DNA from: Pseudozobellia thermophila | GTDB taxonomy: Bacteria; Bacteroidota; Bacteroidia; Flavobacteriales; Flavobacteriaceae | Direction of reading: 5' to 3' | Length of the DNA stretch: 64,000 nt | Assembly: GCF_900141855.1 (NCBI RefSeq) | Contig: NZ_FQYU01000002.1 | Coordinates: forward strand, 248,001-312,000 | Shown here: positions 1 through 64,000 of the stretch, piece by piece | Position numbering within the stretch: the stretch's first letter is position 1 | How the letters are laid out: each line of letters begins with the position of its first letter | Translations under genes and position numbers: made by a program | Notes under the pieces: model-generated | The model's input: the letters and a program-made list of their open reading frames with translations, nothing else | Databases searched by the model: none | Told to the model about the DNA's origin: nothing

Positions 1-2
1 AC

Positions 3-146
3 ACCATGGTAAAGGAAGCCGGTATCAACGGAATAAACGGCCATAGGTCGGTGGGCGGTTACCGCGCCTCCATGTACAATGCCCTGAGCCTCGAAAGTGT
101 CGGGGTCTTGGTAGATGTCATGAGCGAACTCGAACGAAAGGGATAA
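3..146 (+). CDS. serC: Phosphoserine aminotransferase, C-terminal end (partial)
   Basis: This is the last 47 codons of a gene cut by the window edge. The readable tail has the GHRSVGGYRASMYNALSLES block typical of the C-terminal domain of phosphoserine aminotransferase, followed by a VLVDVM helix and the stop. The enzyme transaminates 3-phosphohydroxypyruvate to phosphoserine with PLP in the cytoplasm. The next gene, 54 bases downstream on the same strand, is a phosphoglycerate dehydrogenase, so the two make the usual serine biosynthesis pair. The catalytic lysine lies outside the window. Confidence 0.9.
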   Translation, partial: TMVKEAGINGINGHRSVGGYRASMYNALSLESVGVLVDVMSELERKG

Positions 147-200
147 GACCGGCACGCATCCAACAACAACTGGCAGATTAATCAAAACAACTAGATCGCA

Positions 201-1151
201 ATGAAAATTCTAGCGAACGACGGAATAGCCCAATCGGGCATCGACCTACTTGAAAAATCAGGTTTTGAGGTGCTGACCACGACCGTGGCCCAACAGCAGC
301 TTGTGAATTTCATCAACGAAAACAGCATTGACGGTCTTTTGGTGCGCAGCGCCACCAAGGTACGAAAAGAGCTGATAGACGCCTGCCCCGACCTCAAACT
401 TATCGGACGTGGCGGAGTGGGCATGGACAATATCGACGTCGAATACGCCAAGAAAAAAGGCCTACACGTAATCAACACCCCAGCCGCCTCCTCGGGATCG
501 GTAGCCGAATTGGTTTTCGCGCATTTGTTCGGAGGGGTGCGCTTTCTGTACGATGCCAACCGCAATATGCCCCTCGAAGGCGACAGTAGGTTCAAGGAAC
601 TGAAAAAAAGCTACGCCAAGGGCACTGAGTTGCGCGGCAAGACCCTAGGCATCATCGGTTTCGGCCGCATCGGCAGGGCAACCGCAAAAATTGCCCTCGG
701 TACGGGAATGAAGGTTGTTTTCTTCGACCCGTTTTTGAAGGAGGCCCAGGTGGAGGTCGATTTTTACGACGGACAGTCGGTAAGCTTCGACCTAAAATCA
801 CAGACCAAGGACGAAGTGATTTCTTCCGCCGACTTCATAACCCTGCACGTTCCCGCCCAAAAGGAGTACGTCATCGGCAAAAAGGAATTTGAACAGATGA
901 AAGACGGCGTAGGGATAGTGAACGCGGCACGCGGAGGCGTTATGGACGAGGTAGCCCTGGTCGAAGCCTTGGAAAAGGGAAAGGTCGGTTTTGCGGGCCT
1001 CGATGTCTTCGAATCGGAACCCAAGCCGGAAATAAAGATACTCATGCACCCGAACATTTCGCTTACACCGCATATCGGGGCGGCCACCACGGAAGCCCAA
1101 GATCGCATCGGCATCGAACTGGCGGAACAAATTATCAGTCTGCTCAAATAG
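201..1151 (+). CDS. serA: D-3-phosphoglycerate dehydrogenase (short form)
   Basis: A 316-residue NAD-dependent D-2-hydroxyacid dehydrogenase. It probably oxidises 3-phosphoglycerate to 3-phosphohydroxypyruvate, the first step of serine synthesis. The Rossmann loop GFGRIG is at residues 153-158, and the catalytic set is visible as Arg244 (NAARGG), Glu273 (ESEP) and His291 (TPHIGA). The protein ends right after the catalytic domain and has no ACT domain, so it is the short type without the classical serine feedback site. It follows serC by 54 bases on the same strand, which supports the serine role over other 2-hydroxyacid substrates. Confidence 0.9.
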   Translation: MKILANDGIAQSGIDLLEKSGFEVLTTTVAQQQLVNFINENSIDGLLVRSATKVRKELIDACPDLKLIGRGGVGMDNIDVEYAKKKGLHVINTPAASSGSVAELVFAHLFGGVRFLYDANRNMPLEGDSRFKELKKSYAKGTELRGKTLGIIGFGRIGRATAKIALGTGMKVVFFDPFLKEAQVEVDFYDGQSVSFDLKSQTKDEVISSADFITLHVPAQKEYVIGKKEFEQMKDGVGIVNAARGGVMDEVALVEALEKGKVGFAGLDVFESEPKPEIKILMHPNISLTPHIGAATTEAQDRIGIELAEQIISLLK

Positions 1152-1293
1152 AAAAAGCGTTAAACACAGGCTTTTTGGCACTGGTAAATGGCCCTACACC
1201 TGTTAATCAGGCGAGTTTTTGCGCCATTTCCCCAAGGCTCGTCAATCTTTTTTGTACATTGGGGACCAACATTAATTATAAAATACTAAACAC

Positions 1294-1914
1294 ATGTCAG
1301 GATTATTAGACTTACTCAGCAGCCCTATGGGCCAACAATTGATCAGCGGGGCAGCTTCCCAAACCGGCCAGTCGACCGACCAAACCGGCAGCGTATTGAG
1401 CATGGCCTTGCCCGTACTTATGGGGGCAATGAAAAAGAACGCCGCTACGCCCGAGGGGGCACAAGGCTTGATGAACGCCTTGTCGAGCAAACACGACGGC
1501 AGCATCTTGGATAACTTGGGAGGACTCTTTAACGGTGGTGTGGACGAATCCGTCATGAACGATGGCGCAGGCATCCTTGGCCACGTACTTGGCGGCAAGC
1601 AAGCCCAAGTAGAATCTGCCCTGAGCGCCAAATCGGGAATGGATGCCGGCTCGGTCAGCTCCATACTTAAAATGGCCGCCCCTATCTTGTTGGGCTTCTT
1701 GGGTAAACAGACCCAACAACAGAACATTAGCGATTCCAATGGCATCGGCAACCTGCTGGGAAGCCTTATGGGAGGCAACCAAGAACAATCGCTTATCGAA
1801 TCGTTTTTGGATTCCGACGGCGACGGAAGCATCCTCGACGACGTTGCATCCATGGCCCTTGGAGGCAAAAAAGGTGGCATCGGAGGTCTTCTAGGCGGAC
1901 TTTTTGGCAAATAA
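1294..1914 (+). CDS. DUF937 family protein
   Basis: A 206-residue protein rich in Gly, Ala, Leu and Ser that fits the DUF937 family, whose function is not established. It starts with the typical MSGLLDLLSSPMG block, has repeated helix-like segments with LLG and ILG patterns, an acidic SDGDGSILDD stretch near residues 170-180, and a glycine-rich C-terminal tail. There is no signal peptide or clear membrane segment. It stands alone between serA and a clear terminator at 1936-1966. Confidence 0.75.
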   Translation: MSGLLDLLSSPMGQQLISGAASQTGQSTDQTGSVLSMALPVLMGAMKKNAATPEGAQGLMNALSSKHDGSILDNLGGLFNGGVDESVMNDGAGILGHVLGGKQAQVESALSAKSGMDAGSVSSILKMAAPILLGFLGKQTQQQNISDSNGIGNLLGSLMGGNQEQSLIESFLDSDGDGSILDDVASMALGGKKGGIGGLLGGLFGK

Positions 1915-1935
1915 GACACAAAAACATATCCAACA

Positions 1936-1966
1936 AAGGCCGCTTGTAGATTCAAGCGGCTTTTTT
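1936..1966 (+). terminator. Rho-independent terminator after the DUF937 gene
   Basis: The 8-bp perfect stem GCCGCTTG (1939-1946) / CAAGCGGC (1953-1960) encloses a six-base loop and is followed by a run of six T. It lies 22 bases after the stop of the DUF937 gene. Confidence 0.85.
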
Positions 1967-2019
1967 GTATCTTATATGGTACGAAATTTGCTCTATTCTA
2001 CACAAAAAAACAAGGTACT

Positions 2020-2478
2020 ATGAAAAAGATATGTTTGGCCCTTTCCGTCTGCGCGGTTTTTCTTTTGCTGTCCATCGCCAGCTGCTCGGGAACCAAGGAA
2101 ACGGTGCGTATCACCGACGAGGAAAAACAGGCCTTTAGCCAACAAGTAGGCGACACGGTAAAGATCGCCAGCGACAGTACGGAATACGAAATCATCATTA
2201 TAGAGCCCGGTTTCAACTTTTGGTTGCAAAGCGTTGCCAAACCAAGGGGCTACTACTCGCAATCATTTTTGGAAAACAGAAACCAGATCTACGTAATCAA
2301 TTACAACCAAAGGGTACTGCAGCCGCAGCGCTACGACCCCAACTTATACGAGTTCCAAATCAACTACGACCCGAACATCGACTATGGTTACGAGGTCAAC
2401 TATAAACTTTACAACTATTTCATCTATTTCCAGCGCAAATACAATCAACGCCTTGGGCCCTTTGTCCCGAGAATTTGA
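2020..2478 (+). CDS. DUF6146-type lipoprotein
   Basis: A 152-residue exported protein with a hydrophobic signal segment at residues 4-21 and a lipobox-like IASC at about residues 20-23, so it is probably a lipoprotein. The mature part is rich in Tyr and Asn (YSQSFLENRNQIYVINYN, NYKLYNYFIYFQRKYNQRLG). It resembles the DUF6146 family of Flavobacteriia, whose function is unknown. The TAnnTTTG promoter of the next gene lies inside its 3' end. Confidence 0.7.
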   Translation: MKKICLALSVCAVFLLLSIASCSGTKETVRITDEEKQAFSQQVGDTVKIASDSTEYEIIIIEPGFNFWLQSVAKPRGYYSQSFLENRNQIYVINYNQRVLQPQRYDPNLYEFQINYDPNIDYGYEVNYKLYNYFIYFQRKYNQRLGPFVPRI

Positions 2479-2491
2479 TTACCTATATTTG
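2461..2491 (+). promoter_or_regulatory. Bacteroidota-type promoter of the DUF6787-like gene
   Basis: A -33 TTTG (2461-2464) is separated by exactly 19 bases from a perfect -7 box TATATTTG (2484-2491), matching the Bacteroidota consensus TTTG-N19-TAnnTTTG. It lies 16 bases before the ATG at 2508 and supports that start over the in-frame codon at 2475. Confidence 0.65.
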
Positions 2492-2507
2492 CCCTATTAA
2501 GGGATCT

Positions 2508-2813
2508 ATGGAAAAACTGAAAAAACGTTGGGGGCTCGATTCCAACTATCAAATTGTGGTCATTTTAATCGTCTTTGCGGTAACAGGCTCAACCGCGGCC
2601 CAATTGGCACAACCGGTAACCGAATTGATCGGCTTGGATAGGGAGACCACCTCCGCTTGGCTGTATTGGACCATAAGAATTCTATTGATTTTTCCCCTAT
2701 ACCAAGTGCTCCTCGTATGTTTTGGCTGGCTTTTTGGTCAATTCCGTTTTTTCTGGAACTTCGAAAAAAAGATGCTGCACCGCATCGGCCTGGGCTTTTT
2801 GTTCAAGGAATGA
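2508..2813 (+). CDS. Small membrane protein, DUF6787-like
   Basis: A protein of about 101 residues starting MEKLKKRWGLDSNYQ, with two hydrophobic segments (about residues 16-34 and 56-81) separated by a polar loop. The short C-terminus ends FEKKMLHRIGLGFLFKE. The pattern matches the small DUF6787-type membrane proteins of Flavobacteriia; no function is known. The start at 2508 is chosen because a well-formed promoter ends at 2491. An in-frame start at 2475 would overlap the stop of the previous gene and add an unlikely leader. Confidence 0.65.
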   Translation: MEKLKKRWGLDSNYQIVVILIVFAVTGSTAAQLAQPVTELIGLDRETTSAWLYWTIRILLIFPLYQVLLVCFGWLFGQFRFFWNFEKKMLHRIGLGFLFKE

Positions 2814-2899
2814 TCGTTTCCCGAGCCCACCCCCAACCCTTACCGCACTTTTTAAGTTTGACCGAACCCCACAAAGCTTTACTATTCTTAAAAATTAAG

Positions 2900-2907
2900 T
2901 ATTTTTG
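2900..2907 (+). promoter_or_regulatory. TAnnTTTG -7 box before the 111-residue protein
   Basis: A perfect TATTTTTG ends only four bases before the ATG at 2912. With the usual spacing, transcription would start at or next to the start codon, giving a leaderless mRNA. No good -33 TTTG is present 19 bases upstream (TTTA is found). Confidence 0.45.
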
Positions 2908-2911
2908 AGGC

Positions 2912-3247
2912 ATGCGGAGGCAACACAGTGTACTGGTTTCTTTTATTTGTGTCTTGGTGGCACTGTGCATATGGGCACCATCACTTACCAAATTGGGTCA
3001 CGCCCTCTATGAACACCAGCGATTGGATTGTGACCAGACCAATGCGCTCCATATACACGAAGCGCAATTGGATTGCGATTTTCAAAAGTTTCAATTATCA
3101 CCACAAGTCTTAGCCGCCCTTTTTTCCTATACAAAACTCCTACCTCCGACCATAGCGCGATCGGACTTTAATTTCTACTTCTTTTTAAACAAGTACCAAA
3201 AACTTCAATTTGTATTAAGAGGACCTCCTTATATTTCATATTTATAG
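2912..3247 (+). CDS. Small exported Cys/His protein next to a TonB receptor
   Basis: A 111-residue protein of unknown function with an N-terminal hydrophobic segment (about residues 7-24) that could be a signal peptide or anchor. The region after it has two DC motifs framing a histidine pair (LDCDQTNALHIHEAQLDCDF), a composition that suggests metal handling. A TonB receptor starts 47 bases downstream on the same strand, so the two are probably co-expressed. A role in metal sensing or loading is inference from these residues and the neighbour only. Confidence 0.6.
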   Translation: MRRQHSVLVSFICVLVALCIWAPSLTKLGHALYEHQRLDCDQTNALHIHEAQLDCDFQKFQLSPQVLAALFSYTKLLPPTIARSDFNFYFFLNKYQKLQFVLRGPPYISYL

Positions 3248-3294
3248 CGATTTAAACGTATTTATAAAAAGTTATACTTTAATCAATATATTAT

Positions 3295-5514
3295 ATGAAA
3301 TGCATCTATACCGCATTGCTTTTTACAATGCTATTTACCTATGGGCAAGCCCAAAACACACTGGAAGGAACCATTACAAGCAGCGACAGGAACGAAGCCT
3401 TACCAATGGTCCAAATCTATTTTCCCCAACTTGAAAAAGGTGCTGTTTCGGACGATGACGGCAAGTTTACGATGAGCGGACTGCCTAGTGGAAGCTACAA
3501 GATCGTAGCCAGCTACATAGGCTATACCACCTATTCAAAAACCATTTCCATAGCCCAAGGAAAAAATTTCCTGAACATCGAACTCTTACCAAGCGCCATT
3601 GAGATGGAAGAGGTAATCGTCTCAACCCCCTTTCACAAGCTACAACGGGAAAACGTCATGAAAGTCGAACGCGCCGATGTGACCGACCTTAAAGCCAAGG
3701 GTGCCATCACCCTATCGGACGGGATCACCAACGTGCCCGGCGTCGAAAGCCTCTCCACCGGCCTTGGAATTGGAAAACCGGTCATCAGGGGGCTTAGCGC
3801 CAATCGTGTTTTGGTGTACACCCAAGGGGTCCGACTAGAGAACCAACAGTTTGGCGACGAGCACGGCCTAGGGGTGAGCGATGCGGGAATTGAAAGCATC
3901 GAGATCATCAAAGGCCCAGCCTCGCTATTATACGGTTCCGATGCCCTGGGCGGGGTACTCTACCTGAACCCGGAAAAATTCGCCATAGCAGGAGAAACAG
4001 AGGGCGACGTAAACCTCAATTACTTTTCCAACACCAATGGATTAGCCGCCAATGCGGGTATAAAATCTTCAGGCGAGAAATTCAAATATTTGGTAAGGGG
4101 AAGCGTGGCCAGTCATACCGACTACCATACCGGAGACGATGTGAGCGTTACCAATTCGCGGTTCGGCGAATACGACCTCAAGGCCGGCATAGGCTACCAG
4201 ACCGTAAAATTCAAAACGGATCTGCGCTACAACTACAACAATCTCGAACTGGGCATACCCGAAGAGCTGGGCGAACGCACCAACGAGCGTTCCCCCGAAT
4301 CGCCCTACCAAGAAATCAACAACCACATCCTCAGTTCAAAGACCAACCTTTTCTTCGGACGTACAAGCCTCGAGGCCATTTTGGGCTACACCTTTAACAA
4401 CCGCAAGGAATTCGAGGAGGGCGAAGAAGGGGCCGCCCTCGACATGGACCTGGAAACGTTCAATTACAACCTGCAGTACCACTTGCCCAAATGGGGCGGC
4501 CTGGAGAGTATCGTTGGCGTACAAGGCATGCACCAAACCAATAACAACTATGGTGAGGAATTGTTGATTCCCGACGCCACTACGTCCGATTTCGGTATTT
4601 TCGGCACTTCGCACCTGCATTTTCAAAACAATAGCGATTTGCAACTCGGCCTGCGTTACGACAGAAGATCGATCGAAGGCAAGGAACACGGGGAAGTCGG
4701 GGAAGAAGGTTATATCGAAGCCCTGGACCGGGACTTTAACAGCTTTAATGCCGCGTTGGGCTACAAGTGGGAGCTCCTGCATCGAATTACCGGACGGCTC
4801 AACCTCGCTTCGGGCTTTCGCGCCCCCAACTTGGCCGAGCTGACCTCAAACGGCGTGCACGAGGGCACCAACCGTTACGAAATCGGGAACGGCGACCTGA
4901 GAAACGAACAGAACGTACAGACCGACCTGTCTTTGGAATACAAGAACGAACACATTGAAATATTTGTAAATGGTTTCTACAATCGCGTAAACGACTATAT
5001 CTTTATCGAACCCAACGGAGAAACCATAGAAAGCGATGCGGTCTTTGCCTACCAGCAAGACGACGCCAAATTGTACGGTGGGGAAATAGGGTTGCACATC
5101 CACCCCCACCCCTTGGATTGGCTGCACCTCGAAAGTAGCTTTGAGACCGTAACGGGAAAATTGGACGATGACTCCTACCTTCCCCTTATTCCGGCAAACA
5201 GCTGGACCAACACGTTGCGTACCGAGTTTTCCGAACCGAGCAGATGGTTCGAATCCAGCTACGCCTATATCACCCTAAAATCGGTCTTCAAACAAGGCAA
5301 CATCAGCACCTTCGAAACCGAGACCGACGGATATGCCCTGCTTAATTTGGGACTTGGGGCGCAACTCCCCCTGTTCAATCAAAAGGTCGATGTTAGGATA
5401 AGTGGCAACAACATCCTGAATACCGATTACGTTTCACACTTATCGCGGTTGAAAACCGACGGTATATCCAATATCGGAAGAAATATCAACCTAGGGATCA
5501 GCGTACCCTTTTAA
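3295..5514 (+). CDS. TonB-dependent outer membrane receptor
   Basis: A 739-residue receptor with a Sec signal peptide (cut near residue 19, TYGQAQ), a CarboxypepD_reg-like domain (about 20-100), a plug domain (GAITLSDGITNVPGVE, VIRGLSANRVLV and IKGPASLLYGSDALGG blocks) and a beta barrel ending in ISVPF. The plug and barrel resemble receptors for metals or haem-like ligands more than SusC, and there is no SusD partner. The upstream gene encodes a small Cys/His protein, and an AAAGT-TAT-ACTTT inverted repeat lies at 3268-3280 just before the start, so a metal ligand such as zinc is a reasonable guess. The true substrate cannot be read from sequence. Confidence 0.85.
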   Translation: MKCIYTALLFTMLFTYGQAQNTLEGTITSSDRNEALPMVQIYFPQLEKGAVSDDDGKFTMSGLPSGSYKIVASYIGYTTYSKTISIAQGKNFLNIELLPSAIEMEEVIVSTPFHKLQRENVMKVERADVTDLKAKGAITLSDGITNVPGVESLSTGLGIGKPVIRGLSANRVLVYTQGVRLENQQFGDEHGLGVSDAGIESIEIIKGPASLLYGSDALGGVLYLNPEKFAIAGETEGDVNLNYFSNTNGLAANAGIKSSGEKFKYLVRGSVASHTDYHTGDDVSVTNSRFGEYDLKAGIGYQTVKFKTDLRYNYNNLELGIPEELGERTNERSPESPYQEINNHILSSKTNLFFGRTSLEAILGYTFNNRKEFEEGEEGAALDMDLETFNYNLQYHLPKWGGLESIVGVQGMHQTNNNYGEELLIPDATTSDFGIFGTSHLHFQNNSDLQLGLRYDRRSIEGKEHGEVGEEGYIEALDRDFNSFNAALGYKWELLHRITGRLNLASGFRAPNLAELTSNGVHEGTNRYEIGNGDLRNEQNVQTDLSLEYKNEHIEIFVNGFYNRVNDYIFIEPNGETIESDAVFAYQQDDAKLYGGEIGLHIHPHPLDWLHLESSFETVTGKLDDDSYLPLIPANSWTNTLRTEFSEPSRWFESSYAYITLKSVFKQGNISTFETETDGYALLNLGLGAQLPLFNQKVDVRISGNNILNTDYVSHLSRLKTDGISNIGRNINLGISVPF

Positions 5515-5533
5515 ACCTGCCTGCAATACAAAA

Positions 5534-5564
5534 AAACGGACACCCAAAGTGCCCGTTTTTTTTT
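5534..5564. terminator. Bidirectional terminator between convergent genes
   Basis: A stem of CGG-A-CAC / GTG-C-CCG with one mismatch and a CCAAA loop is flanked by an A run on the left and nine T on the right. It sits between the TonB receptor and the convergent sterol-desaturase-family gene and can serve both. Confidence 0.75.
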
Positions 5565-5569
5565 GTTCC

Positions 5570-6454
5570 CTATTTCTTAGACCTGTGTTTTCGGAAACCG
5601 TACAGGAGCTGTCCCCAAAAATGTTTGGGCACTTCATCGTCCCCTTCAAAGCCCAAAGGCACTTTTCCGCTATCCTCAGGAATAAAGTCCGTTTTGAACA
5701 AATAGTCCCACAAGCTCAGGCTGATACCGAAATTGACCCCATAGCGATGGTTTTCGGGCAAGGCATAGGCATGATGGTACAGGTGCATGACCGAATTGTT
5801 CAAAAGATACTTTAACGGCCCCCAGGTAATTTTAATATTGGCATGGTTCAAATGGCCAATGGCAATTGCCGAAAAATGAACGATATAGGCCTGCTCAGGC
5901 TCAAAGCCTCCAAGTATCATCACCCCAAAGGTCTTTAGCGGCTTGTAGAGCACATTCTCCATCCAATGGTAGCGCATATGCGCCGCAAACCCCATTTCCT
6001 TTACACTGTGATGGATCTTATGAAATTGCCACAGAAACTCGTAGCGGTGGAGAAGTACATGGGTAAACCACTGCACAAAATCCAAGACCAGAAAGAAGAT
6101 GAGCAATTGCGCCCAAGACGGTAAGGAGGTCAAATCGACAATCGCTAAACCATCCATTGAAATACCTACATCCAAAAACAATGTTTCGAGCAGTTTATAA
6201 AAACCACTAATAACTATAGCAAATATGAAGAAATTAAAAAAGATATAGAAGGCATCCAACCAAAAATCCTTTCTGAAAACCGCTTGGTCCTTGCGCCAGG
6301 GAAACAGGATCTCCAATAGCCACACCGCAACGGACAGCACAACGATACCCCAAAAGTAATTGGTATACCATGGCACCTCAAAGATTATGGATTTCCACGT
6401 CCAACTGGCGGTTCCCTCAATAGCCCTTAAAAAAGAATCCATGTATTTTTCCAC
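5570..6454 (-). CDS. Sterol desaturase / fatty acid hydroxylase family membrane protein
   Basis: About 294 residues, with several membrane segments in the N-terminal half and the histidine clusters of the di-iron fatty acid hydroxylase superfamily: HVLLHR, HKIHHS, NHAN and HLYHHAYALP. Members hydroxylate or desaturate lipids using O2 at the membrane; the substrate here is unknown. The longest reading starts at a GTG at 6454. An in-frame ATG at 6442 (MDSFLRAIEG) is an equally good start. The cytochrome c gene lies 39 bases upstream on the same strand but is probably a separate function. Confidence 0.85.
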   Translation of the reverse strand: MEKYMDSFLRAIEGTASWTWKSIIFEVPWYTNYFWGIVVLSVAVWLLEILFPWRKDQAVFRKDFWLDAFYIFFNFFIFAIVISGFYKLLETLFLDVGISMDGLAIVDLTSLPSWAQLLIFFLVLDFVQWFTHVLLHRYEFLWQFHKIHHSVKEMGFAAHMRYHWMENVLYKPLKTFGVMILGGFEPEQAYIVHFSAIAIGHLNHANIKITWGPLKYLLNNSVMHLYHHAYALPENHRYGVNFGISLSLWDYLFKTDFIPEDSGKVPLGFEGDDEVPKHFWGQLLYGFRKHRSKK

Positions 6455-6493
6455 AACCTAATTGATTTAGGGCAAATTGGTCGAAAATGTTCG

Positions 6494-6982
6494 TCAATCC
6501 TTAAGCTCGTACCATTCAATATTCGTCAAGGCTTCCCTTCTACCCTTCTTTTTGGGCGGGTAATTGGTCACCAAATAGTCGATGATGATATCTTCGTTTT
6601 TACCCAGGTCCCATAGGTTTTGGGTTTCTTGCATCCATTTAATGGTAGCCTTCCAGCGTTCCTTGTTCATACGGTTTTGCATCACCAGCTTGGCCGAATG
6701 GCAGTTGGTACAATTTTGAACGGTTTCCATCATTCCCGGCGCATCGATAAAACCGGTACGTACATGGATACCGTTCTCGACCTTGTCAAAGTCGTCGTCA
6801 TCGGCCCCAACGGCAACCACTTCCGTATCAGGTTTGGACCCCTGAAAGAGCGATAGGTCGGGATTACCCAACAAATACACCATCGCCACCGAAAAAAGCG
6901 CCACTACAACACAGGCCAGAATCAAAATCCGATAGACCCCCTGAAAACCTTTTTTTAATTTATCGTGATCTTGGTCTTTCAT
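6494..6982 (-). CDS. Membrane-anchored c-type cytochrome, sulfite oxidase partner
   Basis: A 162-residue protein with one N-terminal membrane segment (about residues 17-39), an acidic linker (DDDDFD) and a single haem-binding CTNCH at residues 91-95. Following methionines (LVMQNRM) could supply the axial ligand. Its start directly abuts the stop of the upstream molybdoenzyme, so the two are translated together. In known periplasmic sulfite dehydrogenases a c-type cytochrome takes the electrons from the Mo subunit, and this protein is well placed for that task at the outer face of the inner membrane. Confidence 0.85.
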   Translation of the reverse strand: MKDQDHDKLKKGFQGVYRILILACVVVALFSVAMVYLLGNPDLSLFQGSKPDTEVVAVGADDDDFDKVENGIHVRTGFIDAPGMMETVQNCTNCHSAKLVMQNRMNKERWKATIKWMQETQNLWDLGKNEDIIIDYLVTNYPPKKKGRREALTNIEWYELKD

Positions 6983-8203
6983 TTACACAATCTTTACGGC
7001 TATTCTATGACAAGCATTGTTCAAATATCCCTTGGGGTTCCATCCGGGCAATAACATGGGTTGCGAAACGCCCTTGGAGTCGGTGGCCTTGGCCCAAACC
7101 TCATAGTAACCTTCCTGAGGAAAATCGACCTCGGCCGAGAAATGCTGCCACGCCAGCCGGTTAACGGGTTTTTCGAGCTTGCAGGTCTTCCATGTAGCCC
7201 CAAAGTCTATGGAATATTCCATTTTGGCCACTTCCAGTTCCCCGGCCCAGGCATGCCCCCTGATCGCCAACTTTTTGCCCTTAGCAAGGGTAGCCCCCGA
7301 TTTGGGGTAGGTTATCAACGATTTTACGGGCATGGATTCGATGATGCACATATCTTCATCGGCCACTTTTTCCCCGGGTGCAACGGGTTTGCAAGGTACC
7401 CGATATGCGCTTCCGGTCATTTTGGTACCGTCGTGCACTATATTTCTAATGCTGATACGCTGCAACCATTTTCCGGAAACCGAGGCAGGCCAGCCACCGG
7501 CGATAACCCGCAGGGGATAACCGTGTACCAAGGGTATGTCCTTGCCGTTCATTTTAAAGGCCAATAGGGTTTCGTCCTGCATGGCCTTGGCCATGGGCGC
7601 CCCTCTTGATATCGGCTCTTTTTTAGGATCGCGACTCAAATGAATATCCGCGGCATGGTAACCAAAATACACCGCATCGTCCTTAATTCCCACATCTTCC
7701 AATACATCGCGTAGGCGAACGCCCGTCCATTCCGCGCAATAGACGGCCCCGACGGTCCATTGGTTCCCCTTTGCCGGAGGGTCGAACTCACTTCTTCCGT
7801 TACCCCCGCACTCCAAGGTCAATTGATAGGTATGGTGCTTGAATTTGCTCTTAAGCTCTTCGAGCGTATAGGTTTTCTCCTGCCTTACGGACTCCCCATC
7901 GATGGTAAGCGTCCAATTTGCCGCATCTATCCCTTCGGGAACAAGACCGTTGTTCCGGATAAAGATAGCTTCGTTGGGGGTAACCTTGTCATCCAAAAGA
8001 TGGGCCCTGGCCTCCATGTTCCAGGGTTTGTCGTTCAACACGACCATTTCGGTGTTTTTGTCGAACATCTTAAAGGGATCCGGCTCTTGAAGCGCCAGGG
8101 GCACATAGCCCGAGGGCATTTTTAAACCGTAAACAATTTCGGCCCCAATAACTCCTGCAAAGGATGCCAAAGTAGCCCCTTTGATAAACTTTCTTCGCTG
8201 CAT
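6983..8203 (-). CDS. Periplasmic sulfite oxidase, molybdopterin subunit
   Basis: A 406-residue sulfite oxidase family protein. It begins with a Tat-like signal (MQRRKFIKGA), so it is exported folded with its cofactor. The Mo-binding domain carries the cysteine ligand Cys132 in LECGGNGR, followed by GVRLRDVLEDVG and GYPLRVIAGGWP blocks. The C-terminal part (about 290-406) is the Ig-like dimerisation domain with YSIDFGATW and YEVWAKATDSKG. It probably oxidises sulfite to sulfate and passes electrons to the cytochrome encoded next. Possible sulfite sources are organosulfonate breakdown or thiol metabolism. Confidence 0.9.
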   Translation of the reverse strand: MQRRKFIKGATLASFAGVIGAEIVYGLKMPSGYVPLALQEPDPFKMFDKNTEMVVLNDKPWNMEARAHLLDDKVTPNEAIFIRNNGLVPEGIDAANWTLTIDGESVRQEKTYTLEELKSKFKHHTYQLTLECGGNGRSEFDPPAKGNQWTVGAVYCAEWTGVRLRDVLEDVGIKDDAVYFGYHAADIHLSRDPKKEPISRGAPMAKAMQDETLLAFKMNGKDIPLVHGYPLRVIAGGWPASVSGKWLQRISIRNIVHDGTKMTGSAYRVPCKPVAPGEKVADEDMCIIESMPVKSLITYPKSGATLAKGKKLAIRGHAWAGELEVAKMEYSIDFGATWKTCKLEKPVNRLAWQHFSAEVDFPQEGYYEVWAKATDSKGVSQPMLLPGWNPKGYLNNACHRIAVKIV

Positions 8204-8363
8204 AAAAAAATCATTAGAAGGTAAAGTTATAAATAATCGAAGTTTTCGTAAGTAACCTTGGATACCAAATTACACCTATTTAACAATAAAAAACAAAGGC
8301 CCTCCAAAAGGAAAGGCGCCCTAAATCAAGACGCCTCCCCCTTTAAAATTGACTACCAGGCAA

Positions 8364-8663
8364 CTACACCTCGATTGTCGTTTTCTGTGTCGATTTTTTA
8401 AATACATAGGTATACAACCACATTATGGTAAAGGTCGGTATCACATCGAGTCCGGGAATTATTTCTTCCAAAAACGTAACGATTCCCGCCCCCTTTCCTA
8501 TGTTCCCCTTGTACATTCGCGTCATCAGCCAGGCCGCCAAGGGCGCCCAAACGATATCGGAAAAATCCCCGATCAAGGGTATGGCAAACGAAAGCATTCC
8601 TATCGCATCGAAAAGAAGTCCCAAAAAGAGCTTTTTATACTTATTGTCTTTTGATTGTGACAT
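8364..8663 (-). CDS. Small conserved membrane protein
   Basis: A 99-residue protein with about three hydrophobic segments (residues 11-30, 36-48 and 74-88) and charged ends (MSQSKDNKYKK at the start, KKSTQKTTIEV at the end). No enzyme motif is visible and no family is recognised with confidence. It stands between the sulfite oxidase and folE with gaps on both sides, so context gives no role. Confidence 0.6.
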   Translation of the reverse strand: MSQSKDNKYKKLFLGLLFDAIGMLSFAIPLIGDFSDIVWAPLAAWLMTRMYKGNIGKGAGIVTFLEEIIPGLDVIPTFTIMWLYTYVFKKSTQKTTIEV

Positions 8664-8768
8664 GATCAGTGTTTAAAGTTACGCCTATACCCAAGCAATA
8701 AAAGTGCCAAAGTATCCCGCAAAGTCAATACATACGGCATTTAAGCCCCAAACTTAAGCAACGGGAAC

Positions 8769-9422
8769 CTAAGACAAATCTGAACTTATCAGCTTCAAAA
8801 ATTCGTTCCGGGTCTCGATTTTCTCAAATTGCCCCCGAAATCCCGAGGTTGTGGTAACCGAATTTTGTTTTTGTACGCCGCGCATCATCATGCACATATG
8901 GGAAGCTTCGATCACGACCGCCACTCCCTGGGGCTTTAGGGTATTGTTGATACACTCGAGAATGTCGTGCGTCAATCGTTCCTGAACCTGTAACCTTCTG
9001 GCAAAAACGTCGACCACGCGGGGTATTTTGCTCAAGCCGACAATATGGCCGTTGGGTATGTAGGCCACGTGCGCTTTGCCAAAAAAGGGCAACATGTGGT
9101 GTTCGCAAAGCGAATAAAGCTCGATATCCTTAATGATGACCATGTCGTCGTAATCTTCCTTGAACATGGCACTCTTTAAAATTTCAACGGCATCCTGCTT
9201 ATACCCTTGGGTCAAGAACAACATTGCCTTTGCCGCCCGCTCCGGCGTTTTTATAAGTCCGTCGCGACTTACATCCTCCCCTATTTCACTTATTATCTTG
9301 GAATAACGGTCTTTAACTTCTGAAGTAACCTCTAAATTGTACTCTTCTAAATTTCTATATGGAGCCATTAAAATGGATTTGTTTTTACGTTTAAATTTTT
9401 CGGTTAACGGGAACAAGGACAT
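8769..9422 (-). CDS. folE: GTP cyclohydrolase I
   Basis: A 217-residue GTP cyclohydrolase I, which converts GTP to 7,8-dihydroneopterin triphosphate for folate and pterin synthesis. The zinc ligands are visible as Cys106 and His109 in [10 protein letters not shown] and Cys177 in SHMCMMMRG, and the [15 protein letters not shown] substrate-site block is intact. The length is normal; the first 20 residues are a variable extension, so [10 protein letters not shown] at residue 19 is an alternative start. It is a single gene with its own upstream gap. Confidence 0.96.
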
Positions 9423-9502
9423 AAAAAACCGAAGGTCCCGCCAACTTTATCCTGCAAATTTAGGGTTTTAATATGCTTGGTCCGGCAAATATCAAATTTC
9501 CT

Positions 9503-9510
9503 TACTTTTG
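9503..9510 (+). promoter_or_regulatory. TAnnTTTG -7 box before the ABC transporter operon
   Basis: A perfect TACTTTTG lies 17 bases before the ATG at 9528 and 41 bases before the ATG at 9552. It probably drives the three overlapping genes ending at 11559. A matching -33 box at the right distance is not evident. Confidence 0.45.
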
Positions 9511-9551
9511 TGGGATGAAATGCCACAATGGTCGTTTCAAAAACGGACCCT

Positions 9552-10229
9552 ATGATCAAAGCCACCAATATACAAAAGTTTTACGGCGACTTACAGGTAC
9601 TCAAAGGAGTGGACCTCCATATCAAGAAAGAGGAAATCATTTCAATCGTAGGTGCCTCTGGGGCCGGAAAGACGACGCTCCTGCAAATTTTGGGCACCCT
9701 TGACACCCAAAGCAACCCAAATGAAAGCGAACTGTTAATCAACGGAACGGAGGTCACCCGATTATCGGAAAAGCAATTGGCCAAATTTCGCAACGAGCAC
9801 ATTGGTTTTATTTTCCAGTTTCACCAATTGCTTCCCGAGTTTACGGCTTTGGAAAACGTCTGTATTCCCGCTTTCATCAAAAACACCCCGAAAGTCCAAG
9901 CCGAAAAAAGGGCCAAGGAACTGCTAGATTTTTTAGGCCTGTCGGCCCGAAGCAAGCACAAGCCCAATGAACTCTCGGGCGGGGAACAGCAACGGGTGGC
10001 CGTGGCCAGGGCCTTGATCAACGAACCCTCGATCGTCTTTGCCGACGAACCCAGTGGCAACCTGGATTCTGAAAGTGCCGATAACCTACACAGGCTCTTT
10101 TTTGAACTTCGCGATGAATTCGGACAAACTTTCGTAATCGTTACCCATAACCAACAATTGGCCGACATGGCCGATCGAAAACTGACCATGGTCGACGGAC
10201 GCATAGTAAGTAAGGAGGTAGTCGCTTGA
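9552..10229 (+). CDS. ABC transporter ATP-binding protein, LolD-like
   Basis: About 225 residues of a single ABC ATPase of the LolD/MacB type. From the start at 9552, Walker A GASGAGKT is at residues 34-41, the signature is LSGGEQQR, and Walker B is [12 protein letters not shown]. LolD works with LolC/E to release lipoproteins from the inner membrane, but no permease gene is adjacent, so the partner must be elsewhere. An in-frame ATG at 9528 would add eight residues; the later start fits the family better. The following CPBP gene begins within its stop codon, so the two are coupled. Confidence 0.88.
10213..10219 (+). promoter_or_regulatory. Strong Shine-Dalgarno before a TTG start
   Basis: AGGAGGT sits six bases before the TTG at 10226, inside the end of the ABC ATPase gene. 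Strong anti-SD pairing is uncommon in Bacteroidota, and it supports the non-ATG start of the CPBP protease gene. Confidence 0.6.
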
Positions 10230-10798
10230 ACACAAAGGGAGCCATACTCGGTCAAATTTTGTCGTTTTTAAAAAACCCTGTATATCAAGAAGATAAACAA
10301 AGTGACTTTAACGACAAGTACAGGGTTTTTATCCAGCTTTTATTCTATGCCCTGATCTTAAGTTATGGACTGGGACTTTTAAACCAAAGCCTGGAAACCT
10401 TCCTTAATTTAGACATCGGAAAACACGCCAGTGAAGATTTTATAAAAGACGCTCCGTGGCTGCTTTTTCTAATGGCGGTGGTATTGGCACCCCTCTTAGA
10501 GGAGCTTTTCTTTAGGGGACCGCTCTTTTTTTTCAAAGACAGCCCCCTATTCCCCTATATCTTTTACCTTCTTACCCTTATATTCGGTTTTTACCATATT
10601 CTAAATTTCGAATTTACCTCCACTACCCTCTGGCTTTCGCCCCTCTTGGTAGCCCCCCAACTATCCGTTGGCGTTTTTTTGGGCTTTATTCGGGTTCGGT
10701 TCGGACTGCCTTGGTCCATAGCCCTACATGCGGCATACAACCTTATATTGATAGGACCTTTTATACTATTACAAATTTTTGACCTCCCAGTGGAATGA
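10226..10798 (+). CDS. CPBP family intramembrane metalloprotease
   Basis: A 190-residue membrane protein of the CPBP (CAAX protease/bacteriocin-processing) family. The catalytic glutamate pair is in EELFFR at residues 92-97, followed by a histidine motif (FGFYHILNF) and a third conserved region with LHAAYN. Several membrane segments surround these motifs. It starts with TTG at 10226 behind a strong ribosome binding site and overlaps the stop of the ABC ATPase gene by four bases. Its own stop overlaps the next start. Natural substrates are unknown. Confidence 0.85.
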
Positions 10799-11559
10799 AG
10801 CAAGCGGAACTCAAGGAATTTTTAGATGCCAAGGTACAGCAATACGAGCACCCCAAATTCTTGGAAACGGATCCCATACAAGTTCCCCATCAATTCTCGC
10901 GAAAGGAAGATATTGAAATAAGCGCCTTTCTAACGGCGACCATTGCCTGGGGCAATCGCAAGAGCATCATCAACAACGCCCAAAAACTTATGGAACTAAT
11001 GGGCGGTTCGCCCTACGACTACGTGCTTCAGTACGCCGAGGAAGACAGGGAAGAACTCGCATCCTTTGTCCACCGAACCTTTAACGGCGAAGATTTAAAA
11101 TACTTTATAAAAAGCCTAAGGAACATTTATTTAAATCACGGCGGATTGGAGGCGGTCTTTGCCGAACATGCCAAAGAAGACTCGATGCAAATGGCCATTT
11201 CTGCCTTTAAAAGGACTTTTTTTGAGCTCCCCCATCCATTGCGGACCCAAAAACACGTAAGCGACCCCTTAAAAGGCTCCGCCGCCAAACGGATCAATAT
11301 GTTTTTACGGTGGATGGTTCGCTCAAACGCCACTTCGGTAGATTTTGGAATATGGAAGCGCATTTCCCCCAGTCAATTGTCCTGCCCCTTGGATGTTCAT
11401 TCGGGAAACGTCGCCCGAAAGCTAAAATTGCTCACCCGGAAACAGAACGATGCCAAGGCCTTGGCCGAACTCGATAAAAACCTACGTAAACTAGACCCTA
11501 CCGATCCGGTAAAATACGACTTCGCCCTTTTCGGATTGGGTGTTTTTGAAAAATTCTAG
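10795..11559 (+). CDS. TIGR02757 (DUF2400) family protein
   Basis: A 254-residue soluble protein that matches the TIGR02757/DUF2400 family, common in Bacteroidota and without an established function. Characteristic blocks are ISAFLTATIAWGNRKSII near residues 42-59, KRINMFLRWMVR near 165-175, and the C-terminal DPTDPVKYDFALFGLGV. The start codon overlaps the previous stop by four bases (ATGA), so it is the third gene of a tightly coupled operon with the ABC ATPase and the CPBP protease. Confidence 0.85.
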   Translation: MKQAELKEFLDAKVQQYEHPKFLETDPIQVPHQFSRKEDIEISAFLTATIAWGNRKSIINNAQKLMELMGGSPYDYVLQYAEEDREELASFVHRTFNGEDLKYFIKSLRNIYLNHGGLEAVFAEHAKEDSMQMAISAFKRTFFELPHPLRTQKHVSDPLKGSAAKRINMFLRWMVRSNATSVDFGIWKRISPSQLSCPLDVHSGNVARKLKLLTRKQNDAKALAELDKNLRKLDPTDPVKYDFALFGLGVFEKF

Positions 11560-11575
11560 GAAACTAAGCCACCGC

Positions 11576-12451
11576 TTATTGATACCGCTTTTTAAACTCC
11601 AAAGGTGTAATCTGTGTCTTCGCCTTAAATACCCTTGAAAAATAGGCGTAATCTTCGTAGCCCAATTGTTCGGCCACATGGGCCAAGGAAGTCCGGGAAT
11701 GCACGATCAACCGTTTGGCTTCCAAAAGAATACGGTCGTTAATCAATTCGGTGGTGGTCTTGCCCAAGGTACTCTTGGTAACGCGGTTTAGGTGTTTTGT
11801 GGTGATATGCAGTTGGTCCGCATAAAAACGGGCCTGCTTTTCGCTTCTGTAAAATCGCTCCACCGTTTGCTCCAATTCTGAAAGTATTTTTAAATAGGTG
11901 GGCGACAACACATGTTCTGTAGTGTCAAAAGCGGCGTAATATCGACTAAGGTCAATGTAGGTCAAGTTGATCAGACTTGCCAATTTCTGTTTTTTATAGA
12001 CCACATTAGCATGATATTCTCGGTTGATTTCATTGAAGCGCTGGGCTATACCTTGAAGCCCTTCCGGTGACAAGGTGAGGTTAGGGGGATTTTTATAGGA
12101 ATAGTAAAATGGAAATTGGTGCAACTTAATACCCGAAATATTCAACTCGAAAAAAGATTGGGTATGAAAAAAGATATACCCTTCGACTGCCGAGTCAAAC
12201 TTCCAACTATGGGTTTGCCCGGGTTTTAAGAAGAACAGGCTTCCCTTTTCAATGCGATAGGAACTAAAATCGATTTCGTGAACACCACTACCCTTCAAAA
12301 AGAGCACACAAAGAAAAAAATCGTGCTGGTGTGGCCGGTGTACGATGGTTTCGTTCTTTTTGAGGTGGGCGTCCAAGGCGTTACTATAAAAATCGACCGA
12401 AGAATGCTCTTCTTCGAATTGTTCTATATGCAGGACAGGTACAATCTTCAC
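11576..12451 (-). CDS. AraC family transcriptional regulator
   Basis: About 291 residues from a GTG start at 12451 (VKIVPVLHIEQFEEE). The N-terminal half is a cupin-like ligand domain (HRPHQHDFFLCVLFLKG, then FFLKPGQTHSW). The C-terminal 100 residues carry two helix-turn-helix motifs of the AraC/XylS type, with the second in VAEQLGYEDYAYFSRVFKA. An upstream in-frame ATG at 12547 would add 32 residues unlike the family, so the GTG is preferred. Neighbours give no target; it may act on a distant locus. Confidence 0.85.
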   Translation of the reverse strand: MKIVPVLHIEQFEEEHSSVDFYSNALDAHLKKNETIVHRPHQHDFFLCVLFLKGSGVHEIDFSSYRIEKGSLFFLKPGQTHSWKFDSAVEGYIFFHTQSFFELNISGIKLHQFPFYYSYKNPPNLTLSPEGLQGIAQRFNEINREYHANVVYKKQKLASLINLTYIDLSRYYAAFDTTEHVLSPTYLKILSELEQTVERFYRSEKQARFYADQLHITTKHLNRVTKSTLGKTTTELINDRILLEAKRLIVHSRTSLAHVAEQLGYEDYAYFSRVFKAKTQITPLEFKKRYQ

Positions 12452-12652
12452 GGAATCTAAATATGTCTTAAAAGTACAAAAATTGGCGATAAAGCTATAA
12501 GGACCAGCACTGGAATAACTACTAGTTTTGAACCATAACAAAAGCACATCAAAATATACAGATGTTACCTTGGTTCAAAAAGTGCAAGGAAGGTCTGTAT
12601 GTGGCATCAGTCCATAAGGGGATGTTCCTGTAATTGAAATAGAAAAGAGCAT

Positions 12653-13048
12653 ATGAAACTTTTTAAAGGCACCAAGATTTACAGCATTTTTACGGGCACT
12701 TGCCCCGTTTGCCAAAACGAAAGTATGTACACCACAGCAAATCCGTATAAACTTTCAAGCACCCTAAAAATGAAAGAACGCTGCAGCCACTGCCATACCA
12801 AGTACAAAATAGAACCTTCTTTTTTCTACGGTGCCATGTATGTAAGTTATCCTGTGGGACTCTTTTTTGCGGGCTTTGCTTTTTTCCTTTGTTATCTGAT
12901 GATCGGCCTCGGCTTGATAACCACCTATGCCATTATCGTAGTGGAAATGGTATTGGTCTTGCCCATAGTGCTTCGTCTTTCGCGAAACATTTGGATCAAT
13001 TTCTTCATGCACTACGGCAAATCCCTTAAAGGCAAGCAAAGGACTTAG
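12653..13048 (+). CDS. DUF983 family membrane protein
   Basis: A 131-residue protein with an N-terminal zinc-ribbon-like pair of CxxC motifs (CPVC near residue 17 and CSHC near 44) and two hydrophobic segments (about 64-85 and 90-108). This is the arrangement of the DUF983 family. The family is widespread in aerobic bacteria and often lies near cytochrome oxidase genes, but here the neighbour is a convergent thioredoxin-like gene and the role is unknown. Confidence 0.82.
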   Translation: MKLFKGTKIYSIFTGTCPVCQNESMYTTANPYKLSSTLKMKERCSHCHTKYKIEPSFFYGAMYVSYPVGLFFAGFAFFLCYLMIGLGLITTYAIIVVEMVLVLPIVLRLSRNIWINFFMHYGKSLKGKQRT

Positions 13049-13068
13049 GGGTACTTGCCAAAATCGAA

Positions 13069-13635
13069 TCAAGAAGCGATAAGTCCGTCTAAAATCGTTC
13101 TGATCTTTTCGGCATTCCAATCCGTGGCACCGGTCTCCTTTACAACTATCTTCCCGGTTTTGTCGATGACAAAGTTGGCCGGGATGCTCTTTTCGTACAG
13201 TTCTTCGGGCGCCTGCATTTTAGGGAAGTAAACCGGTAGGCTGAACTTCTTTCGCTCCAAAAAGTTTCTGACCACCTCGGGATCTTCATGGGTCAGAAGC
13301 ACAAAATCGACCGAATCGCCGTAATCGTCGTACAAGCTTTGGATACTTGGCATCTCGGCAATACAGGGCGGACACCAAGTGGCCCAATATCCGATAAAGC
13401 TTACCTTGCCGTTTCCCACCGTTATCGACACATCGGCGCCGTTCAAGTCAGTTACCCGGTATTCAAAAGGCGTTACGGTCACCTGCGCTTCGGCGTCGAG
13501 TACCGAGGGCGAAAAAAGCTGTACTTTAATGCCGTTGAGGAACACTTGGATCGGTTTCCGTGTTTGCGGTATGATTACCAACAGTACAAAGACCAAGAGC
13601 AAGACGTCGCCTATTCTTATTTTTCCCTTTCTCAT
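13069..13635 (-). CDS. TlpA-like membrane-anchored thioredoxin
   Basis: A 188-residue protein with an N-terminal membrane anchor (about residues 9-23) and a thioredoxin fold of the TlpA/ResA type. The active site WCPPC is at residues 87-91, preceded by GYWAT, and the cis-proline region is IPANFVID. It probably works as a periplasmic disulfide reductase, for example in cytochrome c or other envelope protein maturation. A TAnnTTTG box ends five bases before the start. It is convergent with the DUF983 gene. Confidence 0.88.
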   Translation of the reverse strand: MRKGKIRIGDVLLLVFVLLVIIPQTRKPIQVFLNGIKVQLFSPSVLDAEAQVTVTPFEYRVTDLNGADVSITVGNGKVSFIGYWATWCPPCIAEMPSIQSLYDDYGDSVDFVLLTHEDPEVVRNFLERKKFSLPVYFPKMQAPEELYEKSIPANFVIDKTGKIVVKETGATDWNAEKIRTILDGLIAS

Positions 13636-13640
13636 CGGTG

Positions 13641-13648
13641 CAAAAATA
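13641..13648 (-). promoter_or_regulatory. TAnnTTTG -7 box before the TlpA-like gene
   Basis: On the minus strand a perfect TATTTTTG ends five bases before the ATG at 13635, so the transcript would have almost no leader. No clear -33 box is seen. Confidence 0.45.
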
Positions 13649-13699
13649 CGCAGTCCAATGAAAAACTCGCCCCTTTGGGACTAATCTAAAAAAACCGGT

Positions 13700-14056
13700 C
13701 TATTTTTCCTTGCCAAACTTTTGGAACTGTTTGTAGATCCATTGCTTTTCCTCCAAGGTAAACTCCTTGTTCTCGAACCATTCGTAGGCCGCTATCTTTT
13801 CATTTTCGATCTGGGCCTTGCGTATGGCCTCTATCGATACCAAGTGCCAGTGTACCCCTTTTTGTCGGTTAACGGAGTAACCAATGTCTTCGGTTATATA
13901 GGATCTTCTGGGCCGGTTGATCAACCTGACCCCGTTTTTTAAAACGGCCAGCGTTTTGGTAAGCCTGACCACTTCCGAAAAGGAATACCTTACAAAATCG
14001 TCAAAGCCATCTTGCTTGGCGTTGTACAGTTTATCTCCTACTTTTAATTCTCGCAT
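13700..14056 (-). CDS. Conserved hypothetical protein (118 residues)
   Basis: A soluble protein of about 118 residues starting MRELKVGDKLYNAKQDG. A small beta-rich N-terminal part (RLTKTLAVLKNGVRLINR) is followed by a charged helical C-terminus (FTLEEKQWIYKQFQKFGKEK). No family is recognised. The frame stays open further upstream to 14299, but the added stretch has the composition of out-of-frame DNA, so the ATG at 14056 is used. It may be a small nucleic-acid or protein binding factor, but nothing in the sequence proves that. Confidence 0.6.
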   Translation of the reverse strand: MRELKVGDKLYNAKQDGFDDFVRYSFSEVVRLTKTLAVLKNGVRLINRPRRSYITEDIGYSVNRQKGVHWHLVSIEAIRKAQIENEKIAAYEWFENKEFTLEEKQWIYKQFQKFGKEK

Positions 14057-14232
14057 GGTCTTAAAAGCGGGCAAAATTAATGGCTTCGGATGCGATTCAA
14101 AAAATCGGCATGAAGAAATTATCAACAAAATACGCTTATCGGGCATAAGGCCCCGACACCTAGGCAAATACAAAAAAGGATGTGCATGCATGGTCGGGCC
14201 GCGGAAACCTGCCACACACCGGAACCGAAGGC

Positions 14233-15387
14233 TCAAGCCCTTTCCAGCCTTGGCGCCTTTCCCTTGTTCCGCTTTCTTTTTTTCTGCAGTTTGTTCCACC
14301 AGATCAAGGTGCCGGTAATGGGCAGGCTGGTAGCTATCAGACAGGCCAAAAAGTATAGTATTTTTGAGAAGGTCCCGTAGATATCGCCCATATGAAGGGG
14401 CTTTATAAGTGCGGCAATTCTAACATTGAGCGGTTTTTCGCTAAAAATTTCCTTCTTCAACACCGTGCCGTCTTGGTCAAGCACCAATTTATCGGTAATA
14501 ACGGGTGAAAATCCCGATGCATCGTTCTTGGAAACGGTATACACCCCTTTTTTCGTTTTTGGAAGCGAAAGACTTATGGCTCCGGTATAGGGAAGTTCTT
14601 TATTGACAACACCCAAAATTTCGGCCACGGACAATACTTTCGCACCTTCTTCAAGTCCGGATTCCATTTTGGGCCCACCTCCCCTATTACCGAATATTTT
14701 GGCGCCAAGGACGGCACTTCCCGCATCGCGGTACCATTGAAAGGACCAACACAGGCCGGTAAGCGACATGACGACCAGAAATATACAGGCATAAAAGCCC
14801 AAGGTGTTGTGCAAATCGTGGTTGACACGTTTCCAATTGGCCGAGAACTTGATCTTAAAACCGGTTTTTATATGTTTCCATCTTAGCTTTTTCGGAAACC
14901 ACAGCACGAGTCCGCTTATCGACAAAACAAGAAAAATCAGCGTGGCGATCCCCACTATGGGCCTACCGACCTCCATATCCAGCAACAGCCAACGGTGCAG
15001 GCGGAACATAGCCATAAAAAAACCATCGAGCGATGATTTCAGTTCCTTTTGAAACCGCCCCGTATAGGGGTCGACAAAAAAAGTGCTTCCCCTACGCTGC
15101 TTGGGATCGGTCTTAATCGAGAACAAGTAAGGGGCATCGGCCTCGGCGGGAATCGTAATGCCGTTTATTTGTCCCTCTCCCTTCAACTTTTCGGCAAGTG
15201 TTTCCACCGACATTTTATCGGCCGTCGATACGGCTACCGTAAAATCTTCCTTAAACAGGTCTTTTATCTCGTGTTCGAAAACCAAGAGGGTACCGCTTAA
15301 ACAAACAAGAAACAAGATAATACCACTTGCAAGGCCAAGCCACAAGTGTATATCGTTGATCAATTCCCTTAGACCGTACTTTTTCAT
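14233..15387 (-). CDS. PepSY-associated membrane protein, probable ferric-siderophore reductase
   Basis: A 384-residue protein with four main membrane segments and conserved histidines at the membrane faces (DIHLWLG, RLHRWLLL, HDLHNTLGF, KPLHMGD), the pattern of the PepSY_TM family. A large periplasmic loop lies between the first and second segments. Such proteins occur beside siderophore receptors and are thought to reduce ferric complexes in the periplasm. The siderophore-type TonB receptor lies 54 bases upstream on the same strand, so the two form one iron operon. The C-terminus is strongly basic (KKRKRNKGK). Confidence 0.85.
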   Translation of the reverse strand: MKKYGLRELINDIHLWLGLASGIILFLVCLSGTLLVFEHEIKDLFKEDFTVAVSTADKMSVETLAEKLKGEGQINGITIPAEADAPYLFSIKTDPKQRRGSTFFVDPYTGRFQKELKSSLDGFFMAMFRLHRWLLLDMEVGRPIVGIATLIFLVLSISGLVLWFPKKLRWKHIKTGFKIKFSANWKRVNHDLHNTLGFYACIFLVVMSLTGLCWSFQWYRDAGSAVLGAKIFGNRGGGPKMESGLEEGAKVLSVAEILGVVNKELPYTGAISLSLPKTKKGVYTVSKNDASGFSPVITDKLVLDQDGTVLKKEIFSEKPLNVRIAALIKPLHMGDIYGTFSKILYFLACLIATSLPITGTLIWWNKLQKKRKRNKGKAPRLERA

Positions 15388-15441
15388 ATTATCGGTTTAT
15401 CGTTAAATCGTTTAGGTAGCCTTCTTCAAATTTAGAAACTA

Positions 15442-17826
15442 TTAGAAACTATAGGTAAGTACCCCATAAAAACTTCTAGGATCGGTTTGGTTGATATAGG
15501 CCGTGCGATAGGCATTATAACCTATTTCGTCGAAAACGTTGTTCATCAAGAGGCGTACCCCCCAATTATCGTTTATGCGATACGCCACTTGCGCATTTAC
15601 CAGGGTATAGGCGTCTACGTCAAATGGTTTTTGGTTCGGAACAATGCCCTCGTGGGTAACGGCACCCGCGCTCCAGTCGTTGATGGGCCGCTCTCCGGTG
15701 TAATAGGCCCCGGCACCCAACGATAAGCCTTTCAACTTATTTTTGAACGCGTAGTTCCCGTACACGTTAAAGGTATGTTTCGGGGTGTTCAACGGGGCGG
15801 AACCGTAAACATAAGAGGTGTGCTCCTTGTACTGGGCGTCGATATACGAGTACCCGGTAATAACCTCGAAATTATCGAGAATACGCCCGGTAAGCTCAAC
15901 CTCAACCCCCTGTCGCTGGTCGTTGCCCCCTTTTTGGTAATATCCGGTGGCGATCCAGTTTTCATCGTAGACCGGCAGGTTGATGTTCTTGTTGTTGATC
16001 TTAAAATACGTCAAGTTGAAACGCAAACGGCTATCGAGCCAGTTGGTCTTTATGCCCGCTTCGAGCTGGTCAAACCGCTCATTGCCGAGCTCCCTGCCAT
16101 CTTCCCCCAAACGGGTTCCGGTACGTGGGTACGAGCTGTTGGTGTACGAGGCAAAGACATTCAGGTTTTCCATTGGGGTGATGATCAAGCCTGCCAAGGG
16201 ATTGAATGCATCGCTACTACTCGTCTCCGTATCCGTACTGGTTTCAGTCGTACTGTAACGGAAGCCCAAGAACGATTTCAACCAGGGGTTAAAGGTAATG
16301 ACGTCCTGTGCGACAAAACCGAGGGACCTCGATTTGGAACCGGCCAAGGTGGGATCGCTCATGGCAATGTCACCGGGCAATTGATTCGATATGGTACCGA
16401 ATACGTCCAAGGTATCCACTACCGAGGCGGTACTACTGGAAGTATTGTAGGTCGATGTCCGATAGTCCATACCCACCTGAAACGTGTGTGCGATCGATCC
16501 GGTATACATGTCGTCACCGATAAGGTCTACCTGAAAAACACTGTTTTCGTCTTCCCGGGTCGATATCGAATAGCCCCTGGTCCTCATGTTATATGCGGTG
16601 TTACCGTCAACATCGCTGATCGCACTGCCTAAACTGGCCGTTTTGACATCGAGATCCAGACTGGAGGCAAAAAAGGCCGCGTTTATACTGAGTTTATCGT
16701 TGATCTCCTTTTTGAATCGGGCCGAATAATTAAGGTTTTGGGTCAATGCCTTATCGTTTTCAAAGCCCAGGAACTGGTCATAGGGCAAATCATAAATGGC
16801 ATTGGTATCGTTTTCTGCCAGGTTGACCGTTCCGAGGTCGGGGGTCCTGCTGTCGTCAAAATAATCCATTTCAAGGGTCAGGGTCGTACCCTCGTCAATT
16901 CGCCATTCAAAGGAGGGGTTGATATAAAACCGTTGCGACGATATGGTAGCGCGATAGCTGTCGGCACGCTCCAAGGCCCCGTTGATCCTAAAGGCCGTAT
17001 TCTTTTTGTCGTTCAACGGACCGTATACGTCGAAAGTCGGTCTGGCCTGTCCGAAACTACCGGCGCGCATTGAGGCCTGTCCGCCAAATTGGAATTTGGG
17101 CGTCTTGGTAACGATATTGATCACCCCGCCCGGACTCCCCAAATCGGTAGCCACCCCTTGAGTGATGGAAGCGGCGCCTTTCAGCACCTGAATATTGTCG
17201 ACGCCCTGCATATCGGTAAGAATACCGGTACCCCTAAAATCGGAATGCACGCGCACCCCGTTCTTTAGAATCGGAATTCCCCTAAATCCCCGTGAAGACA
17301 TACTCTCACTTCGGTTGCCATAGGTGGCGAAAGAATAGACCCCAGGTACGTTTTTGGTTGCATCGGCTATGGTGAGGTTCCCTTGGTTTTCGATAACTTT
17401 TTCCGAAATAACCGATATACTCTGAATCTGCTCATAGGTAGCCAAGGGCAAACGGGTCAAGGCCTCGATTTTATCGGGGTGCTCGTAACGGGATCCAAAT
17501 ACTTCCACTTCGTCAAGCTCCGAATCCATACGGACCTTAAAATTTAGGGTTACATCACCATCCGAAACGGTAACCGCCTTTTTAAGGGTCCTATAGCCAA
17601 CGGCACTTACCTGCAGCTCGTAGGCGCCCGAAGGAACACCCGTAATCTCGTACTCCCCGTTTTCATTTGCCGCCGCACCCTTTGCGCTCTTTACAATGGC
17701 GACATGGGCATAGGCCACGGGCTCCCCGTCGTTCGAAGTTACTTTTCCGTGAATGGTATGGACCTGTTCTTGTGCATGGGCCAGGAACAGACCGAACATA
17801 AATAGGGGCAACACTAAAAGTCTCAT
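15442..17826 (-). CDS. TonB-dependent siderophore receptor
   Basis: A 794-residue outer membrane receptor with a Sec signal (cut after FLAHA, near residue 18), a CarboxypepD_reg-like domain (about 22-110), a plug with SMSSRGFRGIPILKNGVRV and VLKGAASITQGV, and a 22-strand barrel ending YGVLTYSF. The GSPGGVINIVTKTP motif and the spacing fit FhuE/FpvA-type ferric-siderophore receptors. It is the first gene of an operon with the PepSY reductase. Two copies of a TTATTTAGA...AAAT motif upstream overlap or follow its probable promoter, consistent with iron-dependent repression. Confidence 0.9.
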   Translation of the reverse strand: MRLLVLPLFMFGLFLAHAQEQVHTIHGKVTSNDGEPVAYAHVAIVKSAKGAAANENGEYEITGVPSGAYELQVSAVGYRTLKKAVTVSDGDVTLNFKVRMDSELDEVEVFGSRYEHPDKIEALTRLPLATYEQIQSISVISEKVIENQGNLTIADATKNVPGVYSFATYGNRSESMSSRGFRGIPILKNGVRVHSDFRGTGILTDMQGVDNIQVLKGAASITQGVATDLGSPGGVINIVTKTPKFQFGGQASMRAGSFGQARPTFDVYGPLNDKKNTAFRINGALERADSYRATISSQRFYINPSFEWRIDEGTTLTLEMDYFDDSRTPDLGTVNLAENDTNAIYDLPYDQFLGFENDKALTQNLNYSARFKKEINDKLSINAAFFASSLDLDVKTASLGSAISDVDGNTAYNMRTRGYSISTREDENSVFQVDLIGDDMYTGSIAHTFQVGMDYRTSTYNTSSSTASVVDTLDVFGTISNQLPGDIAMSDPTLAGSKSRSLGFVAQDVITFNPWLKSFLGFRYSTTETSTDTETSSSDAFNPLAGLIITPMENLNVFASYTNSSYPRTGTRLGEDGRELGNERFDQLEAGIKTNWLDSRLRFNLTYFKINNKNINLPVYDENWIATGYYQKGGNDQRQGVEVELTGRILDNFEVITGYSYIDAQYKEHTSYVYGSAPLNTPKHTFNVYGNYAFKNKLKGLSLGAGAYYTGERPINDWSAGAVTHEGIVPNQKPFDVDAYTLVNAQVAYRINDNWGVRLLMNNVFDEIGYNAYRTAYINQTDPRSFYGVLTYSF

Positions 17827-17832
17827 TGATAT

Positions 17833-17925
17833 TTATTTAGACTTGATATAAATTATTTGGATTTTGCCGCGAATTTATAGGTCCATTGCCTTCTACACAA
17901 ATTTATTTGAACCAAATCTAAATAA
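17833..17925 (-). promoter_or_regulatory. Promoter and paired operator-like sites of the siderophore receptor
   Basis: On the minus strand a perfect -7 box TAAATTTG lies at 17898-17905. Two 23-base AT-rich sites flank it: one at 17903-17925 (minus strand, starting TTATTTAGATTTG) and one at 17833-17855 (plus strand, starting TTATTTAGACTTG). Read in these opposite orientations they share 18 of 23 bases, and each ends with AAAT near its 3' side, giving imperfect dyad symmetry. The first overlaps the -7 box and the second lies just before the start codon, a layout that would suit a repressor such as Fur. The identity of the regulator is inference. Confidence 0.45.
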
Positions 17926-18019
17926 GCCTGATTAATTGCTTGATTCACAATTCCTAAATTCAAAAATTTTAACATTTGCAAGCTATCATTATTAGTGGGA
18001 CATCTCCCCTCAAAACAAT

Positions 18020-18089
18020 GGTACCAGGGGGGCTCGCAATGTCGGGTACAGGGAAGCCCGTGTTTTAACCATTCAAATGCCTGGATACC
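18020..18089. repeat. Nested inverted repeats in the 372-bp gap before the SDR gene
   Basis: The gap 17827-18198 holds the siderophore receptor promoter on its left and, on its right, two nested inverted repeats. The outer arms are GGTACCAGG (18020-18028) and CCTGGATACC (18080-18089, one bulge); the inner arms are GGGCT (18030-18034) and AGCCC (18055-18059). No T run follows, so it is not a normal terminator. It could be an RNA structure or protein site ahead of the SDR gene, or chance. Confidence 0.3.
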
Positions 18090-18198
18090 ATATCCTTTTT
18101 AAGGCACAGGAATGGAATTTGGCTTCATATACCGTGTATTTGGTTCAATTAATGCCCTCTTTTTTTTGGACATTTACCCCAATTAAAACTTTATAAGT

Positions 18199-18960
18199 AT
18201 GGCAAAGACAAAAATTGCATTGATCACCGGGGCAAGCAGGGGGCTTGGTCGGGAAATGGCCCTTAGGGTAGCCGAGAAGGGAATAGACCTGGTCATCACC
18301 TACCATTCGAACCAAAAGGCGGCGGAAGAGGTCGTCGAGGCCATAGAAACCTCAGGCCAAAAGGCCAAGGCTTTTAGGCTGGACACCAGCAATGTCGATG
18401 AATTCGACAGATTTTACGAAGGCCTCTCCAAGTACCTAATCGAAGAATACGGCAGTGCCCACTTTGATTTTCTGGTAAACAACGCAGGTACCGGTATTTA
18501 CAAACCCTTTCTCGACACCACCGAAGCCGATTTTGATGAAATGCTCGACATTCACCTGAAAGGGGTTTATTTCTTAACCCAAAAAGCGGTACCTTTTCTT
18601 AACGATGGCGCCCGAATCATCAATATTTCGTCGGGACTGGCCCGGTTTTCGTTTCCCAATTCGTCGGCCTATGCCTCGGCAAAAGGGGGCGTGGAGGTGT
18701 TCACCCGATATCTGGCCAAGGAGTTGTCACACAAGAAAATAAGGGCCAACGTTGTCGCCCCGGGAGCGGTGGGAACCGACTTTGGCGGAGGGGAAAACAA
18801 GACCAACCAACAAAAGATCAAGGCCGTTTCGAGTCTGACCGCCTTGGGAAGGGTCGGCGAACCGGAAGACCTGGGAGGCGTGGTCGCCTTTTTGTGTACG
18901 GATGATGCGCGTTGGATCAACGGCCAACGCATCGAGGTGTCCGGAGGTATAATTTTATAG
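18199..18960 (+). CDS. SDR family oxidoreductase
   Basis: A 253-residue classical short-chain dehydrogenase/reductase. The cofactor loop TGASRGLG is at residues 10-17, NNAG near 94-97, and the catalytic Ser144/145, Tyr158 and Lys162 (YASAK) are present. The C-terminus with INGQRIEVSGG is normal. The substrate is unknown; FabG-like 3-ketoacyl reductases and many sugar or alcohol dehydrogenases share this pattern. An AraC regulator starts ten bases after its stop on the same strand, so the pair looks like a small regulated unit. Confidence 0.88.
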   Translation: MAKTKIALITGASRGLGREMALRVAEKGIDLVITYHSNQKAAEEVVEAIETSGQKAKAFRLDTSNVDEFDRFYEGLSKYLIEEYGSAHFDFLVNNAGTGIYKPFLDTTEADFDEMLDIHLKGVYFLTQKAVPFLNDGARIINISSGLARFSFPNSSAYASAKGGVEVFTRYLAKELSHKKIRANVVAPGAVGTDFGGGENKTNQQKIKAVSSLTALGRVGEPEDLGGVVAFLCTDDARWINGQRIEVSGGIIL

Positions 18961-18970
18961 ACAGGAAAAT

Positions 18971-19885
18971 ATGAAAAAAGGAATCCGAAAAATTGAATCC
19001 ATTCACGATTTTCATAGGTTAAGGGGGCTCGATAGTCCCCTCCATCCTTTGGTGAGCTTGATCGACTACGGAAAAACCACGATTACCAATCGGCACATTG
19101 GGGAACAATGGCTTTTTACATTTTACTCCATAGGCGTCAAACGCAACGTGGGCACCTTGCGCTATGGCCAACAGCATTATGATTTTAACGAAGGGCTAAT
19201 GTCCTTTATCGCCCCAGGGCAGCTTTTGGGCATACGGCCGAATGAAAAACCCGGCCAGAAGCCGTCGGGTTGGCTGCTTTTACTACATCCCGATTTTATA
19301 TGGAACACCTCCTTGGCCAAATCGATCAAAAAATACGACTTCTTTGATTATTCCATTAACGAAGCCCTTTTTATGTCGCCTAAGGAAGAGTCGATAATCG
19401 AAGGGATTTTCAAGAATATCCAAGGCGAAATAGAAGCGAACCTCGACCGGTTCAGCCAAAACATCATCATTGCCCAAATAGAGCTCCTTCTTCAATACTC
19501 CGAACGTTTTTACCAGAGGCAGTTTATCACGCGCAAGAAAAGCAACCACGAAGTGCTCGCTCGGCTCGAAAAATTGTTGAACGACTATTTCAACGATGAA
19601 GAATCTTCCAAGACGGGCATCCCTTCGGTAAAATTCGTCGCCGAAAAACTGAACTTAAGTCCCAATTACCTGAGCAGCTTGCTCAAGACCCTTACCGGTC
19701 AAAACACCCAGCAATACATTCATGAAAAGCTTATAGAAAAAGCTAAGGAAAAGCTATCGACCTCCGAACTATCGATCAGTGAAATTGCCTATGACCTAGG
19801 TTTCGAACACTCCCAGTCCTTCAGTAAACTGTTCCGATCAAAAACCAGCCTCTCCCCTTCCGAGTTCAGGGATTCCTTTGCTTAA
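18971..19885 (+). CDS. AraC family transcriptional regulator
   Basis: A 304-residue regulator with an N-terminal sensor domain (AraC_binding-like; GLMSFIAPGQLLGIRP) and a C-terminal AraC/XylS DNA-binding domain from about residue 205, with NLSPNYLSSLLKTLTG as the first helix-turn-helix and IAYDLGFEHSQSFSKLFRSKT as the second. It begins ten bases after the SDR gene, so it probably controls or is co-expressed with it. Confidence 0.88.
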   Translation: MKKGIRKIESIHDFHRLRGLDSPLHPLVSLIDYGKTTITNRHIGEQWLFTFYSIGVKRNVGTLRYGQQHYDFNEGLMSFIAPGQLLGIRPNEKPGQKPSGWLLLLHPDFIWNTSLAKSIKKYDFFDYSINEALFMSPKEESIIEGIFKNIQGEIEANLDRFSQNIIIAQIELLLQYSERFYQRQFITRKKSNHEVLARLEKLLNDYFNDEESSKTGIPSVKFVAEKLNLSPNYLSSLLKTLTGQNTQQYIHEKLIEKAKEKLSTSELSISEIAYDLGFEHSQSFSKLFRSKTSLSPSEFRDSFA

Positions 19886-19989
19886 AAGGCCGGGCGATCA
19901 AGAATTTGGCCGGCTCCTTCCCTGCCAAGGCCCAATTACGGCCTAAATCCATTACCTTTGGCCTGAGGTAAGATTAGGTAGCGTACCCA

Positions 19990-20727
19990 ATGAAAATAGC
20001 CCTTGCACAGATACATCCGACAAAAGGCAATTATAAAGAAAACATTGCTTTGCACACCTGTGCCATCCGGGCGGCCATTGAAGAAAACACGAATGCCATT
20101 TTCTTTCCCGAACTTTCCTTGACGGGATACGAGCCCGCCCTGGCGGAAGGTTTAAAGATCGGAATCGGCGACGAAAGCCTCCAAGCTTTTGGGCAAATCG
20201 GCAGCTCGAACAATATCGTCATTGCCCTCGGCGTCCCGCTCCAAGAAAAGGGCGGCGTTTCCATTTCAATGCTGCTGTTTCAACCCCAACGGCCTGTGGC
20301 CCGTTATAGCAAACAGTTTTTGCACGACGATGAACGACCTTACTTTACAGCAGGGGATGCCCCCGGAATTTTGAGGCTACAGGACAAAAAGATCGCCCTG
20401 GCCATCTGCTACGAGAGCCTTCAGGAAAGGCACTTGGAGCAAAATATAAGCCTAGGGGCCGATATGTATTTGGCCAGTGTGGCCAAGTCGCAAAAAGGAA
20501 TCGATAGGGCCTGTTCCTATTTTCCCGAAAAATCACGACTCCACCAACTTCCTATTTTGATGGTAAACGCCGTTGGACCTTGCGATAATTTTGAAAGTGC
20601 GGGGCAAAGCTCCGTGTGGAATTCCGAAGGCAGGCTCGTGGGGCAACTCACGCCAAAAGAACAAAGCCTGTTGATCTACGATACATCCCGTGGTTCCACA
20701 ACGGTTAAACCCCTACCCTTGACATGA
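19990..20727 (+). CDS. Carbon-nitrogen hydrolase (nitrilase superfamily)
   Basis: A 245-residue hydrolase of the nitrilase/amidase superfamily. The catalytic triad is visible: Glu41 in FFPELSLTGYEP, Lys108 in YSKQFL and Cys140 in AICYES. Such enzymes cleave amides, ureides or nitriles in the cytoplasm; which one is used here is unknown. The next small gene overlaps its stop by four bases (ATGA), so they are translationally coupled. Confidence 0.88.
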   Translation: MKIALAQIHPTKGNYKENIALHTCAIRAAIEENTNAIFFPELSLTGYEPALAEGLKIGIGDESLQAFGQIGSSNNIVIALGVPLQEKGGVSISMLLFQPQRPVARYSKQFLHDDERPYFTAGDAPGILRLQDKKIALAICYESLQERHLEQNISLGADMYLASVAKSQKGIDRACSYFPEKSRLHQLPILMVNAVGPCDNFESAGQSSVWNSEGRLVGQLTPKEQSLLIYDTSRGSTTVKPLPLT

Positions 20728-21059
20728 ACTACAACGACAAAACCTTCAGGCCCCTAAGCAACACCCTTAACGGGGAAACTTCCCATGAAACCCTTTTTCA
20801 TTACCAACAGCGGGGCAACCTACTTTATTGCACCTATTCGGGCGGGCAAATAGTAAAAGGCCATTTGATAGGCAAGGTCGATCCGGATGGAAACATAGAC
20901 ATGCGGTACCATCAGATCAACACCAAGGGAGAACTTATGACCGGCACCTGCCTTTCGTCCCCCGAAATTCTGCCCAACGGAACGATCAGGCTACATGAAA
21001 AATGGCAGTGGACCTCGGGTGACCGAAGCCAGGGCGAATCGGTACTCGAAGAAGTTTGA
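20724..21059 (+). CDS. Small protein often labelled N-acetylglutamate synthase (function unproven)
   Basis: A 111-residue soluble protein made of short beta strands (GNLLYCTYSGGQIVKGHLIG, IRLHEKWQW). Proteins of this kind are frequently labelled N-acetylglutamate synthase in Bacteroidota genomes, but there is no GNAT fold motif here and the label should not be trusted. The overlap with the nitrilase gene suggests shared expression. Confidence 0.65.
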   Translation: MNYNDKTFRPLSNTLNGETSHETLFHYQQRGNLLYCTYSGGQIVKGHLIGKVDPDGNIDMRYHQINTKGELMTGTCLSSPEILPNGTIRLHEKWQWTSGDRSQGESVLEEV

Positions 21060-21129
21060 CCCTGACCCTTGGTGGTTCTATTTCTTCGTAAAACGGTAAT
21101 TTCCCCGTAACTACCTATTAATTTCAATT

Positions 21130-21145
21130 GATAAGAATTCTTATC
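21130..21145. promoter_or_regulatory. Perfect 16-bp palindrome, candidate operator
   Basis: GATAAGAATTCTTATC is a perfect dyad 49 bases before the start of the membrane protein gene at 21194. It is AT-rich and similar in style to Fur-type boxes, but the regulator is unknown. Confidence 0.4.
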
Positions 21146-21193
21146 TTAGACCGGAAAAGGCCCGAATAACCCAACCTAAAACCCAGCCGAGAA

Positions 21194-21655
21194 ATGGACT
21201 CCAAACCCGCTAATTTTTTAAAGACCCTAACGGTCATCCATATGGCGCTTTTAGCCAGTCTGATTGGATTCGCCCTATTCGTCTATTCAAGCAACGGTGG
21301 TTTCCAGGCCGGGATGGATTCCGAAGACCCCTTTATCTACATCGTTCCGGTCGCCGCCGCAATAGGCTATTTTTTAAGTCAGTATCTTTTTAAAAAGCAA
21401 TTGTCGACCATTACCAGGGAAGAAGCGTTAAACTTCAAACTGTCGAGGTACCAAAGCGCTTCGATACAAAAATATGCCCTGCTCGAGGGACCGGCCTTAA
21501 TGGCCCTCTTCGCCTATTCATCCAGTGGCAATGCCCTGCATCTGGTCATCGTCCTTTTATTGGTGGCCTACCTCTTTGCGCAAAGGCCCACCGCGGCCAA
21601 ACTTATCGACCAACTGCCCCTTACCCGGGAGGAAGAAAATCAATTTAAACTTTAA
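21194..21655 (+). CDS. Hypothetical membrane protein (153 residues)
   Basis: A 153-residue protein with about four hydrophobic segments (residues 13-30, 46-63, 93-107 and 113-127) and a polar C-terminus. No catalytic motif or known family is recognised. A perfect palindrome lies 49 bases upstream. The SGNH hydrolase gene starts 10 bases downstream, so it may be the first gene of a three-gene run with that hydrolase and the Gfo/Idh oxidoreductase. Confidence 0.65.
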   Translation: MDSKPANFLKTLTVIHMALLASLIGFALFVYSSNGGFQAGMDSEDPFIYIVPVAAAIGYFLSQYLFKKQLSTITREEALNFKLSRYQSASIQKYALLEGPALMALFAYSSSGNALHLVIVLLLVAYLFAQRPTAAKLIDQLPLTREEENQFKL

Positions 21656-21665
21656 ACCTTCAACA

Positions 21666-22355
21666 ATGAACCCATTTAAAACATTGATTGCCACTCTTTT
21701 TTTATCGGCCGCACCAGTAACCTTTCAGGCACAGGACTGGCCCAACCTAAAACAGTTTCAAGAAGAGAATGCACAATTGAGTGCACCGGCACCGGATGAA
21801 GACCGGGTCGTCTTCATGGGGAACTCGATTACCATTGGCTGGTTGAAAAAAAGACCTGAATTCTTTGCAGGAAAGCCCTATATCAACCGCGGTATCAGCG
21901 GTCAGACCACTCCCCAGATGCTCTTGCGCTTCCGACAAGATGTCATCGAACTCAAGCCCAAGGTAGTCGTCATTCTTGCGGGCACCAACGATATCGCCGG
22001 AAACACAGGTCCGTCGACCTTGGATATGATCATGGACAACATCAAGTCGATGGCCGAACTGGCCGAGGCCAACAATATAAAAGTTATACTCTCGTCTACC
22101 CTGCCTGCCTTTAAATATTCGTGGAGGCCCGAGGTTAAGCCCGCGGAAAAGATCGTGGCCCTGAACAAGAAGATAAAGGCCTATGCCGAAGAGGCCGGTC
22201 ACATTTACCTCGATTATTTCTCGGCCATGGCCGATGAACGCAAGGGCCTGCCCAAAAAATACGCAAAAGACGAAGTACACCCTACCCCGGAAGGATACAT
22301 GGTCATGGAGCCCATGGTAGAAAAAGCGATTGCCGAGGCCCTTAAAAAACCTTAA
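21666..22355 (+). CDS. Exported SGNH/GDSL hydrolase
   Basis: A 229-residue esterase-type protein with a signal peptide (cut near residue 22, TFQAQD). The SGNH blocks are MGNSIT with Ser54, the glycine in RGISGQTT, GTNDIA, and DEVHPTPEGY with the catalytic Asp/His. Members remove acetyl or other acyl groups from carbohydrates or lipids in the periplasm. The start at 21666 (MNPFKTLIAT) is chosen because the frame upstream overlaps the previous gene and lacks a signal. The Gfo/Idh gene follows by four bases. Confidence 0.88.
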   Translation: MNPFKTLIATLFLSAAPVTFQAQDWPNLKQFQEENAQLSAPAPDEDRVVFMGNSITIGWLKKRPEFFAGKPYINRGISGQTTPQMLLRFRQDVIELKPKVVVILAGTNDIAGNTGPSTLDMIMDNIKSMAELAEANNIKVILSSTLPAFKYSWRPEVKPAEKIVALNKKIKAYAEEAGHIYLDYFSAMADERKGLPKKYAKDEVHPTPEGYMVMEPMVEKAIAEALKKP

Positions 22356-22359
22356 GGCC

Positions 22360-23487
22360 ATGAGGTACTTTCTCGTTTTTACGGCCTTGTTTTTTCAGCT
22401 TTCGAAGACCTCAGGGCAAAGCGATACACAACAACCTCCCCTAAGGGTCGGTGTAGTGGGACTGGTTCATGGCCATGTGCATTGGATTCTGGAAAACGCA
22501 AAGAAAAGCAACATCGAAATCGTGGGCATCGCCGAGCCCGACCGCGACCTTGCCGAAAGATTGACCCGTCGCTATGGCCTTTCGATGGATATCGTTTTTG
22601 ACACCCTCGACGAAATGGTCAAGGCTACGCGACCCGAGGCCGTAAATGCCTTCAACAGTACCTACGACCATCTTGAAACGGTACGCTACTGTGCCCCAAA
22701 GGGCATTCATGTAATGGTAGAAAAACCTTTGGCCGTAAGTTGGGCCCACGCCAGGGAAATGGCGGCCCTCGCCAGAAAGCACAAGATCCACCTACTGACC
22801 AATTACGAAACCTCTTGGTACGGCAGCAATAAGAAGGCCTATGAACTCATCCACGACGAAAAGACCATTGGCCCCGTGCGGAGAATCGTTTTTCATACGG
22901 GACATATGGGGCCAGTGGAAATCGGTTGCAGCCAAGAGTTTTTGGAGTGGTTGACAGATCCCGTTCTGAACGGCGGCGGGGCCTTGACCGATTTTGGTTG
23001 CTATGGCGCCAATTTATCGACTTGGCTGATGAAGGGCCAGACCCCCGAATCGGTAACCTGTATAACGCAACAACTAAAACCCGGACTTTATCCGAAGGTC
23101 GATGACGATGCCACCATTATTCTCAAGTATGCGCAAACCGAAGTGATCATCCAAGCCTCATGGAACTGGCCCCACCATATAAAAGATATGGAAGTATTTG
23201 GCACCACAGGATTCATAAAATGTAAAAACGCGGAGAAAATGGAAGTTATGTTCAACGAAACGGATGCACCCCGAAGTATAAAGGCCGAACCTTTGCCCAA
23301 AGGCGACGACGACCCCTTTGAACTCCTTCGAAAGGTAGTACACGATTCGTATCGACTCCCTCCCTACGACCCTTCGTCCCTCGAGAACGCCGAAATTGTG
23401 GTTCAAATTCTCGAGGCCGCCAAGCTTTCGGCCCAATCGGGGGCGACGGTACACTGGAAAGAGCTGTTTCCCCCAACCGACAATTGA
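22360..23487 (+). CDS. Exported Gfo/Idh/MocA family oxidoreductase
   Basis: A 375-residue NAD(P)-dependent oxidoreductase with a Sec-type signal peptide (MRYFLVFTALFFQLSKTSG), a Rossmann domain starting LRVGVVGLVHGHVHW, the EKPLAVSW motif of the family and a C-terminal alpha/beta domain. The usual GxGxxG is altered to GLVHGH. Exported members are thought to carry a tightly bound cofactor and oxidise or reduce sugar derivatives. The preceding hydrolase gene is four bases away, so a shared carbohydrate target is likely but not known. The start at 22360 is preferred because it gives the signal peptide. Confidence 0.85.
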   Translation: MRYFLVFTALFFQLSKTSGQSDTQQPPLRVGVVGLVHGHVHWILENAKKSNIEIVGIAEPDRDLAERLTRRYGLSMDIVFDTLDEMVKATRPEAVNAFNSTYDHLETVRYCAPKGIHVMVEKPLAVSWAHAREMAALARKHKIHLLTNYETSWYGSNKKAYELIHDEKTIGPVRRIVFHTGHMGPVEIGCSQEFLEWLTDPVLNGGGALTDFGCYGANLSTWLMKGQTPESVTCITQQLKPGLYPKVDDDATIILKYAQTEVIIQASWNWPHHIKDMEVFGTTGFIKCKNAEKMEVMFNETDAPRSIKAEPLPKGDDDPFELLRKVVHDSYRLPPYDPSSLENAEIVVQILEAAKLSAQSGATVHWKELFPPTDN

Positions 23488-23552
23488 TGGCCTGCAGGCC
23501 ACGATCTACAAATAATAAATCCCATACGGGGAAATACGAATAAAACTTCCCC

Positions 23553-23560
23553 TATCTTTG
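23553..23560 (+). promoter_or_regulatory. TAnnTTTG -7 box before the FAD oxidoreductase gene
   Basis: A perfect TATCTTTG ends five bases before the ATG at 23566, again implying little or no leader. Confidence 0.45.
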
Positions 23561-23565
23561 ATAGT

Positions 23566-25293
23566 ATGCAAGAATCTGTCCCGCACCGGTCAACGGAAAC
23601 ATCCAACGACACCATTGGTCCCGAAAAGTACGACACCATCATAATCGGTTCGGGTGCGGGTGGCCTGGCCTGTGCCATCTGCTTGGCCGAAAGGGGCCAA
23701 AAGGTTCTGGTGCTTGAACAGCACGACGTGCCCGGCGGATGGTGTCACAGCTTTTACCTGAACGGCCACCGGTTTACCCCTGGGGTCCATTACGTCGGCC
23801 TTTTGGGGGAAGGTGAAACGACAAGCGACCTTTACAAGGGCCTAGGCATTGCCAACGAGCTTGTATTTTTTCGGATGAACCCCGATGCCTACGAACACGT
23901 GCGTATTGGAGACACAAAATTTGACTTTCCCGCCAATTTCGACCAACTGGTCGCGCGCTTGTCGGAACGTTTCCCAAAAGAAAAAAAGAACATCTCAGCA
24001 TACCTGAACATGACCCAAAGGGTCAGTCGCGAACTCTACAGCATTCCCAATTTCAAGGGTTTTTGGCAAAAATTGATCATGCCCTACAAAACACGGTATT
24101 TTGGCAAATACTCGCTATTTACCCTAAGTAGGGTCATCGGTTGGTTTATCAAAGACCCGCTTTTAAAGAAAATACTGAACATTCAATGTGGCGATCATGG
24201 GGTGGCACCCAACAAGGTCCCCTTTCTCTTGCACAGTGCCTTGATGTACCACTATTACAAGGGAGGCTACTACCCCATGGGGGGCGGTGGCGCCCTTATA
24301 AAATCGATGACCAACGTGATCAAGAAACACAACGGGGAAGTACGCACCTCGGCCGGAGTGGCCAAAATCATATTGGAAGGCGACCGAAAGAAAAAAGCCG
24401 TAGGGGTCGTATTGGAAGACGGCCAAAAATTATATGCCTCCCAGATCGTTTCCAATGCCGATGTAGGCATTACCTATAACCAATTGGTCGGCCTTGAAAA
24501 CTTGAGCAAAAGACTGCAGCGAAAACTAGCGAAAACAAAATACTCGTGCACTTCGCTAATGTTGTTCTTAACGGTGGATATGGACCTAAAAAAAGCCGGT
24601 GTGGATTCAGGTAATATTTGGTTGATGCCCGATAGGGGCGCCAATGACTTCTATGAAGAGATCTTTGCCGGGAACATTGACGAAGGCCATGCCTTTGAGG
24701 GCATGTTCATTAGTTGCACCACCTTAAAAGACCCCTCCAGTTTCGACGGCAAACACCACAGTATCGAGGCCATAACCTTTGTGGATTATAAAACTTTCGA
24801 GGAATTTGAAAATACCGACCGAGAACGTTCACAGAAATACCTTAAGCTTAAGGAACGCCTAACGAAAAAAATGATCAATGGGGTAGACAGGGCCATACCC
24901 GGCATTCGCAAACACATTGTACACCGGGAACTGGGCACGCCCCTGACCAATAAATACTATATTAACACGACCAAGGGCAATGTTTACGGCACCGAAAAAA
25001 GCCTGTTCCATATCGGCCCCTTCGCCTTTCGTGCCAAAAGTGAAATTAAGAACCTCTTCCTCTGCGGCTCGAGCATTCTCTCACACGGGGTGGCGGGGGC
25101 GTCCCATTCGGGAGTCGATACGGCCGCCCGTATCCTGGGCTGTACGCCCGACGAGCTAAAAGAGCCCAAGGAGGATCAGGAACTCCGCATTTACGAAGCC
25201 GAAGACCCATCGACATACCCCGATTGGCTCAAAAGGAAAATAAAGCTTCGAAAGGCAAGGGCCCATGCCAAATCGGAAAAGACCTCGGCCTAA
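23566..25293 (+). CDS. FAD-dependent oxidoreductase, retinol saturase / carotenoid isomerase-like
   Basis: A 575-residue flavoprotein. The FAD-binding GSGAGGLACAICLAERG is at residues 28-44, followed by VLEQHDVPGGWCHSF and, near the C-terminus, FLCGSSILSHGVAGASHSG. This is the CrtI/CrtISO/RetSat superfamily pattern and fits all-trans-retinol 13,14-reductase-like proteins, which act on polyunsaturated isoprenoids. The substrate in flavobacteria is unclear. The C-terminal tail is very basic (KRKIKLRKARAHAKSEK), perhaps for membrane contact. It has its own promoter box and is convergent with the PhyH-type gene. Confidence 0.85.
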   Translation: MQESVPHRSTETSNDTIGPEKYDTIIIGSGAGGLACAICLAERGQKVLVLEQHDVPGGWCHSFYLNGHRFTPGVHYVGLLGEGETTSDLYKGLGIANELVFFRMNPDAYEHVRIGDTKFDFPANFDQLVARLSERFPKEKKNISAYLNMTQRVSRELYSIPNFKGFWQKLIMPYKTRYFGKYSLFTLSRVIGWFIKDPLLKKILNIQCGDHGVAPNKVPFLLHSALMYHYYKGGYYPMGGGGALIKSMTNVIKKHNGEVRTSAGVAKIILEGDRKKKAVGVVLEDGQKLYASQIVSNADVGITYNQLVGLENLSKRLQRKLAKTKYSCTSLMLFLTVDMDLKKAGVDSGNIWLMPDRGANDFYEEIFAGNIDEGHAFEGMFISCTTLKDPSSFDGKHHSIEAITFVDYKTFEEFENTDRERSQKYLKLKERLTKKMINGVDRAIPGIRKHIVHRELGTPLTNKYYINTTKGNVYGTEKSLFHIGPFAFRAKSEIKNLFLCGSSILSHGVAGASHSGVDTAARILGCTPDELKEPKEDQELRIYEAEDPSTYPDWLKRKIKLRKARAHAKSEKTSA

Positions 25294-25436
25294 GGGCAAC
25301 CCATTTTGCCCAGAACAAAGAAAGGATGCCGATAAGTCCAATCTGGGATTCGTACCTAAAAGGGAACCATATGACGAAGCACTTCCCACCGTTTGCCGGG
25401 GCAATGAAAAAAACAGGTTTATAGTCGATCCGACGA

Positions 25437-26324
25437 TCACGGCTTAAAAAGGAGGGGAAAAAATCGACCTTCCATTTTTTTGCCCTTGGGTATAATCGGC
25501 ACGCCCTGTAAAAGTTCATCATCGGTATTGCTCAACGTTCCATCGGCAAACACATTGAGTACAAAGGCCCGCCGACTAACATCGGACCTGTTCCCATACG
25601 AACCATGTACCATCAGCGGGTGGTGAAAGGTAGCCTCTCCCCTTTTTAATTCAATGGCTACCGGCTTTTTAAACTGTTCCTTTTGTTCGGCGTTCAAATA
25701 CCTCATTAGACCGTTCATGTCCCCGGCCAGGGAGGGGGCGTCCAAAAGTCCCCATTTATGGCTCTTGGGTATATAGTGCAGGCATCCGTTTTCGACGGTA
25801 GCATCATCCAACCCCGTCCAACAGGTCAAATGTTGCATGGCCACGGTTCTGGTCCAATACGAATAATCCTGATGCCACGCCACGACCCCACCGTGTCGTG
25901 CAGGCTTGCAAAAGAGTTGGTCGTGCCAAAAACGCACCGGCTTTTCCCCCAGCAACTGATAAGCCGCCATAACGAATGCCGGGTTGAACAAAACGTCGTG
26001 AAAGCCTGGGGCAATGCGCCAATGTCCCAAGGAGTGGAAAAGAACCGAATCTGGGTCTTCCGACTCATTGCCGTGAAATTCATAGAACAAATGATGTGCG
26101 GGGTGTTCCGGGTTTACCAGTTCCTCTAATTCCTTTCTCAAAATAGTGATCTGTTCATCGTTCAATAGACGAATTCCAGACACATAGCCCTCTTCATGAA
26201 AATGGTTTACCTGTTCTTCGCTTAGCCGATAGGGCTGCCACTCTTCTTCCGATTCGGGCCATTTGAACATATCGGAGATCAAGTGGTGCACTTCGGCCAG
26301 GTCTTTTACCTTGCTTGTCGACAT
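25437..26324 (-). CDS. Phytanoyl-CoA dioxygenase (PhyH) family protein
   Basis: A 295-residue Fe(II)/2-oxoglutarate-dependent dioxygenase. The iron ligands are His151 and Asp153 in WHQDYSYWT and His240 in PLMVHGSYGNRS, with an arginine (251 or 252) for 2-oxoglutarate shortly after. Bacterial relatives hydroxylate many small molecules, so the name does not give the substrate. It is divergent from the Zn dehydrogenase at 26446 with 121 bases between, so the two may share a control region, which would tie it to the sugar locus. That link is inference. Confidence 0.88.
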   Translation of the reverse strand: MSTSKVKDLAEVHHLISDMFKWPESEEEWQPYRLSEEQVNHFHEEGYVSGIRLLNDEQITILRKELEELVNPEHPAHHLFYEFHGNESEDPDSVLFHSLGHWRIAPGFHDVLFNPAFVMAAYQLLGEKPVRFWHDQLFCKPARHGGVVAWHQDYSYWTRTVAMQHLTCWTGLDDATVENGCLHYIPKSHKWGLLDAPSLAGDMNGLMRYLNAEQKEQFKKPVAIELKRGEATFHHPLMVHGSYGNRSDVSRRAFVLNVFADGTLSNTDDELLQGVPIIPKGKKMEGRFFPLLFKP

Positions 26325-26445
26325 AACTACATCTTGGCCTTAAAAATTACAAAAACCTTAAATTACTTTATAATCCTCTAAAAGGGGAAGGGTTGAAGTA
26401 GTTTTTTCCTAAATTAGATCCCTATATCAAAATTATAGGGACCAA

Positions 26446-27459
26446 ATGAAATATATCGTCTGCGAAAAGCCCGGAACGTTTTTAATGAAGGAAAAGGAAG
26501 AACCGCAAAGAAACCCTGGTGAAGCCCTTTTAAAAATCACAAAAGTAGGTATCTGTGGCACCGACCTACACGCCTATGCGGGCAATCAGGCCTTTTTTAC
26601 CTATCCTCGGATATTGGGCCACGAACTTGCCGCCGAAGTCGTTGAAATAGACGACAACCCCAAAGGCATTCGATCGGGCGACAAAGTCGTATTAATGCCT
26701 TATCTAAGTTGCGGGAAATGTGTGGCCTGTAGGGCCGGAAAGACGAATTGCTGCACCGATATTGCCGTATTGGGCGTGCATACCGACGGCGGTATGCAAG
26801 AGCGTATCGTCGTTCCCTCCGATATATTGTTACCGGCCAACCCTCTATCGGACAGCGAAATAGCCATCGTCGAATGTTTGTCGATTGGCGCCCATGCGAT
26901 CAGACGGTCGAAGGTCAAAGCCGGGGAAACCGTGGTCGTTGTCGGTTGTGGCCCCATAGGGATCGGCATCATGAAATTCGCCCAAATAGAAGGTGCAAAC
27001 GTTATTGCCGTCGATATGAACCCGCGGCGACTGGACTACGTAAAAAAGGAAATCGGGATCGAGCATACCGTTCTAGGTGGGCCCCAGGCCGTTGAAGAAG
27101 TGTCAAAGCTCACCCATGGCGATATGGCAACGGCCGTATACGACGCCACGGGACACAAAGGCGCCCTAGAGGCGGGAATCGACTTTATGGCGCACGGCGG
27201 ACGGTATATATTGGTCGGCCTTTCCAAGGGCGACCTGGTGTTCGCCCATCCCAAGATACACGCCAAGGAAACATCGATCTTGTGCAGCCGAAACGCGACC
27301 CTTGCCGATTTCGAATACGTCATGAAGGTAATGGAACAGGGGAAATTCCCGACCGCTTCCTTTATCACCCACACCGTACCCTACACCGAGATGATTTCGA
27401 ATTTCGACAGTTGGCTGGACCCCGCCAACGGCGTCATCAAAGCAACCGTTACTTTTTAA
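26446..27459 (+). CDS. Zn-dependent sugar/alcohol dehydrogenase
   Basis: A 337-residue medium-chain dehydrogenase. Catalytic zinc ligands are Cys37, His59, Glu60 (GHE) and Glu143; structural zinc cysteines are 89, 92, 95 and 103; the NAD loop GCGPIG is at 167-172. It heads a three-gene run with a lactonase 15 bases downstream and a sugar mutarotase. In that context it probably oxidises a free aldose, L-fucose or a similar 6-deoxy sugar, to its lactone. Relatives include sorbitol, threonine and L-galactonate dehydrogenases, so the exact substrate is open. Confidence 0.88.
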   Translation: MKYIVCEKPGTFLMKEKEEPQRNPGEALLKITKVGICGTDLHAYAGNQAFFTYPRILGHELAAEVVEIDDNPKGIRSGDKVVLMPYLSCGKCVACRAGKTNCCTDIAVLGVHTDGGMQERIVVPSDILLPANPLSDSEIAIVECLSIGAHAIRRSKVKAGETVVVVGCGPIGIGIMKFAQIEGANVIAVDMNPRRLDYVKKEIGIEHTVLGGPQAVEEVSKLTHGDMATAVYDATGHKGALEAGIDFMAHGGRYILVGLSKGDLVFAHPKIHAKETSILCSRNATLADFEYVMKVMEQGKFPTASFITHTVPYTEMISNFDSWLDPANGVIKATVTF

Positions 27460-27474
27460 AAAAACTACCGTACA

Positions 27475-28302
27475 ATGACAATCGATAGCCATCAACATTT
27501 TTGGATCTACGATGAAAAAAGACATGCCTGGATAGACGATACCATGACCGACATCAGGCAAAACTTCCTGCCCTCCGACCTTAAACCCATTTATGGGGCC
27601 AACGGAATCGACGGCTGTGTGGCCGTTCAGGCCGACCAAACCCTGGAAGAGACCGACTTTTTGCTCAAGCTTGCGGCCGCGAACGATTTTATAAAAGGCG
27701 TGGTAGGCTGGGCCGATTTAAGATCGGAAAACCTATCCGAGGTTCTGGGTCGCTACGCCGACCAAAAAAAACTAAAGGGATGGCGGCATGTGGTGCAAGA
27801 CGAAGCGGACCATAATTTTATATTGCGTCCCGATTTTTTAAGCGGTATTTCACAACTCGCCGATTACGGCCATACCTACGATATTTTGGTTTTTCCGCAC
27901 CAGTTGGGAGCGGTATTGGAATTCGTCAAAAAATTTCCCGATCAGAAATTCGTTATCGACCACATTGCCAAACCTTATATCAAAGATGGCTTTTATGATG
28001 GATGGGCACTGTTGATGAGGGAAATCGGCAAACACGAAAACGTGTATTGCAAACTGTCGGGAATGATTACCGAGGCCGATCATGGAACATGGACAAGCGG
28101 GCAACTCCGACCCTACATGGACTTGGTCTTGGAAGCCTTTGGCAGCCACCGTCTAATGTTCGGCTCCGATTGGCCGGTCTGTCTGCTTGCGGGCAGTTAT
28201 GACCGGATGAAGAAGGCCGTCGACGATTTTGTTTCGACCTTGGGCGATGACGAACAAAAAAGAATAATGGGCGAAAACGCAATCGCGTTCTACGACCTGT
28301 AA
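27475..28302 (+). CDS. Amidohydrolase, L-fuconolactonase-like
   Basis: A 275-residue metal-dependent hydrolase of the COG3618 amidohydrolase_2 type. The N-terminal metal motif is His6-x-His8 (SHQHFW); later ligands are in VIDHIAKP and the catalytic aspartate in GSDWPVC. This subfamily includes L-fuconolactone and L-rhamnonolactone hydrolases. Placed between the dehydrogenase and the mutarotase genes, it most likely opens the sugar lactone made by the former to the aldonate. It is cytoplasmic, with no signal peptide. Confidence 0.88.
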   Translation: MTIDSHQHFWIYDEKRHAWIDDTMTDIRQNFLPSDLKPIYGANGIDGCVAVQADQTLEETDFLLKLAAANDFIKGVVGWADLRSENLSEVLGRYADQKKLKGWRHVVQDEADHNFILRPDFLSGISQLADYGHTYDILVFPHQLGAVLEFVKKFPDQKFVIDHIAKPYIKDGFYDGWALLMREIGKHENVYCKLSGMITEADHGTWTSGQLRPYMDLVLEAFGSHRLMFGSDWPVCLLAGSYDRMKKAVDDFVSTLGDDEQKRIMGENAIAFYDL

Positions 28303-28342
28303 ACGCAAGGCTAATATAGCCCCTCCCTAAAATTTCAATAAA

Positions 28343-28687
28343 ATGACCCGAACAAAGCGCTTCTGCTATTCGTGCGACTTAAAGAACGACCCCGAACTGA
28401 TCGAGGAATACAAGGCCCACCATGCACCGGGCGCCGTTCCCGAGGCCATCGTAAAAAGCATCAAGGATGCGGGAATAGAGAACATGGAGATTTACCTGAC
28501 CGGCAACCGGATGTTTATGATCATGGAGGTCAACGAAAGCTTCGACCCGGCCAAAAAGGCCGAAATGGACGCCAACAACCCCGCCGTCCAAAAGTGGGAA
28601 GAACTCATGTGGAAATTCCAGCAAAGTCTGCCATGGGCCGAAAAGGACGAAAAATGGATTGCCTTGGAGAAGATATTTCAACTTTAG
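28343..28687 (+). CDS. L-rhamnose/L-fucose mutarotase-like protein (DUF718)
   Basis: A 114-residue protein of the RhaM/DUF718 fold. It opens with the typical YSCDLKNDPELIEEYKAHH block with the catalytic histidine region, then MEIYLTGNRMFMIMEV and the C-terminal NPAVQKWEELMWKFQQ block. It interconverts sugar anomers, feeding the beta form to the dehydrogenase. Members found with oxidative fucose genes are L-fucose mutarotases, whereas E. coli RhaM acts on L-rhamnose. It ends the three-gene plus-strand run and converges with the FAH-family gene 37 bases away. Confidence 0.88.
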   Translation: MTRTKRFCYSCDLKNDPELIEEYKAHHAPGAVPEAIVKSIKDAGIENMEIYLTGNRMFMIMEVNESFDPAKKAEMDANNPAVQKWEELMWKFQQSLPWAEKDEKWIALEKIFQL

Positions 28688-28724
28688 GCTTCGCCCTGGT
28701 CAATCGCCTCGTGATTAAAAGGTA

Positions 28725-29555
28725 CTAGCCGACGAAATTTACCAAGGTCCCGATATGATCGATACTTATCCGTATTTCATCGCCCGGCTTAAGTGTAAAT
28801 TCGTCCGGGGGTATAATTCCGGTACCCGTCATCAAAAAACAGCCGTTGGGAAAATGGCATTCCCTGAACAGATAGGCCACCAAATCGGTATGCTTTCGCT
28901 TCATCTGGTTGATCTGAATTTTATCGTTAAAGACCTGATCGCCCCCTCTTATAATTTCAAGTTCTATGGTCGTATCGGGTGAAATGGGTTCGCCCGGCAC
29001 ATAAATACAAGGTCCTAAGGCGGCACACCCATCGTAGGTCTTGGCCTGGGGCAGGTACAAGGGATTTTCCCCCTCGATGCTTCTAGAACTCATATCGTTT
29101 CCGATGGTGTAACCTTCAATAGAGCCCTTAGAACTTATGAGCAAGGTCAATTCGGGTTCGGGTACGTCCCAGCCCGAATCCTTCCTGATCCGAACGGTTC
29201 CCCCCTGGCCTACCGTTCGCTGGGGCGTGGCCTTAAAAAACAGTTCCGGGCGATCGGCGTCGTACACCCGATCGTAAAAGGTACCGCCCCCGGCCTTTTT
29301 CGATTCCTCCATACGGGCGGTCTTACTGCGCATATAGGTAACTCCCGATGCCCATACCTCTTGGTTCCCCATAGGCTTTTCGATATCGGCATCCCCAATA
29401 GTCCCCTTAAAATCGTCAAAACTCCCCAAATCGGATTCCAAGGCCTGGAACAGATGCTCGCGATTAAGAAAAACATCCCAGTCCCCAATTTTCTTAACGT
29501 ACATTTTTTCGTTGTGCTCTATAACAGCTCCGTGTGAAGTCTTGTAAATTTTCAT
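28725..29555 (-). CDS. FAH-family enzyme resembling 2-keto-3-deoxy-arabinonate dehydratase
   Basis: A 276-residue fumarylacetoacetate hydrolase family protein. It carries EVWASGVTY, YDADRPELFFKATPQRTVGQG, VPEPELTLL (metal glutamates), ENPLYLPQAKTYDGCAALGP and MTGTGIIP blocks. From memory these align closely with the archaeal 2-keto-3-deoxy-D-arabinonate dehydratase type rather than with typical FAH hydrolases. It should therefore act on a 2-keto-3-deoxy sugar acid, either dehydrating it or, as in the oxidative fucose pathway, cleaving a diketo acid. It is divergent from the mannonate SDR (135 bases) and convergent with the mutarotase. Confidence 0.82.
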   Translation of the reverse strand: MKIYKTSHGAVIEHNEKMYVKKIGDWDVFLNREHLFQALESDLGSFDDFKGTIGDADIEKPMGNQEVWASGVTYMRSKTARMEESKKAGGGTFYDRVYDADRPELFFKATPQRTVGQGGTVRIRKDSGWDVPEPELTLLISSKGSIEGYTIGNDMSSRSIEGENPLYLPQAKTYDGCAALGPCIYVPGEPISPDTTIELEIIRGGDQVFNDKIQINQMKRKHTDLVAYLFRECHFPNGCFLMTGTGIIPPDEFTLKPGDEIRISIDHIGTLVNFVG

Positions 29556-29690
29556 AAGTTCGGTTTGATCGTTTTGTTTCTCTAAAAGTAAAGTTTTTTT
29601 GTTGCTTTTTTAAGGAGAATCAACACACTTTTAGTTTTTAAGGGATATTGTTTTATCTTCGGCCCTCAAACCAGATAAACTACATAAATT

Positions 29691-30497
29691 ATGTTCGGCA
29701 TCAAAGACAAGATTGCCATTATTACCGGCGCCAGTGGATCCCTGGCAGGTAGCATTGCCAAAAGCTTTGCCGAGGCCGGTGTAAAGTTGGCCCTGCTCAC
29801 CCGCAAAGAATCGTCCCTTGCCGGTTTAATGGCCGAAATTGATTCAGTGGGCGGATATGCCAAGGCTTACGAGGCGGATATTTTGGATGAAAAATCCCTA
29901 GGGGAGGTAAAAGACCAAATACTATCCGATTTTGGGCGAATAGACATTCTTCTGAATATTGCGGGAGGCAACCTTCCCGGTGCGACCATCGGGGTCGACA
30001 AAACCATTTTCGACCTTTCGATCGACGCCTTTAGAAAGGTTACCGACCTGAACCTTAACGGTACGGTTATCCCTTCCATTGTTTTTGGGAAGGTGATGTC
30101 GGAGCAAAAGGAAGGGGTCATCATCAATTATTCCTCTATGGCCGTAGATCGTGTCATTACCAGGGTTGCCGGATATTCCGCATCCAAGGCCGCCATGGAG
30201 AACTTTACCCGATGGATGGCCGTGGAAATGGCCTCGAAGTTCGGTGAGGGCATTCGTGTGAACGCCGTGGCACCTGGTTTCTTCATCGGAAAACAGAACA
30301 GGGCCCTTTTGACCAATGAAGACGGATCCTATACCCAAAGGGGCGAGGATATCATCAGGAACACGCCCATGGGCAGGTTCGGGGAAATCGAAGAGCTGAA
30401 CGGTGCCGTACAATTTTTATGCAGTGATGCCGCCAAGTTCATTACGGGAATCGTATTGCCCGTAGACGGCGGGTTTAGTGCATTTAGCGGGGTATAA
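29691..30497 (+). CDS. uxuB: SDR-type D-mannonate oxidoreductase
   Basis: A 268-residue short-chain dehydrogenase with TGASGSLAGSIAKSF at residues 12-26, GGNLPGAT at 92-99, catalytic Ser148/149, Tyr162 and Lys166 (GYSASKAAMENFTRW), and the GFFIGKQNRALL and PVDGGFSAFSGV blocks typical of the YjmF-type fructuronate reductases. These reduce D-fructuronate to D-mannonate. The next gene, 54 bases downstream, is mannonate dehydratase, which confirms the pathway. A role in the L-fucose branch as 2-keto-3-deoxy-L-fuconate dehydrogenase is less likely given these family-specific blocks. Confidence 0.85.
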   Translation: MFGIKDKIAIITGASGSLAGSIAKSFAEAGVKLALLTRKESSLAGLMAEIDSVGGYAKAYEADILDEKSLGEVKDQILSDFGRIDILLNIAGGNLPGATIGVDKTIFDLSIDAFRKVTDLNLNGTVIPSIVFGKVMSEQKEGVIINYSSMAVDRVITRVAGYSASKAAMENFTRWMAVEMASKFGEGIRVNAVAPGFFIGKQNRALLTNEDGSYTQRGEDIIRNTPMGRFGEIEELNGAVQFLCSDAAKFITGIVLPVDGGFSAFSGV

Positions 30498-30551
30498 ACC
30501 TTTTATCGAACCCTCCATTAATTTTCTGGGAACAACTTATATAACTACAGT

Positions 30552-31754
30552 ATGGAACAAACATGGCGATGGTACGGGCCAAGCGATCCCGTAAGCCTTC
30601 AAGACATCAGACAAGCCGGTGCAACGGGTATCGTTACGGCCTTACATCATATCGCGAACGGGGAAGTCTGGCCCATTTCAGAAATCGAGAAGCGAAAAAA
30701 GCATTTAGAGGACAACGGACTGGTATGGTCGGTGGTCGAATCACTGCCCATCCACGAAAACATCAAGACCCAACAAGGCGAATACAAAAAATACATCGAA
30801 AATTACAAGGAGAGCCTAAGGAACCTGGCCGCCTGCGGTGTAAAAACGGTATGCTACAATTTTATGCCCGTATTGGATTGGACGCGTACCAGCCTCGATT
30901 TTGAAGTCGAAGATGGCTCAAAGGCCCTTTCCTTTGAATTTGCCGCCTTGGCCGCCTTTGACCTCTTTATCCTAAAAAGGCCAAATGCCGAGGCCACCTA
31001 TACCGAGGCCCAAATCGCGGAGGCCAAAAAACGTTATTCGGCCATGTCGGAAGAAGACATCTGGCAGCTGGTAAAAACCATTATTGCGGGGCTTCCCGGT
31101 TCTTCGGAGGGCTATCCCGTGCCTGAGAAGGGCTTCGACCTGAGCAAGTTCCAAACCATTTTGGATACCTATAATTCCATTGGCGAAGACGAAATGAGGG
31201 ACAGCCTGGTTTACTTTTTACAGGAAGTAGTCCCGGTCGCCGAGGAAACCGGGGTACGGCTCTGCATCCACCCCGACGACCCTCCGTTTTCTATCTTGGG
31301 ACTCCCACGTATTATGGGTACCGAAGCCGATTACGCCTATATTTTCGATAAGGTAAAATCGCTACATAACGGAATTACGTTTTGTACGGGATCCTTGGGA
31401 GCGCGTGAAGACAATAATATTCCGCAAATGTTCAAAAGGTTCGCCGACCGCGTACATTTTCTTCATTTGAGAAGCACCAAACGCGATGGCAAGGGCAACT
31501 TCTACGAGGCCAACCACCTAGAAGGCGACGTACCGATGTACGAATTGGTCAAACTGATTCTGGCCGAGGAAAAAAGAAGGAAGGAAGAGGGCCGGGAAGA
31601 CAGTCAGATTCCGATGCGGCCCGACCACGGCCATCAAATGCTCGACGACCTCCATAAAAAAACCAATCCCGGTTATTCCGCCATTGGCCGCTTGCGCGGG
31701 TTGGCAGAATTACGGGGATTGGAATTGGGTATTCGAAAGTCGTATTTCGAATAA
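30552..31754 (+). CDS. uxuA: Mannonate dehydratase
   Basis: A 400-residue mannonate dehydratase, close to the usual length. It converts D-mannonate to 2-keto-3-deoxygluconate (KDG). Visible blocks are [16 protein letters not shown] at the start, [17 protein letters not shown] with metal-site His and Asp, and the C-terminal [11 protein letters not shown]. It follows the SDR uxuB and converges, with only five bases between stops, on the KDPG aldolase and KDG kinase genes that process its product. No uronate isomerase (UxaC) is present in the window. Confidence 0.93.
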
Positions 31755-31759
31755 ACGGT

Positions 31760-32428
31760 TTAACTTCTAATACGCTTGATCAAGGCCAAGGTATCTTTTA
31801 CCTTGGCTTCAAGACCGGCATAATCCTTATTGGCAAGTATTTCCTTGCTTATCAACTGTGAGCCCATGCCCACGCAGGTTACACCGGCACCGAACCAGCC
31901 TTTCAAGTTTTCCTCTTCGGTACTGACACCTCCCGTCGGCATTATGCTCGTCCATGGTTGCGGACCTTTAATGGCCTTTACAAAACCCGGACCATAGGTA
32001 GAGCCCGGGAACAATTTGATGATCTCGCATCCCAGCTCCTCGGCCCTGTTGATTTCGGTAAGCGTACCACAACCCGGGGACCAAAGCACCTTCCTTCGGT
32101 TACAGGCGATCGCGATGTCTTCGCGCAAGGTAGGGGTAACGATAAAGTTAGCCCCCATTTGCATAAACATACTGGCCGCACCCGCATCGGTAATGGATCC
32201 GACCCCCATGATCATTCCGGGCAGTTCCTTTAGGGCAAACTTGTTCAGTTCCAGAAATACCTCAAAAGCAAAATCGCCGCGGGCGGTAAACTCGATCAAT
32301 CGCGCCCCCCCGTCATAGCATGCTTTCAAAACTTTCTTGCCCAATTCGATATCGGGATGATAAAACAGAGGTACCATTCCGGTCTCCTCCATCACCTGGG
32401 CTACTTCAATTCTTGAATACTTGGCCAT
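31760..32428 (-). CDS. eda: KDPG aldolase (bifunctional KHG/KDPG type)
   Basis: A 222-residue class I aldolase that splits 2-keto-3-deoxy-6-phosphogluconate into pyruvate and glyceraldehyde-3-phosphate. The Schiff-base lysine is Lys138 (EIIKLFPGS) and the catalytic acid/base is Glu46 (IEFTARGD). Length and motifs are normal for the family. It is the last of eight genes on the minus strand starting with SusC, and follows KDG kinase by 69 bases. Confidence 0.92.
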   Translation of the reverse strand: MAKYSRIEVAQVMEETGMVPLFYHPDIELGKKVLKACYDGGARLIEFTARGDFAFEVFLELNKFALKELPGMIMGVGSITDAGAASMFMQMGANFIVTPTLREDIAIACNRRKVLWSPGCGTLTEINRAEELGCEIIKLFPGSTYGPGFVKAIKGPQPWTSIMPTGGVSTEEENLKGWFGAGVTCVGMGSQLISKEILANKDYAGLEAKVKDTLALIKRIRS

Positions 32429-32497
32429 AATTGTCAGTGAATAGTTATAAGTGAATAGTTAAAAGTTTATAGTTATAAGTTAATAGGGTTGGGACCT

Positions 32498-33538
32498 TTA
32501 TCTCGCCACCCTTCCGGAAGCATCGCCCCCCATAAGTTTTTCAACCTCGGCCACGGTTACCAGGTTGGCGTCGCCCTTGATGGTGTGTTTTAGACAAGAT
32601 GCGGCAACCGCAAAGTCGAGGGCGTTCTGGTCGTCGTCCGGATACTTCAGCAAGCCGTAGATCAAGCCTCCCATAAACGAATCGCCACCGCCGACCCTGT
32701 CTACAATATCGGTAATTTGGTATTGACGGGTCTCGTACATTTTCTCCCCGTCGTACAATACGCCCGCCCAGGTATTGTGCGATGCGGATATGGAGCCCCT
32801 TAAAGTAGTGATTACTTTCTTGGCCTTGGGGAATTTTTTCATCATTTGCTTACATACCGACAAAAAGGCCTCCGCCTTCACATCGTGCCCGTGCTTGTGA
32901 ACATCGAGTCCTTCGGGGTGAATGCCAAAATGCTTTTCGGCATCTTCTTCATTGCCCAGAATAATATCGCAATACGAAGTAAGTTCGGTCATAATGGCCT
33001 CCCTATCCCCGCCATAGTTCCAAAGTTTGGCCCTGTAGTTCAGGTCGGTCGAAATGGTGATGCCCTTTTCGCTTGCCTTTTTTACGGCCTCGAGACAGAC
33101 GTCGGCGGCACCTTGCGAAATGGCCGGTGTGATACCGGTCCAGTGGAACCATTCGACCCCTTCAAAAACGGCATCCCAATCGATCATTCCCTTTTCGATT
33201 TCGGCAATGGCGGAGTGGGCCCTATCGTAAACGACCTTACTGCCACGGCTTACGGCGCCGGTTTCCAAAAAGTAGATGCCCAGGCGATCGCCCCCATAAA
33301 TTATCTTATCGGTACCGACCCCTCTTTTTCTCATTTCCATGAGGGCACATTCACCGATATCGTTTTTGGGCAATCGGGTAACAAAATCAACGGGCACGCC
33401 ATAATTGGCCAATGAAACCGCCACGTTGCTCTCGCCACCACCGTACACCACGTCGAAACTATTGGTTTGCGAAAATCTTAAAAACCCTGGAGGGGACAAT
33501 CGTAACATAATTTCCCCAAAAGTCACTACTTTTTTCAT
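32498..33538 (-). CDS. kdgK: 2-keto-3-deoxygluconate kinase (PfkB family)
   Basis: A 346-residue sugar kinase of the PfkB family. The N-terminal substrate motif is VVYGGGESNVAVSLANYG, and the ATP/anion-hole motif is DRVGGGDSFMGG with the catalytic aspartate; the first G replaces the more usual A, a common variation. It phosphorylates KDG to KDPG. KDPG aldolase lies directly downstream, and mannonate dehydratase converges from the other side, so KDG is the likely substrate. Other 2-keto-3-deoxy acids are possible. Confidence 0.9.
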   Translation of the reverse strand: MKKVVTFGEIMLRLSPPGFLRFSQTNSFDVVYGGGESNVAVSLANYGVPVDFVTRLPKNDIGECALMEMRKRGVGTDKIIYGGDRLGIYFLETGAVSRGSKVVYDRAHSAIAEIEKGMIDWDAVFEGVEWFHWTGITPAISQGAADVCLEAVKKASEKGITISTDLNYRAKLWNYGGDREAIMTELTSYCDIILGNEEDAEKHFGIHPEGLDVHKHGHDVKAEAFLSVCKQMMKKFPKAKKVITTLRGSISASHNTWAGVLYDGEKMYETRQYQITDIVDRVGGGDSFMGGLIYGLLKYPDDDQNALDFAVAASCLKHTIKGDANLVTVAEVEKLMGGDASGRVAR

Positions 33539-33742
33539 TATCTATTAATTATTTATGTTCGCTTTTCACGAAGATAAAGGTTATTTTTTGATAGGCCGAA
33601 AATAAAGATTTACTCTAAAATATCAGAAGGAAAGATTTACAAATACGGCAATCGATATTCCTATAACAATAATTCATGGAATTGAGATATTTTTTCCCTT
33701 CATGAGGGATTAACCCCGCCCAAAAGATGAAGAAGTGTCCAC

Positions 33743-34846
33743 TTATTGTTCGTCGACGAGGGGTTTTACCCGTACTTCAGGGGGTCTTTTGTGCCAGTAG
33801 GAAGCCAGGATGGAACCGGTGATGTTCATCAGCGGACCGAAAACGGCCGGTGCGAGGCCCATGGTGGCGATTTTGCCCAAAGAATTGGCAATTCCCGAGG
33901 CAAGTCCGCCGTTCTGCATACCGACTTCGATCGCTATGGTACGGGAATCCTGCTCCGACATCCTAAAAAGTTTGGCGAAGCCATAGCCCAAACTATAGCC
34001 AAATACATTGTGGACCAATACCAATACCATCAAAAGCCCCCCAATATCCAGCAGGCTATCCCTGCCAGCGGCAGTTATAATCGTGATAATTATGCCTATG
34101 GCCAACATGGAAACAATGGGCATGGCCCTATCGAGCCATTTGGTCTTGAACAATTTATTAAAGAGGAGTCCGGCCCCGATCGGCAGTATGATCATTTTGG
34201 TGATGCTCCACATCATATCCAATACATCGATTTCGATAAACTCCCCGGCCAATAATTTCATCAAAAGCGGGGTCAGAAAGGGGGCCAATAAGGTGGCGAT
34301 GGACGTAATGGTAATCGAAAGGGCCAAATTGGCCTTGGCGAGATAGGCCATAACATTCGATGCCACACCACTTGGCGAACATCCGATCAGCACGATACCG
34401 GCGGCGATCTCGGGCGGAAAATCACTTATTTTGGCCAAGGCAAAACCGACAATGGGCATGATCAACAATTGGGCCGCCACCCCGATCATTACGCCTTTCG
34501 GGGTCTTAAATACCGAGGCAAAATCCTTGATGCTCATCGAGGTACCCATACCGAACATTATGATCTGTATCAAGGGTATGATCAGGGCCGTTAGCTTAAA
34601 GCCCCCTACCACGGTGAAGAAATGGGGGTAATACAATGCGGCGGAGACCCCGGCAAAAATCATGGTGGTAAATACGAGTCCGTTCAAGGTTTTATAACCG
34701 CTGAAGCCCAAGGCCAGAAGGGCAAAAAACAGTAAAAACGGTAGGCCTCCCTGTTCAAGTCTGCCTGAAAGCAACAAGCCGATTATAGAGACCAACAAGA
34801 CCGCTGCAATGCCCAAGCTAATGGAATAGAGATTGATTTTTTTCAA
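33743..34846 (-). CDS. BASS-family Na+-coupled organic acid carrier
   Basis: A 367-residue inner membrane protein with about ten membrane segments and the two BASS (bile acid:sodium symporter) signature regions: GCSPSGVASN and EVGMQNGGLASG, which form the substrate and Na+ sites. BASS proteins move monocarboxylates such as pyruvate, pantoate and bile acids. It sits between the exported dehydratase/RraA/SnoaL genes and KDG kinase on the same strand, so it probably imports a sugar acid or its 2-keto-3-deoxy product. That substrate is inference. A 204-base gap separates it from kdgK. Confidence 0.85.
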   Translation of the reverse strand: MKKINLYSISLGIAAVLLVSIIGLLLSGRLEQGGLPFLLFFALLALGFSGYKTLNGLVFTTMIFAGVSAALYYPHFFTVVGGFKLTALIIPLIQIIMFGMGTSMSIKDFASVFKTPKGVMIGVAAQLLIMPIVGFALAKISDFPPEIAAGIVLIGCSPSGVASNVMAYLAKANLALSITITSIATLLAPFLTPLLMKLLAGEFIEIDVLDMMWSITKMIILPIGAGLLFNKLFKTKWLDRAMPIVSMLAIGIIITIITAAGRDSLLDIGGLLMVLVLVHNVFGYSLGYGFAKLFRMSEQDSRTIAIEVGMQNGGLASGIANSLGKIATMGLAPAVFGPLMNITGSILASYWHKRPPEVRVKPLVDEQ

Positions 34847-34859
34847 GATAGGAATGTTT

Positions 34860-35294
34860 TTACATGAGTTTATAGGCTTGTCGGGCCAGTAGGCGCCACT
34901 CGTTGTTCTTCTTCTGCCAGGTCATCATTACCCCGATGCGCACATCGGCATCCTTGCCGTCGTTGGTACCTTTGGCCACGAAAATGTGCCTAACGATACC
35001 CACGTCGCCAGATATGGCTATGGTCTGGTCTTCGGGCAGGATCGAAAAAAAATCAAAGGGGCCCTTCAACACCGCTTCGATATATTCTTCCTTATTTTCC
35101 AGTGTCCCACTCGAATGACCATAGGTGAGTTTATCGTCGGTCAATTTTTGAAGTGCGGCCCCATCCCTGGCGACCATGGCCGCATAGAGGGCCCCTACCC
35201 CTGTTTCTATGTTCTTTTTATCGGTATTTGACTGGGCTTGGACACATGCGGTAAACAGGCCAAGAAAAGCGTATAGGTAAATTGTTTTTTTCAT
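34860..35294 (-). CDS. Exported SnoaL/DUF4440-like protein
   Basis: A 144-residue protein with a Sec signal peptide (MKKTIYLYAFLGLFTACVQAQ region) and a small SnoaL/NTF2-like fold. Recognisable blocks are YAAMVARDGAALQKLTDDKLTYGHSSG and the final strand VMMTWQKKNNEWRLLAR. The ATG at 35294 is used; a TTG two codons upstream gives a poorer signal. It stands 13 bases from the carrier gene and 35 from the RraA-like gene, so all three are co-transcribed. SnoaL-like proteins can be small isomerases, hydratases or binding proteins. Confidence 0.8.
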   Translation of the reverse strand: MKKTIYLYAFLGLFTACVQAQSNTDKKNIETGVGALYAAMVARDGAALQKLTDDKLTYGHSSGTLENKEEYIEAVLKGPFDFFSILPEDQTIAISGDVGIVRHIFVAKGTNDGKDADVRIGVMMTWQKKNNEWRLLARQAYKLM

Positions 35295-35329
35295 TGTCAA
35301 ATGGTGTGTTTATACTGGGCCAATATTTA

Positions 35330-36265
35330 TCAATAGCCCGCATTTTTTATATAATCGTCGAGTTCCTTCCGTGTCATCGGCAGCTGGTTGTCGGGATAGT
35401 TCTTCAACCACTGTACGAAATCGGCCTTAATGGCGTCGGTCCATTTGGTATCGATTTGTCCCGGAGTATAGGTTTTCTCACGGAGCCGCTGAAACCCGAA
35501 CTGGTCCCTAAGTCCGACAACCTCGGAGGAGAGCACCAGTTCCGCAACCAAGTGCGAGGGTATAAAGATGGTCCCGTGCCGATTGGCCAATACCACATCG
35601 CCCGGCAATACGATGGCCCTTCCGATCCGTATCGGTGTGTTGATCTCGGTAAGCATTTGTTCGGCGAGGTACGATGGATCATCACCCCGGTACCAGCCGT
35701 TAAAGCCCTCGATATCGAGAAGTCCGGCCACATCGCGCACCCCACCGTCAAAGATGAAACCGTTTTGCGAATTCGCGTAAATGGCATTGCCCAAGTTCGA
35801 TCCGATCAATGTCCCGTCTATGATCCGGCCATATCCGTCCGCTACATAGACATCACCGGGCTGTAGAATTTCGATCGGCCAGGAGTTGCTCCCTCCAATG
35901 GTATCGCGATTTTCCGCGCCCCCCTTTACCTTGATCAGTTGCTGATAATCGGGGCGCAAGGGGGTGTATTGGGCGGTAAGGACGCGGCCCGTCATCACCT
36001 GTCCGGGATGCAATATTTTCCAATTGCCATCGTACTGGTTGTTATACCCCTTGCGGCGCAAATAGCCCCAGGCCTCCTCGATCTGAATGTTCTTGAGACG
36101 CTTTAATAGGGCATCGGACACTTTGGGCCTTCCGTCAGGAAAACGCTCCCCTTGCCAATCGGCGGTCAACTCCTTGATATATCCAGGGGTTGCAGCAACA
36201 CCTTGGGCAGAGACCGAGAATGTCATAAAAGCAAAAACCATCCCTAAAAATAACTTTATTTTCAT
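35330..36265 (-). CDS. Exported RraA-like protein (aldolase-family fold)
   Basis: A 311-residue protein with a Sec signal peptide (cut near residue 20, VSAQG). It carries the RraA/HMG-aldolase fold: PGDVYVADGYG near 137-146, LGNAIYANSQNG, and the DGGVRD motif with Arg177 and Asp178, which in this family hold the substrate carboxylate and the metal. RraA relatives include 4-hydroxy-4-methyl-2-oxoglutarate aldolases that cleave 2-keto acids to pyruvate. An exported form with about 60 extra N-terminal residues is unusual. The enolase-family dehydratase encoded upstream could make its 2-keto acid substrate in the periplasm. Confidence 0.82.
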   Translation of the reverse strand: MKIKLFLGMVFAFMTFSVSAQGVAATPGYIKELTADWQGERFPDGRPKVSDALLKRLKNIQIEEAWGYLRRKGYNNQYDGNWKILHPGQVMTGRVLTAQYTPLRPDYQQLIKVKGGAENRDTIGGSNSWPIEILQPGDVYVADGYGRIIDGTLIGSNLGNAIYANSQNGFIFDGGVRDVAGLLDIEGFNGWYRGDDPSYLAEQMLTEINTPIRIGRAIVLPGDVVLANRHGTIFIPSHLVAELVLSSEVVGLRDQFGFQRLREKTYTPGQIDTKWTDAIKADFVQWLKNYPDNQLPMTRKELDDYIKNAGY

Positions 36266-36353
36266 TTGTAGTGTATTTATACTGTTAATCTAAACTGTTT
36301 TTAACGATTTTAGCGGACAACGCAATATTTTTTAATGGTAGAAGGCCAAGGTA

Positions 36354-36396
36354 GTTGAACATCCCCGATTAAGATTAAATAATCGGGGTGCTCAAC
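36354..36396 (-). other. Strong hairpin between the dehydratase and RraA-like genes
   Basis: A perfect 9-bp stem CCCCGATTA (36363-36371) / TAATCGGGG (36380-36388) with an 8-base loop is extended by GTTGA / TCAAC arms (36354-36358, 36392-36396) across a small internal loop. On the minus strand no T run follows directly, so it is not a standard terminator. It may be an mRNA processing or stability element that sets different levels for the genes on either side. Confidence 0.5.
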
Positions 36397-36469
36397 GGCA
36401 ACCAAACCAACTCAAACAAAATTCTAAGATCTAATTTGCTATGGTTTGCTCTTCTATACCTCAATTGGT

Positions 36470-37969
36470 TCAACTATAGGTGCGGTCGTGCGATTGCAGT
36501 GCATTCCATTGATCGGTAGGGGCAAAATAACTCTTGTCTTTCGGATGTACGTGCTTTTTCAGCACCTCCTCGTTCAGTTCGATGCCCAGGCCAGGAGCCG
36601 TTAGCGGCACGGTGGCAAAGCCCTTGTCGATCATTTTAAAGCCGCCTACGGTAGTAACCAGGTCTTCCCACCAGGGCAGGTCGACCGAATGGTGCTCAAG
36701 GGCCAAGAAATTCTGTGAGGCCGCGGCACAATGTACGTTAGCCATAAAGGAAACGGGAGTACCCGCTTGGTGCATGGCCATGGCGATACCAAATTCCTCG
36801 GCATAATCGGCAATTCGCTTGGTCTCCAAAAGACCGCCCGAAGAGGCCAGGTCGGGGTGCACGATATCTACGGCCCGCTCATGAATAAGCGGTAAAAAGT
36901 CTTTTAACAAATAGATATCCTCCCCGGTAGTGGTCGGGGTTTCGATAGACCGGGTTATTTCCTTCCATTGTTCGGTGTATTGCCAGGGTACCATATCTTC
37001 AAACCATGCCAAACGATATTTTTCGAGGGCCTTGGCCAAACGAATGTTATTGTTCATATCGAAATGTCCGTAATGGTCGGTAGAAATAGGAATCTCATAT
37101 CCTACCATATTCCTGACGTCCTCTACCACTTGCTGCAAATGCTCAAGGCCTTTTTCGGTAATCTGTATTTGGGTAAACGGATGCATGGTATTGCCATAGG
37201 ACATAAAGTTTCTACGATCCCCCCACTGGTTGAGGTTGCCTTTCGAATCTTCCCAAAACTTGCCGTTGACAACCGTATCCTTCATTCCCTTCAACTCGGC
37301 TATCGACACATCCATCTTTAACCAGGTATACCCCTGTTCCTTTACCCTGAAATTGATCAGGCGCTGCTGTTCCTCGGGAGAGCTGGCCTCCGGGGTGTCG
37401 GCGTAGAGTCTAACCTTGTCCCTGTACCTACCTCCCAAAAGTTGCCATGCGGGCACATTGTAGGCCTTGCCGCATAAATCCCACAAGGCCATTTCAACGG
37501 CGCAGACCCCCCCGGCCTGTCGGGCCGGGCCACCAAATTGTTTTATACTTTTAAAGATCTTTTCAACATTGCAGGGGTTTTTACCCAAAATCCGACTTTT
37601 AAGCATCAGGGCATACCTAACATCACCGGCATCCCGCACTTCTCCCAGACCGTGAATACCTTGATTGGTCTCGATCTTTATGATGGGCGTACCCCCCATC
37701 ACATTGGTCACCACATAGCGCATATCGGTAATCTTCAATTCGGAGGGGGCCGATGCCCTGTTTACCTTTGAAGTGGTTTCGGCCACCCGGTCTTCGAAGG
37801 AATAGCCCATAAAACTCGATAGTGCTATACCCCCCAAGGCGGTTTTCTTTAAAAAATTTCTTCGGTCGTCACCGGTTTTTGGGTCTTTTATCTCCGCCTG
37901 CAGCGAATCGGCATAGGCTTTTTCCTCTTTCTTGCTTTTAGCTATGAGCTCTTGTAACGTGTTCTTCAT
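36470..37969 (-). CDS. Tat-exported enolase-superfamily sugar acid dehydratase
   Basis: A 499-residue protein. The first 55 residues hold a charged leader and a twin-arginine signal (DRRNFLKK, Arg36-Arg37) with a hydrophobic stretch. The rest is a mandelate racemase/enolase-superfamily enzyme of the galactonate/mannonate dehydratase kind: Lys218-x-Asp220 on the first active-site strand, metal ligands probably Asp298, Glu324 and Glu350, and a His400/Asp373 dyad. The segment after Asp298 reads HYGH rather than the FHGR of galactonate dehydratase, so specificity may differ. It should dehydrate an aldonate to a 2-keto-3-deoxy acid, in the periplasm. It follows SusD by 34 bases. Confidence 0.85.
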   Translation of the reverse strand: MKNTLQELIAKSKKEEKAYADSLQAEIKDPKTGDDRRNFLKKTALGGIALSSFMGYSFEDRVAETTSKVNRASAPSELKITDMRYVVTNVMGGTPIIKIETNQGIHGLGEVRDAGDVRYALMLKSRILGKNPCNVEKIFKSIKQFGGPARQAGGVCAVEMALWDLCGKAYNVPAWQLLGGRYRDKVRLYADTPEASSPEEQQRLINFRVKEQGYTWLKMDVSIAELKGMKDTVVNGKFWEDSKGNLNQWGDRRNFMSYGNTMHPFTQIQITEKGLEHLQQVVEDVRNMVGYEIPISTDHYGHFDMNNNIRLAKALEKYRLAWFEDMVPWQYTEQWKEITRSIETPTTTGEDIYLLKDFLPLIHERAVDIVHPDLASSGGLLETKRIADYAEEFGIAMAMHQAGTPVSFMANVHCAAASQNFLALEHHSVDLPWWEDLVTTVGGFKMIDKGFATVPLTAPGLGIELNEEVLKKHVHPKDKSYFAPTDQWNALQSHDRTYS

Positions 37970-38003
37970 TTTTAGTAGTGTTTTTTTGGTTATATCGATT
38001 CCG

Positions 38004-39536
38004 TTATTGATCCCACCATACCTTGGTCTCGAGGTTATCGGGGCCCATTCGGGATACTGCGGCGCTTAGGTTTTCGTTGTTGGTCGCCACCTCTGAATTG
38101 GGGTAGGTCAACCGATTTATAAATGGTGTGCCGATATCCTGGGCAGGATATGGGTTGCTATCAAGGTCGGGAAACCCGCTTCGGCGAAAGTTGGCAAAGG
38201 CCTCGGGTCCGTTTAAAAAACACGATACCCAATATTGGTTGTTTATTTGTTCAATGGCATTGCCCGCATCAAAGGGATTGTCGGCCAGATACGTTTGAAT
38301 GTCCACATCGGCTATCGCAACCTCCTCGTCGTACTCGGCCATCAGCTGCATATGTGCCGTAACCCCTTGGTTGTAGTAATCCTCGGGATTGCCCGTAACC
38401 CATCCGCGAACGGCGGCCTCGGCCAACAAGAGTTGGGTTTGGCTGTAGGTTAGCACATAAATTGGGGCCGTTTGCTTGGCCACCCTAAAGCGGTCTATTT
38501 GCGTAAAATCGTAAAAACTGGCCAAACCGAGGTCGTCGACTACCGTTCCGATGGTACCGTTGTCGTAGCCCAAGGGCATGCCCACTTGCTCCGCGGGATC
38601 TTTGGACCCTGTTTCTATGACCTGTTCGGGTCCCGAGGTAGCCCCGGTAAACCTCAAGGCCAACGACATAAGCCTGGGATCGTTCGTATCCCGTAGAAAT
38701 TCGACAAAGGTATCGACCATATAAAAGTTGTTGGCCTCGGTAGAATTCAGCAAAGACCCCGCATTATTGGTATAATTGCTATCGTGCCTGATGGCGTAAT
38801 TATCTTCATTGGATTGCATAAGTCCGCCACCAAAGGCCTCTGCCACGGTCTGTTCCGCCAATGAGGGATCGACCTCCGACAGGCGCATGCCCAATCGCAA
38901 TAACAAGGAATACCCAAAACGTTTCCATTTGCCAATATCGCCCGAGTACAATACTTCGCCCTTTTCGGCGGGAGCACTTTCGCTGAGGCCGGCACTGGCC
39001 TCCCTCACCTCTTTGATAAGGTCTGCGTAAATGGCTTCTTGGGAATCGTACCGGGGCAATACGATCTGTTCGGTAACCCCTTTACCCGCTTCAAAATAAG
39101 GGATATCGCCATATTCATCGGTCAAGATCATAAAGGTCAGGGCCTGGATCAATCGGGTCATGTGGAGTAAATTGGGTCTATCGGGAGCATCTTCGGCCTG
39201 TAACTGGCCTATGATGTCGCCCGTATTCTTAATCACGTTCTCGTAATACTTCACCCAATGGTCGTCGGTAACATCGCGGTTATCCTGATTGTAATTGGCA
39301 CCGGTAAGCACACCTGAGTTGGGAGAAATGACCTGTTGCACCACACCCATGTCAAAAATGATCTGCGCATTTGAAAACGAGGTGTTGACAATCGCGTTGT
39401 TCAATAAAAATATGGGATCTACACTATCGCTGGTCGGGTCGACCACATTGGTGTTTATTTCGTCGAAGTTCTTATCACATGAGATGACGAGGAAGAGGAC
39501 TCCTAACGTCAAAAATCTATTTATTGTGTTTTTCAT
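38004..39536 (-). CDS. SusD/RagB-type outer membrane lipoprotein
   Basis: A 510-residue lipoprotein with signal peptide and lipobox ending at Cys20 (LVISC). The sequence after it (DKNFDEINTNVVDPTSDSVD) and the helical TPR-like body with RLIQALTFMILTDEYGDIPYFEA fit the SusD-like_2 subgroup. It acts as the substrate-binding lid of the SusC transporter at the cell surface. The C-terminal block with YWVSCFLNGPEAFANFRRSGFP is also typical. Its gene starts 11 bases after SusC on the same strand. Confidence 0.93.
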   Translation of the reverse strand: MKNTINRFLTLGVLFLVISCDKNFDEINTNVVDPTSDSVDPIFLLNNAIVNTSFSNAQIIFDMGVVQQVISPNSGVLTGANYNQDNRDVTDDHWVKYYENVIKNTGDIIGQLQAEDAPDRPNLLHMTRLIQALTFMILTDEYGDIPYFEAGKGVTEQIVLPRYDSQEAIYADLIKEVREASAGLSESAPAEKGEVLYSGDIGKWKRFGYSLLLRLGMRLSEVDPSLAEQTVAEAFGGGLMQSNEDNYAIRHDSNYTNNAGSLLNSTEANNFYMVDTFVEFLRDTNDPRLMSLALRFTGATSGPEQVIETGSKDPAEQVGMPLGYDNGTIGTVVDDLGLASFYDFTQIDRFRVAKQTAPIYVLTYSQTQLLLAEAAVRGWVTGNPEDYYNQGVTAHMQLMAEYDEEVAIADVDIQTYLADNPFDAGNAIEQINNQYWVSCFLNGPEAFANFRRSGFPDLDSNPYPAQDIGTPFINRLTYPNSEVATNNENLSAAVSRMGPDNLETKVWWDQ

Positions 39537-39547
39537 GATGCTCTCCT

Positions 39548-42500
39548 TTAAAATTTGCAGTTAAGGTTCAAACCAATGCTTCTTGTCGTCGGAACACCGG
39601 TAGATTCGAGGCCCGATACATTGTCAGAACTGTAGCCGAACGAATCGGGGTCGATATTGGGAACCCATTTTTTAATGATGAAAACATTGTTTGCGAACAA
39701 GCTGAGGCTTACGCCCTTAAAGAAGGTTTGGTCCCTTAAAAGATTCGAGAAATCGTACCCTAGGGTCAGTTGCCTGAATTTCCAATAACCGCTGTCGTAT
39801 ACAATGGGCTCTATAAGCTGCTGTGACCTTACCACCTCCCAATAGGTTTGGGCCGGTGTACTGGCCGTATTGGGTTCCCCGGCTTGGTTGACGCCATCTC
39901 CGGTAACACCGCCTTCCCTACCTTCGAGGGTCATTTTATGGAGTCCGTGACGGGTAGCGTTGAAATTCGTTCCCGAGATCATTTTGCCCCCCAACTTAAA
40001 ATCGATCAAGAACGATGCGTTGAAATTCTTGTACCTGAAGGCATTGGTTATACCCCCGACCCACTTGGGCAGGGCACTTCCGAAGAAAACGATATCGTCG
40101 GAGCGAAGGGGCCGACCATCATCGGCAAAAATCTGCCGTCCTTGGTCATCAAATTTGTAGCCGAAGCCCGCCAACTGGCCGATCTCCTCACCGACGACTT
40201 GGTACAAAAATCCATTGAAGGCATGGGTACCGACCACTATACTTTCACCCGGGGTATCGGTAAGCAGGCTAATGACCTCGGTCTTGTTGTAAGAGGTGTT
40301 CAGGGTCAGTTCCCACTGAAAATCCTCGTTTCTGACCGGTATCAGGCTTAAGAGGGCCTCAACCCCGTCGCTTCGGCTCTCCCCGCTATTGATCAAGGTG
40401 CTTATAAAGCCGGAGGCATTTGAGATTTGTGCGGGTATGATCTGGTCGAAGGTCGATTTACGGTAAACACTCAGGTCGAGATTTACCCGCGAATCGAACA
40501 TGCGCAGATCGATACCGATTTCCGTTTCCTTGACCCGCATCGGCCTTAGGTTCGGATTGGGCAAGGTACTGGTGTTCGGTGCCGCCACAGGCTGTAATTG
40601 CCCGTCTGAATTGGCGAAAAGGTTCGAATTGATATTGTAGAACAATGCGTCGGAATACGGCGGCACATCGGTATCGCTGCCCACTTCGGCATAGGCTGCC
40701 CGCAACTTCCCGAAAGTCAGCCACTCCGAATCTTCGAAGGCGTTGGAAAACACGTAGCTGGCAGAGACCGAAGGGTATAGGATGCTCCTGTTGTCGGGGG
40801 CCAAGGTCGTAAACCAATCGTTCCTTAAGGTCCCACTCAAATAATAGGTGTCTTTGTAGGAAAGGTCCATTGAACCGTACAAGGAGTTTACCCCTCTCTC
40901 CGATAGGCTATAGATCGGGTCTTTGACCCTGCCGTTCTGTACCGTGTAAAGATCCCGGATAATGAAGTCGGTGACGTTCACCCGATTGAGCTTCGAAACC
41001 CTTCTCATTTTGTTGCCCCCAAAGTTGACTCCCAGGCCGAAATCGTCGCCGAATTCCTTGTTGGCCGAAATCAGGAAGTCTACATTGGTTTCCCTAAACC
41101 TACGCACCTCTTGGGTATAGGTACCGTTCACGAAACCTTCCGGGGCCGGAGGCCTGGACGCCTGTCCGGTAGGATAGCCGTTATAATCCTGGTCCCTCGA
41201 CCAGTAATCTTGGCCCACCCTAATCTGGCCAAATAGCCATGGTAAAAAATTGTACTTCAGGGAGGCATTGCCAAAAATGCGATCGCGCTCGATGTGGTTG
41301 AATTGCTCGCTAAGGGTAAAATAGGGGTTGGTCCTATTTCTAAAGCGCGAATACACGAATTCATTTCCGTTCTCGTCGAACTTCTTCTCGTCCAAAAGGT
41401 CCAAGGGCATGGAATTGGCCATATTGTACAAGGCCACCGATATGGTATTGTCTTGTTGGCCTACATTGGGCGGATTGGTGTTCTTTTCGTTGGAATAATT
41501 GATATTGGTGGTAAAGGACAAGCTTTCGGTCAGTTCGTAACTCGCCCCCAATCCCACATTGATGCGTTTGAACTCGTTGTTGGGGGTAATGCCCTTACTT
41601 TCGAGGTTGGACAGGGATAGATTAAAGCCCCCTTTTTCCCCGTTGCCCGAAAGGCCGATGGAGTTGGTAATGTCCAAGCCGTGTCGGTAGAACTTTTTGA
41701 TCCTGTCGTACACGGGAACATAGGGTACCTCGACCCCATCGAACAATACTTGGGTCATTCCGGGTTCAAATTTTTCACCAAATGACCATTGGCCCGAGGT
41801 AGGGTTGGCCGTGGTGGGTCGTACCCCATTTTCGCCCTGTCCGTACTCGTATTGGTAGTCGGTAAAGTCCAAAGGAGTATGATCGGCCACGCTGAGGTTG
41901 TAGGTGACCCCGATACCTTGGCCGGTGCCCCTTGTTTTGGTAGTGATCATAATTACCCCGTCTTTGGCCCTAGACCCATAGAGGGCAGCGCCCGTGGCTC
42001 CTTTTAGAATGGTCATGCTTTCGATATCATCGGGATTGATACTTGAAAAGCCGTCACCCCCGTCGGAGTATACCCCTCCGCTGCTAGTGCCCAGTTCGCC
42101 ACTTCCGCCCGAACTACCGATATTGGTTCCAAAGCTGGTATTGTCGATGGGCACACCGTTTACCACGATCAAGGGATTATTGGTGCCCGAAATGGACGAT
42201 TGCCCCCTGATCCGCACTTTGGAAGAACCTCCGGGCCCGGTGCCCAAGGCCGAGACATTTACCCCTGCCACCTTGCCTTGCAGGGTGTTCATGAAATTTG
42301 ACGAGCGGTTGACATTTACATCCTCGGCATCGACCTTGGCCACGGAATAGCCCAACTTTCGGGTTTCTTGCTTGATTCCCAATGCGGTGACCACCACTTC
42401 GTCGAGGGACTCCGAATCTTCGGCAAGTTGGACATCGATCTTGGTCGATTCGCCCACCGGAACTTCCTTGGTGGCAAAGCCCAAGGAACTGAAGACCAAT

Positions 42501-43045
42501 GTGGCATTGGCACCCCGTGTGGTAATCGAATAATTTCCGTTGAAGTCGGTAGCCGTGCCATTGGTCGTACCTTTTTCCACCACCGAAACACTAGGCAAGG
42601 GCATGCCTTGGGCGTCGGTAACAATCCCCGATATCTCTTGTTGTATGTCGCCGGCCCCCAAGGTTTTGGCCCGAATTCCCAAAGTACCTTGTGTCAGGAT
42701 AATTTGGGTATCCAAAATCTCGAATGTTATGGGCGTGCCCTTGAACAAATCGGAGAGTACCCCGATCAACGGGGCCTTTACATAGCTTACGCTAACCTTT
42801 CTGTTGTAGTTTACCTGGTTATCGTTGTACAACACCTTAAAATCGGTCAGTGACTCAATTTCTTGCAAAACCTTTTCTATGGTTACGTTCTGCAGTTGAA
42901 GGGTGATTTCAATATCAGCCGAAGACGGGTTTCCTAGCGCTTGATAGAATATGATCGCAATAAGGCCGATGCTAAGTTTCATTTTTCGCTGTAACGGTAT
43001 TGGATAGGCAATATTCCCCCTTATCCAAGTGACTGGGTTTTTCAT
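39548..43045 (-). CDS. SusC/RagA-type TonB-dependent transporter with STN domain
   Basis: About 1165 residues from the ATG at 43045 (MKNPVTWIRGNIAYP); the frame is open to 43099 but the extra residues do not look like a signal. Domains in order: signal segment (KLSIGLIAIIFYQALG), an STN secretin/TonB short domain (about 45-115), a CarboxypepD_reg-like domain with SVVEKGTTNGTATDFNGNYS, the plug with VRIRGQSSISGTNNPLIVVNG and TILKGATGAALYGSRAKDGV, and the barrel ending GLNLNCKF. The STN domain means it signals through the FecR/ECF sigma pair encoded upstream when ligand binds. Confidence 0.93.
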   Translation of the reverse strand: MKNPVTWIRGNIAYPIPLQRKMKLSIGLIAIIFYQALGNPSSADIEITLQLQNVTIEKVLQEIESLTDFKVLYNDNQVNYNRKVSVSYVKAPLIGVLSDLFKGTPITFEILDTQIILTQGTLGIRAKTLGAGDIQQEISGIVTDAQGMPLPSVSVVEKGTTNGTATDFNGNYSITTRGANATLVFSSLGFATKEVPVGESTKIDVQLAEDSESLDEVVVTALGIKQETRKLGYSVAKVDAEDVNVNRSSNFMNTLQGKVAGVNVSALGTGPGGSSKVRIRGQSSISGTNNPLIVVNGVPIDNTSFGTNIGSSGGSGELGTSSGGVYSDGGDGFSSINPDDIESMTILKGATGAALYGSRAKDGVIMITTKTRGTGQGIGVTYNLSVADHTPLDFTDYQYEYGQGENGVRPTTANPTSGQWSFGEKFEPGMTQVLFDGVEVPYVPVYDRIKKFYRHGLDITNSIGLSGNGEKGGFNLSLSNLESKGITPNNEFKRINVGLGASYELTESLSFTTNINYSNEKNTNPPNVGQQDNTISVALYNMANSMPLDLLDEKKFDENGNEFVYSRFRNRTNPYFTLSEQFNHIERDRIFGNASLKYNFLPWLFGQIRVGQDYWSRDQDYNGYPTGQASRPPAPEGFVNGTYTQEVRRFRETNVDFLISANKEFGDDFGLGVNFGGNKMRRVSKLNRVNVTDFIIRDLYTVQNGRVKDPIYSLSERGVNSLYGSMDLSYKDTYYLSGTLRNDWFTTLAPDNRSILYPSVSASYVFSNAFEDSEWLTFGKLRAAYAEVGSDTDVPPYSDALFYNINSNLFANSDGQLQPVAAPNTSTLPNPNLRPMRVKETEIGIDLRMFDSRVNLDLSVYRKSTFDQIIPAQISNASGFISTLINSGESRSDGVEALLSLIPVRNEDFQWELTLNTSYNKTEVISLLTDTPGESIVVGTHAFNGFLYQVVGEEIGQLAGFGYKFDDQGRQIFADDGRPLRSDDIVFFGSALPKWVGGITNAFRYKNFNASFLIDFKLGGKMISGTNFNATRHGLHKMTLEGREGGVTGDGVNQAGEPNTASTPAQTYWEVVRSQQLIEPIVYDSGYWKFRQLTLGYDFSNLLRDQTFFKGVSLSLFANNVFIIKKWVPNIDPDSFGYSSDNVSGLESTGVPTTRSIGLNLNCKF

Positions 43046-43182
43046 ATCTTTGTTCGAATTTAGATGGTTATCATTAGTGTATATCACTCTAAATCGCAAT
43101 CGGGAAATGTGCCAGCATTTTCCGATTTTTTTTGATTTGAAGTGTTGGTTTTACAGCATCTTCATATCATAGGCATCTCTTT

Positions 43183-44340
43183 TTAAGGTTGGTAAATAAT
43201 GATCCTGTCCCCATTTATCGTAAAGGTCATGGGGTAGTTTTTGCTAAAGGCCTCAAATACCTGGGTAATGGTCTCGGTGTCGAAACTGGCATTGAAGCGT
43301 ATCGGGTTCAAGGCTTCGTACTGGTTGTCTATGCTGACATTATAGTTGCGCTCAAGCTTTTTGACGATGTCTTCGAAGGGCATATGGCTAAAAATAATCT
43401 TGCCGTTCATCCACCCGGTATGCAGGTCGGTGTCTACCTCCTTGAACACGAGTTTTTGGTCTTGTTTGCCCCATACCGCCATTTGTCCGGGAACCAAGCG
43501 CTTTGAATCTTCATCGAAGTCCGAAGATGTCGTAAAAAAGCCCACCGACCCTTCGACCAATACCGTTTTTACGCTATCGTCTTCGGGATATGCCGATAGG
43601 TTGAACTTGGTGCCCAAAACCTGAATGTTCAATTCGTTGGCATTGATAATAAAGGGGCTGGTTTCGTCCTTGGCCACGTTAAAATAGCCCTCCCCCTTCA
43701 AATAGACCTTTCGCTCCCTGCCCCTGACAAATTCGACCGGATATCTTAAGGTGCTTCCTGCATTGAGATGGGCCTTGGTACCATCGGACAGGATCAGGAC
43801 GAACCTTTTGCCATAGGGCACGTTTACCGTATTGTAGAGAATTTCCTTGGCCTTGCCGCCTTTGTGGTAAACCAGTTGGTTGCCTTGCAACAGACCTACC
43901 CGGTCGCCCTTCCTGTTATAAACCGATGCATTGCCCAGCTCTGAAATTGTTTTTACGGTTCCATCGGACAGTTCCAAGGTAATTTGGTCGCCCTTGTCCA
44001 CATTTCCCACGGTGCCCTGTCTAAAGTTGTGGTCCCAGTAGAAATACCCTAGGCCGAGAAATGTCAGTAGTACTGCGGCATACCTTGTCAATCGGAACAG
44101 GTTCGACCTTCTGGCCGAGCGTTTATCGCGGCGGATCTTGTCCAACAATATTCTTTTGGCTTTATCCGCATTATATCTACCCATAATATATCTTGTCGTG
44201 TAATCTATCTCTATATGCGACCGAAAGAGCTTGTGATAACGGCCCCGCGTTAGGCACAGGTTCAAATCGTCCAACTCTTCCGAAGCGATGGAATGCGACA
44301 AAAACTTAGCTAGGGAAATTTTAAAATCACACTTGTCCAT
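43183..44340 (-). CDS. FecR-type anti-sigma factor
   Basis: A 385-residue single-pass membrane protein. The cytoplasmic part (1-85) binds the sigma factor, the membrane segment is about residues 86-103, and the periplasmic part has a FecR domain (VNVPYGKRFVLILSDGTKAHLNAGS, GEGYFNV) and a C-terminal DUF4974 domain (MPFEDIVKKLERNYNVSI). It passes the signal from the STN domain of the SusC protein, encoded 137 bases downstream, to the ECF sigma factor. It is divergent from the sigma gene, whereas in most such systems sigma and fecR are co-directional. Confidence 0.93.
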   Translation of the reverse strand: MDKCDFKISLAKFLSHSIASEELDDLNLCLTRGRYHKLFRSHIEIDYTTRYIMGRYNADKAKRILLDKIRRDKRSARRSNLFRLTRYAAVLLTFLGLGYFYWDHNFRQGTVGNVDKGDQITLELSDGTVKTISELGNASVYNRKGDRVGLLQGNQLVYHKGGKAKEILYNTVNVPYGKRFVLILSDGTKAHLNAGSTLRYPVEFVRGRERKVYLKGEGYFNVAKDETSPFIINANELNIQVLGTKFNLSAYPEDDSVKTVLVEGSVGFFTTSSDFDEDSKRLVPGQMAVWGKQDQKLVFKEVDTDLHTGWMNGKIIFSHMPFEDIVKKLERNYNVSIDNQYEALNPIRFNASFDTETITQVFEAFSKNYPMTFTINGDRIIIYQP

Positions 44341-44451
44341 ATTGTGTTTTCTACAACTATTACGTACAATTATTAAACAACCCTAAATTTTTTTACCTTT
44401 TTTTTATACATTTAAACCCAAAAGCCCCATTTAAGAACCATTTTATCAATC

Positions 44452-45060
44452 ATGAACATTGATTACAACAACAACGGGATTTTAATCCAGCACCTAAAAA
44501 ACGGCCAAGAAAAAGCCTACGAATATTTGGTGGAGACTTACCACCATAGGCTCTGCGTCTATGCCAACAGCCTGGTCAACGACAAGGACCAAGCCGAGGA
44601 TATCGTACAGAATGTTTTTATCCGCACCTGGGAAAGAAGGTATAACCTTAAGCCCACTTTTACCATTAAGAGCTTTCTCTACAAATCGGTGCATAACGAG
44701 TTTATCGACCAATACCGGAAACAAAAATCGGTTACCGCCCTTGAAAAAAAATACATCGAGGAGCTGGAAAGGTTTTCGGAAAAGGATGAAGTGTTTTTTG
44801 AACGGTTATTGTCAATCGTTCAGGAAGAAATTCAAAACCTGCCCCCGAAATGCAGAAAAATTTTCTTGATGAGCAAGCAGGAAGGGTTTAGCAACATCGA
44901 GATCGCCGAACATCTGAATCTTTCCCAAAAGACCATAGAATATCATATTACCAAGGCCTTTGCCATACTCAGGCAGAAGGCCAGCCGCGATTTGGAACCG
45001 GTCTTGTTCCTCTTGTTCGGTTTCAACAAGAATAGGAAAATGGCATCTCCAACGGCTTAA
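44452..45060 (+). CDS. ECF RNA polymerase sigma factor, FecI/SigW type
   Basis: A 202-residue ECF sigma factor. Region 2 has DKDQAEDIVQNVFIRTWERR, and region 4 has NLPPKCRKIFLMSKQEGFSNIEIAEHLNLSQKTIEYHITKA with the helix-turn-helix. It should direct RNA polymerase to the SusC/D genes when released by FecR. It is transcribed away from fecR with 111 bases between the starts, a gap likely to hold both promoters. The C-terminal tail (LFLLFGFNKNRKMASPTA) follows region 4 and is not a known domain. Confidence 0.92.
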   Translation: MNIDYNNNGILIQHLKNGQEKAYEYLVETYHHRLCVYANSLVNDKDQAEDIVQNVFIRTWERRYNLKPTFTIKSFLYKSVHNEFIDQYRKQKSVTALEKKYIEELERFSEKDEVFFERLLSIVQEEIQNLPPKCRKIFLMSKQEGFSNIEIAEHLNLSQKTIEYHITKAFAILRQKASRDLEPVLFLLFGFNKNRKMASPTA

Positions 45061-45210
45061 GGGCCCTTGTCCTAAACATTTATCCGCACCCTGCCCAATA
45101 ACACGCCCGGTGTGAAATTTTTGGACCGCACTTTTTTATAAAGCCGTAAACTATTCTTATTTTGGGCAACATCGACCCTTAGGGTCCCAACCCATCAAAA
45201 ACCACGTCAC

Positions 45211-45648
45211 ATGAAAACCTTTGTAGTTCAGCTTCTTTTCTTAGGGCTAGGCCTTGTTTTTTCAACCTCCCTTTGCGCACAGGACACCGATCAAAGTGCC
45301 ATACGGTCTATACTGGACAAACAGGCAAGCGCTTGGTCGAACGGTGATTTGGAAGCTTTTATGCAAGACTATTGGAAATCCGATTCGCTTACGTATTTTA
45401 GCAGGGGCAGCATTACCAAGGGATGGGAGACCACCTTGAACAAGTATAAAAAGGGCTATCCTTCCAAAGCCCATACGGGCCAACTTACCTTCAAGATAGC
45501 CCAATTAACACAAATATCGGAAAATGCCTATTATGTAATGGGCGAATACTTTTTGACCAGAAAGGTGGGCAATGCCCATGGCACCTTCATGATCATTTTC
45601 AAGAAAATCGACGGCGAGTGGAAGATTATTGCCGATTCGTCGTGTTAG
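45211..45648 (+). CDS. Exported SnoaL/DUF4440-like protein
   Basis: A 145-residue protein with a Sec signal peptide (cut near residue 24, SLCAQD) and a SnoaL/DUF4440 fold: ILDKQASAWSNGDLEAFMQDYWKSD followed by the final strand MIIFKKIDGEWKIIADSSC. No catalytic role is known. It lies 150 bases after the sigma gene on the same strand and may belong to the same regulated locus. It is only distantly similar to the SnoaL-like protein at 34860-35294. Confidence 0.78.
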   Translation: MKTFVVQLLFLGLGLVFSTSLCAQDTDQSAIRSILDKQASAWSNGDLEAFMQDYWKSDSLTYFSRGSITKGWETTLNKYKKGYPSKAHTGQLTFKIAQLTQISENAYYVMGEYFLTRKVGNAHGTFMIIFKKIDGEWKIIADSSC

Positions 45649-45652
45649 CTTG

Positions 45653-46582
45653 TCATTCTTCCCCTTCGACCTTAGGCTTTGGGTAGTATTTGATCTTACG
45701 GGTTTTATAGGTATTATCGGGAGTAATAATCTCCTTGACCCAATTGTTGGCTTCGCTTCCATCGAATTGATAGATGTACTCCTTGGTTGAGGTAAACCCG
45801 TTTTTTTTGGTCTTTTTCCGACTCAAGATTCCTTCTTCGTCATAAATATAGGTCACCTCCTCCTGCAAGATCCATTTTCCGGTCGGGGCATCGTAAAGGG
45901 CCAAACTATGGAACAAGGGCCTTTCGTTGCCGTCTACGATCTCCAGGGTTTTGGTGCTAAGCTCCCCGTCAAGGTATTCATGTGTCAAAACAGTCTTCTG
46001 CAACGAATCCGTTTCTACATAGGCAAGGGATGTTTGGACGGTCTTCGCCAAAACACCGTTCAACCTTTGGGAAACTAACTCCAGGCTATCGCTTTTTTCA
46101 TAGGAAAACGTCCTTTGGTCGATTCCATCGGTATCGATATGTTCGATACTTTCCAGTCTTCCCTCATCGCCATATCGATAGATATTCTTCTCCAAAAGCT
46201 TTTTTTCGTAAGAGACGATCTTCTCGGTCAACCTATGTTCGGGAAGGCTGTCGTACCCATAGAAATTGGCAATGGAGGTTGCCTTATCAAAGGCATTGTC
46301 GAGATAGTTCTCAACACGTCTTTCTCTAAGGCGCCCGTTTTTGTACTTATAGTATGTCGTCTCGTAATCGGTATCGTTGAAACGGGTAATCGATTTGGTC
46401 AGCCTGCCCGATTCGTCGAAATAATATTCCTCCTTACCGTAATCGGTAATAACCGTACATGATTTGACCCTTCCCCTCAAATCAAAGTCCTCTACCCTAA
46501 AAGTCTCTACTTCTTGGGCGGACAGCGAAATGGAAAGGAGTACGAAAAGGTTTAAAAAAAGAAGTTGGTGCTTTCTTGACAT
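45653..46582 (-). CDS. Exported hypothetical protein with YD-like repeats
   Basis: A 309-residue protein with a Sec signal peptide (MSRKHQLLFLNLFVLLSISLSAQ, cut near residue 23). The body repeats short beta hairpins such as EYYFDESGRLTKSITRF, YRYGDEGRLESIEHI and YIYDEEGILSRKKTKK, which look like degenerate RHS/YD or MORN-like repeats. No enzyme motif is seen. It ends five bases from the convergent SnoaL gene. Such repeat proteins may bind envelope polymers, but the function is unknown. Confidence 0.7.
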   Translation of the reverse strand: MSRKHQLLFLNLFVLLSISLSAQEVETFRVEDFDLRGRVKSCTVITDYGKEEYYFDESGRLTKSITRFNDTDYETTYYKYKNGRLRERRVENYLDNAFDKATSIANFYGYDSLPEHRLTEKIVSYEKKLLEKNIYRYGDEGRLESIEHIDTDGIDQRTFSYEKSDSLELVSQRLNGVLAKTVQTSLAYVETDSLQKTVLTHEYLDGELSTKTLEIVDGNERPLFHSLALYDAPTGKWILQEEVTYIYDEEGILSRKKTKKNGFTSTKEYIYQFDGSEANNWVKEIITPDNTYKTRKIKYYPKPKVEGEE

Positions 46583-46646
46583 ACTACAAATTTAGCTGTA
46601 ATTACTTCAACTAAAAACAAAAGCCGTACCATTTCGACAAATCGAA

Positions 46647-46679
46647 GAGGCCCACTCGGTATAATACCAAGTGGGCCTC
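46647..46679 (-). terminator. Hairpin downstream of dnaK
   Basis: A 10-bp perfect stem GAGGCCCACT (46647-46656) / AGTGGGCCTC (46670-46679) continues inside as GGT/ACC. It lies 27 bases after the dnaK stop. The T run after it on the minus strand is weak (TTCGATTTG), so termination is likely but not certain. Confidence 0.6.
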
Positions 46680-46705
46680 GCCTATACTTAAACTAAAATC
46701 AAACT

Positions 46706-48610
46706 TTACTTGACCTCTTCGAAGTCTACATCTTCGACATTGTCACTTTCGCCCGCATTGGAGCTCGCCGTATCCTCACCATTGGCCGAGGGGCCACCTG
46801 CTTGCTCGGCCTGTGCCTTGTACATTTCTTCGGAGGCTGCTTTCCAAGCCTCGTTGATTTTGTCCAAAGCCGGTGTTATCAGGGCCAAATCCTTGCTCGC
46901 ATGCGCTTTTTTCAATTCTTCAAGCGCATCTTCGATAGGCTTTTTCTTATCGGCGGACAACTTATCGCCGAATTCCTTCAACTGTTTCTCTGTCTGGAAG
47001 ACCATACTATCGGCCTCGTTCAACTTATCCGCAGTTTCCTTGGCTTTTTTATCCGCTTCGGCGTTGGCTTCCGCCTCTGCCTTCATTTTCTTGATTTCTT
47101 CTTCTGTAAGTCCGGAAGAAGCTTCAATTCGAATATCCTGTGATTTACCTGTCGCCTTATCGGTTGCCGAAACCTTTATGATCCCGTTTGCATCGATATC
47201 GAAGGTTACTTCGATTTGAGGTGTACCCCTTGGCGCAGGTGGAATACCGTCCAAATGGAACCTACCGATCGTTTTGTTGTCGGCCGCCATGGGGCGCTCA
47301 CCTTGCAACACATGGATCTCTACCGATGGCTGATTGTCGGCAGCGGTCGAGAACACCTGCGATTTCTTGGTAGGGATGGTCGTATTCGCCTCGATCAATT
47401 TGGTCATGACCCCGCCCATGGTCTCGATACCCAGCGACAATGGGGTTACGTCTAACAGCAATACATCCTTTACATCTCCCGTAAGTACACCACCTTGGAT
47501 GGCGGCACCGATGGCCACGACCTCATCGGGGTTCACCCCTTTTGACGGTTTTTTACCGAAGAATTTTTCAACGGCTTCCTGTACTGCCGGAATCCTTGTA
47601 GAACCACCGACCAAGATAATCTCATCGATATCGCTCTTTGAAAGTCCGGCTGCTTTTAAGGCAGACTCACAGGGTGCGATCGTTCTTTTCACCAAATCCT
47701 CTATCAATTGCTCGAACTTCGAACGGGTCAACGAACGCACCAAGTGTTTGGGGCCCGAAGCGGTTGCGGTTACGTAAGGCAGGTTGATTTCGGTTTGTGC
47801 CGAGGAAGACAATTCGATTTTTGCCTTTTCGGCAGCTTCCCTAAGGCGTTGAAGCGCCATGGCATCTTCCCTAAGGTCGATTCCCTCGTCTTTTTTAAAC
47901 TCCTCGGCCAACCAGTTGATGATCTTCTGGTCGACGTCGTCACCGCCCAAGTGGGTATCGCCATCGGTAGACAATACTTCAAAAACCCCATCTCCCAATT
48001 CGAGGATGGAGACATCGTGCGTACCGCCACCAAAGTCGAAGACCACGATTTTTTGGTCTGTATCTTTCTTGTCAAGACCGTAGGCCAATGAAGCGGCTGT
48101 CGGTTCGTTGATAATTCGCTCTACGGTAAGTCCGGCGATTTCACCGGCCTCTTTGGTCGCTTGGCGCTGCGCGTCGTTAAAATAGGCCGGTACGGTAATT
48201 ACGGCACGGCTTACGTCTTGCCCCAAATAATCCTCTGCCGTCTTCTTCATTTTTTGAAGAACCATGGCCGAAAGTTCCTGGGGTGTATATAAACGTCCTT
48301 CAATATCTACTCGTGGCGTATCGTTGTCTCCCTTAACCACTTTATAAGGAACCCTCTCCGCTTCCTTTTGGGATTCGGAATACTTGTTACCCATAAAACG
48401 TTTGATCGAGTATATGGTTTTGTTGGGGTTGGTCACCGCTTGCCTTTTGGCCGGGTCGCCAACTTTAATCTCGCCACCATCTACGAAAGCGATAACGGAC
48501 GGAGTAGTTCGTTTTCCTTCTGCATTTGGAATTACGACGGGCTCATTACCCTCCATTACGGAGACGCAGGAGTTGGTCGTACCCAAATCTATTCCTATAA
48601 TTTTGCTCAT
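46706..48610 (-). CDS. dnaK: Molecular chaperone DnaK (Hsp70)
   Basis: A 634-residue Hsp70. The nucleotide-binding domain has [21 protein letters not shown] at the start, [18 protein letters not shown] and [12 protein letters not shown]; the substrate domain has [14 protein letters not shown]; the C-terminal lid ends with the acidic [12 protein letters not shown]. The start at 48610 is chosen because the 44 residues readable upstream are not part of any DnaK. It is not next to dnaJ or grpE here, as is usual in Flavobacteriia. Confidence 0.98.
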
Positions 48611-48820
48611 TCTATATATGTTATTAAATATTAGTGCTTGTTTTTTAAACCAATTCCTAAATGTCAAACAATATGCCAAGCCCCGGCAACATGACATGAT
48701 GTCATTTGTAGCGTTTTCCCCTACCTCCCCTTCCCCACCCATTTCGTTTATTTACAAAGCCAAAGTCGGTTAAACCGACTAATTTTTCTATTTTGCAGCA
48801 TATGACAATTCAACACTACT

Positions 48821-49990
48821 ATGGAATTCAATAGACGAAGTTTTTTAAGAAAAAGTGCGGTTTCGGCCGCTGGTTTGGCCGCTACATCGATGCTTCCGTT
48901 CGACGTGTATGCCAACGACCACAATACAAAAAGGATAAGGGAGATTCGGGTGCCGGCCTCCCAAAGGCCCAAAATAGAGAACAAGATACGTTTTTCGGTC
49001 ATTGGCATCAACCACGGGCATATTTACGGCATGGTCAATTCGCTGCTTTCGGGCGGGGGAACCTTGGTAGCCGTTTATGCCAAAGAAGCCGACCTATTGA
49101 AGAACTTTACCAAAAGATACCCCGAGGTGAAAATTGTCAAAAGCGAGGACGAAATCATTCAAGACGACTCGATACAATTGGTTGCGAGTGCCGCCATACC
49201 GGTTGAACGCGCACCGATAGGGATACGCGTCATGAAGTCGGGAAAGGACTATATGACCGACAAACCCGGCATTCTCACCTTCAACCAATTCAACGAGGTA
49301 AAAAAGGTTCAGAAAGAAACGGGGCGTATCTATTCGATCGTCTATAGCGAACGCTTGGCCAACCCCGCATCGGTCATGGCCAGTAAATTGGTTCAGGAAG
49401 GAGCCATCGGAAAAGTGGTCCAGCTCATCGGCCTCGGTCCCCACCGCATGCGCCCCGAAAGCCGGCCCGATTGGTTTTTCTATCCTGAAAAGGCAGGGGG
49501 CATCCTTTGCGACATCGGATCCCATCAATGCGACCAGTTTCTCCATTACACCAATTCAAAGGAAGCCGAGGTCAGCGTCTCGCAAGTAGGCAACTTTGGC
49601 ATGCCCGACTATCCCGACTACCAAGATTTTGGCGATATGATGGTACGGAGCGGCCACGCCACCGGTTATATACGTATCGATTGGTTTACACCCGAGGGGC
49701 TGGGCACCTGGGGCGACGGCAGAACTTTTATCCTGGGCACCGAAGGTTATATCGAAATGCGCAAATACATCGATATTGCAGGAAGGCCCAAGGGCAACCA
49801 CCTGTTTTTAGTCGACCAAAAGGAGACCAAGTATTTCGATTGCAGCAATGTCCATATGCCCTTTGGGGAACAGCTGGTCAACGATGTGGTCAACCGCACC
49901 GAGACCGCCATGCCCCAAGACCATTGTTTTTTGGCCACCGAACTGGCTCTCACGGCACAGGAGAAAGCGTTCAGGCTGAACATGGGGTGA
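48821..49990 (+). CDS. Tat-exported Gfo/Idh/MocA family oxidoreductase
   Basis: A 389-residue protein with a Tat signal (NRRSFLRKSAVSAAGLAAT, residues 4-22). After it is a Gfo/Idh/MocA Rossmann fold beginning RFSVIGINHGHIYGMVNSL and a C-terminal domain with GGILCDIGSHQCDQFLHY. The usual EKP motif is DKPGI. Export of a pre-loaded NAD(P) protein fits oxidation or reduction of a sugar in the periplasm. It is a single gene between dnaK and an outer membrane beta-barrel gene, so the target cannot be named. Confidence 0.87.
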   Translation: MEFNRRSFLRKSAVSAAGLAATSMLPFDVYANDHNTKRIREIRVPASQRPKIENKIRFSVIGINHGHIYGMVNSLLSGGGTLVAVYAKEADLLKNFTKRYPEVKIVKSEDEIIQDDSIQLVASAAIPVERAPIGIRVMKSGKDYMTDKPGILTFNQFNEVKKVQKETGRIYSIVYSERLANPASVMASKLVQEGAIGKVVQLIGLGPHRMRPESRPDWFFYPEKAGGILCDIGSHQCDQFLHYTNSKEAEVSVSQVGNFGMPDYPDYQDFGDMMVRSGHATGYIRIDWFTPEGLGTWGDGRTFILGTEGYIEMRKYIDIAGRPKGNHLFLVDQKETKYFDCSNVHMPFGEQLVNDVVNRTETAMPQDHCFLATELALTAQEKAFRLNMG

Positions 49991-50115
49991 TATTTACCAT
50001 TTCCCATACCCCAAATGTACCCTACTTTTAACGATTTTTATTAACCTATCGGCGGATAAACTAAACGAAGCAGTACCGAAAAAATATTTTTGTTTTTCAC
50101 TAGTCCCGAAAAACT

Positions 50116-51363
50116 ATGAAAAATTATTTCTTGGCTATCGCCCTAACCCTTGTGGGTTTCGAAACCCTTGCCCAGTTCGATTATAGGGAAGGGTACATCA
50201 TCAACAATTTAAACGATACGATTTACGGCTACATCGATTATCGGGGAAATCAATCAAACGCCAAGAAATGTGTCTTTAAAAAAACGAAGAATAGTGACAG
50301 TAGGTCGTACTCCCCAAAAGAATTAAAGGCGTACAGCTACGAAAATGGAAGGTATTATTTATCGAAACCCCTCAACCTCGATGGCAAGGAAGATACTTTT
50401 TTTCTTGAATATTTATTTGAGGGGGCGGTTGACTTTTTCTACCTGAATCTCAATGGCAGGGATCATTACCTAGCCAGTGATGAAAGCGGAACCCTTTCTT
50501 TGCTCAAAAACGAAGAAAGGGAAATTGTTAAAAACGGTAAGAAGTACGTACTTGAAACCAAAGAGTTCCGTACGACGCTAAGCCTGATTTTTCACAAGAG
50601 TGCAATTATTCAAAAAGAAGTAAGAACCCTTTCCTTAAACCGAAATTCCCTAGTAAAAATTGCGAAAAAGTACCACAAGGAAGTTGCCGGGCAAGAACCC
50701 TATTACGTTCATGGTGAAAAAGCATCAACCCCCGTTTATTCTTACGGACCCCTGATCGGAATAAACATGGTCAATATTTCCCATGGCGATAATCTTCAGG
50801 ACCGGTTTTATTATTTTAGGGGAAGTTTGTCCAGTCCTTCCTTTTCACCCAGTATCGGATTTTTCTTCAAAACCAATTTCCCAAGGATCAATGAAAAAAT
50901 AAACCTGCAGTGGTTTGCCAATTTTTATTACGAAAATTTGGAATGGGCCCACGATAGGCAAGAAACACTATATCATTTTACCGAAATCAACAACATCAGT
51001 TCAAAAAGATGGTTTTGGTCCAATAATCTATCGATAAAATATGAATTCCCAAGAGGAAAAGTCAAGCCGACATTTCAAATTGGCGCATTCAATAATTTAG
51101 AACTGTCCTCTAGCTATAAGCAAGAATACGAATTAAGGAACACCAATGGAATAACCACAAGAACGGATGAAAGTACCACGAGTCCATTTTCCAAGTTAAA
51201 TTTGGGATTCTCATTGGGGGCAGGCATAAAGACCATGGTCTTGAAAAAGGAAATCTACCTCGACCTTGTTTATAATAGATCCGGTATCCTCGATAAATTT
51301 GAAGGCCTTAACCAAAATATGTTGGCCCTAAATATTGGCATCCCCTTACAAAAAGGCAGCTAG
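50116..51363 (+). CDS. Outer membrane beta-barrel-like hypothetical protein
   Basis: A 415-residue exported protein with a signal peptide (cut near residue 20, TLAQFD). The N-terminal part (YIINNLNDTIYGYIDYRGNQ) is common in Bacteroidota proteins of unknown function. The C-terminal 200 residues alternate hydrophobic and polar residues like a PorT-type beta barrel (GINMVNISHG, LGFSLGAGIKTMVL). Base composition is a little more AT-rich than in neighbouring genes. It has no obvious partner. Confidence 0.65.
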   Translation: MKNYFLAIALTLVGFETLAQFDYREGYIINNLNDTIYGYIDYRGNQSNAKKCVFKKTKNSDSRSYSPKELKAYSYENGRYYLSKPLNLDGKEDTFFLEYLFEGAVDFFYLNLNGRDHYLASDESGTLSLLKNEEREIVKNGKKYVLETKEFRTTLSLIFHKSAIIQKEVRTLSLNRNSLVKIAKKYHKEVAGQEPYYVHGEKASTPVYSYGPLIGINMVNISHGDNLQDRFYYFRGSLSSPSFSPSIGFFFKTNFPRINEKINLQWFANFYYENLEWAHDRQETLYHFTEINNISSKRWFWSNNLSIKYEFPRGKVKPTFQIGAFNNLELSSSYKQEYELRNTNGITTRTDESTTSPFSKLNLGFSLGAGIKTMVLKKEIYLDLVYNRSGILDKFEGLNQNMLALNIGIPLQKGS

Positions 51364-51400
51364 CATCCCTTGCCGTTTACATGCTTCCTGTTTTTAAGTA

Positions 51401-51408
51401 TATCTTTG
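51401..51408 (+). promoter_or_regulatory. TAnnTTTG -7 box before the serine ammonia-lyase gene
   Basis: A perfect TATCTTTG lies 19 bases before the ATG at 51428. The -33 region 19 bases upstream has only a partial match (TTTAC). Confidence 0.5.
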
Positions 51409-51427
51409 TCTTAAACTAATTTTTGCC

Positions 51428-52858
51428 ATGGAGTGCATCAGTGTTTTCGACATGCTTAAAATCGGCATCGGCCCTTCGAGTTCCCATACCTTAGGCCCTT
51501 GGCGGGCCGCCGAACGTTGGATCGAGGAGCTGAGATCGGCCGGCCTGTTCAACGAAGTGGAAACGATCGACGTCCATATGTACGGTTCGCTTTCGTTGAC
51601 CGGCAAGGGCCACGCCACCGATTATGCCGTAATGCTCGGCCTCTCTGGCAAAGATCCCGTAACCATACCCATAGCGCAGATCCATACCACGGTCGAACGC
51701 ATTCAAGAAAACAAGACCATCAATTTCGGGGGAGAACGCCGATTGCCCTTTGACCCCGACCGCCATATCCATTTTCATCGAAAATTTCTCGACTTCCATG
51801 CAAACGGAATCAAATTCGAGGCGCATTTAAGATCGGGAAGCAAAAAATCGAAAACCTACTACTCCATCGGGGGCGGTTTTGTGGTGGTAAAGGAACGGAA
51901 AAACGCCAAGCGAAAGATAGCGGACTTTCACCGTTTTCCCTGCCCGATTGAAAATGGCGAACAATTGCTCGGTTATTGCAGAGAGGAAAACAAATCCATT
52001 TCGCAGATCGTTCTCAAGAACGAACTGTCGTTACGGAACAAAAAGGAAATTGAACGCGAAGCCCAAAAGGTGTGGAACACAATGTTAGAATGCATGTATA
52101 CGGGCTGCCACACCGATGGCATACTACCTGGCGGGCTGAACGTCCATCGACGCGCATCCGGCCTAAACAAGGGGCTGCTGGGGGCGAATTACAACACCTA
52201 TGCCACGCCGCAAGAATGGCTGCAAACGATTCGAAAAACCAAGGTCAAATTCCGTCAAATCTTTAAATGGGTAAGCTGTTTCGCCCTGGCCGTGAACGAG
52301 GTAAATGCCTCCTTGGGCCGTGTGGTCACCGCCCCTACAAACGGCAGTGCAGGGGTTATTCCCGCTGTATTGATGTATTACTTGACCATAGAAGACCACA
52401 AGGCCGGTTTTGAGCAGATCCGGCAATTCCTGTTCGTAGCCGGCGAAATAGGCAGCATTTTTAAGAAAGGGGCAACCATTTCAGCGGCCATGGGCGGTTG
52501 CCAAGCCGAGATCGGAGTGTCGTCGGCCATGGCGGCAGGGGGACTGACCGAGCTTTTGGGTGGAAGTCCCGAACAAGTCTTGATGGCGGCCGAAATCGCC
52601 ATGGAGCATCATTTGGGACTTACCTGCGACCCTGTAGGCGGCTTGGTTCAAATACCCTGTATCGAACGCAATTCGATGGGGGCCATCAAGGCCATCAACG
52701 CGGCCGAACTGGCCTTGGACAGTAATCCCAAAGACGCCAAGGTACCTCTCGACAAGGTAGTGGAAACCATGTGGGCCACGGCCAAGGATATGAGCTCCAA
52801 ATACAAAGAGACCTCCAAAGGAGGTCTCGCTGTCGGTATCAACATGAGCGATTGTTAG
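51428..52858 (+). CDS. sdaA: L-serine ammonia-lyase, single-chain Fe-S type
   Basis: A 476-residue iron-sulfur L-serine dehydratase with the beta domain ([23 protein letters not shown]) and alpha domain ([29 protein letters not shown]) in one chain. The C-terminal [14 protein letters not shown] carries Fe-S cluster cysteines. It converts L-serine to pyruvate and ammonia. The gene is alone with its own promoter box. It is convergent with the DUF1080 gene, with only 34 bases between. Confidence 0.95.
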
Positions 52859-52892
52859 ATCGCCCATACCTATTTCGTACTTACGTCTTTCT

Positions 52893-53822
52893 TTAGTCTA
52901 TACGAGGGGTAACGGTGAACTTTCTGAACATAATGGGGCCGTGGTCACCTTGAATATAGAAAGGTCCGGGTTCGCCCTCCTTGCTATCCAAAGCACCACC
53001 GGTAATTCCCGGTATGTTCTGCCCACTAATAATGGTCTTGCCGTTGGCCACGACCGTTACGCGCCTTCCGATCAAGGTAATGTCGTAGGTCTGCCATTCG
53101 CTGGCCGGGTTGGCCGCCATTTCGTTGGGGGTCAAAAAGCCATAGATCCCGCCAAAGAGAACGTTGCTGGGTTCGCTTCCGTGGTCGTCGGTGATCTGCA
53201 CCTCATAGCGTCCGCGAAGGTAAACGCCACTATTGCTTCCGGGGGGTACCTTAAATTCGACGTGCAGTTTAAAATCCTGGAATTTCTCTTCGGTCACCAA
53301 ATTGGCTCCCGATTTCGGACTTTTAAGAATCCCGTCTTCGACGACCCATTGGTTTTTGCCCAAGGCCTTCCATCCCGATAAATCCTTGCCATTGAAAAGT
53401 TCGATGGGCTGTCCCCATTTCGGGTTCTCAACGTAGGTCAATTTGGGGGCGCGAACCGCCGTCCAATCATAGGTTTCCCCATGGGCAAAGGCCAGGGTTC
53501 CCTTTAGGCCCTCACCGTCTTTTGCCCCTTTTATGGTAAGGTCACCCAGATCAGGGGCCCACTGTGGTGGTATCGTAAAGGAGAACTTGCCATCCTTGGC
53601 CTTTACCTCGGATATGGGCCGGGCACTACCCGACCAGGAAACAAAACGGCCTACCAAGGTCTTGGAACCGGAATGTTTGATTTCCAACCAAGACGGTAGT
53701 TGCTTACCGTCCTTTTCAACAACCATATCCCACTTGCCCTCAAAAAATTTACTGTCCTGGGCATAAGCGTTGGAGCCCAAACACAAGGCTACGAAATAAA
53801 AGAAAATTGTAATTTTTTTCAT
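52893..53822 (-). CDS. Exported DUF1080 (3-keto-glycoside hydrolase-like) protein
   Basis: A 309-residue exported protein with signal peptide (cut near residue 21, NAYAQD). Residues 25-125 form a small beta-rich domain; the DUF1080 jelly-roll domain runs from about 140 (PIELFNGKDLSGWKALG) to the end, with NSGVYLRGRYEVQITDDHG and the terminal DHGPIMFRKFTV blocks. DUF1080 proteins have been tied to cleavage of 3-keto glycosides made by Gfo/Idh oxidoreductases. Such an oxidoreductase is encoded divergently 169 bases away, which supports that role here. Confidence 0.87.
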   Translation of the reverse strand: MKKITIFFYFVALCLGSNAYAQDSKFFEGKWDMVVEKDGKQLPSWLEIKHSGSKTLVGRFVSWSGSARPISEVKAKDGKFSFTIPPQWAPDLGDLTIKGAKDGEGLKGTLAFAHGETYDWTAVRAPKLTYVENPKWGQPIELFNGKDLSGWKALGKNQWVVEDGILKSPKSGANLVTEEKFQDFKLHVEFKVPPGSNSGVYLRGRYEVQITDDHGSEPSNVLFGGIYGFLTPNEMAANPASEWQTYDITLIGRRVTVVANGKTIISGQNIPGITGGALDSKEGEPGPFYIQGDHGPIMFRKFTVTPRID

Positions 53823-53991
53823 TATAGAGTTTTATTAAAATAAGATATCAAAGATAGGTATTACGCCCAAAAATGAACAAATATGACCGCGGAGTTTGGA
53901 AATTGATTATTAAAGACGGGATTTATTACAATTTTGACATATTTTATTAACTTTAGAAGCTAATTCTAATCCTTACTATATCCAAAAAGAC

Positions 53992-55458
53992 ATGAAAAAC
54001 AAGAAGACTAAATCTTCAACCAACTCCAGGCGTTCCTTTATTAAGAAGGGGGCTGCGGCATCTTCCATATTTATAGTGCCGCGCCATGTTCTGGGCGGAG
54101 TCGGCTACCTGGCCCCCAGCGACAAGTTGAACCTTGCCGCGATCGGTGCCGGTGGCAAAGGTGCCAGCGATATTGCCAATGCCTCCGTAAACGGCCGCGA
54201 AAACGTTGTAGCCCTCTGTGATGTGGACTTTGGCGGTTCCGCCAAAAAATCGGTCGAAAGATTCCCGAAGGCCAAATTGTACGCCGATTACCGTGAAATG
54301 CTGGACAAGGAGAAGGGCATCGATGCCGTTACCATCTCAACTCCCGACCATGTGCACGGACCTGCGGCCTCCTACGCCATGAACAGGGGCGTCCACGTCT
54401 ACGTACAAAAACCAATGACCCACAATATTCGCGAGGCCCGGATGCTTACCCAAATGGCCCGTGATAAAAAAATAGTAACCCAAATGGGTAACCAAGGGGG
54501 GTCGAACCCCTTACTGGGAATGGTCCAGAAATGGATCGACGACGATGCCATCGGGGCGGTTTCAAAGGTTCAGATTTGGACCAACAGACCCGTATGGCCG
54601 CAGGGCGGGGCCATGCCCGAGCCCAACCCTTCCTTGAAGCCCGATAGCTTAAACTGGGACCTTTGGCTCGGGCCCGCACCCGAAAAACCCTATACGCCCA
54701 ATCTACACCCGTTTAGCTGGAGGGGCTGGTGGGATTATGGTACAGGGGCCCTTGGTGATGTCGGATGCCACTTGATCGATATCCCTTTCAGGACCTTAGG
54801 GCTAAAATATCCTACGGATGCCGAGTGTAGCGTCGGTTCGGTATACTCCCAGATGTGGAACGCCGACTACCACCCCGAAGGTTGTCCGGCCTCATCGTTC
54901 ATTACACTTCATTTCGGCGCTACCGAGAAATCGAAATCTCCGATAGAAATGACCTGGAGCGATGGTGGAATCAGACCTGCCCATCCTGAAATCATACCTG
55001 CCAACAACGATATAGGAGGACCTGGAAGCAACAACGGCGTCCTTATCATTGGAGAAAAGGGTATTATCTCTACCAATATCAACGACAGTAGCCCCTTGAC
55101 CCCAAAACTATACCTTAACGACGGCACCACTGAATTTGGACCGGAAACGGAGCCAAACGACGAGCCGGAATACGGTCACCAACGTCTATGGGTCGATGCC
55201 TGTAAAGCCGGTTTCGGCAGTAAAGAGCACAAGGGACTGACCTCTTCGTTCGATTACGCAGGGCCCATGACCGAAACAGTTCTTATGGGCAATTTGGCCA
55301 TTCGAAGCTATCTGTTGAGAAAGGAAGACAGTAAAGGAAAAATGGACTTCTACGCCCGTAAAAAGTTGCTGTGGGACGGAGAGAACATGCGGATCACCAA
55401 CCTGGAGGAAGCCAACCAATACGTCGGCCGTACCTACAGAAAAGGCTGGGAACTATAA
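53992..55458 (+). CDS. Tat-exported Gfo/Idh/MocA family oxidoreductase (long form)
   Basis: A 488-residue protein with a Tat signal (SRRSFIKKGAAASSIFIV, residues 13-30). The Rossmann domain starts LNLAAIGAGGKGASDIANA; VQKPMTHN replaces the usual EKP, and the C-terminal domain holds WRGWWDYGTGALGDVGCHLIDIP with conserved Gly and His. This long form is common in Bacteroidota and Planctomycetes. It is divergent from a DUF1080 gene, so it may oxidise a glycoside to its 3-keto form in the periplasm for that partner to cleave. The exact sugar is unknown. Confidence 0.88.
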   Translation: MKNKKTKSSTNSRRSFIKKGAAASSIFIVPRHVLGGVGYLAPSDKLNLAAIGAGGKGASDIANASVNGRENVVALCDVDFGGSAKKSVERFPKAKLYADYREMLDKEKGIDAVTISTPDHVHGPAASYAMNRGVHVYVQKPMTHNIREARMLTQMARDKKIVTQMGNQGGSNPLLGMVQKWIDDDAIGAVSKVQIWTNRPVWPQGGAMPEPNPSLKPDSLNWDLWLGPAPEKPYTPNLHPFSWRGWWDYGTGALGDVGCHLIDIPFRTLGLKYPTDAECSVGSVYSQMWNADYHPEGCPASSFITLHFGATEKSKSPIEMTWSDGGIRPAHPEIIPANNDIGGPGSNNGVLIIGEKGIISTNINDSSPLTPKLYLNDGTTEFGPETEPNDEPEYGHQRLWVDACKAGFGSKEHKGLTSSFDYAGPMTETVLMGNLAIRSYLLRKEDSKGKMDFYARKKLLWDGENMRITNLEEANQYVGRTYRKGWEL

Positions 55459-55482
55459 TTCCGTTCCAAAAACCTATATACA

Positions 55483-55512
55483 ACGGGAAACCCAAAAGGT
55501 TTCCCGTTTTTT
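55483..55512. terminator. Bidirectional terminator between convergent genes
   Basis: A perfect 10-bp stem ACGGGAAACC (55483-55492) / GGTTTCCCGT (55498-55507) with a five-base loop and a T run on the right. It separates the Gfo/Idh gene from the convergent SnoaL-like gene. Confidence 0.85.
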
Positions 55513-55969
55513 ATTTGCAATCGGTCTTTCTACGGGTGTCGATCAGGTAAATGATCTGCCACCCCTTTTCGGCATCTTTTACCAACTGAAACGAATTTAC
55601 CCCACAATGGTGAAAAGCATCGTCGACCTTAAATTCATAGTCCGTCCAGGCATGGGCCATGGGACCATCGATTTGTATCGACCAATCGGTAATGACCTCT
55701 TGAAACTTCGTGGTTTTGGGTATGCCCACCAGGGACTTTAAAAAAGCGCTGAACTCCTGGCTTTTTACCAAGGCCTCCCCTTGTTCGTTATTGGCTATGG
55801 TCTGCAAGACTATCGATTCCGATACCGTTTCCTTTATGATAAGGGAGTCTTGTTTGTGAAATCCGTCAAAGAACCTATCGATAGTTCTACGCACTTCCGT
55901 TTCTTCCCCGTTTTGCCCAACGGCATCAAAGCAAATCAGCAAAAACATTGCCATTACCAAGTTTTTCAT
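55511..55969 (-). CDS. Exported nuclear-transport-factor-2-like (SnoaL) protein
   Basis: A 152-residue protein with a signal peptide (cut near residue 19, DAVGQN) and an NTF2/SnoaL-like fold: VRRTIDRFFDGFHKQDSLIIKETVSES, then AHAWTDYEFKVDDAFHHCGVNSFQLVK and a last strand GWQIIYLIDTRR. The conserved HCGVN segment and the family resemblance suggest a small binding or isomerase domain, with no known substrate. It is divergent from panB. Confidence 0.8.
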   Translation of the reverse strand: MKNLVMAMFLLICFDAVGQNGEETEVRRTIDRFFDGFHKQDSLIIKETVSESIVLQTIANNEQGEALVKSQEFSAFLKSLVGIPKTTKFQEVITDWSIQIDGPMAHAWTDYEFKVDDAFHHCGVNSFQLVKDAEKGWQIIYLIDTRRKTDCK

Positions 55970-56111
55970 AATCGTTTACCATTTAAACAGTTCGGTTAGC
56001 GCCCCCCCAAGGTAAGGATTTTTGAAAAAAACGCGGTCAACAGGAAACGGTACGGGCATTATTTTCCCCAAAACAAAATTCTTACTTTTATCCTTTCTAA
56101 ACCAAAAGTAA

Positions 56112-56930
56112 ATGTCGACTGTCAAAAAAGAATACAAACGAGTAACGGTAAAGTCCCTAGTGGACATGAAGAAAAACGGCGAAAAGATATCTATGCTTAC
56201 GGCATACGACTACTCAATGGCCAAAATTGTAGATTCTGCCAATGTAGACGTCATTCTTGTCGGAGACTCGGCCAGTAATGTTATGGCGGGCCACGAGACC
56301 ACCTTACCCATCACCTTGGACCAGATGATTTATCACGCCACTTCGGTAATCCGGGCCGTTCAAAGAGCCTTGGTCGTGGTCGACATTCCTTTCGGAAGCT
56401 ATCAAAGCGATCCCAAGGAAGCCTTGCGTTCCGCCATTCGGATCATGAAGGAAAGCGGTGCCCATGCCGTAAAATTGGAAGGGGGCGAGGAAATCAAGGA
56501 ATCGGTTAAAAGGATATTGAATGCCGGTATACCCGTTATGGGCCATTTGGGCCTTACCCCACAATCGATTTACAAATTCGGTACCTATACCGTAAGGGCC
56601 AAAGAGGAGCAGGAAGCGGAAAAACTTATACAAGATGCCAAGTTGCTCGAAAAACTGGGATGTTTTAGTATCGTATTGGAAAAAATTCCTGCCGAGCTTA
56701 CCAAAAAAGTCTCGGAGAGCATCAGCATACCCACTATTGGGATCGGTGGCGGAAAACATGCCGACGGGCAAGTTCTGGTGATCCACGACCTATTGGGAAT
56801 GACCCACGAGTTCAACCCCAGGTTCTTACGCCGGTATATGAACCTTTATGAGGATATGGGCAATGCCATATCGCAATACGTAAACGACGTAAAAAACAGG
56901 GACTTCCCCAACGACCAAGAACAGTATTAG
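56112..56930 (+). CDS. panB: 3-methyl-2-oxobutanoate hydroxymethyltransferase
   Basis: A 272-residue ketopantoate hydroxymethyltransferase, the first step of pantothenate and CoA synthesis. Metal-binding Asp52 (LVGDSASNV) and Asp91 ([11 protein letters not shown]) are present, as are the VKLEGG and GHLGLTPQS blocks and the C-terminal [20 protein letters not shown]. It is the first gene of a plus-strand run with lspA (18 bases later) and an RluA-type gene. Confidence 0.97.
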
Positions 56931-56948
56931 GATTCGAACGATAAAGGA

Positions 56949-57443
56949 ATGGGCTCCACAGGACTACGGAGGTTGGGCATAATTGTACTCGTATTACTGA
57001 ATTTTGGGTGCGACCAAATATCAAAGGATGTGGTACGCCAACGCGTTGTTCCCAACGATTACATACAAGTGGTGGGCGACAATTTTATTCTCACCAATGT
57101 TGAAAACACGGGTGCCATGCTCGGTTTCGGGCAAGACTTCCCCCCTATCCTAAAGATTGTCCTTTTTCAGGTATTGCCCGTTCTGGTCCTCTTGGTCTTA
57201 TTGATCCGGATTCTCGGAAAAAAGGAGCTGGGCCTATGGGCCATCATCGGCTTTGCCTTTGTCATCGGTGGCGGGATCGGCAATTTGGTCGATCGTATCG
57301 CCTATGGTTCGGTAACCGACTTTTTTCAGATTAAGCTCGGCTTTTTAAAAACCGGTATCTTCAATATGGCCGACGTTTCGGTAACCACGGGGGTACTCCT
57401 TCTTTTGGCCTTATCCTTCCGAACAGAAAAACCCGCGGCATAG
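56949..57443 (+). CDS. lspA: Lipoprotein signal peptidase II
   Basis: A 164-residue membrane aspartyl protease with four membrane segments. The conserved residues are visible: Asp22 (FGCDQISK), the NTGAMLG block near 53-59, catalytic Asp115 (GNLVDRI) and Asp142 (FNMADV). It cleaves signal peptides before the lipid-modified cysteine of lipoproteins such as the SusD protein in this window. Its stop shares one base with the GTG start of the next gene. Confidence 0.95.
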   Translation: MGSTGLRRLGIIVLVLLNFGCDQISKDVVRQRVVPNDYIQVVGDNFILTNVENTGAMLGFGQDFPPILKIVLFQVLPVLVLLVLLIRILGKKELGLWAIIGFAFVIGGGIGNLVDRIAYGSVTDFFQIKLGFLKTGIFNMADVSVTTGVLLLLALSFRTEKPAA

Positions 57444-58141
57444 TGGCTAACAAGATCCTTACTACCCCCAAGAACCTACAGGTGCTTTACGAAGACAACC
57501 ACCTGATAATCGTCAACAAACGGCCCGGCGATATCGTCCAGGGCGACAAGACGGGCGATATGCCCTTGAGCGAGGTCGTAAAACTATACCTCAAGGAAAA
57601 ATACAACAAACCCGGAAATGTATATTTGGGGGTGGCCCACCGACTGGACAGGCCGACCTCGGGAATCGTGGTCTTTGCCAAAACCTCAAAGGCACTGCCG
57701 AGGCTCAACAAGCTTTTTGCCGAAAAAAACGCAAAAAAAAGCTATTGGGCCGTAGTAAAAAACGCGCCCAAAAAACCGGAAGCATCCCTGCAGCACTGGC
57801 TAAAGCGCAATAGCCAACAAAACAAATCGTACGCACACGACAAAGAAGTAAAGGACAGTAAAAAAGCGGTTCTCGACTATCGCGTCCTTAAAAAACTAGA
57901 CCGTTATTATCTTTTGGAAATCGATTTGAAGACCGGTCGCCATCACCAGATACGTGCCCAATTGGCTGCCATCGGTTGCCCCATAAAAGGGGACCTCAAA
58001 TACGGTTTTGACCGTAGCAACAAAGACGCCAGTATCCATTTACACGCCCGAAGGCTTTCTTTCGTACACCCGGTCAAAAAAGAGCCCGTCAACCTAGTGG
58101 CCCCTCCCCCTAAGGATCCTGTTTGGAACGCTTGTTGTTAA
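57443..58141 (+). CDS. RluA family pseudouridine synthase
   Basis: A 232-residue pseudouridine synthase of the RluA family. The catalytic motif HRLDRPTSG has the nucleophile Asp69, and later blocks LLEIDLKTGRHHQIRAQLA and GDLKYGF are typical. It has no S4 domain and should modify a uridine in rRNA or tRNA; which one is not clear. It starts at GTG overlapping the lspA stop by one base, so the two are coupled. Confidence 0.93.
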   Translation: MANKILTTPKNLQVLYEDNHLIIVNKRPGDIVQGDKTGDMPLSEVVKLYLKEKYNKPGNVYLGVAHRLDRPTSGIVVFAKTSKALPRLNKLFAEKNAKKSYWAVVKNAPKKPEASLQHWLKRNSQQNKSYAHDKEVKDSKKAVLDYRVLKKLDRYYLLEIDLKTGRHHQIRAQLAAIGCPIKGDLKYGFDRSNKDASIHLHARRLSFVHPVKKEPVNLVAPPPKDPVWNACC

Positions 58142-58168
58142 ATACCTTATATTTAACGACAAACACTA

Positions 58169-58260
58169 CACCATGATCAAAAGAACACTTTTCATTTGCA
58201 CCATGATCAAAAGAACACTTTTCATTTGCACCATGATCAAAAGAACACTTTTCATTTGCA
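58169..58260 (+). repeat. Three tandem 30-bp repeats at a signal-peptide start
   Basis: Three identical copies of a 30-base unit (ATGs at 58173, 58203 and 58233) cover the start of the DUF4252 lipoprotein gene; the identical block runs 92 bases. Each unit encodes MIKRTLFICT, with the last ending in S. The length is a multiple of three, so adding or losing a copy keeps the frame. Confidence 0.95.
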
Positions 58261-58751
58261 GCCTCGTGATACTCGCCAATTGCGGGTCTTACAATTCCAT
58301 CGATTCATTCTACAATGCCCACAAGGAAGACGACCAGGTAACTGCGGTACGCATACCGCGTTTTATGTTGTCGATGATCGGCAATATTTCGCCCGAAATG
58401 AAAACGCTAGTAGGCAATACCAAAGACCTGCGCTATATGCAGTTTCCCAGTGCCACCCCTGAACGTACTTCCTTCCTCAACAAGCAAATGAACGGTATTA
58501 CGGGGAATTCGTTTATCGAGGTCTATCGAAAAAACGACAACCTTAAACGAAATATCATATCTATTAGGGAAAGGGGGAATGCGGTCAAGGAAATCCTGAT
58601 ATACAACAATAACAACCTCAATGGCTCCTTCCTTTATTTCAACGGCAATTTCGACCCGGTAAAAGTAAGGCAAATGGCCCAAAACGAGGAATTTCAAAAC
58701 CTGGGTGCCAATTTGATCGATCAATATCAAATGAGCCCGCCGCAAAACTGA
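58173..58751 (+). CDS. DUF4252 family lipoprotein with triplicated N-terminus
   Basis: A 192-residue protein if read from the first ATG. Its third ATG at 58233 gives a normal lipoprotein signal: a basic start, a hydrophobic core and the lipobox LANC with Cys17. The first two ATGs add two extra copies of MIKRTLFICT, giving a longer signal with three positively charged patches. The mature part (NCGSYNSIDSFYNAHKEDD, RIPRFMLSMIG, LNGSFLYFNGNFD) fits DUF4252, an outer-membrane family of unknown role. Which ATG is used is not clear from sequence, as no Shine-Dalgarno is present. Confidence 0.8.
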   Translation: MIKRTLFICTMIKRTLFICTMIKRTLFICSLVILANCGSYNSIDSFYNAHKEDDQVTAVRIPRFMLSMIGNISPEMKTLVGNTKDLRYMQFPSATPERTSFLNKQMNGITGNSFIEVYRKNDNLKRNIISIRERGNAVKEILIYNNNNLNGSFLYFNGNFDPVKVRQMAQNEEFQNLGANLIDQYQMSPPQN

Positions 58752-59269
58752 ACCCATTCCTTCTTCCATGAAAGAGCAATTCCGGCATAACAAGGAAGAC
58801 GTTTACCTAACACATTAACTCCACGGTCGGTATCGCCCCTGCCGTAGCATACCCTCGGCCCCATTGCCAAATTGCGCCTGCAATATCCAAAGACAAAGTT
58901 TAAGGGCACCAGCGATAATTCAGGGCATGTGCAAACCTTTATCCCAAATGAAGCCATTGATTTTAGAATCACCCTTGCTCCCTTTAATTGATTTCTTATT
59001 GTATTGAAGGGCAATGGTATATAAGAAATAGCCAAAAGGGGTACAGCCCCTTAGCTTCTTTGGGAACCCGACCCGGCAAGGAAAATCACATATATATCAT
59101 TTGTAGATTTTCTGTTCGGTCTGCATTTATTAAATTAGCCCGCTTGTTAGCCCGGCTAGTAACTTAAACACTTAATTATGGTGCTTATCCCTATCACTTA
59201 ACACTCACATGCAACCCTACCTTAACATCAGTAATTAAGGGGGCACCATTTGACACATCAACTTAACTC
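58752..59269 (+). other. 518-base gene-free region with a possible leader pseudoknot
   Basis: No credible gene is seen in this gap on either strand. Near its right end CTTAATT (59171-59177) and ATGGTGC (59178-59184) are complementary to AATTAAG (59233-59239) and GCACCAT (59243-59249). The order A-B-A'-B' is that of an H-type pseudoknot, 20 bases before the permease ATG. An AT-rich ATATATCATTTG (about 59091-59102) could be a weak -7 region. Confidence 0.35.
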
Positions 59270-60991
59270 ATGGACACTACTACAGATTATCAGCAATTTG
59301 AAGATTTAAACGAAGAGCAACTACCCGTCGCCAAACATAAATTACACGATTGGACCCATTTTGCCGGACTCTATGCCGCAGAGCACGTAGCAGCCACCGA
59401 ATTTGTCATAGGGGCTACATTTGTCGCGCTCGGGGCCAAAACCATGGATATTCTCCTGGGCCTGTTGATCGGTAATATCCTGGCCGTTCTCAGCTGGACG
59501 TTTATTACCTCGCCCATTGCCGTAGACACTAGGCTTAGCCTATATACCTACCTGAACAAAATTGCCGGCGACTCTATGACCAAGCTTTATAATTGGGCCA
59601 ATGTAATTATATTTTCGGTCATTTCCGCCGCCATGATCACCGTATCGGCCACGGCGGTGCGTTTTGCTTTTGACGTGCCGGCCCAGTTAAACTGGTACCC
59701 TACCAACCTGTGGTTTGTATTGATCGTATTTTGCGTAGGTGCCGTCGTGGTATCCATCGCCATTTATGGCTTTAATGCCGTTTCGGAATTTTCGGGCATA
59801 TGCGCCCCTTGGCTCTTCGTTATGTTCACCAGTGGCGCCATGGTACTTTTACCCGCCCTCTCATTGGACGTTCTGGGGAAGACCCTGCCTGCCGGATGGA
59901 ACGATTTTATTGCCCTGGGCGACCAGTCCATTTGGACGGGACTTGACAGCAACGGCGAGCCCGGTATAGGCCTCATAGAGGTCATCGGCTTTGCCTGGGC
60001 GGCCAATACGATTACCCATTTTGGACTCATAGACATGGCGCTTTTGCGTTTTGCCAAAAAGAAAATTTATGGCCTATCGACCAGTACGGGAATGATGTTC
60101 GGGCACTACGTCGCCTGGATCGCAGCAGGTATCATGGGTGCCGGTGCGGCCGTAATCATAGGGAAATCGATCGTGGAGCTAGATCCAGGGGATGTCGCCT
60201 ATTACGCCTTGGGCTGGTCGGGCTTCGTCATCGTCATAGTGGCCGGGTGGACGACCGCTATCACCAACCTGTACCGCGCAGGCCTGGCGGCACAAGCTAT
60301 TTTCCATAACCACTCGAGAAAGAAAACCACCATAGTGGTAGGATTGATAACCGTTGCCATCGCATGTTTCCCCTTCGTTTTTTCACAAATACTACCGCTG
60401 CTTACCTATGCCGGCCTATTGGTCGTTCCCGTAGGGGCCATCGTATTTGCCGAACACCAGATATTCCCTAGAATAGGTTATACCCGCTATTGGTCTTCGT
60501 ACAGCCAACTGACTTTTAGCACCCCGGCAGTAGCCTCATGGGCATTGGGACTCTTGTTTGGTTTTGGCCTCAACGCCTTTAACGTCATGTCTTTCTTTTA
60601 CCTGTTTATTCCCACATGGATATTTACGATCCTTGTCTATACCCTTATGGCGGGCCGATATGGAGCCAAGAAAGCCTATCCAGAAGCCCAGAAACAAGAG
60701 GAAATACGTCTCCAGAACATTGAAAAATTTCATGAACACAAGGCCAAATCGCAACCCTTGACCGTAAAGGACAATTCCTTTCTTACGCGGACACTACAGG
60801 TCATCTCGCTTATTACCTTGGTAATTACCCTTATTTTGGCCGCCATTACGCTATTCGGTAGTTCTGACGAGACCTTTTATGTGGAAAATCGCGAGGTATT
60901 TTACAAATACGCATTTATCTGCACCCTACTCTATTTTATAACAGCCTATTGGGCCCTTAAACGCGGAAAACAAAAAAAAGCAGCATTGTAA
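59270..60991 (+). CDS. NCS1-like permease, candidate mannitol/polyol importer
   Basis: A 573-residue inner membrane protein with about twelve membrane segments, a polar N-terminus and charged C-terminal loops. It resembles the cytosine/purine (NCS1) permease superfamily (FIGATFVALGAKTMDILLG, GVGFAWAANTITHFG-like block near 240, NLYRAGLAAQAIF). Its stop overlaps the start of mannitol 2-dehydrogenase by one base, so the two are one operon. Transport of a polyol such as mannitol is therefore likely, although NCS1 members usually carry nucleobases or related compounds. The signature is too weak to name a substrate. Confidence 0.75.
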   Translation: MDTTTDYQQFEDLNEEQLPVAKHKLHDWTHFAGLYAAEHVAATEFVIGATFVALGAKTMDILLGLLIGNILAVLSWTFITSPIAVDTRLSLYTYLNKIAGDSMTKLYNWANVIIFSVISAAMITVSATAVRFAFDVPAQLNWYPTNLWFVLIVFCVGAVVVSIAIYGFNAVSEFSGICAPWLFVMFTSGAMVLLPALSLDVLGKTLPAGWNDFIALGDQSIWTGLDSNGEPGIGLIEVIGFAWAANTITHFGLIDMALLRFAKKKIYGLSTSTGMMFGHYVAWIAAGIMGAGAAVIIGKSIVELDPGDVAYYALGWSGFVIVIVAGWTTAITNLYRAGLAAQAIFHNHSRKKTTIVVGLITVAIACFPFVFSQILPLLTYAGLLVVPVGAIVFAEHQIFPRIGYTRYWSSYSQLTFSTPAVASWALGLLFGFGLNAFNVMSFFYLFIPTWIFTILVYTLMAGRYGAKKAYPEAQKQEEIRLQNIEKFHEHKAKSQPLTVKDNSFLTRTLQVISLITLVITLILAAITLFGSSDETFYVENREVFYKYAFICTLLYFITAYWALKRGKQKKAAL

Positions 60992-62475
60992 TGAAAAACA
61001 CCCTAACTCTGGAACAAAAGAACGTAGCGGAATTGGCAGGACGCATTCCTTGTCCTTCCTATGATAGAAACAACCTGGTATCGGGCATGGTGCATATTGG
61101 CGTGGGCGGTTTCCATCGTTCGCACCAAGCCTTTTACACCAATGCCCTTCAAGAGAAATACGGCGCACCCGAATGGGGCATCTGCGGTATCGGCCTGAGG
61201 GAGGGCGACCGCAAAATATACGACGTGCTGACCAAGCAAAACGGACTTTACACCTTGATCGTAAAGCACCCCGATGGCAAGGTAGCACCCAAGGTCATAG
61301 GTTCTATATGCGATTTTTTACTAGGCGTCGACGATGCCAAAAAAGTAATCGACCGCATGGCGGACCCGGCCACAAGAATTGTTTCCCTCACCATTACCGA
61401 GGGCGGCTATAATTTTAATCCATCTACGGGAGAATTCGACTTTGAAAACCGAGATATCCAGCACGACCTACAACATCCCGACGCACCTAAGACGGTTTAC
61501 GGATTTTTGACCGCCTCCCTAAAAAAACGACGTGATAAAAACCTGCCGGCATTCACCCTAATGTCTTGCGACAATATTCAGCACAATGGCGATATGGCCC
61601 GTAAAATGTTGCTTGCCTTTGCCAAAAGGCAAGACACCGCCTTGGCCGACTGGATCGAACGCGAAGTTTGTTTTCCCAATAGTATGGTGGATCGTATAAC
61701 ACCGGTGACCACGGCCGCGGATATCGCCTATCTCGAAGAGAATTACGGTATTAAGGACGAATGGCCCGTAACCTGCGAACCCTTTATACAATGGGTGGTA
61801 GAGGACAATTTTTCGAACGGCCGACCTGAATTTGAAAAGGTTGGCGTACAATTTGTACCCGATGTAAAGCCCTACGAAAAAATGAAACTTCGTTTATTGA
61901 ACGCAGGCCATTCGGTCTTGGGCATATTGGGAGCCTTACACGGCCACCCTACCATTAATGCCTGTATGGAAGACCCGACCTTCGTTACCTATTTAAGAAC
62001 CTTTATGGACCGTGAGGCCACCCCTACCCTCGACGAGGTAAAGGGAATCGACCTTAACGCCTACAAGGATAGCCTACAGGAGCGTTTTGCCAACCCCAAT
62101 ATAAAGGATAGTGTAAGCCGCATCTGTTCTGAAAGTTCTGCCAAATTGCCCAAGTTCTTGTTTGAGACCCTTCAAGAGAATCTATCGGCGGAAAGAAGCA
62201 TCGAGTTTATAACTCTGATCATTGCCGCTTGGTGCTATTACAGCGACAAACAGGCCGATAAGAACGGGCAGCCCCTGGAGATTATCGATGCCATGCAAGA
62301 GGAGCTTCACCAAGCCGCAAAGCAAACCGCAACGGATCCCTTGGCCTTTATTAAACAAGAATCCCTTTTCGGAAACCTTGCGAAAAACGAGCGTTTTGCA
62401 AAATCATATGTAAATATGGTAGGGAAAATTTACAAGGATGCCGATGTTAAAAAATATATGGAAACCATGATATAA
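60991..62475 (+). CDS. Mannitol 2-dehydrogenase family protein
   Basis: A 494-residue long-chain polyol dehydrogenase. The NAD-binding motif GVGGFHRSH is at residues 37-45, and the catalytic set Lys299, Asn304 and His307 (KLRLLNAGHSV) matches mannitol 2-dehydrogenase. It oxidises D-mannitol to D-fructose; fructuronate or tagaturonate reductases share the fold, but they are less likely given the neighbouring transporter and the presence of an SDR-type uxuB elsewhere. Mannitol is abundant in brown algae, which suits a marine host. No fructokinase gene is present in the window. Confidence 0.9.
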   Translation: MKNTLTLEQKNVAELAGRIPCPSYDRNNLVSGMVHIGVGGFHRSHQAFYTNALQEKYGAPEWGICGIGLREGDRKIYDVLTKQNGLYTLIVKHPDGKVAPKVIGSICDFLLGVDDAKKVIDRMADPATRIVSLTITEGGYNFNPSTGEFDFENRDIQHDLQHPDAPKTVYGFLTASLKKRRDKNLPAFTLMSCDNIQHNGDMARKMLLAFAKRQDTALADWIEREVCFPNSMVDRITPVTTAADIAYLEENYGIKDEWPVTCEPFIQWVVEDNFSNGRPEFEKVGVQFVPDVKPYEKMKLRLLNAGHSVLGILGALHGHPTINACMEDPTFVTYLRTFMDREATPTLDEVKGIDLNAYKDSLQERFANPNIKDSVSRICSESSAKLPKFLFETLQENLSAERSIEFITLIIAAWCYYSDKQADKNGQPLEIIDAMQEELHQAAKQTATDPLAFIKQESLFGNLAKNERFAKSYVNMVGKIYKDADVKKYMETMI

Positions 62476-62514
62476 GTTCATCTTTTCAAGATACGGACGA
62501 ACATCCCTGAAAAT

Positions 62515-62545
62515 AAAAAGAGCGGCCATAAGCCGCTCTTTTTGT
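62515..62545 (+). terminator. Terminator between mannitol dehydrogenase and cold-shock genes
   Basis: An 8-bp stem AGAGCGGC (62519-62526) / GCCGCTCT (62532-62539) with a CATAA loop, flanked by A-rich sequence on the left and five T on the right. It can act for both convergent genes. Confidence 0.85.
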
Positions 62546-62562
62546 ATCTATTTCATCTGAGT

Positions 62563-62754
62563 TTAAACCAGCTCTACCTTAACGGCGTTCAGACCTTTTT
62601 GGCCTTGTTGCGTTTCGTAGCGTACTTGGTCGTTCTCCTCGATTTCATCGATAAGGCCCGATACGTGTACGAAAACATCTTCACTTGAATCGGTCGGTGT
62701 TATAAAACCAAAACCTTTGTCATTGTTAAAAAACTTTACTGTTCCTTCTTGCAT
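62563..62754 (-). CDS. Cold-shock protein (CspA family)
   Basis: A 63-residue single-stranded nucleic-acid binding protein of one cold-shock domain. RNP1 is KGFGFI at residues 13-18 and RNP2 is VFVH at 27-30. It is an RNA chaperone in the cytoplasm. The 126-base gap to the desaturase gene on the same strand may hold its leader, which in this family is often temperature-responsive; no specific structure was confirmed. Confidence 0.95.
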
Positions 62755-62880
62755 AATTGTAATATATTAATTTTTAAAATTTATCTGCTATTCATTGGCG
62801 AATGTGCGGGCCTACATTAAGGTTAACACCTATGTTACCTACCCATTCCATTGGATATAGCTATCCATTTTTATATTGTT

Positions 62881-63933
62881 TTAAGTGCTTTGGACGGGAA
62901 TCATATCCGTGCGTCCCAAGTCTTTGAGCATTTGAAAATGCTTGATTACCGCTGTTAAAAAAGAGCCATTGGTGTGATAGGGCAATCCGAATTCCTCCGC
63001 CGTCCGTTTTACGATCGGGGCTATTTTTCTATAGTGGACATGTGATATGTTCGGAAAAAGGTGATGCTCTATCTGATGTGTAAGCCCTCCTACCAACCAA
63101 GACAGGACCACGCTTTTTTGAGCAAAATTACAGGTCGTCTCCAACTGATGTGCCAAGCGACCGGAATCTAAGTTTCCGTTTTCATCCGGTAGCGGAAAAG
63201 CGGCGTCGGGAGATACATGGGCCGTTTGAAAGACCAAGGATATACTTAACCCGGTTACAAAGTGCATTGCCAAAAAGGCCAGTACTACCGTCCATGGGGC
63301 AAAAGCCGTTAAAACGATCGGCAATACCAAGGCGTAGGAATAATACACCACTTTCCAAGCCGCGATCTTGAACAAACCTTTTATATAGGTCTTGCGGTCC
63401 TTGATCAGTCCTAATTTATAATACCTCTTGTACCTGATAAAATCTTTGGAAGTGACCCACGAAATCGTCGACAAACCGTAAAAGAACCATGCATACCAAT
63501 GTTGGTACCTGTGCAGTTTGTTTCTTTTTGCATGGGGCGAAAACCGAAGAAAGAACGGGGCGTTTATATCATCGTCGTGTTCTTCGATGTTGGTAAAACT
63601 GTGGTGCAGCACATTGTGCTGTAACCGCCATACCTTATCATTGGCCCCAATTAAATTTATGGTATAGCCCATGAGTTTGTTAACGATCTTGTTTTTTGAG
63701 TAAGATCCGTGTATGGCATCGTGCATTACACCCATGCCAATACCCGCCATACCCAATCCACTTAGAATATACAATCCGAACAATAAGGGAATACTGGTTA
63801 TAGGGGCGAAAATGATAAATGCCAATGGCGTAAAAAACAGCAAGAGCATAAAAATGGTCTTTATAACCATGCGTTTGTTGCCGTACCTACTTTTTTTGGC
63901 GGTCTTGAAATATTCGGATACCCGAAGCTTCAA
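62881..63933 (-). CDS. Membrane fatty acid desaturase (acyl-CoA/acyl-lipid type)
   Basis: A 350-residue membrane desaturase. The three histidine boxes for the di-iron centre are HDAIH (71-75), HNVLHH (106-111) and HQIEHH (286-291), and the membrane segments lie at about 26-45, 48-68, 148-162 and 200-240. The QIEHH box places it with front-end or linoleoyl-CoA-type desaturases, without a cytochrome b5 domain. It introduces a double bond into fatty acids, probably helping membrane fluidity in the cold. The gene upstream of it is outside the window. Confidence 0.9.
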   Translation of the reverse strand: MKLRVSEYFKTAKKSRYGNKRMVIKTIFMLLLFFTPLAFIIFAPITSIPLLFGLYILSGLGMAGIGMGVMHDAIHGSYSKNKIVNKLMGYTINLIGANDKVWRLQHNVLHHSFTNIEEHDDDINAPFFLRFSPHAKRNKLHRYQHWYAWFFYGLSTISWVTSKDFIRYKRYYKLGLIKDRKTYIKGLFKIAAWKVVYYSYALVLPIVLTAFAPWTVVLAFLAMHFVTGLSISLVFQTAHVSPDAAFPLPDENGNLDSGRLAHQLETTCNFAQKSVVLSWLVGGLTHQIEHHLFPNISHVHYRKIAPIVKRTAEEFGLPYHTNGSFLTAVIKHFQMLKDLGRTDMIPVQST

Positions 63934-64000
63934 TGTCTTTGAAAAATCAGAACTAACTGATTTTGAAAATCTTAATGTTTTGATATGAAAAGAAATTAGT

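Follow-up and report, generated by a model that had tools for sequence, protein, structure and literature searches.

Gene content of the locus

The analysed window is a 64,000-nt stretch of the Pseudozobellia thermophila genome (contig NZ_FQYU01000002.1, positions 248,001 to 312,000). Eight genes lie on its minus strand between 31760 and 43045, in the order proposed by an earlier, sequence-only reading (Table 1). Each carries at least one Pfam family above cut-off: the plug, STN and carboxypeptidase-regulatory domains in SusC, SusD-like_2 in SusD, the N- and C-terminal MR_MLE domains in the enolase-family enzyme, and RraA-like, DUF4440 (SnoaL_3 barely), SBF, PfkB and KDPG aldolase in the remaining genes. 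SusC starts at the ATG at 43045, as that reading had it, and not at the upstream TTG at 43099 used in the ORF list. Gaps of 204 bp separate the enolase from the RraA gene and the BASS from the kinase gene, so that transcription of the eight genes as a single unit is tentative. The sites found in promoter and terminator scans were not far from those in shuffled sequences (26 versus 17.5, sd 4.5, and 16 versus 17.3, respectively), and an exact match to the Bacteroidetes -33/-7 promoter pattern was absent between 14101 and 53849. The locus does not qualify as a polysaccharide utilisation locus: SusC and SusD are there, but Pfam identifies no glycoside hydrolase or polysaccharide lyase among the eight genes. 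In 40 of the 80 species loci compared (the 80 best of 169 relatives), the run includes the FecR regulator. UxuA next door would also yield KDG.

Table 1. Genes of the locus and its neighbours in the window
Feature	Coordinates	Strand	Support
SusC/RagA TonB-linked outer-membrane porin with STN domain	39548..43045	-	TIGR04056, 646 bits over cut-off; Pfam plug, STN
SusD-like surface lipoprotein (SusD-like_2)	38004..39536	-	PF12771, 275 bits
MR_MLE enolase-superfamily enzyme, candidate exported sugar-acid dehydratase	36470..37969	-	PF13378/PF02746; Tat motif
RraA-like protein with Sec-type signal, predicted exported	35330..36265	-	PF03737, 61.5 bits
DUF4440/SnoaL-like small protein, predicted exported	34860..35300	-	PF14534, 66 bits
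BASS-type carrier, candidate importer of product or of aldonate	33743..34846	-	PF01758, 140 bits
2-keto-3-deoxygluconate (KDG) kinase	32498..33538	-	PfkB; solved KDG kinase 2afb, 1.3e-100
KDPG/KHG aldolase	31760..32428	-	NF005499, 378.5 bits versus cut-off 275
FecR-type anti-sigma regulator, upstream of SusC	43183..44340	-	PF16344, PF04773
ECF-type sigma factor, divergent from FecR gene	44452..45060	+	Sigma70_r2, Sigma70_r4_2
Mannonate dehydratase UxuA without signal, convergent neighbour	30552..31754	+	TIGR00695, 587 bits over cut-off
D-mannonate oxidoreductase-type SDR (UxuB role), neighbour	29691..30497	+	NF006132, 358.8 bits versus cut-off 281

Predicted export of the enolase-family, RraA-like and SnoaL-like proteins

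The enolase-family enzyme carries the Tat motif RRNFLKK at residue 36. Of 99 relatives sharing 49% identity or more, 97 have the motif, both exceptions being ORFs without an N-terminus, and TatC is encoded in the same genome (220 bits); together, these point to Tat export. Against this, the NCBIfam Tat-signal model TIGR01409 is not among the matches of the window and L155 enolases at E 0.001, although a UxuA-like neighbour in L122 was matched by it. The genome has seven enolase-family genes, of which the two with a Tat motif adjoin the only two RraA-like genes found; the motif is absent from the 90 residues displayed for the other five.

Signal segments were scored by our own hydropathy rule, not SignalP, a rule that membrane proteins pass as well (BASS, 55/55) and that merely 3 of 13 Tat UxuA-like proteins pass. 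A signal-like h-region was present in all 114 complete RraA relatives and in 46 of 47 complete SnoaL relatives, versus none of the 63 cytosolic controls (KDG kinase 0/16, KDPG aldolase 0/13, UxuA 0/9, FAH 0/15, UxuB 0/10). Export of the enolase-family, RraA-like and SnoaL-like proteins, as the sequence-only reading had proposed, is thus well supported at the level of sequence.

Catalytic residues of the enolase-family enzyme

Along with both MR_MLE domains, the enzyme retains the metal ligands, which are invariant across 100 aligned rows, gaps aside (D298 99/99, E324 98/98, E350 98/98); H400 and E425 are also conserved in the group. The His two residues past the first metal ligand (DxH) has a role in enzymes such as GalD and ManD. 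At this position the window enolase has Tyr300 and the group has Y in 85, W in 6, T in 5 and F in 3 members, and the residue aligned in the solved relatives 2qq6, 2ox4 and 2gl5 is His. The enzyme scored below all NCBIfam dehydratase cut-offs (NF010624 186.7/311, NF040790 169.4/750, NF043051 158.9/550). Assignment of the reaction by fold was tried and abandoned: the nearest structure by Foldseek and VIA-align 2 was 2qq6 (Z 47.4), titled merely MR/MLE-like, and the matches behind it mix dehydratases, cycloisomerases and epimerases, a spread from which no function is assignable.

The lost DxH His and the range of fold matches would suit a sugar-acid epimerase or lactone cycloisomerase, in which case BASS would import the resulting aldonate and dehydration would be cytosolic as usual. 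Against this, the top family scores, though below cut-off, all belong to dehydratases (GalD, gluconate/galactonate, ManD). In addition, KDG kinase and KDPG aldolase occur together in 12 of 80 runs (the 80 best of 169 relatives), and signal-less UxuA is among the named genes of none of the twelve.

Enolase and exported RraA as the core of the gene set

A close-relative scan gave 169 confirmed relatives, of which the best 80, by title mostly Flavobacteriaceae and Algoriphagus, formed the species set. A run was defined as genes on the same strand with gaps <400 bp, and L029-L048 (20 loci), which overlap the named set, were excluded from the counts. Contig ends leave <8 kb on one side in 27 of the 80 loci, and the ORF caller favours the longest ORFs and discards overlapped ones; some genes are therefore lost, and the presence counts are minimum values. 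Examples are the enolase and RraA of L152 and the SusD of L093, L094 and L115, which tblastn shows but the ORF calls miss.

Enolase and exported RraA stand together in 74 of these 80 best-scoring runs, an association beyond chance. BASS is present in 50, KDG kinase in 14, KDPG aldolase in 12 and PQQ dehydrogenase in 12, which leaves BASS outside 30 runs and KDG kinase outside 66; the proposed link of the enolase to the carrier, kinase and aldolase does recur. RraA without a SusCD pair, BASS, KDG kinase or PQQ dehydrogenase was found in 17 loci, and none of these, RraA included, in five. On a tree of 97 enolases, KDG kinase required at least 10 state changes and PQQ dehydrogenase at least 7, both inflated by contig ends and lost ORFs. 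The exact eight-gene order, which had been expected to be conserved, is kept in just four of the 80 (L067, L068, L069 and L102), near relatives that form one clade with the window, and was dropped as a key argument. In 24 of the 80 the RraA gene comes immediately before the enolase gene, and in 48 it comes after it; an order running from outer membrane to cytoplasm is thus not general, and we do not read such a path from the gene order. The true core of the set is enolase plus exported RraA, not the exact eight-gene order.

No gene accompanies the enolase more constantly than RraA, yet the sequence-only reading left RraA without a role. Metal-dependent pyruvate lyases of the RraA family carry the motif D-X20-R-D. 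The window protein and 45 of 61 close relatives have Ser at the first position of this motif, where 56 of 117 relatives have Asp. R177 (118/118) and D178 (117/118) are kept and align with Arg-123 and Asp-124 of HMG/CHA aldolase, whose roles are reported in PMC5065237. The structure model lies near 3k4i, 5x15 and HMG/CHA aldolase 3noj.

R177 and D178 would fit a scheme with both lyases in the periplasm, in which the enolase makes a 2-keto-3-deoxy acid, the RraA-like protein, as a metal-dependent pyruvate lyase, splits or dehydrates it, and BASS imports pyruvate or another small 2-oxo acid, with KDG kinase and aldolase forming a side branch. The constancy of RraA against the rarity of KDG kinase favours it, as does FlDet, an RraA-family protein of Flavobacterium described as a 2-keto-3-deoxy-glucarate (KDGR) dehydratase/decarboxylase in PMC8563752. 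BASS2 transports pyruvate and BASS5 2-keto acids, according to PMC10645422. The Ser in place of the first Asp speaks against it, as do the kinase-aldolase pairs described below, and we consider this scheme rather unlikely.

BASS carrier, KDG kinase and KDPG aldolase

The SBF domain places the carrier in the BASS family (140 bits versus 24.3), with NCBIfam scores below cut-off (TIGR00841 225, PanS 218). Its nearest solved relative is ASBT_NM (8oyf, 4.3e-64), which, according to PMC10645422, binds pantoate, a 2-hydroxy acid, but not ketopantoate. By analogy, this preference favours an imported aldonate, and with it an epimerase or cycloisomerase, and counts against an imported keto acid.

The kinase and aldolase could instead serve the convergent uxuA and uxuB genes of a glucuronate route, their position after SusCD, enolase and BASS being incidental. 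In the window, 5 bp separate the end of uxuA from the aldolase gene, the neighbourhood is kept in L067, L068, L069, L074, L084, L092 and L102, and the wide BASS-kinase gap noted above would agree with it. The pair occurs, however, without uxuAB in L100, L111, L113, L115 and L155, where sequence extends past the aldolase (L112 and L125 stop too close after it to judge), which makes such incidental placement improbable.

PQQ dehydrogenase in sister loci

L155, from another family code in the phylum, carries on one strand RraA, a Tat enolase, BASS, a second Tat enolase, a PQQ dehydrogenase with cytochrome c, an SGL (gluconolactonase-like) protein whose start resembles a lipobox, KDG kinase and KDPG aldolase. 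A signal-like segment was present in 13 of 16 complete PQQ dehydrogenase relatives. Homologues occur in 8 of 9 enolase-bearing genomes versus 11 of 140 others of the family (Fisher 1.3e-7, uncorrected for relatedness, with the identity of the 149 family genomes assumed). The window operon is without a PQQ dehydrogenase, and the single homologue of its genome lies elsewhere. The PQQ sugar dehydrogenase and gluconolactonase-like genes of sister loci are new sequence support for a sugar-acid route.

Conventional routes and related systems

One of the enolases without a Tat motif is a signal-less galactonate dehydratase above cut-off that adjoins GntP (L170), and L171 in the same genome comprises GntP, a signal-less enolase, a DGOK kinase and an aldolase. 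All eight genomes checked have GntP-type permeases above cut-off, so that a cytosolic aldonate route is probably present as well; in these eight, Edd was found above cut-off in none and weaker, sub-cut-off IlvD/Edd-family matches in all. An argument from the absence of other aldonate routes was accordingly discarded. The permeases and IlvD/Edd-family genes favour the epimerase or cycloisomerase alternative, which on all the evidence we regard as unlikely.

In acetic acid bacteria, 3-dehydroquinate dehydratase acts in the periplasm and glucose products mostly remain in the medium; this system is not known to have SusCD or BASS. Its dehydratase belongs to a different family than the window enolase. 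The likeness is periplasmic sugar oxidation by membrane PQQ dehydrogenases, and the dehydratase there is used to convert quinate to 3-dehydroshikimate (both PMC8102297).

The window locus shares a dehydratase-like enolase gene beside KDG kinase and KDPG aldolase genes with the DeLey-Doudoroff or semi-phosphorylative Entner-Doudoroff route (dehydratase, KDG or KDGal kinase, KDP aldolase). It differs in that the enolase is Tat-tagged and the carrier would act after dehydration, with conventional versions in the same genome (L170, L171). The kinase and aldolase are also common to the flavobacterial alginate route (alginate lyase, DEH reductase, KDG kinase, KDPG aldolase), and a second KDG kinase copy of the same genome, 94% identical to that of the window, lies in an alginate-like-looking locus. 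In that route, by contrast, DEH is taken into the cytosol, where KDG is both formed and consumed (PMC5334617). The oxidative chitin pathway of Pseudoalteromonas prydzensis resembles the proposal in TonB-dependent uptake, a periplasmic step, an aldonic acid and an end at KDG 6-phosphate, but its aldonic acid enters by an SSS carrier and is converted in the cytoplasm (PMC9537276). FlDet, compared at the family level, is likewise an RraA-family flavobacterial protein acting on a 2-keto-3-deoxy sugar acid; the window RraA bears a signal-like N-terminus, and the word 'periplasm' is absent from the available text of PMC8563752. Periplasmic aldonate dehydration with SusCD and BASS was not found among the matches listed from titles and abstract openings of the open-licence PMC literature.

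A candidate periplasmic sugar-acid route

Gene content and order, export signals in the sequence, recurrence and co-occurrence together suggest, at a probability of about 0.5, a periplasmic, oxidative, Entner-Doudoroff-like sugar-acid route, in which all reactions, the substrate, and what BASS carries and in which direction are inferred. A small sugar or sugar acid would pass the outer membrane through SusC and SusD, and in sister loci the aldonate would be made in the periplasm by the PQQ dehydrogenase and the gluconolactonase-like protein. The Tat-exported enolase-family enzyme would convert the aldonate to a 2-keto-3-deoxy acid in the periplasm, where the exported RraA-like and SnoaL-like proteins may also act on its substrate or product pool. 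The resulting acid would enter the cytoplasm through BASS, and KDG kinase and KDPG aldolase would yield pyruvate and glyceraldehyde 3-phosphate. Of the sequence-only reading, export and the link to the kinase, aldolase and carrier are supported by sequence, and the exact order and its general membrane-to-cytoplasm meaning are not. The missed dehydratase cut-offs (GalD, 187 versus 311 bits), the replaced DxH His, the many runs without KDG kinase or BASS, the preference of ASBT_NM for a 2-hydroxy acid, the GntP permeases and the lack of a PQQ dehydrogenase in the window operon count against the route, and the neighbouring uxuA/uxuB genes are another possible user of the kinase and aldolase.

We propose more tentatively that in Bacteroidota bearing this set the upper pathway is wholly periplasmic, from PQQ oxidation and lactone opening to aldonate dehydration and the RraA step, with BASS importing the keto acid. 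If so, the pathway product, not the sugar or sugar acid, would pass the inner membrane, and carbon-backbone chemistry that is normally cytosolic would have moved to the periplasm in some Bacteroidota. Sugar oxidation would be tied to respiration via a quinohaemoprotein, and unnamed Tat enolases and exported RraA-like proteins would gain a function and a bacterial BASS group a cargo.

Organization and conservation of the enolase loci

The sequence-only reading placed eight genes on one strand in the order from SusC to KDPG aldolase, and the gene coordinates and family matches bore this out for the minus strand. Upstream of the set are genes for a FecR-type protein and, in divergent orientation, an ECF-type sigma factor, and the STN domain found in its SusC is a usual mark of sigma/anti-sigma control. 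The 204-bp gap between the enolase and RraA genes contains an inverted repeat, CCCCGATT...AATCGGGG (window 36363-36388, minus strand), with no T run after it.

Coordinates and assignments of the eight-gene set in the window
Gene product	Position	Strand	Remark
SusC	39548-43045	-	with STN domain
SusD	38004-39536	-	
Enolase-superfamily protein	36470-37969	-	
RraA-like protein	35330-36265	-	
DUF4440/SnoaL-like protein	34860-35300	-	
BASS carrier	33743-34846	-	
PfkB kinase	32498-33538	-	best solved relative KDG kinase 2afb, 1.3e-100
KDPG aldolase	31760-32428	-	NCBIfam cut-off passed

We compared 80 loci of named species, the best 80 of 169 confirmed relatives. In the runs of same-strand genes (gaps <400 bp) around the enolase, RraA was present in 74, BASS in 50, SusD in 45, SusC in 42, SnoaL in 41, FecR in 40, a second enolase in 33, KDG kinase in 14, and KDPG aldolase and a PQQ dehydrogenase in 12 each, all counts being lower bounds. 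Where both flanks reached at least 8 kb, 51 of 53 runs contained RraA. The exact eight-gene order was confined to 4 of the 80 loci, all from close relatives near the window in the enolase tree, and 17 runs contained RraA in the absence of the SusCD pair, BASS, KDG kinase and PQQ dehydrogenase. Therefore, the unit kept by evolution is the exported enolase together with the exported RraA, accompanied by a changing set of other genes. The enolase tree (n=97) requires no fewer than 10 switches between presence and absence for KDG kinase and no fewer than 7 for PQQ dehydrogenase. These counts are inflated by contig ends and lost ORFs, but even so they speak for a repeated association of both genes with the enolase. 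Counting the window's own genome in both samples, the enolase was found in 21 of 299 genomes of the family (E 1e-100) and in 15 of 395 of the phylum (E 1e-80).

About six enolase-family ORFs stand in a row or nearly so in three loci of Pedobacter/Sphingobacterium MAGs (L123, L124 and L127); several have an RR pair outside the Tat motif used, and RraA and Tat UxuA-like genes are present in L123 and L127. Elsewhere in the window, positions 26446-28687 (plus strand) encode a Zn-dependent dehydrogenase, an L-fuconolactonase-like amidohydrolase (271 bits against a cut-off of 400) and a RhaM-type mutarotase, which together resemble the opening steps of an oxidative route for 6-deoxysugars or pentoses. 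Several relatives carry an aldehyde dehydrogenase resembling 2,5-dioxovalerate dehydrogenase (cluster c16), scoring under the cut-off, which is part of the basis for suggesting a pentonate branch of the Weimberg type next to the operon.

Export signals

The window enolase carries the Tat motif RRNFLKK. Of 99 enolase relatives (>=49% identity), 97 have RRx[FLIVM][LIVMF] within their first 100 residues, the two exceptions being ORFs without an N-terminus. By a hydropathy rule that is also positive for membrane proteins, signal-like segments were detected in all 114 complete RraA relatives and in 46 of 47 complete SnoaL-like relatives, and in none of the cytosolic controls (KDG kinase 0/16, KDPG aldolase 0/13, UxuA 0/9, FAH 0/15, UxuB 0/10). 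TatC is encoded in the window's genome. The NCBIfam Tat model TIGR01409 did not match the window enolase at E 0.001, which counts against Tat export. The conservation of these signals in relatives nevertheless supports the proposed export of enolase, RraA and SnoaL, as predicted from their N-termini.

The first 35 enolase residues (window 37865-37969, minus strand) precede the twin arginines and include a predicted helix at 2-27; this stretch is kept in the displayed relatives above about 70% identity and is much shorter in distant ones. In L115 (6394-9887) and L155 (13186-15452), the same stretch also encodes proteins of the UxuA family (mannonate dehydratase-like) whose N-termini are of the NRRxF type or carry TRRDF, and these seem to be a second exported TIM-barrel family. 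TIGR01409 matches the UxuA-like member in L122, but the hydropathy rule passes only 3 of 13 Tat UxuA-like proteins. AGE-family (cellobiose 2-epimerase-like) proteins (cluster c23) are encoded near the enolase in L156 (12498-13868), L157 (12435-13829) and five other loci, and all six complete members have a signal-like segment.

Chemistry of the enolase, RraA and the carrier

The window enolase keeps the metal ligands D298, E324 and E350 as well as H400 and E425. At the position two residues past the first ligand, the window protein has Tyr300, the group Y/W/T/F and three aligned solved relatives His; of 40 paralogues (26-38% identity) of the kind found in many runs as a second enolase, 33 have this His. 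The main enolase group has invariant His299 and His302, which might replace the missing His. The window enolase scored below every NCBIfam dehydratase cut-off, and its model (pLDDT 85.7) best matched 2qq6 (Z 47.4, rmsd 1.8, 369 aligned), an MR/MLE-like protein whose entry names no activity.

The RraA model (pLDDT 92.5) matched 3k4i, RraAS2 (5x15) and the HMG/CHA aldolase 3noj. The Arg-Asp pair is kept; at the first position of D-X20-R-D, 56 of 117 RraA relatives have Asp, and the window protein has Ser. FlDet, an RraA-family enzyme of Flavobacterium, is reported to be a 2-keto-3-deoxy-glucarate dehydratase/decarboxylase (PMC8563752), and on that account the family is able to act on 2-keto-3-deoxy acids. 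By this analogy, an RraA step on the enolase product in the periplasm is a live option, and it may account for loci without KDG kinase.

The nearest solved BASS relative of the window carrier is ASBT_NM (8oyf). ASBT_NM is reported to bind pantoate and not ketopantoate, and plant BASS proteins to have pyruvate and 2-keto acids as cargo (PMC10645422). Membership of the BASS family does not tell which of aldonate, KDG or pyruvate is carried.

PQQ dehydrogenase and gluconolactonase-like genes in sister loci

Four loci encode, between SnoaL and BASS, a PQQ sugar/alcohol dehydrogenase that includes a cytochrome c domain (L099, L100, L101 and L125). In L104 it follows SnoaL, with only a BASS fragment before the contig end, and matches Pfam PQQ (601 bits), Cytochrome_CBB3 and the NCBIfam glucose/quinate/shikimate family (442 bits, below the cut-off of 832.65). 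Signal-like segments were present in 13 of 16 complete PQQ dehydrogenases. A gluconolactonase-like (SGL) cluster, assigned by Pfam runs on L107 and L155, occurs in six loci, four times on the opposite strand (L087, L088, L090, L107) and twice on the same strand (L155, L157); both complete members have signal-like segments.

L155, from another family code of the same phylum, encodes on one strand a SusC-like protein, SusD, two Tat UxuA-like proteins, RraA, a Tat enolase, BASS, a second Tat enolase, a PQQ dehydrogenase with cytochrome c, an SGL protein with a lipobox-like start, KDG kinase and KDPG aldolase. The series RraA, enolase, BASS, enolase, PQQ dehydrogenase and SGL recurs in L157, where neither a kinase nor an aldolase is visible. 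PQQ dehydrogenase homologues were found in 8 of 9 enolase-bearing genomes versus 11 of 140 others in a family sample not corrected for relatedness. In the window's genome, the single homologue lies beyond the window, about 5 kb from an SGL gene.

The scheme put forward from the sequence, in which an exported enolase dehydrates a sugar acid in the periplasm and BASS imports the keto acid for KDG kinase and KDPG aldolase, has a real layout and conserved export signals, but it gave no role to RraA, the most constant partner (74 of 80 runs). Judged by their predicted products, PQQ dehydrogenase and SGL in sister loci supply what it lacked, and would perform the oxidation and lactone steps of a periplasmic pathway. 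We regard this periplasmic route as the best explanation with a probability of about one half, the order of reactions and the BASS cargo being inferred.

Exported and conventional layouts in one genome

The window's genome has seven enolase-family genes. Two, the window copy and one on contig C18, have a Tat motif and adjoin the only RraA-like genes found in the genome; the other five showed no Tat motif among the 90 residues displayed. The C18 pair of exported-type RraA and Tat enolase (L167, 11020-13350) has neither SusCD nor BASS in the 20 kb read around it. A second KDG kinase (94% identical) lies on contig C15 in a cupin/SDR/SusCD/MFS locus (L169), which looks like one for alginate use; no alginate lyase was identified in it.

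One enolase without a Tat motif (L170) exceeds the galactonate dehydratase cut-off (609.9 vs 311 bits) and adjoins a GntP permease gene. Another of these five enolase genes lies in L171, in the order GntP, enolase, an aldehyde dehydrogenase-like gene (assigned by sight), DGOK kinase and aldolase. GntP-family permeases were found in all eight genomes checked. A conventional, putatively cytosolic layout and a predicted exported one coexist in the window's genome, and therefore the exported set need not be its sole aldonate route.
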